Below are positions 1-64,000 of a stretch of DNA of 64,000 bases, piece after piece. Both the position numbers and the translations under genes were made by a program. A model generated the notes under the pieces. It did not search any database, was not told the origin of the DNA, and was given only the letters and a program-made list of their open reading frames with translations. Source of the stretch: an uncultured Erythrobacter sp. (GTDB taxonomy: Bacteria > Pseudomonadota > Alphaproteobacteria > Sphingomonadales > Sphingomonadaceae); the NCBI RefSeq assembly GCF_947499705.1, contig NZ_CANMPJ010000001.1, positions 1,399,501 through 1,463,500 on the forward strand, given 5' to 3'. The first letter of the stretch is position 1. Each line of letters starts with the position of its first letter.

Positions 1-2489
1 AGCGGCCTGCTAGCAGCGATGCATCTCTTGCCGATGCTGTAGTTGGTTATGAAGAAGAGGAGCTAAATCTCGAAGAGTACGAGGAAACTCCAGCATCCGA
101 CAAAGCGTGGCTCGCACCCGCCATTGCGATCGGGGTCATTGTTCTTTGGACGGTCTTCTATGGCTGGGCGATGCAGGACCAACTGCTCGCCGCAAGCACC
201 GCAGCACCCAGCGAATGGGCTCGCTGGATCATCGATTGGTCGGTGCCTGTCCTGCTTGTTGGGGTCGGCTACCTGTTGTTTCTGCGCAACTCTCGCGCCG
301 AAGCGACCCGTTTTGCATCGACTGCGGCGCTGCTCAGCCAGGAAAGTGCGGAGTTAGAGAATCGGCTAACGATTGTTAACCGCGAGCTCAGTCTGGCCCG
401 CGAATTTCTGGCGTCGCAGTCGCTTGAATTGGAGTCACTCGGCCGCATCGCGAGCGAGCGGATTTCTACTCACGCGGGTGAATTGCAGAAGCTGATCAAG
501 GACAACGGCGCGCAAGTCGACAAGATCGGCACCACCAGCGAGACAGCGCTCGGCAACATGACAAAGCTGCGCGACGACCTGCCTGTGGTCGCGAACTCGG
601 CACGCGATGTGTCAAACCAGATCGGCAATGCCGGACGAACCGCACAGGATCAGGTCGACAAATTGGTCGCTGGGTTCGAGCGCTTGAACGAGTTTGGCAG
701 CGCCAGTGAGACGCAGGTTACTTCCCTGGGGCATCGCGTAGGCAACGTTCTGAGCGAGTTTGAGGGGCAGCTGGCCCGTATCGAGCAACTGGTTTCCGGG
801 CGCTTCAAAGAGCTGTCGGAAAACGCGGATGAATACCGCTCGACAATCAATGATGCGGAAACCGAAGCACTCTCGGCCATGAATGAGCGCATCATCCTGC
901 TCCAGAGCGAGACAAAGGCGATTTCCGCCAAGTTGCGCGAAGCCGAAGGTGAAGCCATGGAGCAGGTGCAGGCCCGCAAGACCAAGGTCCACGAAGGTGT
1001 GCTGGAAATGCTGCAGGGTCTGGACCGAGTGGACCGGGATGCCGTCGCAGCGACCAAAGAGCGCATTGCCCAAACCAATGAGCAGATCGATCACTTCGAC
1101 GCCAAGCTTGCCCAGCGCGATATCAAATTCCAGGAAGAAATTGCCCGGCGTCAGGACGAGTTCGAAACGCGTGAAGCGCAATCGACCGAGGTGCTTGCTC
1201 AGCGCCTTGCCGAACTCGACGAGTCATTGGCCGAGCGCCGCGAAGCGCAGACCGCTGAAACGGAGAAACTTGTCTCTCACAGCAAAGCGATGGGCGAGCA
1301 GCTCGGCGAGCTCAATGAATTGATCGACCGGATCGCGGCAGCGAGCGAAACCACGCGGACCAGCCTTGGCGAAGGGCTTGGTTCTCTTGAAGAACAGCTT
1401 GCTTCCAAGCGCGAGGCACTAGCCCAGACCGAAACACAATTGGGGGATCTGACCGAAGCCAGCATCCGGCTGTTGGAGATCATCCAATCGGGCGCGAAGC
1501 AAAGCCGTGAGGACCTCCCGGAAGCCATCAAGACAGCGTCAACTGAGCTGGAAGGTGTCGAGGGCCGGGCGATCGAGCTTAAGGGCATGATGCTCCAGAC
1601 AAGCGAGCACGGCGGCGAATTGAGCGAATACCTGATCAAAACCCGCGATGAGATCGATAGCACCGATACGTCGCTCCAAACCCTGCAGACGCAGCTTAGC
1701 GAGCAAGCGGAAGACACTCTGGCCAAGTTGCAAGGGCTCCGCGGTGGATTCGAGCGGCTGACTGGCGATAGCGAACGGTTTGCCAACGAAACGCAGGGTC
1801 AACTGCGCGAGGCCCTCTCAACGCTCGAGGCTGCGACAGAATCGGCCTTCCAAGCGCTCGACACGGGCGCGCGCGAGAAGGTCTCCGCGCTGGCCGGCTC
1901 CATTGGTGAAGAGGCCGTTGAGTCGCTTGAGCGCTCACTGCGGAACGAAACCGCCGAGACCATCGGTGCACTCGAACAAGCAGCCGCCCACGCTTCAGGC
2001 GTCGGACGGGAAGCTACAATCCAGCTGCGTGATCAACTTTCGATGGTGAATGAGTTGACGGGCAACCTAGAGCAACGCGTCGCCCGCGCCCGTGAACTCG
2101 CCGAAGAGCAGGTCAACAATGACTTCGCACGGCGGATGGCGCTGATCACAGACAGCCTAAACTCCAATGCGATCGACATCACAAATGCGCTCGCGACCGA
2201 AGTCAGCGACACCGCCTGGGATGCCTATCTCAAGGGGGATCGCGGTATCTTCACCCGCCGCGCAGTTCGCTTGATCGATAGCGGAGAATCGCGCGAAATT
2301 GCGGACCTCTATCAGAGCGACGAGAGCTTCAAGGCGAACGTCAGCCGCTACATCCACGACTTCGAAGCTATGCTGCGCTCGATGCTGTCCACCCGCGATG
2401 GCAATGCGCTCAGCGTGACCGTGCTCGGATCGGATATGGGCAAGCTCTATGTCGTGCTCGCGCAATCGATCGAGCGCTTCCGCAAGTAA
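1..2489 (+). CDS. Large membrane-anchored coiled-coil protein, 5' end cut by window edge
   Basis: The reading frame is open from base 3, so the true start lies left of the window and 828 residues are visible. The visible N-terminus is acidic, then come two hydrophobic segments separated by about 20 residues (roughly residues 36-57 and 75-97), giving a helical hairpin. The remaining ~700 residues are rich in Glu, Gln, Ala, Leu and Arg with heptad-like spacing (many EEQ, LRE, ELNE runs), as in a long coiled coil, and end in a less repetitive ~130-residue tail. I see no enzymatic motif. The architecture suggests a scaffold or envelope-organising protein in the inner membrane with a long cytoplasmic or periplasmic rod; this is inference. 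It converges with the DUF1467 gene, the stops being 3 nt apart. It is not assigned to a named family. Internal Met codons are not the start. Confidence 0.8.
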   Translation, partial: RPASSDASLADAVVGYEEEELNLEEYEETPASDKAWLAPAIAIGVIVLWTVFYGWAMQDQLLAASTAAPSEWARWIIDWSVPVLLVGVGYLLFLRNSRAEATRFASTAALLSQESAELENRLTIVNRELSLAREFLASQSLELESLGRIASERISTHAGELQKLIKDNGAQVDKIGTTSETALGNMTKLRDDLPVVANSARDVSNQIGNAGRTAQDQVDKLVAGFERLNEFGSASETQVTSLGHRVGNVLSEFEGQLARIEQLVSGRFKELSENADEYRSTINDAETEALSAMNERIILLQSETKAISAKLREAEGEAMEQVQARKTKVHEGVLEMLQGLDRVDRDAVAATKERIAQTNEQIDHFDAKLAQRDIKFQEEIARRQDEFETREAQSTEVLAQRLAELDESLAERREAQTAETEKLVSHSKAMGEQLGELNELIDRIAAASETTRTSLGEGLGSLEEQLASKREALAQTETQLGDLTEASIRLLEIIQSGAKQSREDLPEAIKTASTELEGVEGRAIELKGMMLQTSEHGGELSEYLIKTRDEIDSTDTSLQTLQTQLSEQAEDTLAKLQGLRGGFERLTGDSERFANETQGQLREALSTLEAATESAFQALDTGAREKVSALAGSIGEEAVESLERSLRNETAETIGALEQAAAHASGVGREATIQLRDQLSMVNELTGNLEQRVARARELAEEQVNNDFARRMALITDSLNSNAIDITNALATEVSDTAWDAYLKGDRGIFTRRAVRLIDSGESREIADLYQSDESFKANVSRYIHDFEAMLRSMLSTRDGNALSVTVLGSDMGKLYVVLAQSIERFRK

Positions 2490-2492
2490 GGC

Positions 2493-2783
2493 TCAGTCTC
2501 TGGGACCAATCTGCGGGTCAGGTTCGGGCAGGATGTCGATGTCGTCGACACCAACCCAACCATACTCGTAGTTGAGCACAAACAGCGTGGTCAGAACGGT
2601 CGCGATCAGTGTGGCGCGGATCATCAGCTTGCCTGGCTTGAAGCTTACAGGTGCGCTTTCCGCCTGCCCCGGCACTTTCTCGATCCCTGCTTCCTCCGCC
2701 GTGCGCACGCCGAATGGCAGCATCACAAACGCAGTCATCACCCAAATCAGAAAGTAGATCGCAATTATCGACGTGATCTGCAT
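2493..2783 (-). CDS. DUF1467 family small membrane protein
   Basis: A 96-residue protein with two predicted membrane helices: one at the N-terminus (ITSIIAIYFLIWVMTAFVM) and one near residues 52-70 (IRATLIATVLTTLFVLNY). The pattern of an N-terminal helix, then PFGVRT, a short polar loop, then a second helix is that of the DUF1467 family, which in alphaproteobacteria is often found at the end of the nuo-birA-coaX-rnj run. Its ATG overlaps the rnj stop by one base (TGATG), so it is probably translated by coupling from rnj. The function of the family is unknown. Confidence in the gene is high, in the family assignment good. Confidence 0.85.
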   Translation of the reverse strand: MQITSIIAIYFLIWVMTAFVMLPFGVRTAEEAGIEKVPGQAESAPVSFKPGKLMIRATLIATVLTTLFVLNYEYGWVGVDDIDILPEPDPQIGPRD

Positions 2784-4438
2784 CAGTTTGCCGCTCCCGG
2801 CATGACCACGCGAACCTGAGGGCTCTTGCCCGCCCAGCGCCGAGCGGCGCGCCGTGCTGCTAGCCGTGCCGCTTCATGCACCGCTGCAGGATCGCGCGCG
2901 TCCTTGCCCTTGAGTTTGCCAATCGCCTTGAGGATGTCACCCTGCGTTTCCTCAATGAATTCGGGCATGTCTTCGTCCAGTGGCAAGCCCAGCGCTTCAA
3001 TAAACGGCTGCTCTCCGCGTGCCAAAACCACGACCATCACGCCCTCGTGGGCAATACGTCGGCGCATGGCGATCGCTTCACCATCGGCGGGTGAGATTAT
3101 GTCACCATCCAGGATCAGACGGCCACTGTGTATCTGCGCAATTCGCCCCGGATCACCGGGCGCGAGCCGCACGATATCGCCATTCCCCTGCACCACTGCA
3201 TGGGGGATCTGGCATTCCTTACCAAGCCGCCCCTGCTCCAGCATGTGGCGCATTTCGCCATGGACCGGCACAAGCACTTCCGGCTTCAGCCAGCTATACA
3301 GCGCTTCTAGCTCAGGCCGTCCTGGATGCCCGGACACGTGGATCATGCTCTGGCGGTCGGTCACCATAGTAATGCCGCGCGCTGCAAGTGCATTCTGGAC
3401 TTTGCCGATCGAGATTTCATTGCCCGGTATCTGGCGCGAGGAAAACAGCACCACATCGCCGCGCGTGAGCTCCAACGGGTGGTTCTCGTCCGCGATCCGT
3501 GACAGCGCCGCTCGGGGTTCGCCCTGCCCTCCTGTTGCAAGGATCAAAACTTCGCCGCGCGGCAGGCCCATTGCTGTGTCGAAATCCACTGGCTTCGGGA
3601 AGTCGGCGAGATATCCGTTGTCCTGCGCCACCTCGATAATGCGGTCGAGCGAGCGCCCCGCCACGCATAGCTGCCGGCCGGTTTCGCGTGCGACCTCGCC
3701 AAGCGTCTGAAGGCGCGCGACATTGCTGGCGAAGGTCGTGACGAGCACGCGCTTGCCAGAGTGTTTGGCGACCTCATCCATCAGCCCGCGATGCACGGCT
3801 CCCTCCGAGCCGGAAGGACTTGGATTGAACACATTGGTGGAATCGCACACCAGCGCGAGCACTCCGTCATCGCCAATCGCGCGCAATTCCTCTTCGGTGG
3901 TCGGTTCGCCAATAATCGGCTCTTCGTCGAGCTTCCAATCACCCGTGTGGAACACCTTGCCATACGGCGTTTCGATCAGCAGCGCGTTGCCCTCGGCAAT
4001 CGAGTGCGCCAGCGGGAGATACGTGACCGTGAATGGCCCGATATCGATCTTGCCGTGATCTTCCTCGATGATGTTGATTTCAACCTCGCCGAGCAGCCCC
4101 GCTTCTTCCAGTTTGCGCGCGACCAAGTCAGCGGTGAACGGCGTCGCATAGAGTGGCACGCCGAGCTCACCTGCAAAGTATGGCACCGCGCCAATATGGT
4201 CCTCGTGTGCGTGGGTCAGCACGATACCGAGCAAGTCTTTGGTGCGTTCTTCGATGAATTCGAGGTCGGCAAAGACGAGGTCAACGCCGGGATATTCATT
4301 CCCGGAGAAAGTCATGCCGAGATCGACCATCAACCATTTGCCGTCGCAGCCATAGAGATTGACGTTCATGCCAATCTCCCCTGAACCGCCCAGCGCAAGG
4401 AAAAGCAGCTCGTTTTCAGGAGTGTAGTTCTTTTTCAC
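2783..4438 (-). CDS. rnj: Ribonuclease J
   Basis: A metallo-beta-lactamase/beta-CASP nuclease that degrades and processes RNA (5' exonuclease and endonuclease) in the cytoplasm. The N-terminal motif LALGGSGEIGMN, the metal-binding HAHEDHIGA, HTGDWK and CDSTN motifs and the beta-CASP portion followed by a HVSGHP / PVHGE segment are all visible. I chose the GTG at 4438, giving 551 residues beginning (V)KKNYTPENELLF, because homologues start within a few residues of this position; an ATG at 4498 would add 20 unconserved residues and overlap coaX by 32 nt. The gene lies 28 nt downstream of coaX and one base overlaps the DUF1467 start. Start choice is the only uncertain point. Confidence 0.93.
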   Translation of the reverse strand: MKKNYTPENELLFLALGGSGEIGMNVNLYGCDGKWLMVDLGMTFSGNEYPGVDLVFADLEFIEERTKDLLGIVLTHAHEDHIGAVPYFAGELGVPLYATPFTADLVARKLEEAGLLGEVEINIIEEDHGKIDIGPFTVTYLPLAHSIAEGNALLIETPYGKVFHTGDWKLDEEPIIGEPTTEEELRAIGDDGVLALVCDSTNVFNPSPSGSEGAVHRGLMDEVAKHSGKRVLVTTFASNVARLQTLGEVARETGRQLCVAGRSLDRIIEVAQDNGYLADFPKPVDFDTAMGLPRGEVLILATGGQGEPRAALSRIADENHPLELTRGDVVLFSSRQIPGNEISIGKVQNALAARGITMVTDRQSMIHVSGHPGRPELEALYSWLKPEVLVPVHGEMRHMLEQGRLGKECQIPHAVVQGNGDIVRLAPGDPGRIAQIHSGRLILDGDIISPADGEAIAMRRRIAHEGVMVVVLARGEQPFIEALGLPLDEDMPEFIEETQGDILKAIGKLKGKDARDPAAVHEAARLAARRAARRWAGKSPQVRVVMPGAAN

Positions 4439-4466
4439 ATGTTCTCGATTGTGAGAGGAAAGGCTA

Positions 4467-5258
4467 TCAACCCGCTGCTTGTGCAGCGAGAATACCAAGC
4501 CCTTTGATTGTCAGATCAGCATCGACATGGTCAAAAATGTCTGTCGCGTCATCGAACAATATGGCGAGCCCGCCGGTGGCTACAACCTTTGCGGGCCGAC
4601 CAATTTCGGACTTCATCCGTTCGACGACCCCTTCCATCATTGCAACATAGCCCCAGAACACCCCGATCAGCATCTGGTCTTCGGTGTTTCGACCGATCAC
4701 GCTTATGCTTTCGGGAGCGCGGATCGCGATGCGTGGCAGTTTTGCGGTTTTGCCCACCAGCGCATCAAGCGAGAGGTTAATGCCAGGCGCGATCGAGCCG
4801 CCTTTGTAAGTGCCGTTGAAATCGATCGCCTCGAACTTGGTCGCCGTGCCGAAGTCGATGACGATCAGGTCGCCGCCATATTTGTGATGTGCGGCGAGGA
4901 TATTGAGCGCGCGGTCAGCGCCCAGCGAGCTGGGCTGATCGACATCGATCTCGAACTGCCAGGCCGCCTTGCCCTGTCCAGCAAACAGCGGGGTAATCCC
5001 GAAATACTTCTGCGACAGGACCGTCAGATTGTGATCAGCGCGCGGCACGACCGATGCGAAGATGAGTTGCTTGATATCCTCACGCTCGACCCCTTCGATC
5101 TTGAGCAATTGGAGCAGCCACACCGCATATTCATCACCTGTTCGGCGCGGGTCGGTCGCAATCCGCCAGCGTGCGCGGATGGTGTAGCCGCCCTCCCCGT
5201 CCGGTTCGAACAGCGCGAACACGACATTGGTGTTTCCGACATCAGCAGCAAGCAGCAT
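4467..5258 (-). CDS. coaX: Type III pantothenate kinase
   Basis: Phosphorylates pantothenate in the first step of coenzyme A synthesis; the type III enzyme is an ASKHA-fold kinase unrelated to CoaA. The protein has 263 residues, the usual length. Visible signatures are the N-terminal phosphate-binding [13 protein letters not shown], the conserved DFGTATKFE around residue 130, [11 protein letters not shown], and a late GGLAILF glycine motif. It sits 8 nt downstream of birA and upstream of rnj in the run that follows nuoN, a gene order common in alphaproteobacteria, so it is probably cotranscribed with the complex I genes. Start at ATG with [11 protein letters not shown], matching family N-termini. 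Confidence 0.95.
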
Positions 5259-5266
5259 GGGTTTTC

Positions 5267-5980
5267 CTAACCAAGAACAACATCACCGGCTTGAACCGAG
5301 CGCACCGAGCCGTCTGGCATTTGCAGCAGCAAAGCGCCAGTGGGTGCCAGGCCTTCGAACGTGCCTTCGACTATGGCTCCACCCTCATCATGCACGGCAA
5401 GTTGAGTTCCCTTGGGATGCGCATGGCCAAGCCAACGCGCGCGCATGGCAGGCTCGCCAAGGGTGCGCCATTTGCCGATTTCCTGGGCGACGTGATGGAT
5501 CAGACGCGAGGCGAAACTATCTCGGGAGGGTGGTTCCTCTGACACATCAGCAACCGAAACAGTTGCGCGATCAGGCAAGTCTGGAGCGATGACAAGGTTC
5601 ACACCGATGCCGACGACAACCTGAAACTCGAACAGTTCCATTAGAATGCCTGAGATTTTCGCTCCGCCCAGCAGCACATCGTTGGGCCATTTGAGCATCA
5701 GGTCGCTGGCGTTCGGGATGAATTCGGCAAGCGTCTCTCGTACCGCGAGGCTGATCGGCAAATTGAGCCAAGTGCCGGGATACTCACCGGATTGCAGGGT
5801 GACGATGGTCGAGCCCATGATGTTGCCGGCGCCGCCATGCCATTCGCGCCCTTGCCGCCCTCTTCCGGCTGTCTGGCGGTCGGCGATCAGCCAGTGCCCT
5901 TCTTCGAGTTTCTGGTGCGCCTGCAGCGCGGCCATTAGGTCGGCGTTGGTTGAACCTGTCTGCGCGATATACCTGATCAT
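5267..5980 (-). CDS. birA: Biotin--[acetyl-CoA-carboxylase] ligase
   Basis: Activates biotin to biotinyl-AMP and transfers it to the lysine of the biotin carboxyl carrier protein. The sequence starts with the conserved QTGSTNADL, then GRGRQGREW (the biotinyl-AMP-binding loop) and [17 protein letters not shown] with the key lysine residues, followed by a VVGIGVNL strand and a small C-terminal SH3-like domain. At 237 residues it lacks the N-terminal helix-turn-helix of E. coli BirA, so it is a monofunctional ligase and not a repressor. It lies 10 nt after nuoN and 8 nt before coaX. Confidence 0.95.
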
Positions 5981-5990
5981 GCCACCCAGA

Positions 5991-7469
5991 TTACACCGCC
6001 ATAAACAAAGCGCCAGCTGCCTTGTCGGCGAGGTCGGTGAGCGACGGCGTCAGGAAGTATCCGAGCGGGGAGATGATCGTGACGGTCAGGATCAGAAGCA
6101 CCCAATGCGCGACGCCGCTTTTGCCGGTGACGACGCCTGCTGGTTCGTCGAAGAACATCACCTTGACGAACTTGATGTAGTAGAACGCGCCGATCACACT
6201 GGCACCGATGGCAATGGCTGCGAAGGCGATCAGGCCCGCTTCAACCGTTGCCTGGAACACCACGAACTTGCTGTAGAAGCCAAGCAGCGGCGGGATGCCG
6301 GCAAGGCTGAACATCAGCAGCAACAGGCTCCAGGCGATTACTGGCCGGGTAACCGCAAGTCCCTTGATATCGGCGAAGGTCTCGTAGAGATCGCCGCTCT
6401 CGCTGCGCAGCATTAGCAGGGCGACAAAGCTGCCGAGGCTCATGGCGACATAGATGAACAGGTACACCAGCATCGCACTCGCGCCCGCTTCATTGGCGAC
6501 GGCAAGGCCCAGCAGGATGAAGCCGACATTGTTGATCGAGGAATAGGCGAGCAGGCGTTTGAGATTTTCCTGCCCAATCGCGCCGAGTGCACCGAATACG
6601 ATCGAAGCGAGCGCGGTGAACATCACGATCTGCTGCCACGCGAGAACCTGCTCGCCGAACACGTCGAACACGACACGTGCGGTTAGCGCGACGGCGGCCA
6701 CTTTGGGAGCGGTCGAAAAGAATGCGGTCACGGGCGTGGGAGCGCCTTCGTAGACGTCCGGCGTCCACATATGGAACGGCACGGCAGCGATCTTGAACGC
6801 GAGGCCCGCCATCACGAAGATCAGACCGAACAATGCACCGGTTGCCAACTCACCGGTTAGCCCCTCACGAACAACGCCAAAATCGGTGCCGCCGGTAAAG
6901 CCGTAAAGCAGGCTCATCCCGTACAGCAGGATACCGGATGCGAGCGCACCGAGGACGAAATATTTCAGACCGGCTTCGGCCGAACGCGTGTCGCGCCGCA
7001 GGATTGATGCGAGGACATACGCCGCCAGACTGTTGAGTTCGAGCCCGAGATACAGCGCCATGAAGTCGTTTGCCGATACCATGATGCTCATGCCGACGAT
7101 CGCGAACAAGACGAGCACCGGGTATTCTGCGCGCATCCCGCGCTCCACCCCGGCAGCCTCGCTGTCGAAAAATTGCGGTGCGACCAAAAGGCACGCGATC
7201 CCGGCGAGATAGATCAGAGCCTTGGCGAACAGAGCGAAGCTATCGACCTTGAGCAGCCCGCCAAATGCGAGCGTATCAGGACCGTCAACGCCGGTGTGCA
7301 ATGCTGGAATCAGCGAAAGACCGGCGACGAACAGCACGGCCGCAGCGGCGGCTGTCAGGCCGCGTGCCGCCTTGTCTCCGGCCCAAGCGGCGATCAACAG
7401 GAAGACCAGAGCCGCAACGGTCAGTTGCAGTTCGGGCGCAATCAATACGAAACTGGCGACGAAATCCAT
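5991..7469 (-). CDS. nuoN: NADH-quinone oxidoreductase subunit N
   Basis: One of the three antiporter-like proton-pumping subunits of respiratory complex I in the inner membrane. The 492-residue protein has about 14 hydrophobic helices and the antiporter motifs with conserved charged residues: LGLELNSLAAYVL (TM5 glutamate), KIAAVPFHMWTPDVYEGAPTP, and the discontinuous helix region around GQENLKRLLAYSSINN. The start ATG overlaps the nuoM stop (TAATG). It is the last complex I gene; birA follows after 10 nt. Length and motifs are normal. Confidence 0.97.
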   Translation of the reverse strand: MDFVASFVLIAPELQLTVAALVFLLIAAWAGDKAARGLTAAAAAVLFVAGLSLIPALHTGVDGPDTLAFGGLLKVDSFALFAKALIYLAGIACLLVAPQFFDSEAAGVERGMRAEYPVLVLFAIVGMSIMVSANDFMALYLGLELNSLAAYVLASILRRDTRSAEAGLKYFVLGALASGILLYGMSLLYGFTGGTDFGVVREGLTGELATGALFGLIFVMAGLAFKIAAVPFHMWTPDVYEGAPTPVTAFFSTAPKVAAVALTARVVFDVFGEQVLAWQQIVMFTALASIVFGALGAIGQENLKRLLAYSSINNVGFILLGLAVANEAGASAMLVYLFIYVAMSLGSFVALLMLRSESGDLYETFADIKGLAVTRPVIAWSLLLLMFSLAGIPPLLGFYSKFVVFQATVEAGLIAFAAIAIGASVIGAFYYIKFVKVMFFDEPAGVVTGKSGVAHWVLLILTVTIISPLGYFLTPSLTDLADKAAGALFMAV

Positions 7470-9049
7470 TAGTGCTCGCCTCCTTCCGAATATTCTCGTT
7501 CGGCGGGCAAATCGTCTCCATGGTGGTCAGTGTGTTCGACGGCGTTGGCGATCTCTGCGCGAGGCGTGCCAACTTCAAGCTGGCTATCGCTCTGAGGAGC
7601 CGCCGAAGCGATCCGTGCATCGAGCGCCGCGATGTCGGAGCGCATTGGAGCCAGGAAACTCTCCGGATAAACGCCCATCCAGAGCACTACCGCAGCGATT
7701 GGCGCCATCATGGCCCACTCACGCGGGGAAATGTCGGCCATCGCCGCAGCATCCTCGTTCTTCTGACCGCCGAACGCGACACGGCGGTACAGATACAGCA
7801 TGTAGGCCGCTCCTAGGATAATCCCGGTGGTGGAGATCAAAGCTACAAGGGTCGAGGTCTGATAGATGCCCGCCAGCGACAGGAACTCACCCACGAACCC
7901 GCTCGTCCCCGGCAAGCCGATGCTCGCCATGGTGAACAGCAGGAAGAACAGCGCGTAGTAAGGCATGTTGATGCTAAGCCCGCCATAGCGGTCGATCTCG
8001 CGCGTATGCAGGCGATCATAGATTACACCGACACACAGGAAGAGCGCGCCTGAAACCAGACCGTGCGAGAGCATGACGATCATCGCGCCCTCAAGACCCT
8101 GCACGTTGAAAGCGAACAGGCCCACGGTGACAATCGCCATGTGAGCGACGCTGGAATAGGCGATCAGCTTTTTCATATCGTGCTGAACCAGCGCGACGAG
8201 CGAGGTGTAGACCACCGCAATCATCGACAGGATGAAGACGAACCAGGCGAACTGCGCGCTCGCCTCGGGGAACATCGGCAGGCTGAAACGGATGAAACCG
8301 TAGCCGCCCAGTTTCAGCAGCACGCCAGCCAAGATCACGGACCCTGCAGTTGGTGCCTGAACGTGCGCATCGGGCAGCCAGGTGTGGAACGGCCACATCG
8401 GCACCTTCACCGCAAAACTCGCGAAGAACGCCAACCACAGCCAAGTCTGCGCGCCCGGCGGGAAGTTGTACTGCATAAGCGTCGGAATGTCGGACGTGCC
8501 CGCTTCGGCGACCATCCAGAACATTGCGATCAGCATAAGTACCGAGCCGAACAGCGTGTAGAGGAAGAACTTATAGCTCGCGTAGATACGATTATCCCCG
8601 CCCCACACACCGATGATCAGGTACATCGGGATCAGGCTAGCTTCGAAGAAGATGTAGAACAGAAAGATATCCTGCGCCGCGAAGATGCCGATCATCAGCA
8701 CCTCCATCAGCAGGAACGCGCCCATATATTCGCCAACCCGCTTGGTGATCGAAGTCCAGCTGGCGAGAATGCAGATCGGCATAAGGAACACGCTCAGCAT
8801 GATCAGCATCAGCGCGATCCCGTCGATGCCAAGAGCGTAGCTGAAGCCTGCGAATAGCTCGGCCCGCTCGGTGAATTGCCACTGTGCGCCGCCGATCTCG
8901 TAATTTGCCCAAAGCATGCAACCGAGCACGAAAGTGATCAGCGTCGCACCTAATGCAATTGGCCGCGCAGCGTTGCCTGCGAAGAGACATGCGAGCGCAC
9001 CGACAAACGGCACGAGCATCATGATAGTGAGGATGGGGAAGCCTTCCAT
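7469..9049 (-). CDS. nuoM: NADH-quinone oxidoreductase subunit M
   Basis: Antiporter-like membrane subunit of complex I, 526 residues, with about 14 transmembrane helices. The conserved FEASLIPMYLIIGVWGG (TM5 Glu), KVPMWPFHTWLPDAHVQAPT and HDMKKLIAYSSVAHM motifs are present. It lies 13 nt after nuoL. The C-terminal ~50 residues are hydrophilic and His/Glu-rich (VEHTDHHGDD), beyond the last helix; such tails vary among alphaproteobacteria. No broken motif. Confidence 0.97.
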   Translation of the reverse strand: MEGFPILTIMMLVPFVGALACLFAGNAARPIALGATLITFVLGCMLWANYEIGGAQWQFTERAELFAGFSYALGIDGIALMLIMLSVFLMPICILASWTSITKRVGEYMGAFLLMEVLMIGIFAAQDIFLFYIFFEASLIPMYLIIGVWGGDNRIYASYKFFLYTLFGSVLMLIAMFWMVAEAGTSDIPTLMQYNFPPGAQTWLWLAFFASFAVKVPMWPFHTWLPDAHVQAPTAGSVILAGVLLKLGGYGFIRFSLPMFPEASAQFAWFVFILSMIAVVYTSLVALVQHDMKKLIAYSSVAHMAIVTVGLFAFNVQGLEGAMIVMLSHGLVSGALFLCVGVIYDRLHTREIDRYGGLSINMPYYALFFLLFTMASIGLPGTSGFVGEFLSLAGIYQTSTLVALISTTGIILGAAYMLYLYRRVAFGGQKNEDAAAMADISPREWAMMAPIAAVVLWMGVYPESFLAPMRSDIAALDARIASAAPQSDSQLEVGTPRAEIANAVEHTDHHGDDLPAEREYSEGGEH

Positions 9050-9062
9050 GTCCGCGCGTCCC

Positions 9063-11072
9063 CTAGAGCAACACGTAAGTGATGGCAGCGATCAGGCCGA
9101 GAAGCATGATCAGCGCGTATGTGTAGAGATAGCCCGACTGGATCGTCTTCGCGGCAATAGAGCCACGCTCAACTACCCATGCGACACCATTCGGTCCGAA
9201 CCGGTCGATCGTGCCGATATCACCTAGTTTCCAGAATTGGCGTCCAATCCAGAATGCGGGCTTCACGAAGATCGCATCGTAGAGTTCATCGAAATACCAT
9301 TTGTTGAAGACAAAGCGGTGCAGCCGCGGGAACGTGGCCACGAACTTCGCAGGAATGTCAGGCTTCGCGATGTAGGCAACATATGCGCCAGCTAGGCCCA
9401 AAAGCATCACCACGGTCGCCGTCAGTTTCACCCACAGTGGCACTGCGTGCAGCGCGTGGACAAGGTTCTCGTTGAAATAGATCGACGCGCCCCAGAAACC
9501 ATTCGGATCGACCATTTCGCTCGAGCCATCGATGAAGGGGTATTTGAAGAAATAGCCGGCGAAAACCGCTCCAACCGTAAGCAATACGAGCGGAACAAGC
9601 ATGGTCAGCGGGCTTTCATGCGGTTGATACCCGCCTGTCGTGTCATCGCCCGCTTCTTCAGGTGTTTTGTGAACGCTGTGCTGAATATGCTCGCTCTCAA
9701 TCCAGCGCGGCTTGCCCCAGAATGTGAGGAACATCAGGCGCCAGCTGTAGAAGCTGGTCAGGAGAGCGGCAGTTGCACCGGCCCAGAAAGCCATCTGCGA
9801 AATGCCGGTACCGCGTGCCCATGCCGCTTCGAGGATCGCGTCTTTCGAGTAGAAGCCTGCAAATCCGAACACGCCCAAGATGCCGACACCAGTGATCGCC
9901 AGTGTGCCCGCCATCATCGCCCAGAATGTGATCGGGATCTTCTTACGAAGGCCGCCATAATAGCGCATGTCCTGTTCGTGATGCATGGAATGGATCACCG
10001 AGCCAGCGCCAAGGAACAGCAGTGCCTTGAAGAAAGCGTGCGTGAAAAGGTGGAACATCGCGACGCCATAGGCACCGACACCCGCCGCGAAGAACATGTA
10101 GCCGAGCTGCGAGCAGGTCGAATAAGCGATCACTCGCTTGATGTCCCACTGCGTCGTTCCGATGGTCGCGGCGAAGAAGCAGGTCGCGGCCCCAATGACG
10201 GTGACGATCGCGAGCGCGGTCGGCGCGGTCTCGAACATAGGTGAGAGGCGGCAGAGCATGAATACACCCGCCGTCACCATGGTCGCGGCATGGATCAGCG
10301 CGCTGACCGGTGTCGGGCCTTCCATCGCGTCTGGCAGCCAGGTGTGCAGGAACAGCTGCGCCGACTTGCCCATCGCTCCGATGAACAACAGGATGCACAG
10401 AATATCCATCGTGTAGAGGCGCATGCCGAGGAAGCCGATGCTCGCGCCCGACATGGCAGGAGCCGCATCGAGTATTTCGGTGATCGAGGTCGTCTGGAAC
10501 ACCAGATAAGTGCCGAAAATGCCGAGCATGAAGCCAAGGTCACCAACGCGGTTCACGACGAAAGCCTTGATCGCGGCAGCGCCCGCTGTCGGTTTCTTGA
10601 ACCAGAAACCGATCAGCAAATAGGACGCCAGCCCCACGCCTTCCCAGCCAAAGAACATCTGGACGAGGTTGTCGGCAGTCACGAGCATCAGCATCGCGAA
10701 GGTGAAGAGCGACAGATACGCAAAGAAGCGTGGCTGATCCGGGTCTTCCTCCATGTACCCCCACGAATAGAGGTGCACTAGGGCCGAGACGCTGTTGATC
10801 ACGACCAGCATGACAGCGGTTAGCGCATCGACGCGCAGCGCCCAATCAAAGGTCAGCGAGCCAGACTTCACCCATTGCAGCACGGGCACCACTTCGTCCG
10901 CCGAAGTGCCGCTCAGGAAGCCGAGAAAGATCGGCCAGCTCAGGATAGCGGAGACAAACAACGCGCCAGTCGTGATCGACTTGGCCGCGACATTGCCGAT
11001 CATCCGGTTGCCCAGCCCCGCGACGATAGCCGCGATCAGTGGCAGGAAGACGATGATGAGGATCGAATTCAT
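9063..11072 (-). CDS. nuoL: NADH-quinone oxidoreductase subunit L
   Basis: Distal antiporter-like subunit of complex I, 669 residues, about 16 transmembrane helices with the long lateral helix at the C-terminus. Visible motifs are GWEGVGLASYLLIGFW (TM5 Glu), KSAQLFLHTWLPDAMEGPTPVSAL, and WDIKRVIAYSTCSQLGYMFFA, followed by the HAFFKALLFLGAGSVIH stretch characteristic of NuoL. A polar loop around residues 455-490 (EHIQHSVHKTPEEAGDD) precedes the final helices. The gene starts 8 nt after nuoK. Confidence 0.97.
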   Translation of the reverse strand: MNSILIIVFLPLIAAIVAGLGNRMIGNVAAKSITTGALFVSAILSWPIFLGFLSGTSADEVVPVLQWVKSGSLTFDWALRVDALTAVMLVVINSVSALVHLYSWGYMEEDPDQPRFFAYLSLFTFAMLMLVTADNLVQMFFGWEGVGLASYLLIGFWFKKPTAGAAAIKAFVVNRVGDLGFMLGIFGTYLVFQTTSITEILDAAPAMSGASIGFLGMRLYTMDILCILLFIGAMGKSAQLFLHTWLPDAMEGPTPVSALIHAATMVTAGVFMLCRLSPMFETAPTALAIVTVIGAATCFFAATIGTTQWDIKRVIAYSTCSQLGYMFFAAGVGAYGVAMFHLFTHAFFKALLFLGAGSVIHSMHHEQDMRYYGGLRKKIPITFWAMMAGTLAITGVGILGVFGFAGFYSKDAILEAAWARGTGISQMAFWAGATAALLTSFYSWRLMFLTFWGKPRWIESEHIQHSVHKTPEEAGDDTTGGYQPHESPLTMLVPLVLLTVGAVFAGYFFKYPFIDGSSEMVDPNGFWGASIYFNENLVHALHAVPLWVKLTATVVMLLGLAGAYVAYIAKPDIPAKFVATFPRLHRFVFNKWYFDELYDAIFVKPAFWIGRQFWKLGDIGTIDRFGPNGVAWVVERGSIAAKTIQSGYLYTYALIMLLGLIAAITYVLL

Positions 11073-11080
11073 CGGGCCAG

Positions 11081-11386
11081 TTATCCCTTCATCCGATTGA
11101 CGTCATCGACAGCAATCGTGCCGCGACCGCGATAGTAAATCACAAGAATGGCCAGCCCGATTGCCGCTTCGGCTGCAGCAACCGTCAGCACCAGCATTGC
11201 GAAGACCTGACCAATCAAGTTGTCCATGAACGCGCTGAACGCGACCAGATTGATGTTCACCGCGAGCAGGATCAGCTCAACCGACATCAGAATGACGATC
11301 ACGTTCTTGCGGTTGATGAAGATGCCCAGCACGCCCAGCACGAACAGGATCGCGCCGACGACGAGGTAGTGTTCCACGCCGATCAT
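11081..11386 (-). CDS. nuoK: NADH-quinone oxidoreductase subunit K
   Basis: Small complex I membrane subunit (101 residues, three transmembrane helices) involved in proton translocation. Two membrane-embedded glutamates essential in the family are seen, in [13 protein letters not shown] (helix 2) and [13 protein letters not shown] (helix 3), plus the FINRKN loop. The start ATG lies within the last codons of nuoJ (4-nt overlap), which implies coupled translation. Confidence 0.96.
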
Positions 11387-12006
11387 AGCTCAACCCCCTG
11401 CCCGATGTCCGGGTTCTTCATAACGGTTGCTTCCTCGGGGCGACGCGCGATCTGCTTGCCGATGTCCTGACGTCCCCGCGCGCCCGGCTTGGGTTCGCGG
11501 TGGGTCAGCACAATCGCACCAATCATCGCCACCAGCAGGATGATCCCGGCGACTTCGAACAGGAAGATATACGGGCCGTAGAGCAACCGTCCGATGGCCT
11601 CGATGTTGCTCTCACCCGGTCCCTGAACAGCCACGGTTTCTGCCGAACCAAGCTCCAAGCCGCCCGCGCTGTAGGCTCCGATGCCAAGCACCAGCTCGGC
11701 AAGCAATATCGCCGCCACAGCCAGTCCCAGAGGGAAATTCTTCACAAACCCCGCGCGCATTGCTGCAAAGTCGATATCGAGCATCATCACGACGAACAGG
11801 AACAGCACGGCGACCGCCCCCACATAGACGATCACCAACAGCATCGCGATGAACTCCGCGCCGACGAGCACCATCAGGCCCGCCGCGTTGAAGAATGCGA
11901 GAATCAGCCACAGGACCGAATGCACCGGGTTGCGCGACATGATGACCATGACCGCGCTCGCGATGACCAGCCCTGCGAACAGGTAGAAGGCTATGGCTTG
12001 AATCAT
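11383..12006 (-). CDS. nuoJ: NADH-quinone oxidoreductase subunit J
   Basis: Complex I membrane subunit, 207 residues, five hydrophobic helices near the N-terminus. The family-defining [19 protein letters not shown] motif and the following [32 protein letters not shown], with its pi-bulge region, are present. The C-terminal ~40 residues are polar ([17 protein letters not shown]) and typical of alphaproteobacterial NuoJ. It lies 42 nt after nuoI and overlaps nuoK by 4 nt. Confidence 0.96.
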
Positions 12007-12048
12007 GATCCCTGTTTTTCCGTCCCCGGAGTCCGTCGCGCTGCGCCC

Positions 12049-12537
12049 TTAACGGTACGGTGCATCGGCTTCAAGATTGGCCGCGATGGCCCGTTCCCAT
12101 TTGTCACCATTCGCGAGCAATTTGGCTTTGTCATAGAGCAATTCCTCGCGGGTTTCGGTGGCGTACTCAAAATTCGGGCCTTCAACCACGGCATCGACCG
12201 GGCAGGCTTCCTGACAGAAGCCGCAATAGATGCACTTGGTCATGTCGATGTCGTAGCGGGTGGTGCGGCGGCTGCCGTCTTCGCGCGGCTCACTCTCGAT
12301 CGTGATCGCCTGCGCCGGGCAGACCGCTTCGCACAATTTGCACGCGATGCAACGCTCTTCGCCATTGGGGTAGCGGCGCAAAGCATGTTCACCGCGAAAG
12401 CGCGGGCTGAGAGCGTTCTTTTCGAACGGATAGTTGATCGTCACCTTGGGCTTGAAGAAATACTTCAAGGTTTTGGCGTGCGCCTTGAGGAATTCCCACA
12501 GGGTGAACGATTTGAGGAGCTGGGTTGCGGTGGTCAT
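12049..12537 (-). CDS. nuoI: NADH-quinone oxidoreductase subunit I
   Basis: Peripheral-arm ferredoxin-like subunit carrying two [4Fe-4S] clusters (N6a, N6b) that pass electrons towards quinone. The 162-residue sequence contains both CxxCxxCxxxCP motifs ([12 protein letters not shown] and [15 protein letters not shown]) and the [28 protein letters not shown] region (quoted only in part by key residues YPFEK and RGEHALRRY) seen in alphaproteobacterial NuoI. The ATG overlaps the stop of the inserted 156-residue gene by ATGA. Confidence 0.97.
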
Positions 12538-13004
12538 TTCGGCTGCTCGCTCGGTCCTTTGTCAAAGTACTCTACGGCGACCGCTCCTACTGCGACGTTG
12601 CAAAGCCCCGTGTAGGTTTCCCCGGTCGGAGTTGAAAGAGTCGAATTAATTGGTGGTTCGCCTTCGGGAACTGGCTGACCATCCGTCGTCAAGATGTACG
12701 CTTCGCTCGAACCGCCATCGGTCACAAAACCGATAACTCCAGGTTCTATCTCCAGCCAACGGACAAATTTGTTGCCCCCCATCAGGTCGCCGAAATCCTT
12801 GGTCCTCAGCGTCCCGGTCGAATCGTTCAATATCCAGAGTTGGCGGACTGCCATTCCAGGCTCAATCTTTTCGACCGAGCTGTCAAAGAGATTGCAGAAC
12901 ACAAGCTGAGGCGTGACGGACTTCTGAGCGACAACCCGTTCCGCCAAAAACACCGTCAGCAAGGCGCACAGCGAAAGCGCGAAAGGATACTTCAAAGCTC
13001 TCAT
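12534..13004 (-). CDS. Hypothetical secreted protein inserted between nuoH and nuoI
   Basis: A 156-residue protein with a clear Sec signal peptide (basic MRALKY, hydrophobic core [13 protein letters not shown], cleavage near VVAQ). The mature part ([44 protein letters not shown]) has two cysteines about 95 residues apart that could form a disulfide. I do not recognise the family. Its ATG overlaps the nuoH stop and its stop overlaps the nuoI start (ATGA at both ends), so it is a genuine translated member of the operon. Its base composition looks less GC-rich than the flanking nuo genes, which may mean a later insertion. A periplasmic role connected with complex I is possible but not shown. Confidence 0.75.
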
Positions 13005-14047
13005 CCGAAATGCCCCGTCGCCATCAGGTAGCCGCTAATTAGCGCTACAAACAGCAGGCTCATCGGTAGGAACACTTTCCAGCCCAACCGCATTAGCTGG
13101 TCATAGCGATACCGCGGCACGGTCGCCCAGATCCAGCTGAACAGAAAGAAGAAGAAGAACGTCTTGAGCAGGAACCACACGATCCCCGGCACATAATAGA
13201 GCGGCGCCCACTCAACAGGAGGCAGCCATCCGCCCATGAACAGCAGCGTGCACAGCGAGCACATCAGCAGGATGTTGGCATATTCACCGAGCCAGAACAG
13301 CGCGAAGGCCATGCTCGAATATTCGGTCTGATACCCGGCGACGAGCTCTGATTCCGCCTCGGTCAGGTCGAACGGCGCGCGCGCGGTTTCGGCCAGTGCG
13401 CTGATGAAGAACATGACGAAAACCGGGAACAGTAGCGGATTCACAAAGAACCCATTGATGACACCCAAGCCGTGCCCTTTCTGGGCCATGACGATTCCGG
13501 ACATGTTGTATGTCTGGGTGTAAAGCGCGACGCAGACGAGGATGAAACCGATCGAAACCTCGTATGAGATCATCTGAGCGGCAGCGCGCATCGCGGAGAA
13601 AAACGGGTACTTTGAGTTCGACGCCCACCCGCTCATCACCACACCGTAAACACCAAGCGAGCTGATCGCGAGAATGTAGAGTAGGCCGAGATTGATGTCG
13701 GCCAGCAAAACACCTTCGTCAAACGGGATCACCGCCCAAGCCGCCAGCGCCACGGTGAATGTGATAATCGGCGCGAGCAGGAAAATGCCCTTGTTCGCCG
13801 CGCTGGGGATGATGGTTTCCTGCAGGAACACCTTCAGTCCGTCGGCAAAGCTTTGCAGCAGTCCGAATGGCCCGACAACGTTGGGCCCACGCCGCAGCAT
13901 GATTGCGCCGAGAACCTTGCGGTCGACATAGATCACCATGGCGACAGCAAACATGACGAGCAGCGAGATCACGACGATCCCGGTCAGCGTCGCAACGGTC
14001 CACGCCCATTCATAGGGCATGCCAAGGGATTGGAAGAATTCGGTCAT
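13001..14047 (-). CDS. nuoH: NADH-quinone oxidoreductase subunit H
   Basis: Complex I membrane subunit forming much of the quinone-binding chamber, 348 residues with eight helices. The conserved [60 protein letters not shown] (key residues ETARAPFDL and ESELV) and [13 protein letters not shown] motifs are all visible. Its ATG overlaps the stop of the preceding 88-codon gene, and its stop overlaps the next inserted gene. Confidence 0.97.
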
Positions 14048-14310
14048 TTCACGCCTTCGATTTCGTGGGCGGAGATAAGGTTGCGCTGCCCTGTTAGGTC
14101 GCCCTTCATCCGAAGCGAAAAACCGTATTCTCGAATCAAGTACGAAGCCATTTCAAGAGTGCCGACAAAAACCGCATTCTTTTTGTGATGCATTTCCGAG
14201 CCCCGTTTGGGATCACCCAGCTCTAAAAGATTGCTGGCATCTGGGGCTGGCGTGTAGATTTCTACGCGACCGTCCTCAAGGTTTCGGTGCCTTTTCAATT
14301 GAAGAGTCAC
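14044..14310 (-). CDS. Hypothetical 88-residue protein between nuoG and nuoH
   Basis: I chose the GTG at 14310, which overlaps the nuoG stop as GTGA and gives 88 residues; a GTG-less longer frame from 14358 would lie entirely inside nuoG for its first 16 codons. The stop overlaps the nuoH start (ATGA). The protein is soluble, with no signal peptide or membrane segment; it contains [17 protein letters not shown] and [16 protein letters not shown] do not recognise a family. The DNA is AT-richer than its neighbours: bases 14101-14160 have 27 G/C of 60, against 37 of 60 at 14701-14760 in nuoG, which suggests recent acquisition. The double stop-start overlap argues that it is translated. Confidence 0.65.
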
Positions 14311-16325
14311 TCCGCCGCCTCCTTGATCTCGTCCGCGTGGAGCAGCTCGGCCGAGCATTGCTGCATCACAGCGCTTGCACGGGCGATCGGGTTGGTAAGG
14401 TAGAAATCGGCGATCGGATAGGCGTTGATGGAGCCTTCCGCCTTGGCCGAGCTGTCAGCCTTGGGCAGCGCGCCGTAGTCTGCGAGGCCTTCTTCGCCCA
14501 GCGCCGGAACAGCCGCAATCATCGCGCTTTGCAATTCGCCGAAGCTGTCGAACCCGACGTTCACGCCCAGAGCATCGGCCAGCGCGCGCAGGATCGTCCA
14601 GTCCTCGCGCGCATCACCCGGCGCGAACACGGCCTTTTCAGCGAACTGCACGCGGCCTTCGGTGTTGACGTAGGTTCCGTCTTTCTCGGCATAGCTCGCC
14701 GCCGGCAGGATGATATCCGCCATATGTGCGCCCTTGTCGCCGTGGTGGCCGATATAGACCTTCAGGCTGTCGGCGAACGGTTCGTAATCCATCTCGTCCG
14801 CGCCGAGGCTCAGCACCACTTTGGGAGTCGCCGCCGCGAGGTCAGCCATGCCGCCCTCAACCGTGAAATCAAGCATCAGCGAGCCCATCCGCGCCGCGCT
14901 CATATGCAGCACGTTGAAGCCGTTCCAATCGCTTTTCACGAGGCCGAATTTGTCGACCAGCTTGAGCGCCGCGCCGAGCGCACCCTTCGCCAAAGCCGCT
15001 CCGCCCAGGATCACCGCCGGGCGCTCCGCCGCCTTCATCGCATCGCCCAAAGCCTTGGGCACGCGGTTCAGAACCTTCAGGTCTTCGCCAAGGAATTCAG
15101 CCGGATAGGTCGTTTCCCATTCAGGTCCGACCACGAACACCTTCGCCCCGCCCTTCACCGCCTTGCGAATGCGCGCATTCACGAGCGCCGCTTCCCAGCG
15201 GACATGGCTGCCGACGATCAGGATCGCATCAGCGGTTTCGATACCGGCCAGCGTCGAGTTGAAATTGACCGCCGCGATGTTCGACACATCGTAGGTCATG
15301 CCGGTCTGGCGCGCTTCCACGAGGTCGCTGCCGCATGCTTTCAGCAAGGCCTTGGCGGCAAACATCGTTTCGCAGTCGACCATGTCCCCGGCGACCGCAG
15401 CAATGCTTGCTGTGTTGCCGTCAAGCTGCGCGGCAATAGCGCCGAAGGCTTCGTCCCATGACGCCGCCTGCAGCTTGCCGCCTTTGCGCATAAACACCTT
15501 GTCGAGGCGGCGCTTGGTCAGACCATCGACCTGATAGCGGCCCTTGTCCGAAAGCCATTCCTCATTGACGTCATCATTGATGCGCGGGAGTGCGCGCATG
15601 ACTTCGCGCCCCTTGGAATGCAGCGAGATGTTGGTGCCAACCGCGTCGGATACGTCGATGCTCAGAGTGCGCTTCAATTCCCACGGACGCGCTTCGAACG
15701 CATAAGGCCGTGACGTCAGAGCGCCGACTGGGCACAGATCGATCACATTGGCGCTGAGTTCGTGCGCCGCAGCCTGTTCCAGATAGGTCGTGATCTGCAT
15801 GTCCTCGCCGCGATAGAGCGCGCCGATTTCGTCCACGCCCGCGATCTCTTCTGAGAAGCGCACGCAGCGCGTGCAGTGGATGCAGCGGGTCATGATCGTC
15901 TTGATCAGCGGACCCATGTATTTCTCGGTCACCGCGCGCTTGTTCTCGCGCTCGTAGCGCGAACCGCCACGGCCATAGGCCACGGCCTGATCCTGCAAAT
16001 CGCACTCGCCGCCCTGGTCGCAAATCGGGCAATCGAGCGGGTGGTTGATGAGCAGAAACTCCATCACCCCTTCGCGTGCCTTCTTGACCATCGGCGTGTC
16101 GGTGCGAATTTCCTGACCGTCGCCAGCGGGCAGTGCGCAAGAGGCCTGCGGCTTCGGCGGCCCAGGCTTCACTTCGACCAGACACATGCGGCAATTGCCG
16201 GCGATGGAGAGGCGCTCGTGATAGCAGAAACGCGGGATTTCCTTGCCCGCCTGCTCGCACGCCTGCAGCACAGTCGCGCCCGCCGGGACTTCGATCTCTT
16301 CGCCGTCTACGGTGACTTTAGGCAT
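14307..16325 (-). CDS. nuoG: NADH-quinone oxidoreductase subunit G
   Basis: The large peripheral-arm subunit of complex I, an iron-sulfur protein with a molybdopterin-oxidoreductase-like C-terminal part. The start at ATG 16325 ([13 protein letters not shown]) gives 672 residues; the frame extends further upstream only into the preceding gene. Present are the [2Fe-2S] ligands (CYHERLSIAGNCRMC and a later ASC), the His-Cys3 site (HPLDCPICDQGGECDLQ), and the [4Fe-4S] set (CIHCTRCVRF with LCPVGAL). The first eight bases overlap the end of the upstream hypothetical gene, and the stop overlaps the downstream one. Confidence 0.97.
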   Translation of the reverse strand: MPKVTVDGEEIEVPAGATVLQACEQAGKEIPRFCYHERLSIAGNCRMCLVEVKPGPPKPQASCALPAGDGQEIRTDTPMVKKAREGVMEFLLINHPLDCPICDQGGECDLQDQAVAYGRGGSRYERENKRAVTEKYMGPLIKTIMTRCIHCTRCVRFSEEIAGVDEIGALYRGEDMQITTYLEQAAAHELSANVIDLCPVGALTSRPYAFEARPWELKRTLSIDVSDAVGTNISLHSKGREVMRALPRINDDVNEEWLSDKGRYQVDGLTKRRLDKVFMRKGGKLQAASWDEAFGAIAAQLDGNTASIAAVAGDMVDCETMFAAKALLKACGSDLVEARQTGMTYDVSNIAAVNFNSTLAGIETADAILIVGSHVRWEAALVNARIRKAVKGGAKVFVVGPEWETTYPAEFLGEDLKVLNRVPKALGDAMKAAERPAVILGGAALAKGALGAALKLVDKFGLVKSDWNGFNVLHMSAARMGSLMLDFTVEGGMADLAAATPKVVLSLGADEMDYEPFADSLKVYIGHHGDKGAHMADIILPAASYAEKDGTYVNTEGRVQFAEKAVFAPGDAREDWTILRALADALGVNVGFDSFGELQSAMIAAVPALGEEGLADYGALPKADSSAKAEGSINAYPIADFYLTNPIARASAVMQQCSAELLHADEIKEAAE

Positions 16326-16980
16326 CGGTCTTGGCCTCTGAATCTCGGATTGCCTGAGCTTGCGCAGAACGGCGAAGGGCCGCCTCTGCAACGTACGACC
16401 GGAGCATGGCCGAGGTCAGGTTGACGTTCACTCCATCGTCGAGACACGGGGAGAGCAACTGGGCGACTTTCGCCAGTTCTGCGCTCTCCTCGTCGGACCC
16501 CACACGCGTCGCAAGCACCCTGTCGATCGCCTCGGGGGCGCCCGCGAGGGCGCATTCGGTCGCCCTGATGAACACGAAGTCGTAACGTTGCTCGTAAGAG
16601 CCATGGGCAACGTCGGCATTGGGGTCATAGATCGCGATCGGGTTCTCATCGCGATCATCGCGTTCATAGAGATGCTCTGCCATCGCGCCTCGGATTAGGG
16701 TATGGTCAAAGCGAAGCTCGATTGAGAATTTCGTCGCATACCGCAGGCAAGCAGGGCGCTGAAGTTCCTCGAGCATTCGGTTGCTCTCGCTCGATTGCGG
16801 CAATAGCCCAAAAACGGACCGCGCCTCGTCGGTGTTCCGACGCACGAGGCATTCGGCATAAGCCCACATGATGTAGTCGGCATTGTTGTCGACTCGGTCG
16901 ACGCGATCTGCTGCGCTACCCCCATAGGGGAGAGCCGCCGCGAACAGGGCCGGAAACAGGAAGGCAGCGCGCAACCTCAC
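16318..16980 (-). CDS. Hypothetical secreted protein between nuoF and nuoG
   Basis: A 220-residue protein starting at GTG 16980, which overlaps the nuoF stop (GTGA). It has a signal peptide ([21 protein letters not shown], cleavage near SAA). The mature part is largely helical and polar with four or more cysteines, including [33 protein letters not shown] and LLSPCLDD, spaced so that two disulfides are possible. I do not recognise a named family. The [15 protein letters not shown] segment resembles, from memory, a type of small secreted hypothetical protein common in Erythrobacteraceae; that is weak evidence. The 8-nt overlap with nuoG implies cotranslation in the nuo operon. Confidence 0.75.
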
Positions 16981-18269
16981 TCCGCCGCCTCCGCAAACTG
17001 CGCATTATGCTCGTGGATGCGCTTTTCCAGCTCAGGGCGGAAATGGCGGATCAGGCCCTGGATCGGCCATGCCGCCGCATCGCCTAGCGCACAGATTGTG
17101 TGGCCTTCGACCTGCTTGGTCACTTCGTGCAGCATGTCGATTTCCTCGATCGCCGCATCACCCGTGCGCAGGCGCTCCATCACGCGCCACATCCACCCGG
17201 TGCCCTCGCGGCACGGCGTGCACTGACCGCATGATTCGTGCTTGTAGAAATAGCTTAGGCGAGAAATTGCGCGGACGATATCGGTGGACTTGTCCATCAC
17301 GATCACTGCAGCTGTGCCGAGGCCGGAGCCGAGCTCCTTCAGCCCGTCGAAATCCATCGGCGCATCCATGATTTGCTTGGCAGGAACCAGCGGGACCGAC
17401 GAACCGCCGGGGATCACCGCCAGCAAGTTATCCCACCCACCGCGAATGCCGCCGCAATGCTTCTCGATCAGTTCGCGGAACGGGATGCTCATCGCTTCCT
17501 CGACCACGCAAGGCTGTTCGACATGGCCGCTGATCTGGAACAGCTTAGTCCCGGCGTTGTTCTCACGACCGAAGCTGCTGAACCAAGCAGCGCCGCGCCG
17601 CAGGATCGTGGGCACGACCGCGATGCTCTCGACATTGTTGACGGTGGTCGGGCAGCCATAGAGCCCCGCGCCCGCCGGGAATGGTGGCTTTAGGCGTGGT
17701 TGGCCCTTTTTGCCCTCAAGGCTTTCAATCATCGCGGTTTCTTCGCCGCAGATGTAGGCGCCCGCGCCGCGGTGCATGAAGACGTCGAAATCGTAGCCCG
17801 AGCCGCTGGCGTTCTTGCCGATCAGTCCAGCGTCATAGGCCTCGTCGATGGCCGCCTGCAGCGTCTCGGCTTCGCGGATATATTCCCCGCGAATGTAAAT
17901 ATAGGCCGCGCGCGCGCGCATCGCGAAACCGGCCACCAATGCGCCCTCGATCAGCTTGTGCGGATCGTGGCGGATGATCTCGCGGTCTTTGCACGAACCG
18001 GGTTCGGATTCGTCAGCATTGATGACGAGGAAGCTTGGACGACCGTCTTTGCTTTCCTTCGGCATGAACGACCATTTCAGACCGGTCGGGAATCCTGCCC
18101 CACCCCGACCGCGCAGGCCCGATGCCTTCATCTCTTCGATGATTGCTTCATTGCCCCGCTCGATCAGCGCCTTGGTGCCATCCCAATCGCCGCGCGCCTG
18201 AGCAGCCTTCAGGCCCCAATCCTGGAAGCCATAGACGTTGGTGAAGATGCGGTCCTTGTCAGCCAGCAT
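16977..18269 (-). CDS. nuoF: NADH-quinone oxidoreductase subunit F
   Basis: NADH-binding, FMN-containing subunit of complex I carrying the [4Fe-4S] cluster N3. The 430-residue protein shows the glycine-rich FMN/NADH loops ([50 protein letters not shown]) and the cluster ligands [16 protein letters not shown] plus [13 protein letters not shown]. Its start lies inside the last codons of the 60-residue membrane-protein gene (11-nt overlap), and its stop overlaps the next GTG by GTGA. Confidence 0.98.
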
Positions 18270-18441
18270 CGTCTTGATCCTTCTTAATCATCTTCAACTG
18301 ACGCAAGGTCAGCACCTGGAAGATCAAACCCATTCCCATCAATGCGATGCCAATCGAGCGCTCACCGGTCGCAGCGAGGTATCCGCCGACGAGAAAGCTG
18401 ACGAGGCCTGCGATCATCAAGGCAAGGATGCCGCCGTTCAT
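18259..18441 (-). CDS. Small two-helix membrane protein, 60 residues, between nuoE and nuoF
   Basis: Starts at ATG 18441, which overlaps the stop of the upstream 42-codon gene (ATGA), and runs to a stop that overlaps nuoF. The longer frame upstream of this ATG overlaps nuoE and the 42-codon gene and is not needed. The protein [20 protein letters not shown]... has two hydrophobic segments (residues ~4-23 and ~28-46) and a charged tail (KMIKKDQDD). No family is recognised. The tight coupling on both sides and the compact hydrophobic design suggest a real small membrane protein, perhaps acting with complex I, although nothing in the sequence shows that. Confidence 0.65.
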
Positions 18442-18566
18442 CCTGTCGCTCCCGAAAAAGCGAGAAACGCGACGATGCATAGGACCGCGATCGGCAACAC
18501 GATCTTGACCAAGAGCATGTCTTTCAAAATGCCGCTTGGGCTCCACCATTTCTCTTCGCCAGCCAT
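18438..18566 (-). CDS. Small single-helix membrane protein, 42 residues, between nuoE and nuoF
   Basis: A short gene found by reading the gap after nuoE. ATG 18566 overlaps the nuoE stop by one base (TGATG); the TGA at 18440-18438 overlaps the ATG of the next gene (ATGA). The product has a polar N-terminus (MAGEEKWWSPSGILKDML) and one hydrophobic helix (VKIVLPIAVLCIVAFLAF) ending SGATG. It fills an otherwise unexplained 127-nt gap in frame, with overlaps on both sides, which is the main evidence that it is expressed. The KWWSPSGI start is not known to me from a named family. Confidence 0.65.
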   Translation of the reverse strand: MAGEEKWWSPSGILKDMLLVKIVLPIAVLCIVAFLAFSGATG

Positions 18567-19234
18567 CACCATTCACCCCGGTAATCGTGATTGGCATCGA
18601 CCATTTCCTTGAGCGACGTCACGCCATCCTTCGGCTCGGAGGTGCGGCGTCCCGGCTCCTGTGTGCCGGCCTTGGGCGTCTCGCCAGCTGCGAGTGCATC
18701 GAGCACCGCGTCGAGCCGTTCTGGCGTCAGGTCTTCGTAATTGTCGTCGTTGATCTGGACCATCGGCGCGGTGGCGCAATTGCCCATGCATTCGACCTCG
18801 GTGAGGGTCCAGAGGCCGTCCTCGGAGACCTTGCCGAAATCCATCCCGCGCTTTTTGCAGGCGGAAATGATATCGTCCGATCCGCGCAGCATGCACGGCG
18901 TCGTGCCGCAGACCTGCACGTGGTACTTTCCGACCGGCTTCATGTTGTACATAAAATAGAAGGTCGCGACTTCGAGCACGCGGATCACCGGCACGTCGAT
19001 ATAGGCGGCGACATATTCGATCACCGGTAGCGGCAGCCAGCCCTGCGTTTCGGTCTCTTCACCGACCTGACGCTGCGCCAGATCGAGCAGCGGCATCACG
19101 GCCGATTTCTGCCGCCCTTCCGGGTACTTGGCGATGTGATAATCCGCCTTCGCCTTGTTAGCCTTTGTCCATTCGAACGAGTCCCAACGCGCACGCAGCT
19201 CGGGCGTATCGGGTGCGGGTGTGCGATCAGCCAT
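18566..19234 (-). CDS. nuoE: NADH-quinone oxidoreductase subunit E
   Basis: Thioredoxin-fold subunit of the NADH-dehydrogenase module, holding the [2Fe-2S] cluster N1a. From ATG 19234 ([14 protein letters not shown]) the protein has 222 residues; the frame is open further upstream but that stretch is the antisense-like part of the preceding gene. The four cluster ligands are visible as CGTTPC and later ECMGNC, and the VLEVATFYFMYN motif is typical. The alphaproteobacterial C-terminal extension (AGTQEPGRRTSEPKDG) is present. The start overlaps the upstream 81-codon gene by 8 nt. Confidence 0.96.
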   Translation of the reverse strand: MADRTPAPDTPELRARWDSFEWTKANKAKADYHIAKYPEGRQKSAVMPLLDLAQRQVGEETETQGWLPLPVIEYVAAYIDVPVIRVLEVATFYFMYNMKPVGKYHVQVCGTTPCMLRGSDDIISACKKRGMDFGKVSEDGLWTLTEVECMGNCATAPMVQINDDNYEDLTPERLDAVLDALAAGETPKAGTQEPGRRTSEPKDGVTSLKEMVDANHDYRGEW

Positions 19235-19472
19235 CGAGCTGCTCCTCGTCCTGGTCCGCCGTGATAGCGCGATTGCCGATATAGAGAATGCCGACCCACA
19301 GAATGAGGATAAAGCCAAGACCAGAGCCAAAAAGCAGCCAGAAATTGTCGAGCGCGTTCTCAAACACGCCTGCATTTCCCATCGCCACAAGGCCGAAGAA
19401 AATCGCTGGCCCACCAGCAATGGCGAGTACAACGAGGCCAAGCACTACAAGCAATGAAGTATTGATCTTCAC
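19227..19472 (-). CDS. Small two-helix membrane protein, 81 residues, between nuoD and nuoE
   Basis: The frame has two GTG candidates, 19481 and 19472. I prefer 19472: it overlaps the nuoD stop as GTGA and has GGGGAG eight bases upstream, whereas 19481 would have that same sequence directly abutting it. The product has two long hydrophobic segments ([21 protein letters not shown] and [20 protein letters not shown], each about 20 residues) and an acidic tail (DQDEEQLDG). No family is recognised. It is coupled to nuoD and to nuoE. Confidence 0.65.
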
Positions 19473-20683
19473 CGGTCGCACTCCCCAAACACCACGTCGA
19501 TCGCGCCCAGAATGGCGGTCGCGTCTGGGAGCATGTGCCCCTTACTCATCATGTCCATCGCTTGCAGGTGCGAAAACGCCGTGGGGCGGATCTTGCAGCG
19601 GTATGGCTTGTTGGTGCCGTCGCTGACGAGATAGACGCCGAACTCACCCTTGGGGCTTTCTGTCGCCACGTAGACTTCGCCTTCGGGCACATGGAAGCCC
19701 TCGGTGTAGAGCTTGAAGTGGTGGATCAGGCTTTCCATCGATTGCTTCATCTCGCCGCGCTTGGGCGGGGAGACTTTGCCGTCGGTGCTGGCGACGGGGC
19801 CTTCGGGCATGTCACGCAGGCACTGGCGGATGATCTTCGCGCTCTCGCGCACTTCCTTCACCCGCACCATGAAACGATCGTAGCAATCAGAGTTGGTGCC
19901 GACCGGAATGTCGAATTCCATGCGGTCGTAGACATCATAGGGCTGCGATTTGCGCAGGTCCCACGGAATGCCCGCCGCACGGATCATCGGACCGCTGAAA
20001 CCCCACGCAATCGCATCATCGCGGCTGACCACGGCTATATCGACATTGCGCTGTTTGAAGATGCGGTTGTCGATCACGAGGCTCATCGCGTCGTCGAACA
20101 GTTGGAAGAAACGGTTGTCGAGCCAGTCGCAGATATCGACGAGCAGCTTCTCAGGCACGTCCTGATGCACGCCGCCCGGACGGAACCATGCCGAGTGCAT
20201 CCGCGCGCCGCTCGCTCGCTCGAAGAAGTTCATGCAATCTTCGCGCAGATCCATGATCCACAGGTTTGGCGTAAATGCCCCAACATCAAGCACATGCGCG
20301 CCCATGTTGAGCATGTGGTTGCAGATGCGGGTCAGCTCGGCGAACAGCACGCGCAGATACTGCGCACGCTCTGGCACTTCGAGATTGAGCAACTTCTCGA
20401 TCGCGAGAACGTAGGAATGCTCCTGGCAAAGCGGCGAGCAGTAATCGAGCCGGTCGAAATACGGCAGCGCCTGCAAATAGGTCTTCTGCTCGATCAGCTT
20501 TTCGGTGCCGCGGTGTAGCAGGCCGACATGGGGATCGATCCGTTCGATCACTTCGCCGTCCAGCTCCATGATCATGCGCAGCACGCCGTGCGCCGCAGGG
20601 TGCTGGGGTCCGAAATTGATCGTGTAGTTGGTGATGACGTCGCCGTCAGTGGTTGGCGACTCTTCGACTTGTATGCCGCTCAT
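19469..20683 (-). CDS. nuoD: NADH-quinone oxidoreductase subunit D
   Basis: 49-kDa-type subunit of complex I that, with NuoB, forms the quinone-reduction site. The 404-residue protein contains [14 protein letters not shown], with the quinone-site histidine, [27 protein letters not shown] and the C-terminal [13 protein letters not shown]. It is a stand-alone NuoD and not a NuoCD fusion. ATG 20683 overlaps the nuoC stop (ATGA). Confidence 0.98.
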
Positions 20684-21324
20684 GATTTCTTCTCCGGAGC
20701 TGCGTCTCCGTCTGCCTTCTCATCGCCGGGCAGCACGTAATCCGAGCCCTCCCATGGCGAAAGGAAGTCGAAGGTGCGCATATCCTGCGCCAATTCGACC
20801 GGTTCGTAGACTACGCGCTTTTCCTCTTCGGAGTACCGAAGCTCAGTATAGCCCGTCATCGGGAAATCCTTGCGGAAAGGATGCCCTTCAAAACCGTAAT
20901 CAGTGAGGATGCGGCGCAGATCCTTGTTGCCCGCAAAGGTGACACCGTACATGTCGAACACTTCGCGTTCGAGCCAACCGGCATTGGGCCAAAGCGTCGT
21001 GACAGTCGGCACTGGTGTTGCTTCGTCGGTCGAGCACTTCACCATCACGCGGTGGTTCTTGGTCAGGCTGAGCAGCATGTAGACGACTTCGAAACGTTCG
21101 TGGCGATCCGGATAGTCAGCTCCGGCAATTTCCATCAATTGCTGGTATTCATGAGCTTCACGCAGGATGCTCAGCACCATCGCAATCGCTTCACGTTTGA
21201 CGGTGAAGATCACTTCGCCATGGCGCTCTTCGGCACCAAGAAGCCACACACTGATGCTCTCGCTCAGCGCGTCGATTACGCCTTCGTTGGAGGCGAATTT
21301 AGGGGCGGAATGGAGGACGGTCAT
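20680..21324 (-). CDS. nuoC: NADH-quinone oxidoreductase subunit C
   Basis: 30-kDa-type peripheral subunit of complex I, 214 residues. The conserved [40 protein letters not shown] (key residues [11 protein letters not shown]) and [21 protein letters not shown] segments are present. The C-terminus is short and acidic/lysine-rich ([14 protein letters not shown]). The gene starts 9 nt after nuoB and overlaps nuoD by 4 nt. Confidence 0.97.
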
Positions 21325-21333
21325 ATGCGATCC

Positions 21334-21939
21334 TCAACGCTCAATCGTGCCGACGCGGCGGATCTTCCGCTGCAATTGCATCACGCCGTAAAGCAGGGCT
21401 TCGGCTGTGGGTGGGCATCCGGGTACATAGATGTCGACCGGAACAATCCGATCGCAGCCGCGCACGACGCTATAGGAATAGTGATAATAGCCGCCGCCAT
21501 TCGCGCACGAACCCATGCTGATGACGTATTTCGGGTCCGACATCTGGTCATAAACCTTGCGCAGAGCCGGAGCCATCTTGTTGCACAAAGTACCCGCGAC
21601 GATCATCAGGTCCGACTGGCGCGGGGACGCGCGCGGGGCCGCGCCGAACCGCTCCATATCATAGCGCGGCATGTTAACGTGGATCATCTCAACCGCGCAG
21701 CAGGCGAGGCCGAACGTCATCCACCACAGTGATCCGGTGCGCGCCCATTGGAACACATCCTCAGTCGAAGTGACCAGGAAACCCTTGTCATTCACTTCGG
21801 TCTGGAGCGCGTTGAAATAGTCCGCATTAGGCTGCTTGACCTCACCGCCCTGCGCAGTGGGCATGGTCGCAGCCGCCTCGGCCGCGTTCAAAGGCGCGGT
21901 CGGCGGTGTGATGATCGTATTGTTCGAAGGAGTGCTCAT
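21334..21939 (-). CDS. nuoB: NADH-quinone oxidoreductase subunit B
   Basis: PSST-type subunit carrying the terminal [4Fe-4S] cluster N2. From ATG 21939 ([13 protein letters not shown]) it has 201 residues; this ATG overlaps the nuoA stop (ATGA). Cluster ligands are visible as the vicinal cysteines in GLACCAVEM, then [10 protein letters not shown] and [14 protein letters not shown]. The N-terminal ~45 residues before the conserved core are variable and Pro/Ala-rich, as in relatives. Confidence 0.97.
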
Positions 21940-22310
21940 TCCCAGTCCAGAGCTCCCTTCTTCCATTCATATGTCAGGCCGACTGCGAGGATGAAGAGGA
22001 AGGTCATCATCCCGATCCAACCAACCCATTGCGTCTCACCCAGGCTTACCGCCCACGGGAACAGGAATGCGGCCTCAAGATCGAAGATAATGAAGCTGAT
22101 CGCGACGAGATAGAATCGCACATCGAACTGACTGCGGGCATCTTCGAAGGCCGGAAAACCGCACTCATATTCGGACAGCTTTTCGGCATCCGGATTGTGC
22201 GCGCCTGTCAGCCGGGAAACACCCATCGGCAGGAACACGAACAGGACCGACAGGCCGAGTGCGATGAAGATAAATAACAGTATCGGCAGATACTGGCTGA
22301 GGTCGATCAC
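21936..22310 (-). CDS. nuoA: NADH-quinone oxidoreductase subunit A
   Basis: First gene of the complex I operon; a three-helix membrane subunit. I start it at GTG 22310 ([19 protein letters not shown]), giving 124 residues, the normal family length. The frame is open 73 codons further up but that part is unconserved and lies in the promoter region. A GGA lies 8-10 nt upstream of the GTG. The conserved [29 protein letters not shown] region (key residues YECG and RFYLVAI) and [13 protein letters not shown] are present. Confidence 0.95.
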
Positions 22311-22598
22311 GGCAATTTCCAAGCGAATTAATCCCAGGCGCGGCACTAGGCCCCTCGTCCGCCCCGCGCAAGACCGCGAATCGGGCAAAACTGCGTAGTC
22401 CTGTTGCGAAAAATCGAACGGAGCGCCAGCCCTGTGGGGCGCTATTTCATCTTTATCCCACGTGCTGCGCGAGATCGCTAACACTTCTGCGCTCTGCCCC
22501 CGCTCTCTCAAACGGGACAAACCGATCACCTGACATTTTATCGATTATTCATAAGTTTACCTTACTCCGATCTCGATTTGCAATAACGCGAGAGTTCA
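22311..22598. promoter_or_regulatory. Divergent promoter region of the nuo operon and a hypothetical gene
   Basis: This 288-nt gap separates nuoA (-) from the gene at 22599 (+) and must hold the promoters of both. The right half (22530-22590) is AT-rich (ATTTTATCGATTATTCATAAG), which suits the rightward promoter. A hairpin with stem AGCGCC/GGCGCT lies at 22422-22443; it would fall in the nuo leader if transcription starts to its right. No tRNA or conserved RNA is seen. Confidence 0.5.
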
Positions 22599-23354
22599 AT
22601 GTTCGGAAGAAAAGGTCTCAAGCCAGAGCCAAAACCAGTCTCGACGCTGGCCGATTTCAATGAGGCTAAGGGCTTCGTCGCCACGCCGGAACACGCGCAC
22701 GCGGCGGGGGAATTGTTCTTCGAGCTTTGTTACAACCAACTGGCACAGAATGGCGATGCCGTTGGTGTCGAGAATTTCATTGGGCTGCTTGCATCTGCCG
22801 GTGGAGTCACATGCATTGCGACGTCACTGATCGAGTGGGACTTCGTGAGGATGCAGCCGAACACCGGCGACCTGATCTTGGAGCAGCAAGTCGCCGGGAA
22901 CAGCTATTATTGCGGCGAACTTCCAACCCGCTATCTCTATGAAAGCGAGCTTTCGCTGCTCAATATCGCGTTGCAATATGCCATGAAGCATGGCGCACCC
23001 ATCCAGCATGACTTTCTTCACGAGCCCATCGGCCGTGCGATGGAAAGTGTGGGCACACCGCATTTCGGCATCCCGAGGCTTACGGCGGAGCACACACCCG
23101 ACGCCTCACCATTGGATTTGGCAAAAATAGCCTGGCCCCAAGCAGAGCACACTTTTGACAGCGCAAACCTCGCCCTCGAATACCGTCCAGCGGCGATGGG
23201 CTACGCGATTGGCAAAGCCATTGATACCGCGGCGGGAACGCTTGATCCCTTGCTCCTGGCCCAGATCGCGGTCGAGCACGCTGTGCCGATGTCGATGGTC
23301 GACCCCGCGCAGTTCTGGGATGATCTGCAAACACTAAAAGCGAACGCTGCCTAA
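22599..23354 (+). CDS. Hypothetical protein, divergent from nuoA
   Basis: A soluble 251-residue protein without signal peptide or membrane helix. It begins MFGRKGLKPEPKP and has a mainly helical appearance, with FFELCYNQLAQNGD and GELPTRYLYESELSLLNIALQYA. I recognise no enzymatic motif or family. The codon use and GC-rich third positions are like those of its neighbours, which supports a real gene. It converges with the aldehyde dehydrogenase gene, with only 25 nt between stops, and is divergent from nuoA, so any regulatory link with complex I is only positional. Confidence 0.7.
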   Translation: MFGRKGLKPEPKPVSTLADFNEAKGFVATPEHAHAAGELFFELCYNQLAQNGDAVGVENFIGLLASAGGVTCIATSLIEWDFVRMQPNTGDLILEQQVAGNSYYCGELPTRYLYESELSLLNIALQYAMKHGAPIQHDFLHEPIGRAMESVGTPHFGIPRLTAEHTPDASPLDLAKIAWPQAEHTFDSANLALEYRPAAMGYAIGKAIDTAAGTLDPLLLAQIAVEHAVPMSMVDPAQFWDDLQTLKANAA

Positions 23355-23355
23355 G

Positions 23356-23379
23356 CTCAAAACTACGCTGGGTTGAGCC
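23356..23379. terminator. Possible bidirectional terminator hairpin
   Basis: The 25-nt space between two convergent stops contains GCTCAA (23356-23361) and its complement TTGAGC (23374-23379), a six-pair stem with a 12-nt loop and A/T bases outside it. The stem is short and has no clear T-run, so this is a weak candidate. Confidence 0.3.
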
Positions 23380-24810
23380 TTACTTCATCATGTTTGCAGC
23401 GGCTTTCTCCGTTGCCTTGCCATATGGCGGCTTGAACCCACCGAGTTTGGCGATGTCGATTTTTGGCTGATGATAGACCGCGCGGGCGTGGCTGAACTCG
23501 CGGAATCCCTCGACCGCGTGGTAGCTGCCAATGCCGGATGGACCGACGCCGCCAAACGGAAGGTCTTCCATTGAGACATGGAAGATCACATCGTTCGTGG
23601 TGACACCGCCGGAAATGGTGCGGGTCAGCACACGCTCCTGCTCCTCCTTGTCCTCGCCAAAGTAATAGAGGCCAAGCGGGCGATCATGCTCGTTGACGTA
23701 GTCTACCGCCTGATCGACAGCCTTGTAGGTCTTCACCGGCAGCACCGGACCGAAGATTTCCTCCTGCATTGCCGTCATTTCTTCGGTGACATTCTTGAGG
23801 ATGGTGAGCGGCATCTTGCGCTGGTTCGCATTGCCGAAATCTTCGTTTCCGGGATTGACCTCGACCACTTCCGCGCCCTTCTCACGGGCATCTTCGACAA
23901 GGCCCTGAAGCCGCTCGAAATGGCGGTCCGACACGATCGAGGCGTAATCGTCGTTCTCAAGCAGCGTCGGGTAGAGCGCTGATACGCCGTTAGAGACACC
24001 GGCGACCGCTTCGTCCTGCTTGTCCTCAGGCACATACATGTAGTCGGGGCTGAGGCAGATTTGCCCGGCATTCATCATCTTGCCCAGCGCGATCCGCTCC
24101 CCCGCCTTTTCGAAATCGGCGCTGCGTCCCATGATAACCGGCGATTTTCCGCCGAGTTCAAGCGTGACTGGTACAAGGTTTTCGGCGGCCGACTGCATCA
24201 CGCGGCGCCCTGTGGCGGTCGATCCGGTGAAAACGAGGTGATCGAATGGTAGCGATGAGAACGCAGCTGCAACCTCAGGACCGCCTGTGACCACAGCAAC
24301 TTCGTCTGGCGTGAAATATTCCTCCACCAGCTCGGCCATCAACTGACTTGTGCGTTCGGTGAACTCGCTCGGCTTGATCATCGCGCGGTTGCCCGCCGCG
24401 AGAACCTGCATAAGCGGCGCGAAGGCGAGATTGACCGGGAAATTCCACGGGCTGAGAATGCCAATCACACCCTTCGGTTCGTAACGCACTTCCGCCTTGG
24501 CACCGAGCAATCCAAGCGGAAACTGGACCGGGCGCTTCTCAGTCTTGGCCCATTTGTCCATGTTCTTCAGGGCATGCTTACCTGCACCAACCGTTCCGGC
24601 GATGTCTGTAATCATGCTCTGCTCCATGGCGCGGTTGCCGAAGTCGGAACTCATCGCCTTGCACAGGTTCTCACCATGCTCCTTAAGCAGCGCCATCGCG
24701 CGCTTGATCCGGTCCTTGCGCATAGACATCGATTCCGGTCTGGAAGCGGTGAAAGCATCGCGCTGCCGTCGCAGGATTGCTTCGAGTTCTTCGCGCCGAT
24801 CGTCGGCCAT
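23380..24810 (-). CDS. Coniferyl aldehyde dehydrogenase-type ALDH
   Basis: An NAD(P)-dependent aldehyde dehydrogenase of 476 residues, oxidising an aldehyde to the acid. The catalytic glutamate motif LELGGKSPVIMG, the FTGSTATGRRVM cofactor loop and the catalytic cysteine in NAGQICLSPDYMYVP are present. The GQICLSPDY version of the cysteine motif and the PLGLYYFGEDKEE region match the coniferyl-aldehyde/medium-chain group better than betaine- or succinate-semialdehyde dehydrogenases. True substrate is unknown; lignin-derived or aliphatic aldehydes are both possible. It is transcribed away from the neighbouring thiolase gene. Confidence 0.85.
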   Translation of the reverse strand: MADDRREELEAILRRQRDAFTASRPESMSMRKDRIKRAMALLKEHGENLCKAMSSDFGNRAMEQSMITDIAGTVGAGKHALKNMDKWAKTEKRPVQFPLGLLGAKAEVRYEPKGVIGILSPWNFPVNLAFAPLMQVLAAGNRAMIKPSEFTERTSQLMAELVEEYFTPDEVAVVTGGPEVAAAFSSLPFDHLVFTGSTATGRRVMQSAAENLVPVTLELGGKSPVIMGRSADFEKAGERIALGKMMNAGQICLSPDYMYVPEDKQDEAVAGVSNGVSALYPTLLENDDYASIVSDRHFERLQGLVEDAREKGAEVVEVNPGNEDFGNANQRKMPLTILKNVTEEMTAMQEEIFGPVLPVKTYKAVDQAVDYVNEHDRPLGLYYFGEDKEEQERVLTRTISGGVTTNDVIFHVSMEDLPFGGVGPSGIGSYHAVEGFREFSHARAVYHQPKIDIAKLGGFKPPYGKATEKAAANMMK

Positions 24811-24977
24811 AATTCTCTCCCAGTTGTGACCCGTTTTGATTTGCTATTGGTTCTTGCGCAAAGCCGGGGCGCTGACAAGTTAATACGAATTCGCTGCCTG
24901 GGCTCGATTGCGTTTGCCGCAATGCAGCATTACATCGCAATTCGAACACGTTCTCCCCCGACACAAAGGAACCCGAC

Positions 24978-26174
24978 ATGGCCCATTTCTCAGCCGCAGA
25001 CCCGATCGTGATCCTCTCCTACGCCCGCACGCCAATGGGCGGCATGCAAGGCGCTCTGTCCGAAGTTTCGGCGACCGATCTCGGCGCGACTGCGGTGAAA
25101 GCGGCTGTAGAGCGCTCGGGCATCAGCGGTGAGAATATCGACCGCGCCTATATGGGCTGCGTCCTGCCAGCGGGCCTCGGGCAGGCCCCTGCCCGTCAAG
25201 CCGCGATCAAAGCCGGACTGCCAAAATCGGTCGAAGCAACGACCGTCAACAAAGTCTGCGGTAGCGGAATGCAAACCGTCATCATGGGCGCAGAGGCGCT
25301 CGCCAGCGGCACGGTAGACGTAGTCGTCGCGGGCGGCATGGAGAGCATGACCAACGCGCCTTACCTGCTCAAGAAGCACCGCTCGGGCGCACGCATCGGG
25401 CACGACACGACTTATGACCACATGTTCCTCGACGGGTTGGAAGACGCTTATGAAGAAGGCCGCGCGATGGGCACCTTCGCACAGGACACCGCCGACGAAT
25501 ACCAGCTGACCCGTGAGAATATGGACGAGTATTCAATCGAGTCCCTCCGCCGCGCCAATGCCGCCATCGAAAGCGGCGCGTTTGCCGATGAAGTGGTTTC
25601 AGTCACTTACGCGACCCGCAAGGGCGAAGTGACGGTCGATACCGACGAACAACCCGGCAAAGGCCGCCCCGACAAGATCCCGCAGCTACGCGCTGCCTTC
25701 GCCAAGGACGGCACAATTACCGCCGCGACATCGAGCTCAATCTCGGACGGCGCGGCAGCAGTCGTGCTGACCCGCGAAAGCATCGCCAAGGATCAAGGTA
25801 CGGAGCCCGTTGCCAAAGTAGTCGCCATGGCCGCGCATGCTCGCGAACCAAAAGATTTCACCGTCGCTCCAGTCGGCGCGATCCAGAAGGTTCTCGAAAA
25901 GGCTGAATGGTCGATCGACGATGTCGACCTGTGGGAAGTCAACGAAGCTTTCGCTTGCGTCGCTATGTTCGCGATGCGCGACATCGGCATTCCCCATGAC
26001 AAGGTGAACGTGAATGGCGGCGCGACAGCGCTCGGTCACCCAATCGGCGCAAGCGGCACACGGATTATCGTGACGCTCCTCAATGCGCTCAAATCGCAAG
26101 GCAAGACCAAGGGTGTCGCAAGCCTTTGCATCGGCGGCGGTGAGGCTACCGCTGTGGCGGTCGAACTGGTCTGA
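24978..26174 (+). CDS. Acetyl-CoA C-acetyltransferase (thiolase)
   Basis: A type II thiolase that condenses two acetyl-CoA to acetoacetyl-CoA or cleaves 3-ketoacyl-CoA. The 398-residue protein has the acyl-accepting cysteine in VNKVCGSGMQT (Cys94), the GGMESMTNAPYLL motif, the histidine in NVNGGATALGHPIGASG and the second catalytic cysteine in CIGGGEATAV. An AAAGGA ribosome-binding site precedes the ATG. A stand-alone gene; no phaB, phaC or CoA transferase lies next to it, so ketone-body, isoleucine or fatty-acid degradation roles cannot be told apart. Confidence 0.93.
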   Translation: MAHFSAADPIVILSYARTPMGGMQGALSEVSATDLGATAVKAAVERSGISGENIDRAYMGCVLPAGLGQAPARQAAIKAGLPKSVEATTVNKVCGSGMQTVIMGAEALASGTVDVVVAGGMESMTNAPYLLKKHRSGARIGHDTTYDHMFLDGLEDAYEEGRAMGTFAQDTADEYQLTRENMDEYSIESLRRANAAIESGAFADEVVSVTYATRKGEVTVDTDEQPGKGRPDKIPQLRAAFAKDGTITAATSSSISDGAAAVVLTRESIAKDQGTEPVAKVVAMAAHAREPKDFTVAPVGAIQKVLEKAEWSIDDVDLWEVNEAFACVAMFAMRDIGIPHDKVNVNGGATALGHPIGASGTRIIVTLLNALKSQGKTKGVASLCIGGGEATAVAVELV

Positions 26175-26181
26175 TCCAAAC

Positions 26182-26209
26182 GCGAGCTCCTGCCATCGCG
26201 GGAGCTCGC
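26182..26209. terminator. Bidirectional terminator hairpin between thiolase and SH3-domain gene
   Basis: A perfect nine-pair GC-rich stem, GCGAGCTCC at 26182-26190 and GGAGCTCGC at 26201-26209, with a 10-nt loop, lies 8 nt after the thiolase stop and 7 nt after the convergent SH3-gene stop. No T-run follows on either strand. Its position fits a shared terminator. Confidence 0.6.
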
Positions 26210-26215
26210 AGTTAC

Positions 26216-26725
26216 TCAGGTGTCGTCCACACCCCAGAGCCGTTCCACAGCAATCCAACCGCTGCGCCCACCAATATCCACTTCGCAGAAGTTGGTGCGG
26301 CAGGCGCCCAAAGTGCCGACCACACCCGGTTCCGCACGCCAGCGCAGTGCAGAACTTGCGCTTGCTTCATCGCGGATATCGACCAGTCCTTCACCGATGA
26401 CCAAGGCGGTGCGTTCTGGATTAAGCTGGCTTTGCGCCACCCAGCCCTGTGATCCGTCAGGATCCTGGATCAGGCGCCAGCCCTCACGCAGTCGGACCAC
26501 CTTCACCGGCAACCCCTTGCGCTTGTAAACCCAGTCGATCTTGTATTCCTGACTTGGCCCGACGCGCATGTTTACCTCGTCGAACCGCATCGATGCCCAA
26601 TACGGCACTTCGCGATCCTGAGCATGCGCTGCAGGCGTGCCGAAAACAGCCGCCGTGGCGGCCAGCAAGCACAAACCGGCCATGGAAAAGAAGCGCAGTG
26701 AAGTCATGAACATGGCGATAACCAT
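26216..26725 (-). CDS. SH3-domain-containing secreted protein
   Basis: A 169-residue protein (157-163 residues if the ATG at 26713 or 26707 is used). It has a signal peptide (FFSMAGLCLLAATAAVFG, cleavage near AHAQ) and one or two bacterial SH3-like repeats: MRFDEVNMRVGPSQEYKIDWVY with GLPVKVVRLREGWRLIQDPDGSQGWV (key residues NMRVGPS and GWV), then VDIRDEASASSALRWRAEPG...GWIAVERLWGV. SH3b domains bind peptides or cell-wall components, so the mature protein is probably periplasmic and wall- or envelope-associated. It is divergent from the neighbouring dehydrogenase gene. Confidence 0.85.
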   Translation of the reverse strand: MVIAMFMTSLRFFSMAGLCLLAATAAVFGTPAAHAQDREVPYWASMRFDEVNMRVGPSQEYKIDWVYKRKGLPVKVVRLREGWRLIQDPDGSQGWVAQSQLNPERTALVIGEGLVDIRDEASASSALRWRAEPGVVGTLGACRTNFCEVDIGGRSGWIAVERLWGVDDT

Positions 26726-26821
26726 AGTCTTAGGGCGCTTTCAACCCGTCGGAGCACTTGGCGTCTCAATGTGGGATTCGCGGCCTTGACCGCGTGCCCC
26801 CTGTGCCATTAGCGCCAAGCC

Positions 26822-27838
26822 ATGGCTGAACTTCACGCTGCACCGCACTTCCCATCTGGCAAACCCAAAATTGTGGTGACACGCCATCTGATGCCGAGCG
26901 TCGAGGCGCGGATGAGCGAACTCTATGATGCCGCGTTGAACACAGATGACGAACCGATGAGCCGCGATGCCCTGATCGCAGCGATGCAGGATTGCGACGT
27001 TCTGGTCCCGACAGTCACCGACCGGGTCGATGCCGAAATGATCGCCGCCGCCGGAGATCGTTTGGGGCTGATCGCGAATTTCGGTGCGGGGACCGAGCAT
27101 ATCGACCTCGCCGCAGCCGCCGCGCGAAAGATCCTCGTCACCAACACGCCGGGCGTCTTCACCGACGACACCGCCGATATCGCCATGGCGGGTATCATCG
27201 GCGTCCCTCGCCGTATTCGCGAAGGCACCGGATTGGTCCGCAGCGGAAACTGGACGGGTTGGGCACCATCAGGGCTGCTGGGACGCAAACTTGGCGGCAA
27301 AGTGCTCGGCATCGTCGGCATGGGCCGCATTGGCCAGGCCGTGGCGCACCGCGCGCGGGCGTTCGGACTGGAAACCGCCTATTACAATCGGAAGCAATTG
27401 CCGGAAGCGGTGGAAAGCATGTTCGGCGCGCGCTTTGTGGGAGACATCGACCAGCTTGTTTCCGAAGCGGACATCCTCACCCTGCATTGCCCACTTACGG
27501 AGGAAACGCGCGGGCTGCTGGACGCGCGGCGGATCGGACTGATGAAGCCCGAAGCCAGCATCATCAACACCGCCCGCGGCGAACTGATCGACCAGGAAGC
27601 GCTGATCGCAGCGCTCGAAGAAGGACGGCTCGCGGGCGCAGGGCTGGACGTCTATCCGGATGAACCCAATGTCGATCGGCGCCTGATCAAACACCCCAAT
27701 GTCATGACGCTGCCCCATATCGGCAGCGCGACCGTGGAAGGGCGCGAGGCGTCGGGTGAGAAAGTGATCGCCAATATCCGTTTCTGGGCGGACGGCCATC
27801 GTCCCCCTGATCAGGTGTTGACTGCGCTGATCAAATAA
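26822..27838 (+). CDS. D-isomer-specific 2-hydroxyacid dehydrogenase (glyoxylate/hydroxypyruvate reductase type)
   Basis: An NAD(P)H-dependent oxidoreductase interconverting a 2-hydroxyacid and a 2-oxoacid. The 338-residue protein shows the Rossmann motif VLGIVGMGRIGQAVA, the substrate-site arginine in NTARGELID, the glutamate in DVYPDEPNV and the histidine in LPHIGSATVEGR, the normal Arg-Glu-His triad. The similarity pattern suggests a D-glycerate/glyoxylate reductase; formate-dehydrogenase or phosphoglycerate-dehydrogenase functions are less likely at this length. It is a single gene with its own upstream region. Confidence 0.88.
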   Translation: MAELHAAPHFPSGKPKIVVTRHLMPSVEARMSELYDAALNTDDEPMSRDALIAAMQDCDVLVPTVTDRVDAEMIAAAGDRLGLIANFGAGTEHIDLAAAAARKILVTNTPGVFTDDTADIAMAGIIGVPRRIREGTGLVRSGNWTGWAPSGLLGRKLGGKVLGIVGMGRIGQAVAHRARAFGLETAYYNRKQLPEAVESMFGARFVGDIDQLVSEADILTLHCPLTEETRGLLDARRIGLMKPEASIINTARGELIDQEALIAALEEGRLAGAGLDVYPDEPNVDRRLIKHPNVMTLPHIGSATVEGREASGEKVIANIRFWADGHRPPDQVLTALIK

Positions 27839-27953
27839 CGGGGCTAGGCCCCCTCTCCCCTAACAATTCAGGCGTGGATGGCGGGTGGCGGAGCGCTTGC
27901 CGCAGAACCGCAATGGCTCTTACACCCCGCGCAAAAGATCGGGGGAATGCCAC

Positions 27954-29264
27954 GTGACCAAATTGGGTTGGAAGTCAGGATTAGCGCTCAGCCTTGGGCT
28001 GCTCGGCGCATCGCCCCTATTGGCTCAGGCACCCACCCTGCCCCCAAGCGACACCGGCGATACTGGTTGGATCATTGCCGCGTCGGCTCTTGTTCTATTG
28101 ATGACGCTTCCGGGCCTCGCGCTATTCTATGGCGGATTGGTTCGCGTGAAGAGCTTTCTGTCGGTCGTCCTGCAGTGCGCCAGCATCGCCGCCTTGGCTT
28201 CGCTCGTCTGGGTAGGGATCGGCTACACGCTGGCCTTCGGTCAGGTCACCAATGGCTGGATCGGCGGCGGCGATTTTCTAATGCTGAGCAATCTTGGCAC
28301 GGTCCGCCCGGGTACTGCCGTCCCTGAAAGCACATTCGCGCTGTTTCAGATGACGTTTGCGGTGATCACGCCAGCTCTGATGGTAGGCGCATGGGTAGAA
28401 CGCGCGCGCTTTCCATGGGTCCTGGGCTTTTGCGGGTTGTGGCTCCTGATCGTCTATGCCCCGGTTGCCCATTGGGTTTGGGGTGGCGGATGGCTCGCAA
28501 CCCGGTTCGGAACGCTCGATTTCGCCGGAGGACTCGTGGTTCACACGACCGCCGCCGTGTCGGCGATAGTGGTGGTGCTGTTGCTTGGCCCGCGCAAAGG
28601 CTTCCCCGAAAAGCCGATGCTCCCGCATGCTCCCGCGCTTACCATGGTGGGCGCCGCACTTCTTTGGGTCGGATGGTTCGGCTTCAATGGTGGCTCAGCG
28701 CTCGGCGCGAACGACAACGCCTCGAGCGCAATCCTCTCGACTCATATCGCCGCCAGTGCTGCGGCGCTGACTTGGTTGCTCGCAGAACGCATTGCAGTCG
28801 GAAAGCCCACGAGTATCGGCTGGGCAACAGGCGCTATCGCCGGCCTCGCTACAATCACCCCTGCGGCTGTGTTCGTTTCACCTGGCGCGGCGATGCTGTT
28901 TGGAGCGCTGGCAGCGCTCGTTTGCTACGGCGCAATTCAGCAGATCAAGCTGCGCTGGAAGGTCGACGATTCGCTAGATGTCTTCGCCGTCCACGGCGTC
29001 GGCGGTATCCTTGGCACCCTGCTGCTCGCGGTCTTCATCTCGAAAGAACTCGGCGGCACTGGCTATTTCGGCGGGGCGACCATGGCGAGCCAGCTGGGCG
29101 CGCAGGCCATCGGCATCAGTGCAGTGATGGTCTGGAGCGCAGTGGGCAGCGCGATCATTGCCCTGATGGTCTCGGTCGTGTTCCCGATGAGGGTCAGCGA
29201 GGATGACGAACTCGAAGGGCTCGACATTTCCGCACATGGCGAGCGCGCATGGGACTTCGATTGA
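27954..29264 (+). CDS. amtB: Ammonium transporter
   Basis: An Amt/Rh channel in the inner membrane that takes up ammonium. I start it at GTG 27954, with GGGGGA eight bases upstream, giving 436 residues that begin with a cleavable signal peptide (LALSLGLLGASPLLAQ), as in many Amt proteins. Eleven hydrophobic helices follow. The pore histidines are seen in VVHTTAAVSAIVV and VFAVHGVGGILGT, and the FYGGLV and GNDNASS-like GANDNASSAI segments are typical. The ATG at 27885 is not preferred because its first 23 residues are polar and unconserved. No glnK/P-II gene is adjacent, unlike the usual glnK-amtB pair. Confidence 0.93.
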   Translation: MTKLGWKSGLALSLGLLGASPLLAQAPTLPPSDTGDTGWIIAASALVLLMTLPGLALFYGGLVRVKSFLSVVLQCASIAALASLVWVGIGYTLAFGQVTNGWIGGGDFLMLSNLGTVRPGTAVPESTFALFQMTFAVITPALMVGAWVERARFPWVLGFCGLWLLIVYAPVAHWVWGGGWLATRFGTLDFAGGLVVHTTAAVSAIVVVLLLGPRKGFPEKPMLPHAPALTMVGAALLWVGWFGFNGGSALGANDNASSAILSTHIAASAAALTWLLAERIAVGKPTSIGWATGAIAGLATITPAAVFVSPGAAMLFGALAALVCYGAIQQIKLRWKVDDSLDVFAVHGVGGILGTLLLAVFISKELGGTGYFGGATMASQLGAQAIGISAVMVWSAVGSAIIALMVSVVFPMRVSEDDELEGLDISAHGERAWDFD

Positions 29265-29279
29265 TGCTATAGCGCTCTA

Positions 29280-29807
29280 ATGACGAGCGAAATTGACGCA
29301 TCCTCCAAGGCTAGCGATCTGTGCACAAGCTGCGGCCTGTGCTGCAATGGCGCATTGTTTGATTACGGCCCCTTGTCCGGCGAGGAGCTTGCACCTGCTC
29401 GCGAGGCCGGGATGGCAGTGGTTGAGGCCGAAGGAAAGGCGGGCTTCATGCTCCCCTGTCCTCAACTCGACTGCGCGGTCTGTCAGATATACGAGGTGCG
29501 CCCACGAACTTGCCGGGACTATCGCTGCGAGGTTCTGAAAGCGGTGCAAGCCGGCGAGATGGATTTCGCCGACGGTCTGGATCGGATTAAGGAAGGCCGC
29601 GCTGCTTTTGATCAGGTTAGTGCCCAATTGTCCCCGGGCATGACCGTGTCCGATGCTCGAAAGCTGCGGCGCGAAGCAGCAGCGGCAGAAGCGGCCCGGG
29701 AACTTAACGCCTCTCCGATGCTGATGATGGCGCTCAGCCTGCTCGATCTGGTGCTAGACCAGCATTTCCGCCGCCCCGATCAACGGCAGGTGATGGAGAT
29801 GGAGTGA
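29280..29807 (+). CDS. YkgJ-type cysteine-cluster protein
   Basis: A 175-residue protein in which the N-terminal LCTSCGLCCNGALFDYG and the later CPQLDCAVCQIYEVRPRTCRDYRCEVL (key cysteines CPQLDC, CAVC, RTCRDYRC) give the zinc- or iron-binding cysteine cluster of the YkgJ family (UPF0153). The function of these proteins is not established. The C-terminal half is helical. It starts 15 nt after amtB and may be cotranscribed with it; the stop is 7 nt from the convergent hydrolase gene. Confidence 0.85.
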   Translation: MTSEIDASSKASDLCTSCGLCCNGALFDYGPLSGEELAPAREAGMAVVEAEGKAGFMLPCPQLDCAVCQIYEVRPRTCRDYRCEVLKAVQAGEMDFADGLDRIKEGRAAFDQVSAQLSPGMTVSDARKLRREAAAAEAARELNASPMLMMALSLLDLVLDQHFRRPDQRQVMEME

Positions 29808-29814
29808 CCGTGAG

Positions 29815-30510
29815 CTAAGTCGGAAGCTGCTCGGCCAGAATGGCCACAATCCGCTCGATCGCCCTCTTATCCGATCCCATCGCGAAATGCCGGAACGGCA
29901 CTTCGATTTCGACATCGCGTTCGGTCTCCGAGCCTCGTGCGCATTCAGGTGCGATCACTCCGTCATTGGCCGACCAGACGGCGACAGTTTGAACCGCCGG
30001 TTTAATGCTCGGATCACCGGGCACCCTTGGGGCATCGACAGTGTGATCGTTAAGCGTGTTGTAGAGGCGCCAGGCGTTGTTCGCTTTGCGGTCACCTGAA
30101 AACGGTGTTCCCATTGTCACGACCGTTGAGACTTCTTGAGGATAGCGCTGAGCCAGCACGCGGGCGTAGATGCCACCAAGGCTCCACCCGAGCAGAACGA
30201 CTTTCTTTCCGTACTTTGCGTAGGCCTCGTGCAACTCCGCTTCCGCCCGCGCGAAAGCTTCAGGAGTGACCCCGGTTACAAAGCCCAAATTGGAGGCGAG
30301 AGCCACATAGCCAGCCTTGTCGAGCGTCCGCCGCAACAGCGAAGTAGATTTGTCGCTCGACAAGATGCCCGGAAACACCATCACTGGCTCGCCATTGCCC
30401 TGTGTTCGAGTGAGAGCACTTACCCGGCGAAGAGGGCTCGCCGCGATCTGGACGGTGTGCAGTATTTCGCGCACCCAAAGCGATAGCGAAGGTGGTTTCG
30501 CCAATGTCAA
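29815..30510 (-). CDS. Alpha/beta hydrolase, coupled to fabI
   Basis: A 231-residue serine hydrolase with the nucleophile elbow GWSLGGIYAR, an oxyanion-type VMVFPGILSSD strand, a probable acid in VWSANDGVIAP and a final histidine in VPFRHFAMG. It begins with TTG at 30510, overlapping the fabI stop as TTGA, so it is probably translated by coupling. No signal peptide is seen. The substrate is unknown; lipase, esterase and thioesterase activities are all possible. Its position at the end of fabA-fabB-fabI suggests a link with fatty-acid or lipid metabolism, which is inference. Confidence 0.8.
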   Translation of the reverse strand: MTLAKPPSLSLWVREILHTVQIAASPLRRVSALTRTQGNGEPVMVFPGILSSDKSTSLLRRTLDKAGYVALASNLGFVTGVTPEAFARAEAELHEAYAKYGKKVVLLGWSLGGIYARVLAQRYPQEVSTVVTMGTPFSGDRKANNAWRLYNTLNDHTVDAPRVPGDPSIKPAVQTVAVWSANDGVIAPECARGSETERDVEIEVPFRHFAMGSDKRAIERIVAILAEQLPT

Positions 30511-31295
30511 AGATTGTCCAGTTGCGGCATGCCCAGGACATGGAAACCGCCGTCCACATGGATAATCTCTCCGGTGGTGCAGGCGCCAGCGTCACTGCAC
30601 AAATACACTGCCGTACCACCCACCGCTTCCAAAGTGGCGTTGCTGCGTAGCGGGGCGTTGGTGTCGGTGTGCCTGTAGGTCCGGCGAACGCCGCCAATGG
30701 CGCTGGCGGCCAGCGTTTTCATTGGGCCGGGACTGATGGCGTTGACGCGAATTCCCTCGGGTCCAAGATCATTGGCGAGATAGCGTACCCCGGATTCCAG
30801 CGCCGCCTTGGCTATGCCCATGACATTGTAATTCGGGGTGACCCGGCTTGAGCCCAGATAGCTCAGCGTCAACAATGTACCGCCATGCTCGACCATCATA
30901 GGATGGGCGCGCCGCGCCACTTCGATCAGGCTGTAGGCGGAAATATCCATCGAGTTTTTGAAGTTCGCACGCGAGGTGTTGAGGACGCGCCCTGTCAGTT
31001 CCGATTTGTCGGAATAGGCAATCGCGTGGACCAGGAAATCGAGCCTGCCCCACCGATCCTGCAGCGCTTCAAACGCCGCGTCCAGCGAAGCGTCGTCGGT
31101 GACGTCCACGTCGACCATGAAGTCTGAGCAAACGCTTTGGGCAAGCGGCTCCAACCGTTTGCCAAAGGCATCACCCTGATAGGTGAAGGCCAGCTCCGCT
31201 CCGGCTTCGGCGCAGGCTTTGGCGATCCCCCAGGCGATCGACCGATCGTTGGCGACGCCCATCACAAGGCCGCGTTTTCCTGCAAGGACGCCCAT
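30507..31295 (-). CDS. fabI: Enoyl-[acyl-carrier-protein] reductase (NADH)
   Basis: Last step of each fatty-acid elongation cycle, reducing enoyl-ACP to acyl-ACP. The 262-residue SDR-fold protein has the FabI cofactor site (GLVMGVANDRSIAWGIA), the FLVHAIAYSDK strand, and the FabI-type active site YNVMGIAKAALE, in which Tyr and Lys are separated by six residues rather than three. ISPGPMKTLAAS and IIHVDGGFHVLGM are also typical. It lies 33 nt after fabB in the same direction. The target of triclosan and diazaborine in other bacteria. Confidence 0.96.
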   Translation of the reverse strand: MGVLAGKRGLVMGVANDRSIAWGIAKACAEAGAELAFTYQGDAFGKRLEPLAQSVCSDFMVDVDVTDDASLDAAFEALQDRWGRLDFLVHAIAYSDKSELTGRVLNTSRANFKNSMDISAYSLIEVARRAHPMMVEHGGTLLTLSYLGSSRVTPNYNVMGIAKAALESGVRYLANDLGPEGIRVNAISPGPMKTLAASAIGGVRRTYRHTDTNAPLRSNATLEAVGGTAVYLCSDAGACTTGEIIHVDGGFHVLGMPQLDNL

Positions 31296-31328
31296 TTTCT
31301 CCCACCCTTACCTAGCGGCGATGAAACC

Positions 31329-32558
31329 TCATCCGCGAAATTTCGACATCAGCATGGAGCCGTTGGTGCCGCCAAAACCAAAGGAGTTGGTCATCACCGT
31401 ATCGAGCCCTGCATTTTCGACGAGGCTGGTGGCGATCTCTTCCGGTTTCAGCGCCGGATCGAGCGTCTCGACGTTGATCGAAGGAATGATGAAGTCATGC
31501 TCTAGCGCGAGCAGGCAGTAGACCGCCTCCTGCGCGCCCGTTGCGCCTTGGCTGTGCCCGGTCATTGATTTGGTGGAGCTGACCGGCGGGGTTGAGCCGT
31601 CACCGAACACCCGGCGCACCGCTTCAATCTCGCCTACGTCACCGACCGGCGTCGAAGTGCCGTGGGCATTGATATAACTGACCTTGCGATCCTCGCCGAG
31701 CGTCTTCACGGCTCCGCGCATCGCGCGCTCACCACCCTCGCCCGAAGGCGCAACCATGTCGGCACCGTCGGATGTGGCGCAGAACCCGGTGACTTCGGCG
31801 TAGATCTTCGCGCCGCGCGCCTGAGCGTGATCGAGACTTTCGAGCACCACGATGGCACCGCCGCCGCCGATCACAAATCCATCACGGTCCGCGTCGAAAG
31901 CGCGCGAAGCCCGTTCAGGCGTGTCGTTATACTTGCTAGACATGGCGCCCATGGCATCAAACAGGCACGAGAGCGTCCAATCCAGCTCTTCTCCGCCGCC
32001 GCCAAACATTACATCCTGCTGACCCAACGCAATCTGCTGCGCCGCCATGCCGATGCAATGCAGAGATGTGGAGCAGGCCGAGGTGATTGAGAAGTTCATC
32101 CCCTTGATCTGATAGGCCGTCGCAAGGTTGGCACTGATGGTGGAAGACATAGTTTTCGGAACCGCAAATGGCCCGATACGCTTGGTTGCGCCGGTTTTCA
32201 GCACTGTCTGATGCGCCGCGAGCATGGCCGAAGTTGACGGACCGCCCGATCCGGCAATCACCCCGGTCATCGGGTTGATGACATCCTTTTCCTCAAGTCC
32301 AGCATCCGCAATCGCCTGTCCCATCGCTATGTGCGCATAGGCCGCCCCCGGCCCCATGAAACGCAGCGTGCGCTTGTCCACATGCTCTTTGACATCAAGG
32401 TCCACCGCGCCCGCGATCTGCGAGCGAAAGCCATGCTCGGCCATGTCCTCATTGAAGGTGATGCCGGATTTGCCGGCCTTTAGTGAGGCAAGAACCTCGG
32501 CTGAATTGTTCCCAATCGAGGAAACGATCCCCAACCCTGTAATGACGACGCGACGCAT
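31329..32558 (-). CDS. fabB: Beta-ketoacyl-ACP synthase I
   Basis: Condensing enzyme needed for elongation of unsaturated fatty acids. From ATG 32558 (MRRVVITGLGIVSS) it has 409 residues; the ATG at 32585 would add nine unconserved residues. The catalytic cysteine is in TSACSTSLHCIG, the two histidines in NAHGTSTPVGD and TGHSQGATGAQEA, and the conserved lysine in STKSMTG. It follows fabA by 27 nt. Together with FabA it makes cis-unsaturated acyl chains under aerobic and anaerobic conditions. Confidence 0.95.
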   Translation of the reverse strand: MRRVVITGLGIVSSIGNNSAEVLASLKAGKSGITFNEDMAEHGFRSQIAGAVDLDVKEHVDKRTLRFMGPGAAYAHIAMGQAIADAGLEEKDVINPMTGVIAGSGGPSTSAMLAAHQTVLKTGATKRIGPFAVPKTMSSTISANLATAYQIKGMNFSITSACSTSLHCIGMAAQQIALGQQDVMFGGGGEELDWTLSCLFDAMGAMSSKYNDTPERASRAFDADRDGFVIGGGGAIVVLESLDHAQARGAKIYAEVTGFCATSDGADMVAPSGEGGERAMRGAVKTLGEDRKVSYINAHGTSTPVGDVGEIEAVRRVFGDGSTPPVSSTKSMTGHSQGATGAQEAVYCLLALEHDFIIPSINVETLDPALKPEEIATSLVENAGLDTVMTNSFGFGGTNGSMLMSKFRG

Positions 32559-32585
32559 GTTCCCCTTTTCCCGCATCTGACCCAA

Positions 32586-33095
32586 TTAGGCCTCAGATAG
32601 AGCGACTTTCATGTCTTTGACTTGATAGATGACCTCACCGTCGGCCTCGACGCGGCCATCAGCCACGCCCATGGTCAAACGCCGGGTTTGTACGGCCTTG
32701 GTGAAATCCACGTAATAGGTGAGCATCTTGCGGTCCGGCCGCACCATGCCGGTCAGCTTCACTTCCCCAACGCCCAGAGCATAGCCGCGACCTTTCCAGT
32801 CACGCCAACCAAGGTTGAAACCGGTCAGCTGCCACAACCCATCCAGGCCAAGGCATCCAGGCATGATCGGATTGCCGGGAAAATGACAGTCGAAGAACCA
32901 GAGCTCAGGTTTGATGTCGAATTCTGCCACCACATGACCCTTGCCATGCTCGCCGCCATCGCCGGAAATGTCCGTGATCCGGTCCATCATCAGCATCGGC
33001 GGTTCTGGCAATTGCGCATTGCCCGGGCCGAACAATTCGCCCCGTGCGCATTTCAGCAGATCGTCACGATCAAAGCTGGTTGGGAAATCTGTCAT
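32586..33095 (-). CDS. fabA: 3-hydroxydecanoyl-ACP dehydratase/isomerase
   Basis: Introduces the cis double bond at C10 in bacterial unsaturated fatty-acid synthesis. From ATG 33095 ([14 protein letters not shown]) it has 169 residues. The hot-dog active site is visible as [22 protein letters not shown], with the catalytic His in CHFPGNP and Asp in GLDGLWQ. It is the first gene of the fabA-fabB-fabI-hydrolase cluster; the 226-nt gap upstream must hold the promoter. Confidence 0.96.
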
Positions 33096-33321
33096 CCCGG
33101 TTGATACTCCCCGTTTTCTGGTCTTTTTACCGCGGCAGCGCCTAGCACTGCGCATTGATGAGGAAAAGGGCGCGCGAACCGTTGTTCATCAGAAGTAACG
33201 GCGCCCACTGCGCTGACTGCTCTGATCCCGCTGCGCATAGCCGCTGCACACCGCCTGCTCTCTGTCGTCGAAAGCACGATCCGCGGCGCAACCAAACGCC
33301 CTCTCAAGGCCAGCGAGAAGC
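33096..33321 (-). promoter_or_regulatory. Upstream region of fabA
   Basis: A 226-nt gap between fabA and the stop of the methyltransferase gene on the same strand. It should contain the fab promoter, but I see no convincing -35/-10 pair, palindromic operator or coding frame in it. Confidence 0.35.
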
Positions 33322-34041
33322 TCAGGAGCCTCCGTTGCTACAAACCTTTATCTCGCCCGGTTCCGTGCGCGCGTCTCCCCTCGCAAACCGCGCAAAATAT
33401 CCCTTGATGTCCGGCCGCTCGATAAACTCGACCAGCTCGTATCCGATTGCATCGAATTCACAGAACAACAGTTTGGGCGGAATGCCATGCCGGTTCACAG
33501 GGCGATCGACATCAACGACAATGATCTGCCCTGTCTCGGTAAGTGCCGGCCACATCCTCCACAGGAAGGCGTAGGGCTCGGTTACCTCGTGATACATGTG
33601 GACGAGAAAGATGCGGTCGAAACTGTCGACCGGCAGCTGCGGGTCATCAGGCTCACCCAGTTTGATCGAGATGTTCTCAAGCCGTTCGCGGTCGATCCGC
33701 TGGCCTAGCCGCTGCAGTGCTTCCCGGTCGATATCCTGCGCGAGCACGCGGCCATCTTCCCCGACGCGCTCGGCCAGCCTGACCGTGTAGTAGCCTTCGC
33801 CCGCGCCGATATCGGCCACGGTGGTCCCGCTATCGATATTGGCGAGGTCCATGACGATCTGCGCTTCGTTGCGCTCGTCACGGGCGTCTTCATTTGAAAA
33901 CTGGTTGGAGATGACGTCGGCAACCGGGCGGTCTGGCAGCGGAAATTCCAGCGCGCTTTCGGGGCGGTCGGTGGCTTCCTCAATCGCTTCGCACCCGCCT
34001 AGTGCGAGGGCAAACACTCCAAGAGACGCCAGTGCCCGCAT
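33322..34041 (-). CDS. SAM-dependent methyltransferase with a lipoprotein signal
   Basis: A 239-residue class I methyltransferase: the SAM-binding motif VADIGAGEGYYTVRLAERVG is followed by the acidic strand VLAQDIDREAL and an IFLVHMYHEVTEPYAFLWRM segment. The first 17 residues (MRALASLGVFALALGGC) form a signal peptide with a lipobox (ALGGC) and Cys17. That predicts an exported lipoprotein, which is odd for an enzyme using SAM; the family (COG4798-like) nevertheless often has such leaders. The gene ends where fabA's upstream region begins, and its ATG overlaps the prfB stop by one base. Confidence 0.82.
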   Translation of the reverse strand: MRALASLGVFALALGGCEAIEEATDRPESALEFPLPDRPVADVISNQFSNEDARDERNEAQIVMDLANIDSGTTVADIGAGEGYYTVRLAERVGEDGRVLAQDIDREALQRLGQRIDRERLENISIKLGEPDDPQLPVDSFDRIFLVHMYHEVTEPYAFLWRMWPALTETGQIIVVDVDRPVNRHGIPPKLLFCEFDAIGYELVEFIERPDIKGYFARFARGDARTEPGEIKVCSNGGS

Positions 34042-35168
34042 TATTCCACGTCCTCCACCTCGACCTTTTCGCCTGTCACTTGCTGAGCAAGCGCGGCGGA
34101 GATGAAATCATCGATCTCACCGTCGAGCACCTTATCAGGTGAACTCGAAGTAACGCCGGTGCGCAAGTCTTTGACCATCTGATAGGGCTGCAGGACGTAG
34201 GATCGGATCTGGTGGCCCCAGCCAATGTCGCTCTTTTCCTGGTACTCACCTGAAGCCGCTGCTTCGCGTTCAGCCATTTCGCGTTCGAACAGGCGCGCCT
34301 TCAGCATGTTCATCGCGGTCGCGCGGTTCTTGTGCTGGCTGCGGTCGTTCTGGCTCGCGACCACAATGCCGGTTGGCTGGTGGGTGATGCGGACTGCGGA
34401 ATCGGTCGTGTTGACGTGCTGACCGCCCGCTCCAGACGCGCGGTAAGTGTCGATCTTGAGGTCGGAGGGGTCGATTTCAATGTCGATATCATCGTCAATC
34501 ACTGGATAGACCCAAACCGAGCTGAAGCTGGTATGGCGCTTGGCGGCGCTGTCATACGGGCTGATCCGCACAAGCCGGTGTACACCGCTTTCGGTCTTGG
34601 AATAACCGTAGGCACCATCGCCTTTCAGGAGCAGTGTGGCCGACTTGATCCCCGCCTGATCGCCCGCTTGATACTCAACCGTCTCGACCTTGAAACCGCG
34701 TCGCTCGGCCCAGCGGCCATACATGCGGAACAGCATCTCGGCCCAGTCCTGGGATTCGGTACCTCCAGCGCCTGCGTGGATCTCCAGATAGGTGTCGTTG
34801 CCGTCGGCCTCGCCCGATAGCAGCGCCTGCACCTTGTCGGCATCGGCGCGCTTGGCGAGCTTTTCGAGACTGGCGAGGCCATCGTTGACGATGCTCTCTT
34901 CACCTTCGGCCTCGCCCATTTCGATGAACTCCACCGCATCGGACATCTCTGCAGAGATTTCCTTCACGGTGTTGATCGCCGTTTCGAGCGTCTTTTGCTC
35001 GCGGCTGACGGCCTGCGCTTCCTTGGGGTTGTCCCACAGCGTCGGATCCTGCACGCGCGCATCTAGCTCATCGAGGCGCCGCAGTGCACGCTCCCAATCG
35101 AGTGATTGCCTGACCAGATCGAGCGCTGCTTCGATCCGGTCGATATGACCTTGGGCCTCGGCCCGCAT
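34041..35168 (-). CDS. prfB: Peptide chain release factor 2
   Basis: Releases finished peptides at UGA and UAA codons. The 375-residue protein contains the catalytic GGQ loop (ASGAGGQHVNTTDSAVR). The stop-codon-recognition tripeptide region reads RISPYDSAAKRHTSF, with SPY in place of the usual SPF of release factor 2. The reading frame is continuous from MRAEAQGHIDRIEAAL, so there is no programmed +1 frameshift and no in-frame UGA near the start as in E. coli. It lies 102 nt after the peroxiredoxin gene. Confidence 0.95.
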   Translation of the reverse strand: MRAEAQGHIDRIEAALDLVRQSLDWERALRRLDELDARVQDPTLWDNPKEAQAVSREQKTLETAINTVKEISAEMSDAVEFIEMGEAEGEESIVNDGLASLEKLAKRADADKVQALLSGEADGNDTYLEIHAGAGGTESQDWAEMLFRMYGRWAERRGFKVETVEYQAGDQAGIKSATLLLKGDGAYGYSKTESGVHRLVRISPYDSAAKRHTSFSSVWVYPVIDDDIDIEIDPSDLKIDTYRASGAGGQHVNTTDSAVRITHQPTGIVVASQNDRSQHKNRATAMNMLKARLFEREMAEREAAASGEYQEKSDIGWGHQIRSYVLQPYQMVKDLRTGVTSSSPDKVLDGEIDDFISAALAQQVTGEKVEVEDVE

Positions 35169-35270
35169 AATTCTTCCTTCACACCGGTATGGTCGCCCCG
35201 CTTAGCGCGGAGGGCATGATTGTAAAGCGCGCGGAGGCGACTGCCCCCGACAGTCGGACTGCTTGGTCAG

Positions 35271-35804
35271 CTATTTGGAAAGCTTGCGCACGGCCGCAAG
35301 GGTTCGCTTCACATGGTCGCGGTAGTCGCTGTTGGAATAGACCATCGCAATCCGGCCATCCGGTGCGATGACATAAGACGTGCGGCTAGCGAGTTCGGAA
35401 TTGGGCAGAGCGACGAAGTAGTCTGCGATCAGCTTTCTGGATGCGACACCTACGGGGAAGGCGTCGCGGCATTCTTCGCGGCTGAAACGCTTCAGCGTGT
35501 CGATGTCATCGTTCGACAGGCCGATTACGCTCGCCCCTGCGGCGCGGAATTGCGGCATCGCTTCGGCGAATGCATTTGCTTCGAGCGTGCACCCTTGTGT
35601 GAACGCCTTTGGATAGAAATAGAGTACGACCGGCCCTTGCCGCAGGGCATTGCGCAGGGAGAAACCCATCTCCTTGCCAGCGATGGCCGCCGACGTGGTA
35701 AAACCCGGTGCCTTGGTGCCTTCAGCCAGTTGAGCCTTGGCTGGAGCGGTCAAACCGATCGCCATCAGCGCGATGGCCATGAGTGTGCGGAGTAGCTTGG
35801 TCAT
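35271..35804 (-). CDS. Secreted BCP/AhpC-type peroxiredoxin
   Basis: Reduces peroxides with a cysteine thiol. From ATG 35804 it has 177 residues with a signal peptide (LLRTLMAIALMAIGLTAPAKA, cleavage before QLAEG), so it acts in the periplasm. The peroxidatic cysteine is Cys72 in YPKAFTQGCTLEANAF; Cys112 (SREECRDAF) could be the resolving cysteine. The fold signature VVLYFYPKAF and RTSYVIAPDGRIAMVYS are typical. The longer start at 35840 would place polar residues before the signal peptide. It lies just after PBP1A, perhaps in one transcript. Confidence 0.88.
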   Translation of the reverse strand: MTKLLRTLMAIALMAIGLTAPAKAQLAEGTKAPGFTTSAAIAGKEMGFSLRNALRQGPVVLYFYPKAFTQGCTLEANAFAEAMPQFRAAGASVIGLSNDDIDTLKRFSREECRDAFPVGVASRKLIADYFVALPNSELASRTSYVIAPDGRIAMVYSNSDYRDHVKRTLAAVRKLSK

Positions 35805-35849
35805 GCGAATTGAACCTCCGAATGGCCGAACAGGTTCCAACCGATCCGA

Positions 35850-38363
35850 TCAGTAAATGCCGCCCTGCTCTTCGACAAAGTCGCTGGGCTGGCCATCGCT
35901 GCTTTCAACCTGACGGCTCGATCCCTGATTGCGGCTGGCGCGGATCAGTTCGAGGATTTCATCACGCTTGGCGGCGATCTCATCCTGACGGGTCGACCGG
36001 TCAGGCTCGGTGTCCGGCTTGAATGCCTCCCAGATCACGTCACCCTTGGCATTGCCAGAAGGCCAACCGTTGAAGACACGCTTGCCGGTGCGACGATCCA
36101 CCCGCACCATGCGTACGCCCGCAGGAGCAATAGCTGGCAGATCGACCCACTTGTCGCGTGATTTCCGGATCAGGCTCTTGATGATCGGTGCGACGATAGT
36201 GCCGCCGAAAGCATAGCCGCCCATATTGCGCGGCGTGTCGAACCCGACATAGGCGCCAGCCATCAGGTTCTGTGTTCCACCGATGAACCAGACATCTTTC
36301 GGCCCGGATGTCGTACCGGTCTTGCCGAACAGTGGCAGCCCAAGATCATTCAGAACGGTTGCGGTTCCGCGTGTCACCACGCCTTCGAGCATATGCATGG
36401 TCTGGAACGCCGTGCGGGCATCCATCGCCTGCTCGCCCTTGAGGCCAGGACGGGGCATCGCGCTGCCATCCCATTCTGGCATGTTGCAGTTGTTGCAGCC
36501 GCGCGTGTCGGCACGCCAAATCACCTGACCCCGGCGGTCCTGCACGTAGTCGATCACCGTTGGCTTGTTCAGACGGCCATGATTGGCGAGCGCCGAGTAC
36601 GCCGCGACCATTTTCATCACCGTCGTTTCTTCTGATCCCAGAGCCGTCGCCGCGTAGGGATCAGCATCTTCGCTGATGTTCATGCGCTCGATCGTGTCGA
36701 CGACATTTTCCATGCCGGCCTGCATGCCGATCTGCACAGTCATGATGTTCTGAGACTGCTCGAGCCCGTAACGCATCGGGAACTGGCCCGCGCGTCCGCC
36801 GCGAATGCACTTTTCGCCTAGCTGACGGCCCTGATAGTAGCAGAACCGCGTGTTATCGATCTCGGTCGACGGCGTCATGCCGTTGTCCAGACCGGTGGCG
36901 TAAACGAACGGTTTGATGGTCGATCCCGGCTGCCGCATTGCCTGCGTCGCGCGGTTGAAGTCGGAAAGGCGGTAATCAAAACCGCCTTGCATCGCGAGCA
37001 CGCGCCCAGTCTGCGGATTCTGGACGACCAGGCCCCCTTGTGCAGACGGCGGCGTGCGCACTCGCCATCCGTTGCCGCTCGGGCTGACAGCGACAAGATC
37101 GCCAGCCTTCAGCGCATTTGGAAGACCGGAGAGCGGAGCCTCATCGCCGTTCGAAAAGCCAATGGTGGCCGACGAGCCACTCCGCTGCGTAACGACACCG
37201 ACGCGCCAGTCTTCGTAATTGATGCCAATCGGCGAACTCGCCAGCTGGCTCGCCCAATTGCCTTCACTCAAATCAATCGTCGCAATTGGTCCGGACCACC
37301 CACGCCGTCCGTGATAGCGCAAGAGCCCTTCGCGCAAAGCTTCGCGGGCCGCTTCCTGCATTTCGGGATCGAGCGAGGTTCGCACCCACAGTCCGCCGGA
37401 ATAGACACTGTTGGGGCTAACTTCGGCAGTTTCGCCAAATTGGTCGATCAGTTCCCTGCGCACTTCCTCAAGGAAATAGCCCGCATCTACGCTGCGCTGT
37501 GTTCGCTGCGTCACCAGTCCAAGCGGCATGGCCGCGGCAGTGCTTCGTTCGGCGGATGAGATGAAACCGTTATCTTCCATCTGTGCGAGGACGAAATCGC
37601 GGCGCTCCATCGCAGCATCTTCTTGGCCGCTGCGCCCATAACGCTCAGGAGCTTTTGGCAGGATCGCTAGGAACGCCATTTCATGCAATTCCAGATCGGC
37701 GACATCCTTGTCGAAATAGGCCCGCGCTGCCGCCTGCACGCCGAAAGAGCGGCGGCCCAGCGGGATCTCGTTCAGGTACAGCTCAAGGATCTCTTCCTTG
37801 CTCAGCACTTCTTCGATCCGGCTGGCGAGGATCATTTCCTTGAGCTTGCGGGTGACCGAATATTCGTCCCCTAACAAGCTGATCTTGGCGACCTGCTGTG
37901 TAATAGTCGAACCGCCAACCGCGCGCTCGCCGGAGCCGTATTTGCTAACGTAATCGAACACCGCATTCGCCGTACCGGTCACGTCCACACCGCCATGGCT
38001 GAAGAAAGTCTTGTCTTCTGCAGAAAGATAAGCGTTGACCAGTTGATCCGGGAAATCGGCATATTGTAGCTGCACCCGGCGTTCGCGGGCATAGGAGTGG
38101 ACGATCTCACCATCGATGCCGCGCACCACGGTCGGCAAAGGTGTTTCGTAGTCGACCAGACTGTCCGCCTCGGGCAAATCGCTGGCGAGCCAGACCCAGG
38201 CCGCGATCCAGATCGCCGCAAGCAGAACGATCCCGAGCGCGCCGAGCTTGAAAAGCCAGCTCGACCGCCATTTTGCGGCGATCCAACCGAGCGCTCCGCT
38301 AAAGTCGCGGTTCAATCGGTAGCGGACATATTGCAGGGTAGATGTGGCGTTGGCTTCAGTCAT
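35850..38363 (-). CDS. mrcA: Penicillin-binding protein 1A (bifunctional class A)
   Basis: Polymerises and crosslinks peptidoglycan outside the inner membrane. The 837-residue protein has a cytoplasmic N-terminus, one membrane helix (~residues 38-60), a GT51 transglycosylase domain with catalytic Glu116 (SAEDKTFFSHGG) and a transpeptidase domain with SxxK at about residue 480 (QPGSTIKPF), SQN (LEQSQNIM) and KTG at about residue 680 (LFGKTGTTSG). The C-terminal ~70 residues are polar and disordered-looking, ending VEEQGGIY. The amidase gene lies 65 nt upstream on the same strand, so synthesis and remodelling genes are paired. Confidence 0.95.
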   Translation of the reverse strand: MTEANATSTLQYVRYRLNRDFSGALGWIAAKWRSSWLFKLGALGIVLLAAIWIAAWVWLASDLPEADSLVDYETPLPTVVRGIDGEIVHSYARERRVQLQYADFPDQLVNAYLSAEDKTFFSHGGVDVTGTANAVFDYVSKYGSGERAVGGSTITQQVAKISLLGDEYSVTRKLKEMILASRIEEVLSKEEILELYLNEIPLGRRSFGVQAAARAYFDKDVADLELHEMAFLAILPKAPERYGRSGQEDAAMERRDFVLAQMEDNGFISSAERSTAAAMPLGLVTQRTQRSVDAGYFLEEVRRELIDQFGETAEVSPNSVYSGGLWVRTSLDPEMQEAAREALREGLLRYHGRRGWSGPIATIDLSEGNWASQLASSPIGINYEDWRVGVVTQRSGSSATIGFSNGDEAPLSGLPNALKAGDLVAVSPSGNGWRVRTPPSAQGGLVVQNPQTGRVLAMQGGFDYRLSDFNRATQAMRQPGSTIKPFVYATGLDNGMTPSTEIDNTRFCYYQGRQLGEKCIRGGRAGQFPMRYGLEQSQNIMTVQIGMQAGMENVVDTIERMNISEDADPYAATALGSEETTVMKMVAAYSALANHGRLNKPTVIDYVQDRRGQVIWRADTRGCNNCNMPEWDGSAMPRPGLKGEQAMDARTAFQTMHMLEGVVTRGTATVLNDLGLPLFGKTGTTSGPKDVWFIGGTQNLMAGAYVGFDTPRNMGGYAFGGTIVAPIIKSLIRKSRDKWVDLPAIAPAGVRMVRVDRRTGKRVFNGWPSGNAKGDVIWEAFKPDTEPDRSTRQDEIAAKRDEILELIRASRNQGSSRQVESSDGQPSDFVEEQGGIY

Positions 38364-38428
38364 TTGCGCGGCGGTTTACAATGCTCTTTGTGAGGTGGCT
38401 AGGCGCTTTGAGGCGGTTTCCGGCGAAA

Positions 38429-39325
38429 TTATGGCGATTCCGCCGTTTCAGCCCGCCGCGCGAAGTAGACGCGAATGGCATTGGCAAGCACTTCTGCGTA
38501 TTCCGCCCTGCCTTGCTCCGTAGTCAGTCGTGCGCGATCCTGGCTGTTTGTCACGAACCCACTTTCGAACAGCACGCCGGGCACATCCGGCGCGCGCAAA
38601 ACCGCCAGAGCCGCCGAGCGCTGCGACTGTGAGTGGAACGCTAGCCGCGCTTGCCCTTCCCGCAGGATCAGGGATGAAAACTCGGTCGCGTCTTCCTGTG
38701 TGCGCTGCTGCGAAAGCTCCACTAGAATCGCGCTTACGGCTTCGCTCTGACCTTCGATCCCAAGCCCATTGACCACGTCAGCATTGTTCTCTCGCGCTGC
38801 AAAGCGCGCAGCGGCCTCGCTCGATGCCTCGGTGGACAAAGTATAGATGCTGGCGCCGCTTACATCGCTGCGCTCACCGCCCGAATCGGCGTGGATCGAA
38901 AGAAACAGATCTGCGGCGAGCTGACGCGCGATTTCGGGGCGATCGGATAATGGGACAAGTCGATCATCGTCACGAGTGAGCGCGACCCTGATCCCGCCCT
39001 GCTCCAGCAATTTGTCTCGCAGGGCTACCGCAATTGCCAATACGATGTCTTTTTCCTGCACCCGCTCGCCGCTGGCTGTCTCGCCGACAGATCCCGGGTC
39101 GCGGCCACCATGCCCTGCATCAATGACCACAAGCGGCCTGTCCGGATCGTCAGGTCCCAGAACGCCAGGAAGCTCAACTTTGCCGCCCTCTTCGCCCAAT
39201 GCGAAGCTGAGAACGTATTCGCGCCCCCACTGCGGCAGCGGAATCGAAACGCCCAGCGCAATTGCGCCGCCTACCAGCAATGCCGGTATGCCGAAAATTA
39301 ACAACAGGAGCGTACGGATGCTCAT
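38429..39325 (-). CDS. N-acetylmuramoyl-L-alanine amidase
   Basis: A zinc amidase (Amidase_3/AmiC type) that removes peptides from glycan strands during cell division. From ATG 39325 it has 298 residues and begins with a hydrophobic segment (TLLLLIFGIPALLVGGAIALG) that could be a signal anchor. The zinc ligands and catalytic residues are in VIDAGHGGRDPGS, QEKDIVLA, LSIHADSGG and the late LFESGFVTN (Glu). I see no AMIN targeting domain. It is upstream of PBP1A, and its promoter lies in the gap shared with rne. Confidence 0.93.
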   Translation of the reverse strand: MSIRTLLLLIFGIPALLVGGAIALGVSIPLPQWGREYVLSFALGEEGGKVELPGVLGPDDPDRPLVVIDAGHGGRDPGSVGETASGERVQEKDIVLAIAVALRDKLLEQGGIRVALTRDDDRLVPLSDRPEIARQLAADLFLSIHADSGGERSDVSGASIYTLSTEASSEAAARFAARENNADVVNGLGIEGQSEAVSAILVELSQQRTQEDATEFSSLILREGQARLAFHSQSQRSAALAVLRAPDVPGVLFESGFVTNSQDRARLTTEQGRAEYAEVLANAIRVYFARRAETAESP

Positions 39326-39771
39326 CGTGCCAGCGGGCCTACGATGTTGCCCGATAAGAGCGCAATAGAGTTGCGGCACGTAACCCACGGTGCTAGCGAT
39401 GTTTCTAGCAGTTCGTTTGATCGCGCAAATGTTGCGCCCGATTGAACGGCTCTTTCACACGGCCTTCCGGCGACCCCCGCACAAGGCCACTTAACAGGTT
39501 GATGCAGTGACGAGACGCTTTGCCTCGCAGACAGTTTCACAGCGCCCATTCGGTGCAGGTGAATATGCGAGCCGATGCGCGGACATGATCCGCAACTCGA
39601 TCACAGCAGACACGAATATCGCAGGCTCCTCGGTAACACGGCGAGATGCGAAGACAGCAATTGGCGCGCGTGCTTCGCGCGTTATTTCATCACACATGAC
39701 ACGTCCCCTTTGCGAGCTTCTGGCCCTTTGTGAGCCATTGATCGCGCGGTTGGACGTCTGGAGACAATTTA
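39326..39771. promoter_or_regulatory. Divergent region between amidase and rne; long rne leader
   Basis: A 446-nt gap without a convincing gene (a 113-codon frame from 39507 overlaps rne out of frame and looks spurious). It should contain the leftward amidase promoter and the rightward rne promoter. A hairpin CGCGCG-TGCTT-CGCGCG at 39665-39681 followed by TTATTT lies about 90 nt before the rne start, inside the likely 5' leader. Long structured leaders control rne autoregulation in enterobacteria; a similar role here is a guess. Confidence 0.4.
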
Positions 39772-42429
39772 ATGGCAACGCGCATGCTAATCGATGCGCG
39801 CCACTCGGAAGAGACCCGGGTGGCGGTACTCAAAGGCAACCGGATTGAGGAATTCGATTTCGAATCTGCCGAACACAAGCAGATCAAAGGCAATATCTAT
39901 CTAGCAAAAGTTACCCGGGTCGAACCGTCGCTGCAGGCGGCGTTCGTCGACTTTGGCGGCAATCGCCACGGCTTCCTAGCCTTCAGCGAAATCCACCCTG
40001 ACTACTACCAGATCCCGCAGGACGACCGCGAAAAGCTACTCGCCGAAGAGGCCGAAGCCGCTGAGGAAGAAGCTCGCCTGCGCGCAGAGGAAGAAGAAGA
40101 GGGCATCACACCCGGCGACGAATACGACGCCGAAGATGAAAGCGCCGAGGCGCTGGCAGAAGACCTCGCCGAAGACGGGCTCGAGGAAATCGACACCTCG
40201 GACAAGGACAAGGTTGCAACCATCGAAGACGGCGCATCGGATGACGATAGCGACGACGAAGATGATGAGGACGAAGACGAATCGGAGGAAGGCGAAGAAA
40301 CCTCAGACGATTCCGACGACGACGGCGACAAGAAACCGCGCCGCGGGCGCGGTCGTCGTGGACGCGGTCGTCGTCAGGGTGGCGGCAAAGGTGGCAAGGG
40401 CCGCAGCCGCGCCAAGGAAGTCGACGAAGTTCGCGCCAAGCGTATGGCGCTGCGTCGTCGCTACAAAATCCAAGACGTCATCCAGCGTCGTCAGGTTGTG
40501 CTGGTTCAGGTCGTCAAGGAAGAGCGCGGCAACAAGGGCGCGGCGCTGACCACCTATCTCAGCCTTGCCGGTCGTTACACCGTGCTTATGCCGAACAGCT
40601 CGCATGGCGGCGGTATCAGCCGCAAGATCAGCTCGGCGAGCGATCGCAAGCGCTTGAAGCAGGTTGTTTCCGACCTGTCGCTGCCGAAGTCGATGGGTCT
40701 GATCGTCCGCACTGCGGGCCTCAGCCGGACCAAACCGGAGATCAAGCGTGACTTCGATTATCTTGCCCGGCTGTGGGACGATATTCGCCAGAATACACTG
40801 TCCTCAACCGCGCCTTCACTGGTGCACTCGGACAGCGATCTGATCAAACGCGCGATCCGCGACATCTACAATCGCGAGATCGAAGAAGTCATTGTCGAAG
40901 GCGAGGACGGCTATAAGCTAGCCAAGGGCTTCATGAAGATGCTGATGCCCAGTCATGCCCGGCGGGTGAAAGCCTATTCCGATCCCGTGCCGCTGTTCCA
41001 GCGCTATGGCGCGGAAGATCAGCTGCGCGCGATGTACGATCCGATGGTTCAGCTCAAATCGGGCGGCTATCTGATCATCAACCCGACCGAAGCGCTGGTT
41101 TCGATCGACATCAACTCGGGCCGCTCCACCAAGGAGCATGGTATCGAGCAAACCGCCCTCCACACCAACCTGGAAGCAGCGCGGGAGATTGCTCGCCAGT
41201 TGCGTTTGCGGGACATGGCGGGTCTCGTCGTGATCGACTTCATCGACATGGAATACAATTCCAACGTCCGCAAAGTCGAAAAGGCGATGAAGGAAGCGCT
41301 AAAGAGCGACCGCGCCCGCATTCAGGTCGGCCGCATTTCGGGCTTTGGCCTGATGGAAATGAGCCGCCAGCGCCTGCGTACCGGCGTGCTTGAAGCGACC
41401 ACGCGCGAATGCCCGCACTGCGATGGCTCTGGTTTGGTCCGCACGGCGTCGTCGGCCGGTCTTTCCGCTCTGCGTCTGATCGAAGACGAAGCCGCCAAGG
41501 GCCGCGGCACGATCATCCGTCTCGCTGCCAGCACCGAAGCCGCGATCTACCTGCTCAACGAAAAGCGGCATGATCTGGTCGAGATCGAACAGCGCTACGG
41601 CGTCGCAGTCGAAGTGGCGCCCGAAGGTGAAGACGAAGGCGCCAAGATGGCCGTCGCGAGCGCGGGGCCGCGTCCTACAGAACGTCCAAAGTTCGAGCCG
41701 ATTGTCGACGAAGACGATGATGATGACGAGGAGCTTCCCGAAGAAGATTTCGGCGATGACGAGGATGATGGCGGCCGCAAGAAGAAGCGTCGTCGGCGTC
41801 GTGGAGGCCGAGGCCGGAACAAGAAGCGTCAGGATGATGGCGCAGAGGAAAGTTCCGACGAGGCTTCGGACAGCGAATCCGAAAACACGTCGAGCGATGA
41901 CAGCGATGACGATGCGCCGAAGAAGAAGCGCCGCCGGCGTGGAGGTCGCGGACGTCGCCGCAAGCAGACCGAAGGTGATGAAGCTGCGGTAAGCGAAGAA
42001 GGCACCGAAGCTGAAGCCCAGGAAGCTCCAGCGGAAGAGACCGCCGAAGCGCCTGTCGAAGAGCCCGCTCCTGCTGAAGCGGAAGCGCCCGCTGAGGAAG
42101 AAGCTCCCAAGCCGAAGCGCAAGCGTGCTCCTCGCAAGAAGAAGGTCGAAGAGCCGGAAGCTACTGAAGCTGCCGAAGCTGCGGCCTCTGCCGAAGAGGC
42201 GGCGACCGAAGAAGCACCGGCTGAAAAGCCGAAGCGCAAGCGTGCTCCGCGCAAAAAGAAGGTCGAGGCAGCCGAAGCTCCAGCAGAAGCACCAGAGGCC
42301 GAACCTGCGGCAGAACCGAAATCGGCAAATGACGATGCACCGGAGTCGGAAGAAGCCGCAGCAGAAGAGAAGCCGGCAGCCGACGGCAAACCGCGCCGTG
42401 GCTGGTGGCAGCGCACCTTCGGCGAATAA
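39772..42429 (+). CDS. rne: Ribonuclease E/G family endoribonuclease
   Basis: Main mRNA-processing endonuclease and degradosome scaffold, 885 residues. The S1 domain (residues ~35-250) is split by an acidic insert from residue 84 to ~210 ending in a basic RGRGRRGRGRRQGGG patch. Catalytic Asp446 (SIDINSGR) and Asp489 (VVIDFIDM) are 43 apart, as in E. coli, and the Zn-link CPHC starts at Cys547. The C-terminal ~290 residues are disordered, alternating acidic stretches with Arg/Lys-rich RNA-binding segments and two copies of PKRKRAPRKKKVE. The last residues, GWWQRTFGE, carry the GWW motif that binds PNPase in Caulobacter. A Zn-stabilised tetramer is expected. Confidence 0.95.
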   Translation: MATRMLIDARHSEETRVAVLKGNRIEEFDFESAEHKQIKGNIYLAKVTRVEPSLQAAFVDFGGNRHGFLAFSEIHPDYYQIPQDDREKLLAEEAEAAEEEARLRAEEEEEGITPGDEYDAEDESAEALAEDLAEDGLEEIDTSDKDKVATIEDGASDDDSDDEDDEDEDESEEGEETSDDSDDDGDKKPRRGRGRRGRGRRQGGGKGGKGRSRAKEVDEVRAKRMALRRRYKIQDVIQRRQVVLVQVVKEERGNKGAALTTYLSLAGRYTVLMPNSSHGGGISRKISSASDRKRLKQVVSDLSLPKSMGLIVRTAGLSRTKPEIKRDFDYLARLWDDIRQNTLSSTAPSLVHSDSDLIKRAIRDIYNREIEEVIVEGEDGYKLAKGFMKMLMPSHARRVKAYSDPVPLFQRYGAEDQLRAMYDPMVQLKSGGYLIINPTEALVSIDINSGRSTKEHGIEQTALHTNLEAAREIARQLRLRDMAGLVVIDFIDMEYNSNVRKVEKAMKEALKSDRARIQVGRISGFGLMEMSRQRLRTGVLEATTRECPHCDGSGLVRTASSAGLSALRLIEDEAAKGRGTIIRLAASTEAAIYLLNEKRHDLVEIEQRYGVAVEVAPEGEDEGAKMAVASAGPRPTERPKFEPIVDEDDDDDEELPEEDFGDDEDDGGRKKKRRRRRGGRGRNKKRQDDGAEESSDEASDSESENTSSDDSDDDAPKKKRRRRGGRGRRRKQTEGDEAAVSEEGTEAEAQEAPAEETAEAPVEEPAPAEAEAPAEEEAPKPKRKRAPRKKKVEEPEATEAAEAAASAEEAATEEAPAEKPKRKRAPRKKKVEAAEAPAEAPEAEPAAEPKSANDDAPESEEAAAEEKPAADGKPRRGWWQRTFGE
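42109..42267 (+). repeat. Two near-identical 42-nt repeats in rne encoding a basic motif
   Basis: Units at 42109-42150 and 42226-42267 each encode KPKRKRAPRKKKVE (residues from 780 and 819). They differ at only a few third-codon positions (CTCCTCGCAAGAAG versus CTCCGCGCAAAAAG). The spacing is 117 nt with Ala/Glu/Pro-rich sequence between. They look like a small in-gene duplication of an RNA-binding segment and could expand or contract by recombination. Confidence 0.85.
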
Positions 42430-42439
42430 TTAGAATGCT

Positions 42440-42473
42440 ACGGGCTGGAGTGTCGCTGAGACCTCCGGCCCGT
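42440..42473. terminator. Bidirectional terminator between rne and methyltransferase
   Basis: ACGGGCTGGAG at 42440-42450 pairs with CTCCGGCCCGT at 42463-42473, eleven pairs including one G-T, with a 12-nt loop. It begins 10 nt after the rne stop and abuts the stop of the convergent methyltransferase gene. No T-run follows on the plus strand. Confidence 0.6.
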
Positions 42474-43108
42474 TACATGCCCGGTTTTCGCGCCACACCC
42501 CACTCGTTCCATCCAGCGAATTTGGGCGCTTTAGGCAGATAGCCCTGCCCTAGCGGCTCAACTTCAAATCCTGCCCCGCGAAATGCCGAACCAATGGGGC
42601 GCGTTAAATGGCACCCGCCTGCGATCGGCTTCCAGTATGGCTCGATCCGATCCTGCCAGCGCGCGATATTGGCGTCTGGTGCGCGGCCATGTTCGAGAAA
42701 CAGCGCCTGCCCACCAGGCCTTAGGATGCGGCGCATTTCCGATAGGACCTTTGCCGGGTCCTCCACCGAGCACAGCGTGAAGGTGCAGACAACGGTATCG
42801 AAGAAGCGATCAGGGAAAGGAATCTCCTCTCCCACTCCTTCGCGAATATCGGCGGGCCAACCCTTGGCCTTTGCAGCGGCCTTTGTTCCTTCCAGCAGAC
42901 CTTCATGCGGATCGATCCCGGCATAGCTGGTAATCGCCGAAGCATCGTAGAATTGCTGGTTGATACCGCCGCCGCAGCCGAGCTCGAACACATCGCCTTT
43001 GGCCAATGGGATAAGCTGCGAACGGCGTTTCAGCACCTGTCCCTGGCTGCAAGCGCAGGTTACGAGACGCGGCATCAGATGCGCGTCATACCATTGTTTC
43101 AGACCCAT
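42473..43108 (-). CDS. Class I SAM-dependent methyltransferase
   Basis: A 211-residue soluble methyltransferase. The SAM motif VFELGCGGGINQQFYD, the acidic motif II YAGIDPHEGLL, the VVCTFTLCSVEDPAKVLSEM strand-helix and RRILRPGGQALFLEHG are in the normal order. The overall pattern, including WQDRIEPYWKPIAGGCHLTR, recalls the METTL7/phosphatidylethanolamine-methyltransferase-like group, whose substrates are small thiols or lipids; the substrate here is unknown. It converges with rne and is codirectional with the PLP-enzyme gene 85 nt upstream. Confidence 0.85.
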   Translation of the reverse strand: MGLKQWYDAHLMPRLVTCACSQGQVLKRRSQLIPLAKGDVFELGCGGGINQQFYDASAITSYAGIDPHEGLLEGTKAAAKAKGWPADIREGVGEEIPFPDRFFDTVVCTFTLCSVEDPAKVLSEMRRILRPGGQALFLEHGRAPDANIARWQDRIEPYWKPIAGGCHLTRPIGSAFRGAGFEVEPLGQGYLPKAPKFAGWNEWGVARKPGM

Positions 43109-43193
43109 GAGCGGCCTCTCCCCGACCCGAACCCGGAGGGAGACTAGCCGCCCGCACTGCGATTGCTACGAATTTTTGAAATGGCGCTGCGTA

Positions 43194-44609
43194 TTATGAT
43201 GTTTTGACGAGCGAATGTTGCAACGCTGTCGCAATATTCGCCATATCCTGTGCCAGTTCGGCAGCGGGTTCATCGGAAGAAAGGCCAGCCCAGCGGCTCA
43301 TCTGCGGCATGCTAAGGCCGACCCGGAGCGTCCCGCCCCACCCTTCTTCGATGCGCACGCATTTGACCGGCTGACCGAGCCGGATGCCGTCCAATGCCAG
43401 TGCTCTGTGAACTCTCTGAGCATCGTCAAATGTCCGCATCCCGGGAAGCGAACTCACGTCAAGCGTGGCCAAAGTGCGCATCTCGATCAGGCAGTCATCA
43501 ATACAGGCCCCTTCGCCCGGCATCATTCGCTCTATGCAAAGCGGCGCGACTAGATGCTCCGTCAGCGCAGCTTCGAAAGCCAGAATCATTGCTTCGACAC
43601 GCGGCAACGGGATGGCCTGGAAGCGCTCAAGTTCGAACACCGCCGCCTCCAGTCGCAGCGCGAGTGAACGGTTCGCACTGTCGGGCAAGCGCTCGCTGCC
43701 AGCCCACATCGCCGGAAATTCGGGGCGTCGGAAAATCGTTGCAAATCCGCTTGGCAAACTGTCGGCACGTTCGACCATTTCAGCGGGCAGCAAAGCCCAG
43801 CCATTGAATGGCGGCGCGCCCATGAACTTCGACCCAGTCATCAAGACGATGCAACCACGCGTGAGATATCCTTGAATCGCATCGCTGGTGATCCGCGCCT
43901 GACAGGCATCGACCACGAAGGTCGCCTCTTCTCCAAACTCAGCGATTAACGCGCCAAGATCCTCACTATCCGGTAGAACCAGACCGGTCTTTGACCCGTG
44001 CACACAATGAACCAGACTGTGCTGGCCAGCCTTGCGAGCCAATTCGATCTCAACCGCCATTGCTTCGGCGATCTCGCTACTGGTGCAGGCAAGCCCCAAA
44101 GCGCAGCGTACCGGAACGTCGACCAGACTAATCGGTCCCATACCTTCAACGTCTTGCGCGGGCATCACACCCGCTTGCACAGCTGTTTCCTGAGCGAAGT
44201 AGCGTCCATGGGCGGAGTGGATGCAACCGCTGCCGATCTCGTCCGCCCCGAGCAGTATGTTATGAACCCCGTTCTCTGCACGTCCACGAACCGCAGCCAG
44301 AGCGATGTATTCCAGATCGGTGCCGGACGGCGCAAAAGCGACAGCGGTATCGTCCCTGAGACCGTATGCCGCGAGCAATCGCGACTTCAGCCCTTCCAGC
44401 AGTTCGGAATAGGATTGCGCTTCACCCGCTCCTTCCACAGCCAGCAGATGTGCAAAAGCCTCCGATGAGATGTCACTAACTGTGGACGATGAATAGACCA
44501 GCAGATCGCGCGGGTGCGGAGCGGATAGGTATTTGTTGAGCCCGGTCGCGGGATCCAACGCAATCCGCGCATCACCGCCGGCAGCCAGCGCTTCGATCAG
44601 GCCCCGCAC
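43194..44609 (-). CDS. PLP-dependent aminotransferase-class-V-fold protein of unknown function
   Basis: From GTG 44609, which has GAGGA seven bases upstream, this is a 471-residue protein. The centre resembles fold-type I PLP enzymes: FAPSGTDLEYIAL at the phosphate-binding region, FVVDACQAR (Asp and Gln contacting the cofactor), then LMTGSKFMGAPPFNGW with the likely PLP lysine. A LNKYLSAPHPRDLLVYSSSTVSDIS segment (key residues LNKY and SSSTVSD) precedes them. The exact reaction (transaminase, decarboxylase, desulfurase or lyase) cannot be told. The frame is open for 36 more codons upstream of the GTG without an ATG, GTG or TTG and is closed by TAG at 44720-44718. It is divergent from the ATP-grasp gene, suggesting a shared pathway. 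Confidence 0.75.
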   Translation of the reverse strand: MRGLIEALAAGGDARIALDPATGLNKYLSAPHPRDLLVYSSSTVSDISSEAFAHLLAVEGAGEAQSYSELLEGLKSRLLAAYGLRDDTAVAFAPSGTDLEYIALAAVRGRAENGVHNILLGADEIGSGCIHSAHGRYFAQETAVQAGVMPAQDVEGMGPISLVDVPVRCALGLACTSSEIAEAMAVEIELARKAGQHSLVHCVHGSKTGLVLPDSEDLGALIAEFGEEATFVVDACQARITSDAIQGYLTRGCIVLMTGSKFMGAPPFNGWALLPAEMVERADSLPSGFATIFRRPEFPAMWAGSERLPDSANRSLALRLEAAVFELERFQAIPLPRVEAMILAFEAALTEHLVAPLCIERMMPGEGACIDDCLIEMRTLATLDVSSLPGMRTFDDAQRVHRALALDGIRLGQPVKCVRIEEGWGGTLRVGLSMPQMSRWAGLSSDEPAAELAQDMANIATALQHSLVKTS

Positions 44610-44823
44610 CCTTGCATCCTCGACGTCAATGCCGAGCGGACGATTGAGATGCGGGATTGAGATAGCGAGCCGTCCTGTCTTGAATAGATTGTTGCGGAAA
44701 GTCGGATTGCCGCGCCCCTAAACGAACTGTCTGTGCATTAAAATACATATTGCTGTCTGGCGCGCGCCTGCGCCTGCGCGTACATCGCGCGCATTCTCGA
44801 AACCTCCGCTTAACCGGTGCTCA
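44610..44823. promoter_or_regulatory. Divergent promoter region with an in-frame amber codon upstream of the PLP gene
   Basis: The 214-nt gap between the PLP-enzyme gene (-) and the ATP-grasp gene (+). On the minus strand ATG 44738 starts six codons (MHRQFV), then TAG at 44720-44718, then 36 open codons in the same frame leading to GTG 44609. An AT-rich stretch, TTAAAATACATATTG (44738-44752), is the best place for a promoter. A GC-rich CGCGCGCC/GCGCGC stretch follows to the right. Confidence 0.5.
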
Positions 44824-45846
44824 ATGATTCAAACTTCCACGCCGATGCGCATTCCCGATGCGGCGAAATCACGCCTCAACATCCTGTTCATCGCAAAAAA
44901 CGCGCTGTGGGAGGGGGAAATTCACCCGGAGGACGGCAATCACGCACTCTATCACCGCGAGATGCGAGAGGTGCTTGAGGGGCTTGGACTGAAGCTTACT
45001 CTGGCCGAAACGCACGACATCCTGTTCGATCCGCCTGAGGGCATCGACTTTGTCTTTCCGCTGCTCAATCGTGCCGGGTTCTTCAACTCGGAGATGCTGG
45101 TGCCGCTGCTGTGCGAGCGCGCGGGCATTCCCTATCTCGGGGCAAATCCAATCCTGCGCGGGCTTTCGGATGACAAGCACCTCGCCAAGCGCGCTGCCGT
45201 CGACGCAGGCGTCCCTACTGCTCCGTGGGCGGTGTATCGCAAGGGCGCGCCGATCACCGAGGACAAATGCCCGAATGCGGATCGCTATGTGATCAAACCA
45301 AACAATTCCTCGGCAAGTTGGGGGGTTGAAGATGCATATGACTGGCAAGGCGTGAAGGCTGCCGTTCGGCGCATCCACGACGACGAAGCCAATGGCGGGC
45401 AAGACGCAATTGTAGAGCCGTTCCTGACTGGCAGCGATGTCGAAGTCCCGGTGGTGACAATCGACGGCGAGCCACAGGTCATGCCGATGCTGATATTCCG
45501 TCAGGCAGACCCATCGCATCTACGCACCTATTACGAGAAACGCGATCTGGTTGACCGCAGACAGAAATACTCACTCGACGCGTTCGAGAACGACACACTG
45601 GTTGCCCGCATCGACGAACTCACTCGCAAGGTTTGGGAAGAATATCGCCCGTTCGACTACGGTCGGTTCGAATTCCGCGTGAACGAGGAGACCGGCGATG
45701 TGCAGTTCCTCGAGCTGAACTTGAACTGCAATCTGTGGTCGCAGAAGGTCTTTGGGCGCTCCGCGGTCATGGCTGGCTGGACGCAGGCAGAGCTAATCGA
45801 AACGCTATTGGCCGAAGGGCTGCGGCGGCATGGGCTGCTTGGCTGA
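44824..45846 (+). CDS. ATP-grasp ligase related to D-alanine--D-alanine ligase
   Basis: A 340-residue protein with the ATP-grasp layout of the Ddl family: an N-terminal substrate domain (LNILFIAKNALWEGE, GIDFVFPLLNRAGFF), ERAGIPYLGANPILRGLSDDKHLAK, then the ATP-binding YVIKPNNSSASWGVED and the metal-binding FLELNLNCNLWSQKVFG. In true Ddl enzymes the corresponding tail reads EvNT-PG; here it is ELNLNCN, and the substrate-domain residues also differ, so a different carboxylate-amine ligation is likely. The first Met could also be at residue 8 (MRIPDAAK). It is divergent from the PLP-fold gene and 20 nt upstream of the next gene. Confidence 0.8.
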   Translation: MIQTSTPMRIPDAAKSRLNILFIAKNALWEGEIHPEDGNHALYHREMREVLEGLGLKLTLAETHDILFDPPEGIDFVFPLLNRAGFFNSEMLVPLLCERAGIPYLGANPILRGLSDDKHLAKRAAVDAGVPTAPWAVYRKGAPITEDKCPNADRYVIKPNNSSASWGVEDAYDWQGVKAAVRRIHDDEANGGQDAIVEPFLTGSDVEVPVVTIDGEPQVMPMLIFRQADPSHLRTYYEKRDLVDRRQKYSLDAFENDTLVARIDELTRKVWEEYRPFDYGRFEFRVNEETGDVQFLELNLNCNLWSQKVFGRSAVMAGWTQAELIETLLAEGLRRHGLLG

Positions 45847-45866
45847 ACCGGGAGGAGACGAAGCTG

Positions 45867-46409
45867 ATGTTCAAAAAGCTGTTCGGTGCAGGAAAGCCGG
45901 AGCCGCTTCAAACCAGGCTCGACCCCCGATTTACCGATGGTTCGTTGTCAGAGTTTTTCATCAAAGTCAGTGCAGCTAAAATCGACGGCGTTATGGGCGA
46001 TTGGGGTGACCTAAAGCCAGCGGGCACTGTCATTGCAGTCACAGCGTTTGGTGATCTGTTCGTTACGGATGCCGACGGCAATGTAGCAATGCTCGACACG
46101 ATTGAGGGAAAACTCAATCCGGTTGCCGAAAGCCCCGAGCAATTGCTCGCACTGCTTGAAGACGAGCAGAAACAAGATGAGCTATTGCTGGCTGGCTTCG
46201 TGCTTGGCGCGAGATCGGATGGGAAAACGCTTGGCGAAGGTGAATGCTACGATTTCACTCCGCCACCCATTCTGGGCGGACCGATGACGCCGGAAAACTT
46301 TGAAGTCACTGATTTCGTCGTGAAAATGTCGATTGCCGGACAGATTTTTGTACAGGTCAAAGACTTGCCACCCGGCACCAAGATTGGCGAAATCAAGATC
46401 ACAGACTGA
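45867..46409 (+). CDS. DUF1851-like protein (Tdi1/SMI1-type)
   Basis: ATG 45867 with GGAGGAG upstream gives 180 residues (MFKKLFGAGKPEPLQT). The C-terminal half, LLAGFVLGARSDGKTLGEGECYDFTPPPILGG (key residues LGEGECYDF and LGG) followed by VVKMSIAGQIF, looks like the DUF1851/T6SS immunity Tdi1 C-terminal pattern. Such proteins are often immunity proteins or orphan relatives of SMI1/KNR4. No toxin gene is adjacent. It follows the ATP-grasp gene by 20 nt, which suggests cotranscription, and its stop directly abuts the stop of the convergent SDR gene. Confidence 0.7.
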   Translation: MFKKLFGAGKPEPLQTRLDPRFTDGSLSEFFIKVSAAKIDGVMGDWGDLKPAGTVIAVTAFGDLFVTDADGNVAMLDTIEGKLNPVAESPEQLLALLEDEQKQDELLLAGFVLGARSDGKTLGEGECYDFTPPPILGGPMTPENFEVTDFVVKMSIAGQIFVQVKDLPPGTKIGEIKITD

Positions 46410-47144
46410 TTAGGCTGCCACCTCTTCACCTCTGAAATCAAACACTTTCCCGCTCTGCTCCGGACCTAAGCTCGATAGCACGCCCAGCAAGTTGTCCGCG
46501 GCGTCACCCGGCTCAGTCAACTGTCCATCGGGCAAATTCGACTGGAATGGCTCCGACAGCGCGCTGTCCACCGTCCCCGGATGCAAGCCAACGATCACGC
46601 CGTGCTTATGCGTCCGCCCGATCTCTAGCGCGAAGTTCTTGAGCAGCATATTCAGCGCTGCCTTTGACGCACGGTAGGAATGCCATCCCCCTAGGCCGTT
46701 GTCCGATATCGAGCCAACCCGCGCGCTGAGCGCTGCGAAGACGAACCGCTCATTGCGCGGCATCAGGGGCAACATATGCTTGGCGATGATCGCTGGGCCG
46801 ATTGTGTTGAGCGCCAGAACCTGAGCCATCGCAGTGGGATCGAGGCGCTTGAACGTACGCTCTGGTCCCGTTCCATCCGGCAGGGTCAGCACGCCTGTAG
46901 CAACGATCACCCATTCCGGCGGTGCGTCTCGCATCGATGATGCCGCATCTTTGATCGATGCTTCATCGGTCAGATCGAATGCGAAAGGTGAGATTGCAGG
47001 ACCAAAGGGCTCAACACCGCCGCGCGACCCTGCGTAGACCGTCTCGCACCCGCGCTCCGCCAAAGCATCGCACAATGCCTTGCCGATCCCGCCGCTACTG
47101 CCAAACACCGCCGCTCGGCTCGGCCATTTTCCTACATCCGTCAT
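46410..47144 (-). CDS. Short-chain dehydrogenase/reductase
   Basis: From ATG 47144 (MTDVGKWPSRAAVFGSSGGIG) it has 244 residues. The cofactor motif GSSGGIGKAL, a VIVATGVLTL strand in place of NNAG, the LNTIGPAIIAKHMLP helix and the active-site WHSYRASKAALNM (Tyr and Lys three apart) place it in the classical SDR family, resembling the CsgA/C-factor type. The substrate is unknown. A start at 47201 would add 19 residues without the Rossmann signature. Confidence 0.88.
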   Translation of the reverse strand: MTDVGKWPSRAAVFGSSGGIGKALCDALAERGCETVYAGSRGGVEPFGPAISPFAFDLTDEASIKDAASSMRDAPPEWVIVATGVLTLPDGTGPERTFKRLDPTAMAQVLALNTIGPAIIAKHMLPLMPRNERFVFAALSARVGSISDNGLGGWHSYRASKAALNMLLKNFALEIGRTHKHGVIVGLHPGTVDSALSEPFQSNLPDGQLTEPGDAADNLLGVLSSLGPEQSGKVFDFRGEEVAA

Positions 47145-47425
47145 GAAGACTAAAGCGCGCAAATGGCGCATGGTTCCGAACGAGTGTTGGCAAAATGTCA
47201 ACTTCGCATTTCAGCCGTAAGCTGCTGGGTGAACTGCAAAAATGGGGCAAGGTCGGGGGTGACACAGTGTCAATTGTGTCAACTTCACTCAATTAGATTC
47301 GCGCTACCGTCACCGGTGACTTGCCACTGGCACAACGGCGATGCCCAACTACTCAACACCACGCGGCTTGCCTCGTATGGCCAAGCCGTTAGATAGGTCT
47401 CAAACGAATACGGGATCATTCATCG
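47145..47425. promoter_or_regulatory. Intergenic region upstream of sdhB
   Basis: A 281-nt gap divergent between the SDR gene (-) and sdhB (+). It contains the candidate operator at 47260-47281 and the palindrome GTCACCGGTGAC (about 47310-47321). Coding frames in the gap are short and unconvincing. Confidence 0.5.
47260..47281. promoter_or_regulatory. Palindrome/direct-repeat cluster, candidate operator upstream of sdhB
   Basis: TGACACAGTGTCA at 47260-47272 is an odd-centred palindrome, and GTGTCA recurs at 47276-47281, giving TGACAC-N10-GTGTCA. It lies about 145 nt upstream of the sdhB start. A transcription-factor site is a reasonable guess; the factor is unknown. Confidence 0.4.
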
Positions 47426-48205
47426 ATGGCGACTTTCACACTTCCTGCAAATTCCAAGATCCGTAATGACGGCAAGGTGCATAAGGCATCGGGCGGACGG
47501 GTGAAGAAGTTTAAGGTGTATCGCTACGATCCCGACAGCGGCAAAAATCCGAGCTACGACAAGTTTGAAATCGACCTAGACGAATGCGGGCCGATGGTTC
47601 TGGACGCTTTGTTCAAGATCAAGAACGAAGTCGACCCGACGCTGACGTTCCGCCGGTCCTGCCGCGAAGGAATTTGCGGTTCGTGCGCGATGAACATGAA
47701 CGGCAAGAACGGTCTGGCCTGCACGACCTCGATCGAGGATCTCAAGGGCGAGATTCGCATTACGCCATTGCCGCATATGGAAGTGATCAAGGACTTGGTC
47801 CCTGATTTCACACACTTCTACGCCCAATACGCGTCGATCCGCCCTTGGCTGCAAACCGTTTCGACCACGCCATCGGGCAAGGAACGACTGCAATCTCCCG
47901 AGCAACGCGAGCAGCTTGACGGTCTGTATGAGTGCATCCTGTGCGCTTGCTGCTCGACTTCCTGCCCAAGTTATTGGTGGAATTCGGACAAGTTCCTCGG
48001 CCCGGCAATTCTGCTGCAGGCATACCGCTGGCTGGCCGACAGCCGCGATGAGATGACCGGTGAGCGGCTCGACGATCTCGAGGATCCGTTCCGCCTGTAT
48101 CGCTGCCACACGATCATGAACTGCGCGAATGTCTGCCCGAAAGGTCTTTCTCCCGCCAAGGCGATTGCAGAAACCAAGAAGATGATGGCCGAACGCGCTA
48201 TCTGA
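47426..48205 (+). CDS. sdhB: Succinate dehydrogenase iron-sulfur subunit
   Basis: The electron-transfer subunit of complex II, linking the flavoprotein to quinone. The 259-residue protein has the [2Fe-2S] ligands ([13 protein letters not shown] and a later LAC), and the [4Fe-4S]/[3Fe-4S] set [16 protein letters not shown] and [18 protein letters not shown]. The window holds no sdhA, sdhC or sdhD on either side; upstream is an unrelated SDR gene, downstream the thioesterase gene, whose ATG lies at the sdhB stop. Confidence 0.96.
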
Positions 48206-48669
48206 TGGCGCTTAAGGACGACGTGTTCGACCACTTGCCGGACCCGGAGAATCCGGGCTGGCATCACTGGAATTTGAAAGACGACACGCTGTTTAACGGC
48301 GCGGTGATGGGCAAGCTCATCACGCGGCGTGAAGGTGACAAGTGCCGTCTGCGGATGTTCCCAGAACGACGACACGAGAACCTTCAGGGTATCATCCATG
48401 GTGCGGTTTCGCTTGGCCTGATCGACATCTCGATGTTCACCACCATGCATGTTGTCGGCACTGGCAATGCAGGTCCTTCGGTGACACTGGAGCTTTCGAC
48501 GCAGTTTATCGGCGGTGGCGATCCCAAGCGTCCACTCGACGCGGTGACTGAGATCATGCGCGAGACTGGCAAGCTTGTGTTTGTGCGCGGCGAGGTCGTG
48601 CAGGATGATGATCGGGTCGCCGCCTATAGCGGGATCATTCGCAAGTTTGTCGCCCGCAAGGACGGTTGA
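48205..48669 (+). CDS. PaaI-family hot-dog thioesterase
   Basis: A 154-residue acyl-CoA thioesterase-like protein. The hot-dog signature ENLQGIIHGAVSLGLIDISM and the strand GPSVTLELSTQFIGG, then LVFVRGEVVQDDDRVAAYSGIIRKF (key residues VRGEVVQ and GIIRKF) are typical of the PaaI group. It is tightly coupled between sdhB (TGATG overlap) and zapE (no gap). Substrate unknown. Confidence 0.88.
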   Translation: MALKDDVFDHLPDPENPGWHHWNLKDDTLFNGAVMGKLITRREGDKCRLRMFPERRHENLQGIIHGAVSLGLIDISMFTTMHVVGTGNAGPSVTLELSTQFIGGGDPKRPLDAVTEIMRETGKLVFVRGEVVQDDDRVAAYSGIIRKFVARKDG

Positions 48670-49785
48670 ATGACCGGGCTGCTGGCGCGCTACGAGCATT
48701 TGATCGATTGCGGACAGCTCCGCTCTGATCCTGACCAACGCAAAGCGGCTGCTCGGCTTGACGCCCTGCAAAAGGAACTCGAAGCGGATCGTCCCGGCGG
48801 TTTGTTGGCGCAGCTGTTCGCCAAGGGGCCTTCGCGGGCGCAAGGTGTCTACATGTGGGGCGGCGTCGGGCGCGGGAAATCGATGCTGATGGACCTGTTT
48901 CACGAGACGCTTGGCATACCCGAAAAACGCCGCGTCCATTTTCATGCCTTCATGCAAGAAGTCCACGCAATGATGCGCGCCTGGCGAAAAGCCGATCCGG
49001 GCGACCCGATCCCGAATGTTGCGCGCGATATCGCGCAGGATGTCCGTTGCCTGGCATTCGATGAAATGGTGGTGACCAATTCCGCCGACGCGATGATCAT
49101 GAGCCGACTCTTCACGCAGCTCATCCGCGAACAGAATGTCACAATCGTAACAACCTCGAACCGCCCTCCCCGCGATCTTTACAAAGACGGGCTCAATCGC
49201 GAGCACTTCCTGCCGTTCATCGATCTGATCCAGACCGAGCTGGAAGTGGTCGGATTGAATGGTCCCACCGATTACCGGCTCGACCGGATTGGCGACCTTG
49301 CAACATGGCACACACCGCTCGGCGATGCCGCGACCGAGAAAGTGCGTGAGGCATTCTTCCGGCTGACCGACTTTGCACCTGAAGACGCCGCAAACGTGCC
49401 AAGCGAAGAGCTGTCCGTCGGAGGCAACCGCACGCTCCACGTGCCCAAGTCATTGAAAGGTGTCGGTGTCTTCAGCTTCAAGCGGCTGTGCGGAGAGCCG
49501 CGCGGTGCGCCCGACTACCTCGCAATAGCGCAGCATTTTCACACAGTGATTATCGTCGGCATTCCGGAGATGAGCCCGGAAAAGCGGAATGAAGCCGCGC
49601 GGTTCGTGACATTGATCGACGCACTGTATGAAAACCGGGTGAAGCTGTTTGCCACCGCGGCAGCTCATCCCGATGAACTGTACCAATCCGGAGATGGCAG
49701 CTTCGAATTCGAACGCACAACGAGCCGACTGAACGAAATGCAGAGCGACGACTATATGGCGCTAGGCCACGGTCAGGCGGATTAG
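48670..49785 (+). CDS. zapE: Cell division protein ZapE (AFG1-like ATPase)
   Basis: A 371-residue AAA-type ATPase associated with the Z-ring during constriction. The Walker A motif GGVGRGKSMLMDLFH and the Walker B LAFDEMVVTNSADAM with TTSNRPP sensor and LYKDGLNREHFLPFI are as in ZapE/AFG1. It directly follows the thioesterase gene and ends by overlapping the stop of the convergent crotonase gene (TTAG). Confidence 0.94.
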   Translation: MTGLLARYEHLIDCGQLRSDPDQRKAAARLDALQKELEADRPGGLLAQLFAKGPSRAQGVYMWGGVGRGKSMLMDLFHETLGIPEKRRVHFHAFMQEVHAMMRAWRKADPGDPIPNVARDIAQDVRCLAFDEMVVTNSADAMIMSRLFTQLIREQNVTIVTTSNRPPRDLYKDGLNREHFLPFIDLIQTELEVVGLNGPTDYRLDRIGDLATWHTPLGDAATEKVREAFFRLTDFAPEDAANVPSEELSVGGNRTLHVPKSLKGVGVFSFKRLCGEPRGAPDYLAIAQHFHTVIIVGIPEMSPEKRNEAARFVTLIDALYENRVKLFATAAAHPDELYQSGDGSFEFERTTSRLNEMQSDDYMALGHGQAD

Positions 49786-50705
49786 GCCGCAGCGATCCGT
49801 TCTGCGACACGGGCCTGCGCAGCGACAAGGCGGCTCATGACTTTGAGATCCTGCTCGCGGAGTTGCAAGGCAGTGTCGGCCCACAACTCGGTGATGCGGT
49901 TAAGCTCCTCGACGTGGAGGTTCCACACCTGCTTGATCGCGCGCCGTGAGCCAACAAGCCCTGCATGTCGCCGGTCGGAACGCTTGATGAAATCGCGCAC
50001 GGCATTCACGCCGTCGCCCGGTTCGGCAAGCGCATGCACGAGGCCCATCGCGTACATTTGCTCAGCCGTAAATGTCTCATTCGAAACAATAATCCGATCA
50101 GCCATTGCGCTTCCAAGCTTACGCGAAAGAAGCGCATGAGCGCCCATCCCAGGGAACAGCCCGAACATGACTTCGGGAAGGCCAAATGTCGCCTGCCGCT
50201 CGGCCACGATGTAATCGAAGGACAGCAGTGCCTCAAACCCACCGCCCAGCGCAGCTCCTTGGACGAGGCCGACAGTAAGCATCGGAATGTCAAGCGTACG
50301 GATGTTGCGGTCCAGGATTGCGCAGCAGCGATGTCCGTAATTTACCAGACCAACCCGGTCGCCTTCGCGGATCAGCCGCTGAAACAGGGCCAGATCCCCG
50401 CCATAGCAGAATACATCTGGAGACCGGCTGCCAAGCACCAGATAACGCAACGGAATGCGGCCAGGCCCGAACCCGCTGGAAATCAAAGACTGCCAGCTTT
50501 CGAAATCGTCCAGCATGGCGGGAGTGAAGCTTGGACGCCCGTCCGGACTCATAAAAGTCCAGAGGGTCGCGGAACGATCATCGTAAAGTACGTCTAGTTC
50601 TTGGAGAGATAAAAGCTCTTGGGGAATTGCGATGTGTAGCGCACTTTCCGCCACCAACTCATCATCGCTGGTCAAGGGGATTGCCTTGCTAGCTGAGCTA
50701 TCCAT
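49782..50705 (-). CDS. RpfF-like crotonase (possible diffusible-signal-factor synthase)
   Basis: A 307-residue crotonase-fold protein. The region VQGAALGGGFEALLSFDYIVAERQATFGLPEVMFGLFPGMGA is almost a textbook RpfF motif, seen here by its key residues: oxyanion-hole GGG, Glu158 (GGFEA) and Glu178 (LPEVMF), 20 residues apart as the two catalytic glutamates of RpfF. RpfF enzymes act as both thioesterase and dehydratase on 3-hydroxyacyl-ACP to make cis-2-unsaturated fatty-acid signals; enoyl-CoA hydratase activity is the alternative. The N-terminal ~60 residues are longer than in simple hydratases, again RpfF-like. It lies 198 nt downstream of the XrtA amidotransferase gene, and its stop overlaps zapE's. 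Confidence 0.78.
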   Translation of the reverse strand: MDSSASKAIPLTSDDELVAESALHIAIPQELLSLQELDVLYDDRSATLWTFMSPDGRPSFTPAMLDDFESWQSLISSGFGPGRIPLRYLVLGSRSPDVFCYGGDLALFQRLIREGDRVGLVNYGHRCCAILDRNIRTLDIPMLTVGLVQGAALGGGFEALLSFDYIVAERQATFGLPEVMFGLFPGMGAHALLSRKLGSAMADRIIVSNETFTAEQMYAMGLVHALAEPGDGVNAVRDFIKRSDRRHAGLVGSRRAIKQVWNLHVEELNRITELWADTALQLREQDLKVMSRLVAAQARVAERIAAA

Positions 50706-50903
50706 TAATCTATTCTCCGATGCGACCCGAAGTCATCCGAGAAATATTGCCCCCGAATGATCAAACAGCCTTTTTGGCTCCGTTATGGAGGAAACTAGGC
50801 GACAGGGGCGCGGAATAGCAAATGTTAAATTTCCGTTATCATCCGACCTGAGTCTCATTTCGGGCCAACAGTGACGCCGTGACGTCACCCTCATGTTATC
50901 CGG
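50706..50903. promoter_or_regulatory. Upstream region of the RpfF-like gene
   Basis: A 198-nt gap between the amidotransferase stop and the RpfF-like start. It holds the perfect palindrome GTGACGTCAC (50879-50888), with a partial copy GTGACG just upstream (50871-50876), and an AT-rich stretch near 50822-50840 where a promoter could sit. The palindrome lies close to the amidotransferase stop, so it could belong to its terminator or to an operator for the RpfF-like gene. Confidence 0.4.
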
Positions 50904-52802
50904 TCAAGCGGACACGCCGAGACGTTCGAGAGACTTTTCAAGCATTATCAACTGCCAAAGCACTCGCGAGTGATCAAAACGACCAGTTATGTGATCATCC
51001 GCCATCTTGGAAAGAGCGCTCGGTTCGAAGAAACCCGTTTTTACAAGTTCATCGCTCTGCGAGATTTCACGCACTTGCTTTGAGAGCGGTCCGCGCATCC
51101 ATTGGCCGATTGGTGTGACGAATCCCTGCTTCGGTCGATATAGGATGTCGCGGGGCAGATATCGCTCCATGCACTTCTTCAGCAGGTATTTGCCGGTACT
51201 GCCATGGACCCGCATGTTTTCGGGGAGAGTCGCCGCAAATTCGACAAGGCGATGGTCAAGCAACGGCTCGCGCGCTTCCAAGCTCACCGCCATACTGGTG
51301 CGATCGACCTTCGTCAGAATGTCGCCGGGCAGCCAGAATTTCAGGTCGGCATATTGCGCCCGGTCGAGCCCGCTGCGCGCAGGCGCACTGCGCATCAACC
51401 GGATCAGTTCATCTTCCGAACGGTGACCGCCCAAGTTCTTTGAGAAGGAATCGGAATAGAGCGCTGCACGCGCTTCAGGGGTCGTTACAGACAGGCCTCT
51501 CGCATACCCTTCCTCACCGCTTTCCGAGAGGGCTAGCAAGGTCGCCTTTGCCCGGAGCGGGCGCGGCGCCCAATCAGCCTTTGGCCAGAGCCTGCCAAGC
51601 GTGCCGAACAGAGAGCCGCGCAAACCGGAAGGAAGCAATGAACGCACCCGTTCTTCATTGTGGTGGAACACCTGCCGGCGATACCCGGCAAAGGCTTCGT
51701 CGGCACCATCGCCGGACAGTGCAACAGTTACCTTTTCCCGTGCGAGTTGACACACCCGCCATGTCGGTAGCGCCGAAGCATCGGCAAAGGGCTCATCGAA
51801 CATGGCTGCGAGTTGGTTGATCGCGTGAAAATCATCCTGACCGACCGTGCGGGCTTGATGCGATGTGCCAAACTTTTCCGCGACTTGTTTGGCGTAGCTG
51901 GTTTCATCGAGCGCCTCGACATCGAAACCAATCGAGCACGTCTGCACCGGATTTGCGCTGGCTTCGCTCATCAATGCGACAACGCTGGACGAATCGACAC
52001 CGCCGGAGAGAAACGCGCCGAGCGGCACGTCGGCGACCATTCGCGATTGCACTGCGTCGCGCATCAAATGGACGAGCTCGGCAGAAAGGTCCGCTTCGCC
52101 GCCCTTTGCGCGGTTGGAGAAATCGATGTCCCACCAACTTTTGGGACCGCCGGGCGCCTTGCCCTGCTCCAGCAGCATGAAATGGCCCGCCGGGAGCTTC
52201 TCGACCCCGCTCAGGATCGAATGCGTATCCGGCACATAGCCCCATGTAAGATACGCATCGAGCGCCTCCGGATTGACCCGGCGGCGCAGCAGCGGATGCG
52301 CGAGAAGCCCTTTGAGCTCGGATGCGAAGGCCAGGCTACCATCGGACAGTCGAGCCATGAAGAGCGGCTTCACCCCAAAGCGATCGCGAGCGAGCAGAAG
52401 CTGGCGTTTATCGAGATCGTATAGCGCGAAAGCGAACATGCCATGCAAGCGATCCAGGCAATTCACGCCCCAGCGCTGCCACGCGGCCAGAATAACCTCG
52501 GTGTCGCCCCCGGTCTTGAAACGCGCGCCAGCCTTTTCAAGCTCAGCACGCAGCTCGCGGAAGTTGTATATCTCACCATTGAAGACGATCACTGCCCGGC
52601 CATCGGCGGAGTGCATTGGCTGCGGTGATCCTTCGAGATCGATGACCGACAGGCGCCTGTGCCCCAGCCCGATGCCAAGGTCGGTCCACACCCCGGCCCC
52701 GTCCGGCCCGCGGTGCACCATCGCATCGCACATGCGTTCTACCCGGTTCGGATCAACCGGTTTGGGCGTTTCAGCATGAAAGAGTCCGGCAATCCCGCAC
52801 AT
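50904..52802 (-). CDS. XrtA/PEP-CTERM system amidotransferase (asparagine synthase-like)
   Basis: A 632-residue glutamine-dependent amidotransferase with an Ntn glutaminase domain, beginning MCGIAGLF with catalytic Cys2, and an ATP-dependent synthetase domain with LSGGVDSSSVVAL (PP-loop). The HRRLSVIDL, FNGEIYNF and KPLFMARLSDGSLAFASELK segments are those of exosortase A-associated amidotransferase 1 rather than AsnB; it presumably amidates sugar residues of the polysaccharide. It lies 12 nt after exosortase A, the last member of the main run. Confidence 0.9.
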   Translation of the reverse strand: MCGIAGLFHAETPKPVDPNRVERMCDAMVHRGPDGAGVWTDLGIGLGHRRLSVIDLEGSPQPMHSADGRAVIVFNGEIYNFRELRAELEKAGARFKTGGDTEVILAAWQRWGVNCLDRLHGMFAFALYDLDKRQLLLARDRFGVKPLFMARLSDGSLAFASELKGLLAHPLLRRRVNPEALDAYLTWGYVPDTHSILSGVEKLPAGHFMLLEQGKAPGGPKSWWDIDFSNRAKGGEADLSAELVHLMRDAVQSRMVADVPLGAFLSGGVDSSSVVALMSEASANPVQTCSIGFDVEALDETSYAKQVAEKFGTSHQARTVGQDDFHAINQLAAMFDEPFADASALPTWRVCQLAREKVTVALSGDGADEAFAGYRRQVFHHNEERVRSLLPSGLRGSLFGTLGRLWPKADWAPRPLRAKATLLALSESGEEGYARGLSVTTPEARAALYSDSFSKNLGGHRSEDELIRLMRSAPARSGLDRAQYADLKFWLPGDILTKVDRTSMAVSLEAREPLLDHRLVEFAATLPENMRVHGSTGKYLLKKCMERYLPRDILYRPKQGFVTPIGQWMRGPLSKQVREISQSDELVKTGFFEPSALSKMADDHITGRFDHSRVLWQLIMLEKSLERLGVSA

Positions 52803-52814
52803 GGTGTCGGGCCG

Positions 52815-53846
52815 CTAGCCGATTGCAGCCGGGGCGACAATCGCGGCAGTGATCCCCGTTGCGATGGCTAGAGCGATGATTGCGGCAAGGATGGCGACCG
52901 GACTTGCGTTGCTCTTCGCTGTCGATAAGGCCAGTGGGAGGGTGTCGACCTGCTCGACTGCCCAGCCATATTCATCGGGTTCGCGCTCGAAGAAGCGCCA
53001 CGCACCGGCGAGTACAAGCGCAACCACGATTGCGAAGAATATCCATCCGTAGAAGATGTGATCAAACCCAGCGGCGAACTCGACGCCCTGGCTTTGTGCG
53101 ATGAAGATAGTGCCCCACGCCCGGATGCCATTGGCGATGATCGGGATGACGATGGCCGCCATCATGAAGATCGCGCGGCGTGTCCAGCTATCGAAACGGG
53201 TGAAACATACGAGCACTGCCAGCGTGACCATGGCGATCAGGAACTTCACGCCCGAACACGCTTCCGCGACGATGAACAGGCCGACGGGTGTGTTGATGTA
53301 GATCCCATCAATCTCCGCCGGGATCCCGCTCCAATGCGTGAGCGCGATGGCAATGTCGGCAGTGACCATCTGCAAGGGCGGGACGATCTCGTCACCGAAC
53401 GGCACAAGCAAAGCGGCGAAGCACAGCGGCAAGGCCAAAAAGTAAGAGACTCGCAGGCCGAGGATTGCCACAACCGCGCCCTGCACCGCTCCCACTGCGC
53501 CTGCATGAGCGATCAGATTGATGTCGGTGATCCGTCCGATTAGCCAAAGGCCAAGCCCTGCTGCGACCAATCCGACGCCGGGCAACCATGGCTTTGGCGT
53601 GAGTTTGGCCAGCGCATCGAGCTTCATCGCCACCAGCCATCCGATGATGAAGGGGATCAGCAGAATGTGATTGTAGGTGTCGATGTTCCACCATTGATGG
53701 ATCATCTCGCCCCATTCTCGCGCGGCCAGCACCACAAGCGCGAAAATTGAGGCCATGAGCGTCAACAAGGGCACACGCCAAGCTTCGGGCAGACGGTCGA
53801 TAAGGCTGGTCTGCCTCAGTTGGTCGAGCGTCGATTCAGGCTGCAT
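52815..53846 (-). CDS. xrtA: Exosortase A
   Basis: Integral-membrane transpeptidase that cuts PEP-CTERM proteins at the cell surface. The 343-residue protein has 8-9 hydrophobic segments. The catalytic triad is seen as Cys197 (VAEACSGVKFL), Arg242 (IANGIRAWG) and His263 (GFDHIFYGW). XrtA proteins of many relatives carry a C-terminal EpsI domain (DUF3485) of about 200 residues; here the sequence ends after the last helix at residue 343 and no separate EpsI gene is seen. The start overlaps the glycosyltransferase stop by 11 nt. Confidence 0.93.
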   Translation of the reverse strand: MQPESTLDQLRQTSLIDRLPEAWRVPLLTLMASIFALVVLAAREWGEMIHQWWNIDTYNHILLIPFIIGWLVAMKLDALAKLTPKPWLPGVGLVAAGLGLWLIGRITDINLIAHAGAVGAVQGAVVAILGLRVSYFLALPLCFAALLVPFGDEIVPPLQMVTADIAIALTHWSGIPAEIDGIYINTPVGLFIVAEACSGVKFLIAMVTLAVLVCFTRFDSWTRRAIFMMAAIVIPIIANGIRAWGTIFIAQSQGVEFAAGFDHIFYGWIFFAIVVALVLAGAWRFFEREPDEYGWAVEQVDTLPLALSTAKSNASPVAILAAIIALAIATGITAAIVAPAAIG

Positions 53847-55062
53847 CGCGCGTTTCGTTGGGGGTGGCTGTCACCAATTGATCAAGCGGCGAAAGCATCG
53901 CGTCCCAGGCGTGATTGGTCAGCACGAATTCCCGGGCCGTCTCACCCATTCGCTCTGCGGAATTGCGATCCGTCCAAATCGCATCGAACCGCGCTAGCAT
54001 GGCTTGAGCATCGGCGGTGCTGACCATCCAGTGCTCGTCATCGACAGCTGTTATGCCGGTCGCGGCTTCAGGCGTAAGCAGGACCGGACGGGCCATAGCC
54101 ATCGCTTCGAGCACTTTGTTCTGAACGCCTCGAGCGATCAGCAGCGGTGCGAGCACACAATCTGCTCCAACAATGAACGGTCGGACGTCGGGAACTTCGC
54201 CCCAGATTGTAACGCCTTCCGTGTCTTTATGCGCTTTCAAGGCCGCTGTCGGATTGCGCCCCACGACGTGGAAATGCGCATCGGCGTAGCGCTCCCTCAG
54301 CGCAGGAAGCAGGTGCTCAATTGCCCACAACACCGCTTGCTCGTTTGGACGATAGTCCATCTGGCCGGTGAAGGTGAAATGCGGCCCCTCAGTTCCCGCA
54401 AGAACCGGATGCGGGACCACGGCATCGGGATCGAAAAAGGCAGCATCGATTCCGTTTCCGATCACCTGAACGTCGGCCATCGATGGTACTTGTAGCCGCT
54501 TCCGGAACAACGCTGCTTCGGCGTCGCTAATCAGGATCGTCGCATCGGCTCTCCGTGCGAGCCGTTCTTCCTCTTTCGCCAGCAAGCGCCCTTCCCGGCT
54601 ATTGAGCCAGACGCGTTCTCCCCCTTCGGCGTAGTTCTCAAACTTGGCGCTATCGACGTCGCAAAGGTCGATTACCACGCACCCGGCGAAGTCTTCTGGG
54701 ACATATTGCCCCATCTGGCCCGAGAAAATCACGATGGCGTCGATATTCTGGCGGACGAGCGTGTCACGGACCCATTTTTCAAGCCGAGCGCTATGGAAGG
54801 CTGTCAAACTGACAGGCTTGCCCGCGAGCACGGCCTCCACACCTGCAAGCACCAGGGGCTTGTTGCGATTGACGATACAATGGGTCGCAGCGATCTGAGA
54901 TAATTCACTTTCGCCCGCCCGATCTTCATCGCTTTCAGCGAAGCACCCAACATGCACGCGGCCAATCTGAGCCAGCTTCTTCAGCAGATGATGCGCGCGA
55001 ATCTTATCACCGCGGTTCGGCGGGAATGGGACGCGATGCGCAAAGAAAAGGATATCGCCCAT
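53836..55062 (-). CDS. XrtA system-associated glycosyltransferase (TIGR03087 type)
   Basis: From ATG 55062 (MGDILFFAHRVPFPPNRGDKIRAHHL, key residues HRVPFPPNRGDK) it has 408 residues and belongs to the GT4/GT-B group. The FPPNRGDKIR loop, the FTGQMDYRPNEQAVLW strand and VHPLLIARGVQNKVLEAMAMARPV-like region near VLAPLLIARGVQNK with the acidic E are as in TIGR03087 enzymes. It adds a sugar to the exopolysaccharide on the inner face of the membrane. The start overlaps the FemAB-like stop by one base (TGATG). Confidence 0.9.
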   Translation of the reverse strand: MGDILFFAHRVPFPPNRGDKIRAHHLLKKLAQIGRVHVGCFAESDEDRAGESELSQIAATHCIVNRNKPLVLAGVEAVLAGKPVSLTAFHSARLEKWVRDTLVRQNIDAIVIFSGQMGQYVPEDFAGCVVIDLCDVDSAKFENYAEGGERVWLNSREGRLLAKEEERLARRADATILISDAEAALFRKRLQVPSMADVQVIGNGIDAAFFDPDAVVPHPVLAGTEGPHFTFTGQMDYRPNEQAVLWAIEHLLPALRERYADAHFHVVGRNPTAALKAHKDTEGVTIWGEVPDVRPFIVGADCVLAPLLIARGVQNKVLEAMAMARPVLLTPEAATGITAVDDEHWMVSTADAQAMLARFDAIWTDRNSAERMGETAREFVLTNHAWDAMLSPLDQLVTATPNETRDAA

Positions 55063-56123
55063 CAGGCCAAACCGCGCGCAATCCATGGCCCGACCAAATT
55101 CGCGACGGGCAATGGCAGCTTCTTCCAGCGTTCGATCTTGGATTGATAGGCTTCACTGGTCGGATCGACGTCGCGCGCTTCGGCGCCTGGCGCGGTCCAC
55201 TCACCATACGTAAGAGGCTCGGGATCGAAGCCCCAGTTCTTCTTGAAATTGTAAGGACCGCTTCCGGTCTTGGAACGCCCAAAGTCGAACCGTTCCATCC
55301 CCTTGCGCCGGGCATGGAGCATCAGTTCGTAATACATCAGCTCGTTGGCACGGGCACCGCGCGCAGCACAACTGCCTCCGCCCCAAAAGGGCATGACGGC
55401 GCCGTTGTGGTAGAAGGACAGCACGCTCGCGATCGGCTTGCCATCCTTGAACACGGTCAGGATGTCGCTGCTGTCCGGAAACGCATCGAGCATCGCCGCG
55501 AAAAGCTTCTTCGGGAATACCGGCGTGCCGAGATTGCGCACGCTCTCGCTGTAGACCGCGTAATGATCGGCGAGGTCTTGCGTTGACCGCCCTACCCGCA
55601 CCGGCAACTCAAACTTCAACCCCTTGCGAACTTCTGCGCGAGCCTTGCGCGGGATTGCGAGCAGTTCAGCCTCGTCATCTGCGGCGAGTTCGCGTTCGAA
55701 GCCACAATGCTTTTCGTCCCATCGCTTCCAGTCAACCGGGATCGGTCCACCGCGCAGGTCCACGCTTGGGAAGCTGTTGCGGATGGCGAACTCTTCAGCG
55801 CCACGTCCAAGCAAATCTGCAGCTCTGTCGTTCACTGCACAAATCCCGCCGCCGACACCGAAGCCGCTGGAAACCAACGCTGGTGGAAATAGCAGGGACC
55901 GCGACTGAGTCAGCGGAAGCCAGCCCGTGATCACACCCAACTGCTCGCAAACTAGACCAGTCGCGCGTTGCCCTGTCCCCGCCTCGACACCCAGCAACCA
56001 CGCTGGGCGATGGAACAGGCTCGCGCGCTGCTCGGCGACGAATCCCTCGATGCGCCGCACCTGCGCTGCATCACGCAGATCGACTTGCGAAACCTTCTGT
56101 GTCGTATCGACAGGCGCGTTCAC
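55062..56123 (-). CDS. FemAB-like XrtA/PEP-CTERM system protein
   Basis: I start it at GTG 56123, which overlaps the deacetylase stop (GTGA) and gives 353 residues; the frame upstream is unconserved. It has a duplicated GNAT-like FemAB organisation, with LFHRPAWLLGVEAGTG, an EFAIRNSFPSVDLRGGP strand, VLSFYHNGAVMPFWGGGS and MERFDFGRSKTGSGPYNFKKNWGFDPEPL (key residues FDFGRSK and KNWGF) near the C-terminus, as in TIGR03019. The role, probably acyl or aminoacyl transfer to the polymer, is inferred from the family. Confidence 0.88.
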   Translation of the reverse strand: MNAPVDTTQKVSQVDLRDAAQVRRIEGFVAEQRASLFHRPAWLLGVEAGTGQRATGLVCEQLGVITGWLPLTQSRSLLFPPALVSSGFGVGGGICAVNDRAADLLGRGAEEFAIRNSFPSVDLRGGPIPVDWKRWDEKHCGFERELAADDEAELLAIPRKARAEVRKGLKFELPVRVGRSTQDLADHYAVYSESVRNLGTPVFPKKLFAAMLDAFPDSSDILTVFKDGKPIASVLSFYHNGAVMPFWGGGSCAARGARANELMYYELMLHARRKGMERFDFGRSKTGSGPYNFKKNWGFDPEPLTYGEWTAPGAEARDVDPTSEAYQSKIERWKKLPLPVANLVGPWIARGLA

Positions 56124-57028
56124 GCGGCGATCTCCTCCGAAGAGGAGTCTTCGCCAAGTTCGATAGCCTTTGCTGCTTCGCGATGCGCAACCATGTCCAT
56201 CCGGCCCCAGCGGAATTCGTGAACGAGATCGCGGAGCTTGCCTGCCATCTGTTCCAAGCCAGCGTAGTGCCGCAGCTTCGACCGCATTGGAGCATTGGGG
56301 ACACGCGGTTGGTCGGGATCGACCTCCCACGGATGGAAATAGAACACCGCCGGACGCTCATCGCGGCGGTTCACTTGCCGGATCGCCCAGCGGGAGAACG
56401 CGTACGGAAGCACGCGGAAGAACCCGCCGCCACCTGCGGCAACACGGCGACCGCCTAGCATGGCTGTCGTGACCGGAAGCTCCACCAGATCGGACCAAGG
56501 AATGGGCCGGAATGAAAAGCGCGGAGCTTCCGGCCAACCATAGTGATCATGGGCTATCGGGGCGACGCTGGAGGAATAGACATAGCCCTGCTCCGCCAGT
56601 TCCATGAATGCCCACGGCGTGCGCTGATCGATAGAGAAACTCGGCGCGCGGTAGCCGGTTACCTTTTGGCCTGAGCAATCCTCGATGATCTCGCGTGCCT
56701 TGCGAATGTCCTCGGCAAAGGTCGCGCGGTCGAACGTGAAGACCCGAGCATGGTCATAGCCATGGCTGGCCAGTTCATGCCCCGCTTCGGCTATGCGCCG
56801 GATCATGGCGGGATGGCGCTTAGCAACCCAACCCAAGGTGAAAAACGTCGCGTGCACGTCGGCTTCGGCAAACAGATCGAGTATCCGATCGACGTTGCGT
56901 TCGACGCGCGTCTTGATCCCGTCCCAGTCGTCGCGCTCGATTACGTTCTCGAACGCGCCAACCTGAAACCAGTCTTCGACATCGACCGACAGGCCGTTGA
57001 TGATCGCCGGGCTATCGCCGTCAGTCAT
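56120..57028 (-). CDS. XrtA system polysaccharide deacetylase
   Basis: A 302-residue NodB-fold deacetylase, probably removing acetyl groups from the polysaccharide. The catalytic-site motifs SVDVEDWFQVGAFE (Asp) and HELASHGYDHARV (His ligands), TGYRAPSFSID and the histidine in FYFHPWEVDPDQPR match the TIGR03006 XrtA deacetylase group. The FYFHPWE segment is typical of this clade. No signal peptide is evident, as in relatives. It starts 2 nt after the ATPase stop. Confidence 0.93.
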   Translation of the reverse strand: MTDGDSPAIINGLSVDVEDWFQVGAFENVIERDDWDGIKTRVERNVDRILDLFAEADVHATFFTLGWVAKRHPAMIRRIAEAGHELASHGYDHARVFTFDRATFAEDIRKAREIIEDCSGQKVTGYRAPSFSIDQRTPWAFMELAEQGYVYSSSVAPIAHDHYGWPEAPRFSFRPIPWSDLVELPVTTAMLGGRRVAAGGGGFFRVLPYAFSRWAIRQVNRRDERPAVFYFHPWEVDPDQPRVPNAPMRSKLRHYAGLEQMAGKLRDLVHEFRWGRMDMVAHREAAKAIELGEDSSSEEIAA

Positions 57029-57030
57029 TG

Positions 57031-58194
57031 TCAGGCGGCCTCGCGGGACGTGTCTTCCTCAAGCCATTCGATCAGCATCGTCAGCACATGACGGAAGCTC
57101 TGCTCCTGTTCTTCGAGACGCTGTTCGATGCGAACGAGAGCCTCGTTGACGTCGGCTTCGGATGCGCCCGCTGGCACGGCCTCAGGCGTATGGCCCTTGG
57201 GCGCTCCAGCAGCCTGAAGTTCGCTGATCGCTGCCTCCAACTCTGCAGTGCGTTCGTCACGCTGCGCAAGCAGTGCTGCGACTTCGCTCGCCGGGACGCT
57301 GTCGATATCGCTCTGAGTCGCTGGGCTTGCCGCTTCGGGTTCAAGGCTGAGCGGGCTCGCCTGCTTGTGCGCGCCGCGCGATTGGTCAGCACTCATCTCT
57401 TCGATGACCGCTTGCAGCATAGCAACGGTGAGCACGTCCTGCTCTTCGATTGCACCAAGCAGCAGCACCCGGTTCATCACCTGGTTCACCCGGCGAGGAA
57501 TGCCATCAGTGGCCTCATAGAGCGCGGGAAGCAGACCCTCATCCAGTTCCGGACGTCCGCTCCACCCGACATGGGCGAGGCGGTGCCGGATGTAGTCTTC
57601 GACTTCATCGGCATCGAGCGCTTCAAGGTGGTGCGAAGCAATGATCCGCTGACGCAACTGGTCCAGATCAGGATGATTGGCGAGCGTGCGGCGGAACTCG
57701 GGCTGGCCTAGCAAAAGGCTTTGCAGCAGCGGGTGCGAACCGAGTTGAAAATTCGACAGCATCCGCAGCTCTTCAAGCGCGGTGAAGTCGAGGTTCTGAC
57801 ACTCGTCGACAACCAACAGGCAGCGGCGACCGGCGCGCGCTTCGTCCTGCAGAAAGCGTTCGATTGCCCCCAACGCGCCCGCTTTGTCGTGCCCTTCCAC
57901 GATCAACCCAAAGCTCTGGGCGACCACGTGGATCAACTCTTCGCCGTCCAGGGCGGTTGTGACCACCTGGCCGACGGTCAGAGCATCTGGATCGACCTGC
58001 TCCATCAGATGCGCAACCAGCGTCGACTTACCCGCACCGACCTCGCCGGTGATGACGATGAAGCCCTCACCCTGATTCAGGCCGTATCCGAGATACGACA
58101 TCGCCTTTTTGTGGCTTGCGCTCTCGAAATAGAATTGCGGGTCCGGCGTTAGCTGGAAAGGGCGTCCGCTGAAGCCGTAAAATTGATCGTACAT
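57031..58194 (-). CDS. XrtA/PEP-CTERM system-associated ATPase
   Basis: A 387-residue ATPase of the ExeA/TIGR03015 family. Walker A is GEVGAGKSTLVAHL, Walker B CLLVVDECQNLD, and the LGQPEFRRTLANHPDLDQLRQRI region, QRIIASHHLEALDADEVEDYI and GIPRRVNQVMNRVLLLG follow. Family members are about 270-300 residues; here the C-terminal ~110 residues form an extra, polar, coiled-coil-like extension (ERTAELEAAISELQAA, EALVRIEQRLEEQEQSF). The family's role in polymer assembly is not known in detail. Confidence 0.9.
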   Translation of the reverse strand: MYDQFYGFSGRPFQLTPDPQFYFESASHKKAMSYLGYGLNQGEGFIVITGEVGAGKSTLVAHLMEQVDPDALTVGQVVTTALDGEELIHVVAQSFGLIVEGHDKAGALGAIERFLQDEARAGRRCLLVVDECQNLDFTALEELRMLSNFQLGSHPLLQSLLLGQPEFRRTLANHPDLDQLRQRIIASHHLEALDADEVEDYIRHRLAHVGWSGRPELDEGLLPALYEATDGIPRRVNQVMNRVLLLGAIEEQDVLTVAMLQAVIEEMSADQSRGAHKQASPLSLEPEAASPATQSDIDSVPASEVAALLAQRDERTAELEAAISELQAAGAPKGHTPEAVPAGASEADVNEALVRIEQRLEEQEQSFRHVLTMLIEWLEEDTSREAA

Positions 58195-58214
58195 GTCCTG
58201 TTGGGCTCCGTGGG

Positions 58215-59834
58215 TCAGAAATCGTAGCGCAGGCCGAGCAGCGCGGTGGCGAAAGCAAAGTCTTCTGCGCTGAACTCACTGTCGAAATAGTCGACGGCGA
58301 GTGCCGCGCGGGCGGATAGCTTGCTGGTGATCGAACGGTTGTAGGCTGCCGAAGCACCGACAGCCGTTACATCACCGTTGTCGCCGCCACTCTTGAACCA
58401 GTTGACGTAGGCGTTGGTGGCGAACGAAGCGCTGCGACCGATTGGGCGAGTCAGCGCTGCGTTGATGTAGTAGCTTTCGTCAGTGATCCCGTCGGCTGCG
58501 GCGAGCACCGTTCCGGCGGCGGCGATGAACTCGCGCTCATCATAGCCGGCACCGATTGCAGCGGTGGCCTGGCCAATCTGGCGTTGGTAGCTGGCATTGA
58601 CACCGCGACCGCGGAACGCTGCCGAGCGGACGGAACCAATTGTACCAATCGAGGTCGAACCATCTTCGCCGGTGACAAGACCGCCGAAATCACCCGTTAC
58701 CGGGTTCCGGACCGCATCGAAGTCGCTCGACAGGCCCGACAGCGAGTTATTGAGCACACCGCCAAAGCCGGTCAGGCCGTCATAGACCGAGATATTGAGC
58801 GCGCTGCGTTCGTTCGGGACGTAGGAAAAGCTGCCGTAATAGGTGGTAGAATCGTAGCGACGTCCGACCGTTGCGGCTAGGGACGTGCGCGAACTTGGGT
58901 TCCACACCACCCCGACATCCCAGATCAGGCCGTCGACATCGAAGGCGATCTGACGCGGAACCGAATCGTCGGTGACAAAACGGCCACTGTTGTCGAGGAC
59001 AGGGTTGCCATCGACATCACGCAGCGCATCGCGGCTGGAAATCTCGACGTCTTCGTAACCTACTCCGCCGACCACCGCGAAGTTGTCGCTGAGCGGAACG
59101 GTGACATCACCGCGCACGTAAAGGTCACGCACGCGTTGATCTAGGTTGGAAATGTCTTCCTGGAACGCACCGGCTGTTACGCCGATGCCAACTGGCAGAC
59201 CATCACCCGGGCGCGTGCCCGCGCGGATCTGACCGGTGTAGGTCACACTGTCATCGAACACATCGACGGGGTTGCCCTCGGTATCGATTATTGCGTTGTC
59301 GGTTTCGAACCGGTTGTACCCGACACGGGCAACGCCCGTAATGTCGACGGCACCTGCGCGTGTGGCGATGCTCGGTCCGGCATAGACGCTGTAAATCTGG
59401 CTTTCCGCATCTTCGGCCACCAGCGGATTGGTAGAAACTCCGCCGCCGCTATCAACCCGGGTACGCGCCGCAAGCGCGCCCGCCTCAAGCGTGAGCGCTT
59501 GCGGCACGATTGAGACATAGCCGCGGGCAACGCCGCTGATCGTGTCGCTATCGACCTGATCATCGCCGTAGCTGATGTTGCGTTCGTAGCGCAGCGAGAC
59601 CGAGGCACCGCTGTTGCGCCCTTGCGCGTTCAGATCGACACCTGCGGCAACCTGAGTGAAGGTCACAACGTCATTGCCAGGCGAAAGCTCGGCGCTCAGC
59701 ACCTGGCTCACTTCGATGTAAGGTTGCACGGCGACGGCAGGACCATCGCGCTCACCCTGATTTTGGGCAGCGGCAGGCGCCGCGACAACGACTGTCGCAA
59801 GGCCAACCAGCAAAGCTGCTTTAAGGACACGCAT
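58215..59834 (-). CDS. XrtA system outer-membrane beta-barrel (TIGR03016 type)
   Basis: From ATG 59834, with GAGGGAG eight bases upstream, it has 539 residues starting MRVLKAALLVGLATVVVAAPAAAQ, a signal peptide cleaved after AAAQ. The mature part is rich in Tyr, Gly, Asn and Asp with alternating hydrophobic beta-strand patterns over its whole length, and it ends FATALLGLRYDF, the aromatic C-terminus of an outer-membrane barrel. Earlier starts at 59843 (GTG) and 59840 (ATG) overlap the kinase gene. It is likely the channel of the polymer exporter. Confidence 0.88.
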   Translation of the reverse strand: MRVLKAALLVGLATVVVAAPAAAQNQGERDGPAVAVQPYIEVSQVLSAELSPGNDVVTFTQVAAGVDLNAQGRNSGASVSLRYERNISYGDDQVDSDTISGVARGYVSIVPQALTLEAGALAARTRVDSGGGVSTNPLVAEDAESQIYSVYAGPSIATRAGAVDITGVARVGYNRFETDNAIIDTEGNPVDVFDDSVTYTGQIRAGTRPGDGLPVGIGVTAGAFQEDISNLDQRVRDLYVRGDVTVPLSDNFAVVGGVGYEDVEISSRDALRDVDGNPVLDNSGRFVTDDSVPRQIAFDVDGLIWDVGVVWNPSSRTSLAATVGRRYDSTTYYGSFSYVPNERSALNISVYDGLTGFGGVLNNSLSGLSSDFDAVRNPVTGDFGGLVTGEDGSTSIGTIGSVRSAAFRGRGVNASYQRQIGQATAAIGAGYDEREFIAAAGTVLAAADGITDESYYINAALTRPIGRSASFATNAYVNWFKSGGDNGDVTAVGASAAYNRSITSKLSARAALAVDYFDSEFSAEDFAFATALLGLRYDF

Positions 59835-59839
59835 GATCA

Positions 59840-60832
59840 TCACTCCCTCTCGCCATAGTCGCCAAACTGGCGACCTGACGGACTAAACCGTGTGGCGTTG
59901 AGCAGCAGCTTGATGTCGGGGCATGCCGACAAGAGCTGCTGCGCGTCTTCGAGCGCTGCACGGCTGGTTTCATCGGCACGCACGACCAGCAAAGCCTGCC
60001 CGACATGGGCGGCAAGCTCGGCTGCCGGTGAGGCAGCGAGCGCTGGTGGCGTGTCGAAGATTACGAAACGATTGGGCGCGCCGCGCGTGAGGCGATCGAG
60101 CACCTCTCCCGTGCGAGCGCTGGCAAGGTATTCTGCGTCTCGTGCGCTGCTGGAACCAGCAGGCAGGACGAACAGGCCGTCGATATCGGTTCCGATTGCG
60201 AGGCGCTCTGGATGCGCATTGTCATCGACGAGCGTATCCATCAGGCCCTTACCAGCATCGATCCCGAGGCGGCGAGCAACCGATGGGTTCAATACGTCTG
60301 CGTCTACCAAGACGACCTCGACATCGCGCTCTGCGGCGAGCGCAATTGCCAAGTTGATGGCGCAATAAGTTTTGCCTTCGCCAGGAAGTGGCGAGCAGAC
60401 CAGGATGCGGCGAGCGGCTGCGTCCGAAGAAGCGCGCGCATCGGCAAGCAATTCGCGTTTAACGATGCGGAATTCTTCGAGCAGGCCAGTGACCTGATCT
60501 TCAGGCACAATCAGGCCTTCTTCGCGCAGGATTTCGCGATCGACCTTCTGATGTGGTCCACTGAGAACGACCTTGCGTTCCTGTGGCTTCACCGCGGGCT
60601 GAGGCGCAGCAGTTTGAGCTGGCTCTGGCATGACCGGTTCTGTGGGAACGGCATGCCGTTGTGAAACCTCGGTAGCATCGCGCACGGCGCGCGGCACGCG
60701 TGGTTCGACGTCGGGCAAGTTCGTTGGAACCGCTGCTGGTCCCATATTGTCGAGCCCGAACATCTGGTCGGCACGCTCGAACAGAGATGTCCGCTTCGAA
60801 CCCTTCCGGTTGATTTTGCTTTGCTCGGTCAT
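59840..60832 (-). CDS. XrtA-associated tyrosine autokinase
   Basis: BY-kinase regulating polymer chain length. From ATG 60832 (MTEQSKINRKGSKRTS) it has 330 residues: a variable N-terminus, then Walker A (PLPGEGKTYCAINLA), Walker A' (EVVLVDADVLNPSVARRLG), Walker B-like RFVIFDTPPALA, and a short C-terminal tail with one tyrosine (GDYGERE). BY-kinases usually end in a cluster of tyrosines; here the tail has only one. The stop overlaps the beta-barrel region start. Confidence 0.9.
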   Translation of the reverse strand: MTEQSKINRKGSKRTSLFERADQMFGLDNMGPAAVPTNLPDVEPRVPRAVRDATEVSQRHAVPTEPVMPEPAQTAAPQPAVKPQERKVVLSGPHQKVDREILREEGLIVPEDQVTGLLEEFRIVKRELLADARASSDAAARRILVCSPLPGEGKTYCAINLAIALAAERDVEVVLVDADVLNPSVARRLGIDAGKGLMDTLVDDNAHPERLAIGTDIDGLFVLPAGSSSARDAEYLASARTGEVLDRLTRGAPNRFVIFDTPPALAASPAAELAAHVGQALLVVRADETSRAALEDAQQLLSACPDIKLLLNATRFSPSGRQFGDYGERE

Positions 60833-60842
60833 GTCCCTCTCC

Positions 60843-62369
60843 TCACGCAACCGTTCCGACAGAGACAATTTCGATGGTCAGCAGAATGCCGAACACAGCG
60901 ACCAATCCGGCGCAGGCTCCCGCAAACTGTTTGAACCTGCGTCGTTCAATCACCCGTGCGGCGTCCGAGATAGTGAGTGAGATCGAGCCGATGACCGGCA
61001 GATCAAACCCGCGCTCCAGCTTTTGCGGCGTGGCAAAGGTCGAGCGCAGTTGGCTCATTGCATAAGCAACACCAGCTCCGATCCCGAGACCGACAAGCAA
61101 CACGCCGAACAACAGCAGCGGCCGGTTTGGTGCAGCCGGGCTTTGAGGGACCACCGGCGGATCGATCAGATCGAACTTGAACTGGCTGGTTTCGTCTTCG
61201 ACATTGCCGCGCGTGCGGATCGCTTCGCGGTCCTGCAGCAGCTTTTCGTAGTTCTGACGAAGTACGTCGTAATCGCGGCTGATACGATTGGCTTCGGCAG
61301 CAATTTCCGGTTCCGACGCCTGGCTGGCCATCAACGAAGCGGTCTGGGACTGGATCGCGGCGCGGCGTGCCTGAAGTGATTCAACCCCAGCCTGTCGGTC
61401 GGCCTTGATCGCCAGCAGCGAGGTGTAGGCAGGATTGGGCTGGCCATTGATACTTTCAGGACCGGCGGCAGCCACCTGACGCGTAAGAATTTCGACCTGC
61501 TTGGTCGTCGCAACGACGTCGGGATGCCCGTCCTTCAGTCCGCGTGAACGCAACTCAGCCAGTTGCGATTGCGCCTGAGCCAAAGCAGCACGAGGACCGA
61601 CCGCATTCTGACCGCTGGACGCAATCGTACGCGGCGTGCCGGACAATTGCCCATCGATTGCAGCCAAAGCGCTTTGCGCCGCAGCGAGATCGGCATCGAT
61701 ATCACGCAGTTCAGTGCGAGCTTGCTGGATCTTGGTCGAAAGAGTCTGCGAACCACCGATCAGCTCGGGATACTGCGCTTCGAATGCGAGGCGGCGCTCT
61801 TCGGCGGCCTCAAGCTCTTGTTTGCGTTCTTCGAGTTGCTCGTCGAGTTCCGAGATTGCGCGCGTAACGCCTACCTTATTGCCGGCAATGTGCTCTTCGC
61901 GGAAGATATCGAGCATCTTCTGCACGACGTTGCGCGCAAGGACAGCGTTCTGTGCGTCGCTTAGGTCACCCTTGCCCACTTCGGCTGTGATTTCGAAGAG
62001 GTTGTCCTCTTCGCTCTTCACGGTGACTTTCTCGCTAAGCGCAGCAACGGCGGCGTTCATTTCGCCGCTGGTGTTGATGTTCTCGCCAAGCTTGGTCGAT
62101 TTGATCACGCGTTCGAGATTGACGTTGCTCGCAAGCGTCTGACGGACGCGCTGGATCTCTTCCTTGCCGTCTCCAGCAATTCCGAGCTGTTCCGACAGCA
62201 CATCATCAACATCGACATAGATACGCGCTTTGGATTCGTAGGAGTTGGGGATCATCGCGATCACCAGCCACCCTAGCAGGCACACGCCCCACGCGACCGC
62301 AATCGCGAGCCAGCGGCGGTGCCAGACCGAATAAAGCGCTGTGCGCAGTTCTTCGAAGATTTCGCTCAT
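60843..62369 (-). CDS. XrtA system polysaccharide chain-length determinant
   Basis: A 508-residue Wzz-type copolymerase. The N-terminal helix (RWLAIAVAWGVCLLGWLVIAMIP) is followed by a periplasmic coiled-coil region (residues ~150-400, e.g. EEQLEERKQELEAAEERRLAFE by its key EERKQELEAAEE), and two helices near the C-terminus (LLLFGVLLVGLGIGAG and FAGACAGLVAVFGILLTIEIV). The periplasmic part sets modal length. It lies 15 nt after the export gene; the separate kinase gene supplies the cytoplasmic domain. Confidence 0.9.
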   Translation of the reverse strand: MSEIFEELRTALYSVWHRRWLAIAVAWGVCLLGWLVIAMIPNSYESKARIYVDVDDVLSEQLGIAGDGKEEIQRVRQTLASNVNLERVIKSTKLGENINTSGEMNAAVAALSEKVTVKSEEDNLFEITAEVGKGDLSDAQNAVLARNVVQKMLDIFREEHIAGNKVGVTRAISELDEQLEERKQELEAAEERRLAFEAQYPELIGGSQTLSTKIQQARTELRDIDADLAAAQSALAAIDGQLSGTPRTIASSGQNAVGPRAALAQAQSQLAELRSRGLKDGHPDVVATTKQVEILTRQVAAAGPESINGQPNPAYTSLLAIKADRQAGVESLQARRAAIQSQTASLMASQASEPEIAAEANRISRDYDVLRQNYEKLLQDREAIRTRGNVEDETSQFKFDLIDPPVVPQSPAAPNRPLLLFGVLLVGLGIGAGVAYAMSQLRSTFATPQKLERGFDLPVIGSISLTISDAARVIERRRFKQFAGACAGLVAVFGILLTIEIVSVGTVA

Positions 62370-62384
62370 TTGTCAGGGCGGCCC

Positions 62385-63032
62385 TTAAAAACGGCTCTCA
62401 GGAATGGAGATTGTGTCGCCAGGCTTCAGCGCGACATTCGCGGTCGCGTCTCCCTTGTTGAGGAGATCTTTGAGGCGCAGGCGGTAGATCTTGTTCTCTT
62501 TGGCCTTGCCGTCGAAACGGGTCAGCGTCGCGCGGTTACCAGCGGCAAATTCGCCCAAACCGCCAACGGCGATCATCGCATCAAGCACTGTCATGTTGGC
62601 GCGGTAAGCAAGCGCGGCCGGCTCAGCGCCAGCGCCAGTTATCCGGATCTGCTGCGGCAGAGCGCCGTTAAACTCATTGACGATGACCGAGACGATCGGC
62701 TGCTCGATATACTCGCTCAGCTTCTCTTTGATGTCGTCCTGCAGCTCCGTAGGCGTCTTGCCAACGGCAACCATATCCCGGACCAGTGGGATCGTGATCC
62801 GGCCGTCAGGGCGGACCTGAATCTTTTCGGCGCTGAGTTCGGGATTACGCCAGACATGAATGGTGACTTCGTCCAGCGGGCCTAGAATGTAATCCTCGCT
62901 CGGCGCTTCAGCTTGAGTGCTGTTGAACGTTGCCGGGGGAAGCTGCGTGCTGGGGCCACCGCTACAGGCAGCTAGAAAAGCCGTTGCGAGAGCGGTTCCC
63001 GCGATAGGGGTTAATGACAGCGAGTTGAGCAT
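62385..63032 (-). CDS. XrtA/PEP-CTERM system exopolysaccharide export lipoprotein
   Basis: A 215-residue Wza-type outer-membrane exporter. The signal peptide ends in a lipobox LAAC with Cys23, predicting an N-terminal lipid. The polysaccharide-export domain (YILGPLDEVTIHVWRNPELS, IQVRPDGRITIPLVRDM) and an SLBB-like region (IRITGAGAEPAALAYR, LKPGDTISIP) follow. It is the first gene in the run and has the palindrome at 63044-63058 upstream. Confidence 0.92.
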   Translation of the reverse strand: MLNSLSLTPIAGTALATAFLAACSGGPSTQLPPATFNSTQAEAPSEDYILGPLDEVTIHVWRNPELSAEKIQVRPDGRITIPLVRDMVAVGKTPTELQDDIKEKLSEYIEQPIVSVIVNEFNGALPQQIRITGAGAEPAALAYRANMTVLDAMIAVGGLGEFAAGNRATLTRFDGKAKENKIYRLRLKDLLNKGDATANVALKPGDTISIPESRF

Positions 63033-63043
63033 CTATGCAAATC

Positions 63044-63058
63044 CTTGGTCTGACCAAG
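63044..63058. promoter_or_regulatory. Palindrome overlapping the ribosome-binding site of the export gene
   Basis: CTTGGTC-T-GACCAAG is a perfect seven-base inverted repeat with a one-base centre, 12 nt before the export-gene ATG. Read on the minus strand, its right half ends in the AAGGA ribosome-binding sequence (11 nt before the ATG), so an RNA hairpin with stem CUUGG/CCAAG would occlude it. It could also be a repressor operator. Confidence 0.45.
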
Positions 63059-63171
63059 CGGAGCACAATGCTTAAGCGCAGGAGCGACCTGCAGCACCGG
63101 ATCCGCGAATGACCCGATCTTTCTCGCTGATAATGGTGAACATAATGTTAGGAATAACCGGCGAAATCAGG

Positions 63172-63194
63172 CGCTATCCCGTTTCGGGACAGCG
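63172..63194 (-). terminator. Hairpin after the PLP decarboxylase gene
   Basis: CGCTATCCCG (63172-63181) and CGGGACAGCG (63185-63194) form a ten-pair stem with one mismatch and a TTT loop, about 23 nt beyond the decarboxylase stop. It separates the decarboxylase from the export gene and could be an intercistronic terminator; no strong T-run follows. Confidence 0.45.
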
Positions 63195-63217
63195 GTTTTG
63201 CGCAGGTTAACGAGACA

Positions 63218-64000
63218 CTAAACCAGCATCTCTGCTGCTGGGCCATGGCCAAGGAATGCCGAGGGGCTGGAGGTCGCGCCGTAAGCGCCTGCGCAAAACA
63301 CCGCGACGATGTCTCCAACGCCGGCACGCGGCATTATGGCCTGATCGGCGAGCCGATCGAGCGGAGTGCAAAGACACCCGACAATGTTAACCACATCGTC
63401 CGCTTCCGCGCCGAACTTCGAAGCAATCGCCACCGGGTAATTGCGGCGAACAACAGTGCCGAAATTGCCAGAAGCAGCGAGTTGGTGATGCAAGCCCCCG
63501 TCAGTCACGAGGTAAGTTGTACCGTGGCTCTCCTTACGGTCGATCACGCGGCAGAGATAAACCCCTGCTTCGCCTACGAGATAGCGCCCGAGCTCGAGGC
63601 ACAACTCGGTATTGGTCAGCGCTTCTGGAAGGTCGGCGACGTATCCGTGAAGCGCCTGTCCGATAGCTTTGAGATCTAGCGGCTCGTCACCAGGGAAATA
63701 GGGAATTCCAAATCCGCCGCCCATATTGAGCTTGGGCAGCATGGTCCCGATCGAATCGGACAATTCCGCCGCCAGTTTCAGCACGTTACCTTGGGTTTCA
63801 ATGATCGCATCTGCGCTCAAGGCCTGGCTGCCGGTGAAGATATGCAGTCCGCGCCATTCAGCACCTTCAGCAATGACCTGCTTGGCAAGAGAAGGCACCT
63901 TATCCGCGTCCACACCGAACTGCTTGGCTCCCCCGCCCATCTTCATGCCCGAGCCCTTTAGCTCAAAGGATGGATTGACCCGGATGGCGATGCGCGGCGC
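63218..64000 (-). CDS. XrtA-associated PLP-dependent decarboxylase, 5' end cut by window edge
   Basis: Fold-type III PLP decarboxylase (alanine-racemase-like barrel, ornithine/diaminopimelate decarboxylase family) found in exosortase A loci. The reading frame is open to base 64000, so the N-terminus with the PLP lysine is outside the window; 260 residues are visible. Visible features are RIAIRVNPSFELKGSG, then the MKMGGGAKQFGVDAD and HIFTGSQ motifs, NMGGGFGIPYF (PLP phosphate glycine loop), ELCLELGRYLVGEAG (Glu and Arg) and CAGAYGATSSPSAFLG. The exact reaction in the polysaccharide pathway is not known. Confidence 0.9.
   Translation of the reverse strand, partial: APRIAIRVNPSFELKGSGMKMGGGAKQFGVDADKVPSLAKQVIAEGAEWRGLHIFTGSQALSADAIIETQGNVLKLAAELSDSIGTMLPKLNMGGGFGIPYFPGDEPLDLKAIGQALHGYVADLPEALTNTELCLELGRYLVGEAGVYLCRVIDRKESHGTTYLVTDGGLHHQLAASGNFGTVVRRNYPVAIASKFGAEADDVVNIVGCLCTPLDRLADQAIMPRAGVGDIVAVFCAGAYGATSSPSAFLGHGPAAEMLV

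Follow-up and report, generated by a model that had tools for sequence, protein, structure and literature searches.

DSF signalling has been best studied in Xanthomonas and Xylella and in Burkholderia and Cronobacter. The rpfF gene is described as convergent with the rpfGHC operon in Xanthomonas and with rpfR in Burkholderia, and RpfR is described as a soluble protein with N-terminal FI and PAS domains (PMC6361424, PMC4504480). RpfR is also described as controlling the Bep polysaccharide of B. cenocepacia (PMC9684580). A 2022 census of c-di-GMP inputs gives RpfR as its DSF-type receptor and BDSF-RpfR as apparently widespread in Beta- and Gammaproteobacteria (PMC8846402). Judging by the papers listed in the open-licence PMC literature, there is no report of an RpfF system in sphingomonads or in Erythrobacter.

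We analysed a stretch of 64,000 nucleotides from the genome of an uncultured Erythrobacter (the window; C1:1399501-1463500). Its minus strand encodes a 307-residue crotonase (49782..50705) that resembles DSF synthases of the RpfF type by profile, alignment, tree, and predicted fold. The closest named relatives of this protein are from Erythrobacter (93% to a MAG), and Erythrobacter longus DSM 6997 and Erythrobacter sp. NAP1 also have the gene. The protein's score with NCBIfam's PRK08788 is 344.7 bits (curated cut-off 177), and the closest PDB sequences are four RpfF or DfsA proteins (7zq7, 3m6m, 6dgn, and 5fus, with E = 4.6e-53 to 4.9e-40); the first crotonase beyond RpfF and DfsA appears only at E = 5.5e-16. 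Given this score, and given that the best PDB sequences are all RpfF or DfsA, the match is not due to chance. The protein falls below the cut-off of NF053515, which is the equivalog model for Xanthomonas-type RpfF (202.6 bits; curated cut-off 550). So does the known RpfF of B. cenocepacia (188.2 bits, and 412.1 bits with PRK08788), so this failure tells us little.

In the RpfF of Xcc (Xanthomonas), Glu141 and Glu161 are described as the catalytic residues, Gly86 and Gly138 as thioesterase residues, and Met170, Trp258, Leu136, Gly137, Gly138, Gly85, Leu276, and Gly169 as contributing to the pocket or to docking (PMC9864630, PMC9040811). In the alignment, the window's protein has the identical residue at each of these 11 positions; the equivalents are Gly102, Gly103, Leu153, Gly154, Gly155, Glu158, Glu178, Gly186, Met187, Trp275, and Leu293. 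Glu158 (minus-strand codon 50232..50234) aligns with Glu141, and Glu178 (50172..50174) aligns with Glu161; the FPGMGA motif spans residues 184-189 (50139..50156) and includes Met187, the equivalent of Met170. (These coordinates were computed from the ORF.) The initial annotation had called the gene an RpfF-like crotonase because of two catalytic glutamates spaced by 20 residues and the FPGMGA motif. Both features are present as described, and the profile score, the 11 identical positions, and the RpfF and DfsA proteins that are nearest in sequence and in fold all agree with that call.

The assembly of the host genome consists of one contig of 2.7 Mb and another of 0.95 Mb. We found a single RpfF-like gene in it; the ten further matches all have E-values of 3.4e-10 or worse. 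We considered orthologs of RpfC, RpfG, or RpfR as the sensor, and our profile searches of the host genome found none of them. There was no match to PF13487, which is the HD family that we searched to find HD-GYP proteins. Three proteins match Hpt, and these are a CheA-like protein, a MASE1-PAS-HK-REC-Hpt protein, and a small HisKA-REC-Hpt protein. The RpfC-like input profile gave nothing better than E = 0.67 in 12 of the host's loci that we fetched, and a sequence search for the FI domain of RpfR gave nothing better than E = 0.079 in the host's EAL and Hpt loci. An earlier remark that the window contains no RpfC or RpfG extends to the whole genome as tested, as there is no PF13487 match and the three Hpt proteins are not RpfC-like. 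The suggested search of the genome for a sensor did yield a candidate of another kind, which is a membrane GGDEF-EAL protein.

This candidate receiver has 657 residues (C1:1684730-1686700). Its gene lies outside the window, about 235 kb from the synthase gene, and the two genes are not neighbors in this genome. The protein begins with a predicted membrane domain that contains about five hydrophobic segments, and its GGDEF, EAL, and DDFGTGYSS motifs are all intact. Pfam and NCBIfam identify GGDEF and EAL only: the membrane domain has no family match in either database, and Pfam finds no PAS domain. By sequence, the FI domain, with which RpfR binds over the acyl-ACP entrance of its synthase, is absent from this protein as well, while a distant FI-like fold is possible. 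When compared by hhalign, the membrane domain and the input domain of RpfC-like proteins show no clear homology (probability 0.3%), and the best hmmsearch matches are weak (E = 0.00051 and 0.0038, or 10.4 and 7.6 bits, with 27 sequences). A common origin of these two domains is therefore unsupported. Across its full length, membrane domain included, the candidate is homologous to the EAL protein encoded on a plasmid of Sphingomonas parapaucimobilis (38.8% over 637 residues).

To describe how the two proteins are distributed, we ran a profile of the partner's membrane domain on the same 367 genomes as the synthase. These genomes represent the window's family, which we take to be Sphingomonadaceae in the wide sense, with Erythrobacteraceae included. 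At E = 1e-8, the partner's domain was found in 147 genomes; 13 of these had weak matches (E = 3.8e-16 and worse) and were excluded from the counts. Among the excluded matches that were listed, most are frames of 238-407 residues. One of the 13 excluded genomes (G472) has the synthase. In the resulting counts, 111 genomes have both proteins, 13 have the synthase only, 23 have the partner only, and 220 have neither (odds ratio 82, p = 8e-55). Counting by genus (n = 96) gives 37 with both, 4 with the synthase only, 4 with the partner only, and 51 with neither. If the synthase has at least 44% identity, then the partner is present in 111 of 113 genomes. The two exceptions are G505, whose synthase is at 46%, and G554, whose assembly is 77% complete. 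The other 11 synthase-only genomes encode proteins of 36-41% identity, and the seven of these that are in our tree fall outside the window's clade and group with G505.

The association persists within genera. Stratifying by genus gives p = 2e-10, and the 11 informative genera contain 38 genomes with both proteins, 0 with the synthase only, 6 with the partner only, and 30 with neither. (The stratified test used the 255 of 367 genomes that have a genus label, most of which bear an exosortase or a match, and genera are not independent lineages.) Across all 19 genera in which the synthase is both present and absent, the counts are 53, 6, 15, and 31, in the same order. In a sample of 25 genomes from the window's genus, nine have both, one has the synthase only (82% complete), two have the partner only, and 13 have neither, including one with a partial partner match at a contig edge (p = 0.0002). 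The partner is also associated with exosortase across the family (odds ratio 8.9), which implies that shared ancestry explains part of all of these links. And because the partner occurs alone in 23 genomes, it may have another role. The asymmetry, with 23 partner-only genomes and almost no synthase-only genomes in the clade, is what we may expect of a receiver that hears the signals of others; it also allows for a second role.

Outside the family, we searched 24 genomes that carry an RpfF-like gene (22 from a sample of 385 genomes from the class and two others). The partner's domain turned up in just one, and that match was weak (E = 9.7e-18). It was also present in three of four plasmid records. 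These results suggest that the pairing belongs to this clade and its like, and not to every RpfF-like gene.

In 29 of the 111 genomes with both proteins, the two genes are neighbors, and every one of these pairs is convergent (tail to tail). These pairs come from 10 genera and their synthases have 44-60% identity. In the other 82 genomes, which represent 27 genera and have synthases of 60-100% identity, the genes are not within 5 kb of each other on one contig. We read 31 convergent junctions as ORFs, from 27 of the 29 adjacent genome pairs and from four plasmids. The stop codons are at most 70 bp apart in all of them, and in 17 the genes overlap. The plasmids include the one from Sphingomonas parapaucimobilis, in which a synthase homolog (54.6%) is convergent with the EAL gene, and plasmids from Methylobacterium, in which the synthase is convergent with an EAL gene in all three that we read, of four found. 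The Methylobacterium partner has a PAS domain after its membrane part. On one Methylobacterium plasmid, the flanking genes differ. On both of two plasmids from Bosea, one copy of the synthase lies next to a partner-type EAL gene that points in the same direction; a second copy, which we read on each plasmid, has no adjoining EAL gene, and one of the plasmids has a match at a third site.

In a quick tree with 102 rows, the clade that contains the window's synthase has 52 rows and an SH-aLRT support of 98 (94 if the crotonases are left out). This clade comprises the partner-adjacent synthases of the family, those of Methylobacterium, and a group from Erythrobacter and Novosphingobium, which is nested within it (SH-aLRT 99). 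The partner-linked synthases of Bosea fall outside this clade, near known RpfF proteins (SH-aLRT 89). Their branches are long and we are unsure of this grouping. On the simplest reading of the tree, the ancestral state would be a cassette of two genes, with synthase and receiver tail to tail. In the lineage of Erythrobacter and Novosphingobium, the synthase would have moved once, to a site between an exosortase locus and an ATPase gene, leaving the receiver elsewhere. After this relocation, the two genes would still have been retained together in each genome.

The arrangement in these relatives can be compared to the described systems. Like RpfF/RpfR (the BDSF systems of Burkholderia and Cronobacter), it combines an RpfF-type synthase with a GGDEF-EAL protein, encoded convergently; we saw this organization in relatives (29 genomes from 10 genera) and not in the window's own genome. 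Unlike RpfR, which is described as soluble with FI and PAS domains, the host's partner has a predicted membrane domain and neither FI nor PAS by sequence. With RpfF/RpfC/RpfG of Xanthomonas, it shares the catalytic and pocket residues of the synthase, a membrane-bound input (as predicted), and, in the relatives, convergent genes. However, the host genome has no RpfC-like kinase or HD-GYP protein that we could find, and the partner's membrane input is joined directly to GGDEF-EAL. Given the convergent layout and a partner that is neither RpfC nor RpfR, the relatives in the window's clade have the layout of a known DSF circuit with a different receiver.

We also read 33 other loci with RpfF-like genes, 25 of which are from outside the family or are divergent, while eight are synthase-only loci within it. 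An RpfC-like kinase is present in 26 of these and is convergent within about 300 bp in 24. All five of the kinases that we scanned contain HisKA, HATPase, REC, and Hpt. The second gene at such loci encodes a REC-PAS-kinase in two of the cases scanned and a REC-PAS-GGDEF-EAL protein in one (L304, which is from the window's family). These alphaproteobacterial loci resemble the window's system in having an RpfF-type synthase, and at L304 in adding a GGDEF-EAL gene. They differ in that their synthases form separate groups in the tree and that a kinase containing REC and Hpt serves as their sensor.

From these sequence comparisons, we propose that the membrane GGDEF-EAL protein is the likely signal receiver of the synthase, and that the two would form a DSF-type circuit whose receiver has a new architecture, running from the synthase to the membrane GGDEF-EAL protein to c-di-GMP. 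We give this reading a probability of roughly 0.6. It draws on the homology, residues, and fold of the synthase, its co-occurrence with the partner, their adjacency in relatives, and the nesting of the relocated group. Beyond these observations, we infer the product, the binding of the ligand, the direction of the change in c-di-GMP, and any polysaccharide output. Judging by its family, residues, and fold, the synthase would dehydrate 3-hydroxyacyl-ACP to cis-2-enoyl-ACP and would then cleave the thioester, which would free a cis-2-unsaturated fatty acid. The fatty acid would act on the N-terminal membrane domain of the partner, and the partner's GGDEF and EAL domains would then shift the turnover of c-di-GMP. 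By analogy with RpfR and Bep (as described in PMC9684580), polysaccharide is a plausible output.

A broader version of this proposal is that the partner defines a new class of DSF receptor and a third core circuit, without a kinase relay; that the pair is mobile, being found in Sphingomonadaceae, in Methylobacterium, and (in the other orientation) in Bosea; and that genomes with the receiver only are eavesdropping. We lean towards this broader version by a small degree. The synthase is present in 124 of the 367 genomes sampled from the family, or about a third. If the proposed circuit is real, then fatty-acid signalling reaches a large group of environmental bacteria via a dedicated membrane partner that acts on c-di-GMP, and there is one named gene pair with which to test this question directly.

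The neighbors of the synthase gene in the window suggest another explanation. Downstream, the gene is convergent with a plus-strand ORF (48670..49785), which we take to be an AFG1/ZapE-like ATPase, and the ends of the two ORFs overlap by 4 bp. Upstream and on the same strand as the synthase is an exosortase locus, which ends with an Asn-synthase/GATase-7 protein (50904..52802; identified by Pfam and synteny). The exosortase itself (52815..53846) matches PF09721; XrtA type is the label from the initial annotation. The rest of the locus (within 53836..62369, also on the minus strand) has Pfam matches to a glycosyltransferase, an acetyltransferase, a polysaccharide deacetylase, two ATPases, and Wzz, and includes one protein without a Pfam family. 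The synthase gene starts 198 bp after the Asn-synthase-like gene, and a weak consensus scan of 49600-51200 found no terminator-like or promoter-like site. So the placement beside the exosortase locus, which had led to the idea that a quorum-type signal controls polysaccharide output, is correct. In the specific form of this idea, a DSF-type signal controls the polysaccharide of the adjoining locus, and co-transcription at the end of the locus couples the two.

Some of the comparative evidence fits this idea. For synteny, we examined 80 relatives, the best among 418; some of their contigs stop too early to judge. In 67 of these 80, the synthase is preceded by the Asn-synthase gene in the same orientation. 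The two genes are direct neighbors, no more than 450 bp apart, in 60, and are separated by about 5.3 kb in the other seven, all of which are titled Novosphingobium. The ATPase gene, which serves as a syntenic anchor, was detected in 75 of the 80, and the exosortase in 62. Across the family, 112 genomes have both synthase and exosortase, 12 have the synthase only, 128 have the exosortase only, and 115 have neither (odds ratio 8.4). Where positions were listed (for 87 of these 112 genomes), the synthase and the exosortase are within 15 kb of each other in 72. And the control of Bep by RpfR in B. cenocepacia, as described in PMC9684580, provides a precedent.

However, the association with exosortase is an order of magnitude below the association with the partner (odds ratios of 8.4 and 82). 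Within the genus, we saw no association: among the 25 genomes, seven have synthase and exosortase, three have the synthase only, 11 have the exosortase only, and four have neither (Fisher p = 1). In 10 of the 11 exosortase-only genomes, the locus abuts the same ATPase gene and the interval contains no synthase match; in the eleventh, the contig ends before the ATPase site. Conversely, 12 of the 124 synthase-bearing genomes in the family lack exosortase, and 12 of the best 80 relatives have the synthase but have neither the exosortase nor the Asn-synthase gene in the stretch that we fetched. In 11 of these 12, the synthase is preceded, at a distance of 294-2807 bp, by a gene of the same type as the window's 63218-63946, and in some cases remnants of the locus lie in between. 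(In the remaining one, L109, no more than 2.4 kb of upstream sequence is available.) In sister lineages, the synthase adjoins the partner and not the exosortase, and synthases of 44-59% identity are away from exosortase in all six cases that could be placed. The link to exosortase is separable, and the synthase outlasts the loss of the exosortase locus. XrtA as an obligate partner is ruled out by the independence within the genus and by the separate losses. Of the idea of quorum-type control, what stands is the conserved placement. The case that the synthase regulates the polysaccharide of the exosortase locus is weak, and we consider such specific control unlikely.

A third explanation, which we rate as less probable still, is that the RpfF-like enzyme makes a fatty acid that is not a signal, such as for lipid modification or as a diffusible metabolite, and that the GGDEF-EAL protein answers to the state of the membrane. 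In other bacteria, some RpfF-like domains occur in fusions with iron-containing redox enzymes (PF14518) or next to them, and the 23 genomes that have the partner without the synthase would fit this explanation too. But we saw no synthase fusions at the loci that we read from the window's clade, where the constant companion is instead a c-di-GMP enzyme, arranged in relatives as in rpfF-rpfR.

Finally, although the protein has a crotonase fold and a generic PRK08788 name, it is very improbable that it is a housekeeping or beta-oxidation enoyl-CoA hydratase, as annotated, since the tree sets it apart from the host's seven own crotonases, the equivalents of Trp258 and Gly86 are kept in RpfF-like proteins and mostly not in those crotonases, and the gene is scattered across the class (24 of 385 genomes). 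A phylogeny against plain hydratases had been suggested as a check. In the 102-row tree, which has very long crotonase branches, the 95 RpfF-like rows are united by a branch with an SH-aLRT of 95, with the crotonases outside. In the alignment, each of the 95 RpfF-like rows has both glutamates, and of the 7 rows for the host's crotonases, 3 and 4 retain them; the equivalents of Trp258 and Gly86 are mostly altered or gapped in these seven rows, several of which are fragments. Together, the sequence and the structural model support an RpfF-type enzyme and not a housekeeping hydratase. The AlphaFold (AF2) model has a mean pLDDT of 76.4; its weak parts are residues 1-21, 98-101, and 177-185, and Glu178 falls within the third of these. 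The structures nearest to this model are exactly the five RpfF or DfsA entries (Z = 30.3-32.1), followed by another crotonase at Z = 25.8. With Foldseek, RpfF and DfsA take ranks 1-12.

An RpfC-like hybrid kinase is present at 26 of the 33 other RpfF-like loci (L197-L221, which are divergent or outside the family, and L303-L310, which are in the family and have the synthase only). At 24 of these 26 loci, the kinase is convergent with the synthase. Where the next gene was scanned, it encodes a REC-PAS-HK protein (L209 and L212) or a REC-PAS-GGDEF-EAL protein (L304); RpfG was not found as the next gene at any of these three loci.

In two other families of the window's order, the RpfF-like domain belongs to a fusion protein whose C-terminal part is an iron-containing redox enzyme domain (PF14518; L220:7019-8911, minus strand, and L221:6820-8886, plus strand), and an RpfC-like kinase lies about 2 kb from each fusion gene. 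On a Methylibium plasmid (L235), RpfF-like and PF14518 are separate, adjoining genes. Two RpfF-like proteins have N-terminal extensions of ~370-460 amino acids (L201:7151-9373 and L203:6910-8880, both on the minus strand); a Pfam scan of both proteins identified crotonase domains and no further family.

Two E. coli plasmid records, each of 99.8 kb, carry a divergent RpfF-like gene (L238:5980-6813, plus strand) with ABC-transporter genes upstream; the IncK2/Z typing comes from one of the two records. In Bosea RAC05, a second protein with a membrane domain of the same type as that of the partner (the GGDEF-EAL candidate receiver) adjoins the synthase-partner pair (L274:8634-10913, plus strand).

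The loci of Erythrobacter ani and E. rubeus (L089 and L121) have no exosortase match. Both retain an AAA-ATPase gene of the exosortase locus (~8600-10000; 45% to the window copy), which is placed between the synthase and a gene of the same type as window gene 63218-63946. In Novosphingobium (L152 and L156, 4700-10000), a gene set lies between the asparagine synthase gene and the synthase; judging by sequence, these genes look like an HlyD/ABC efflux set.
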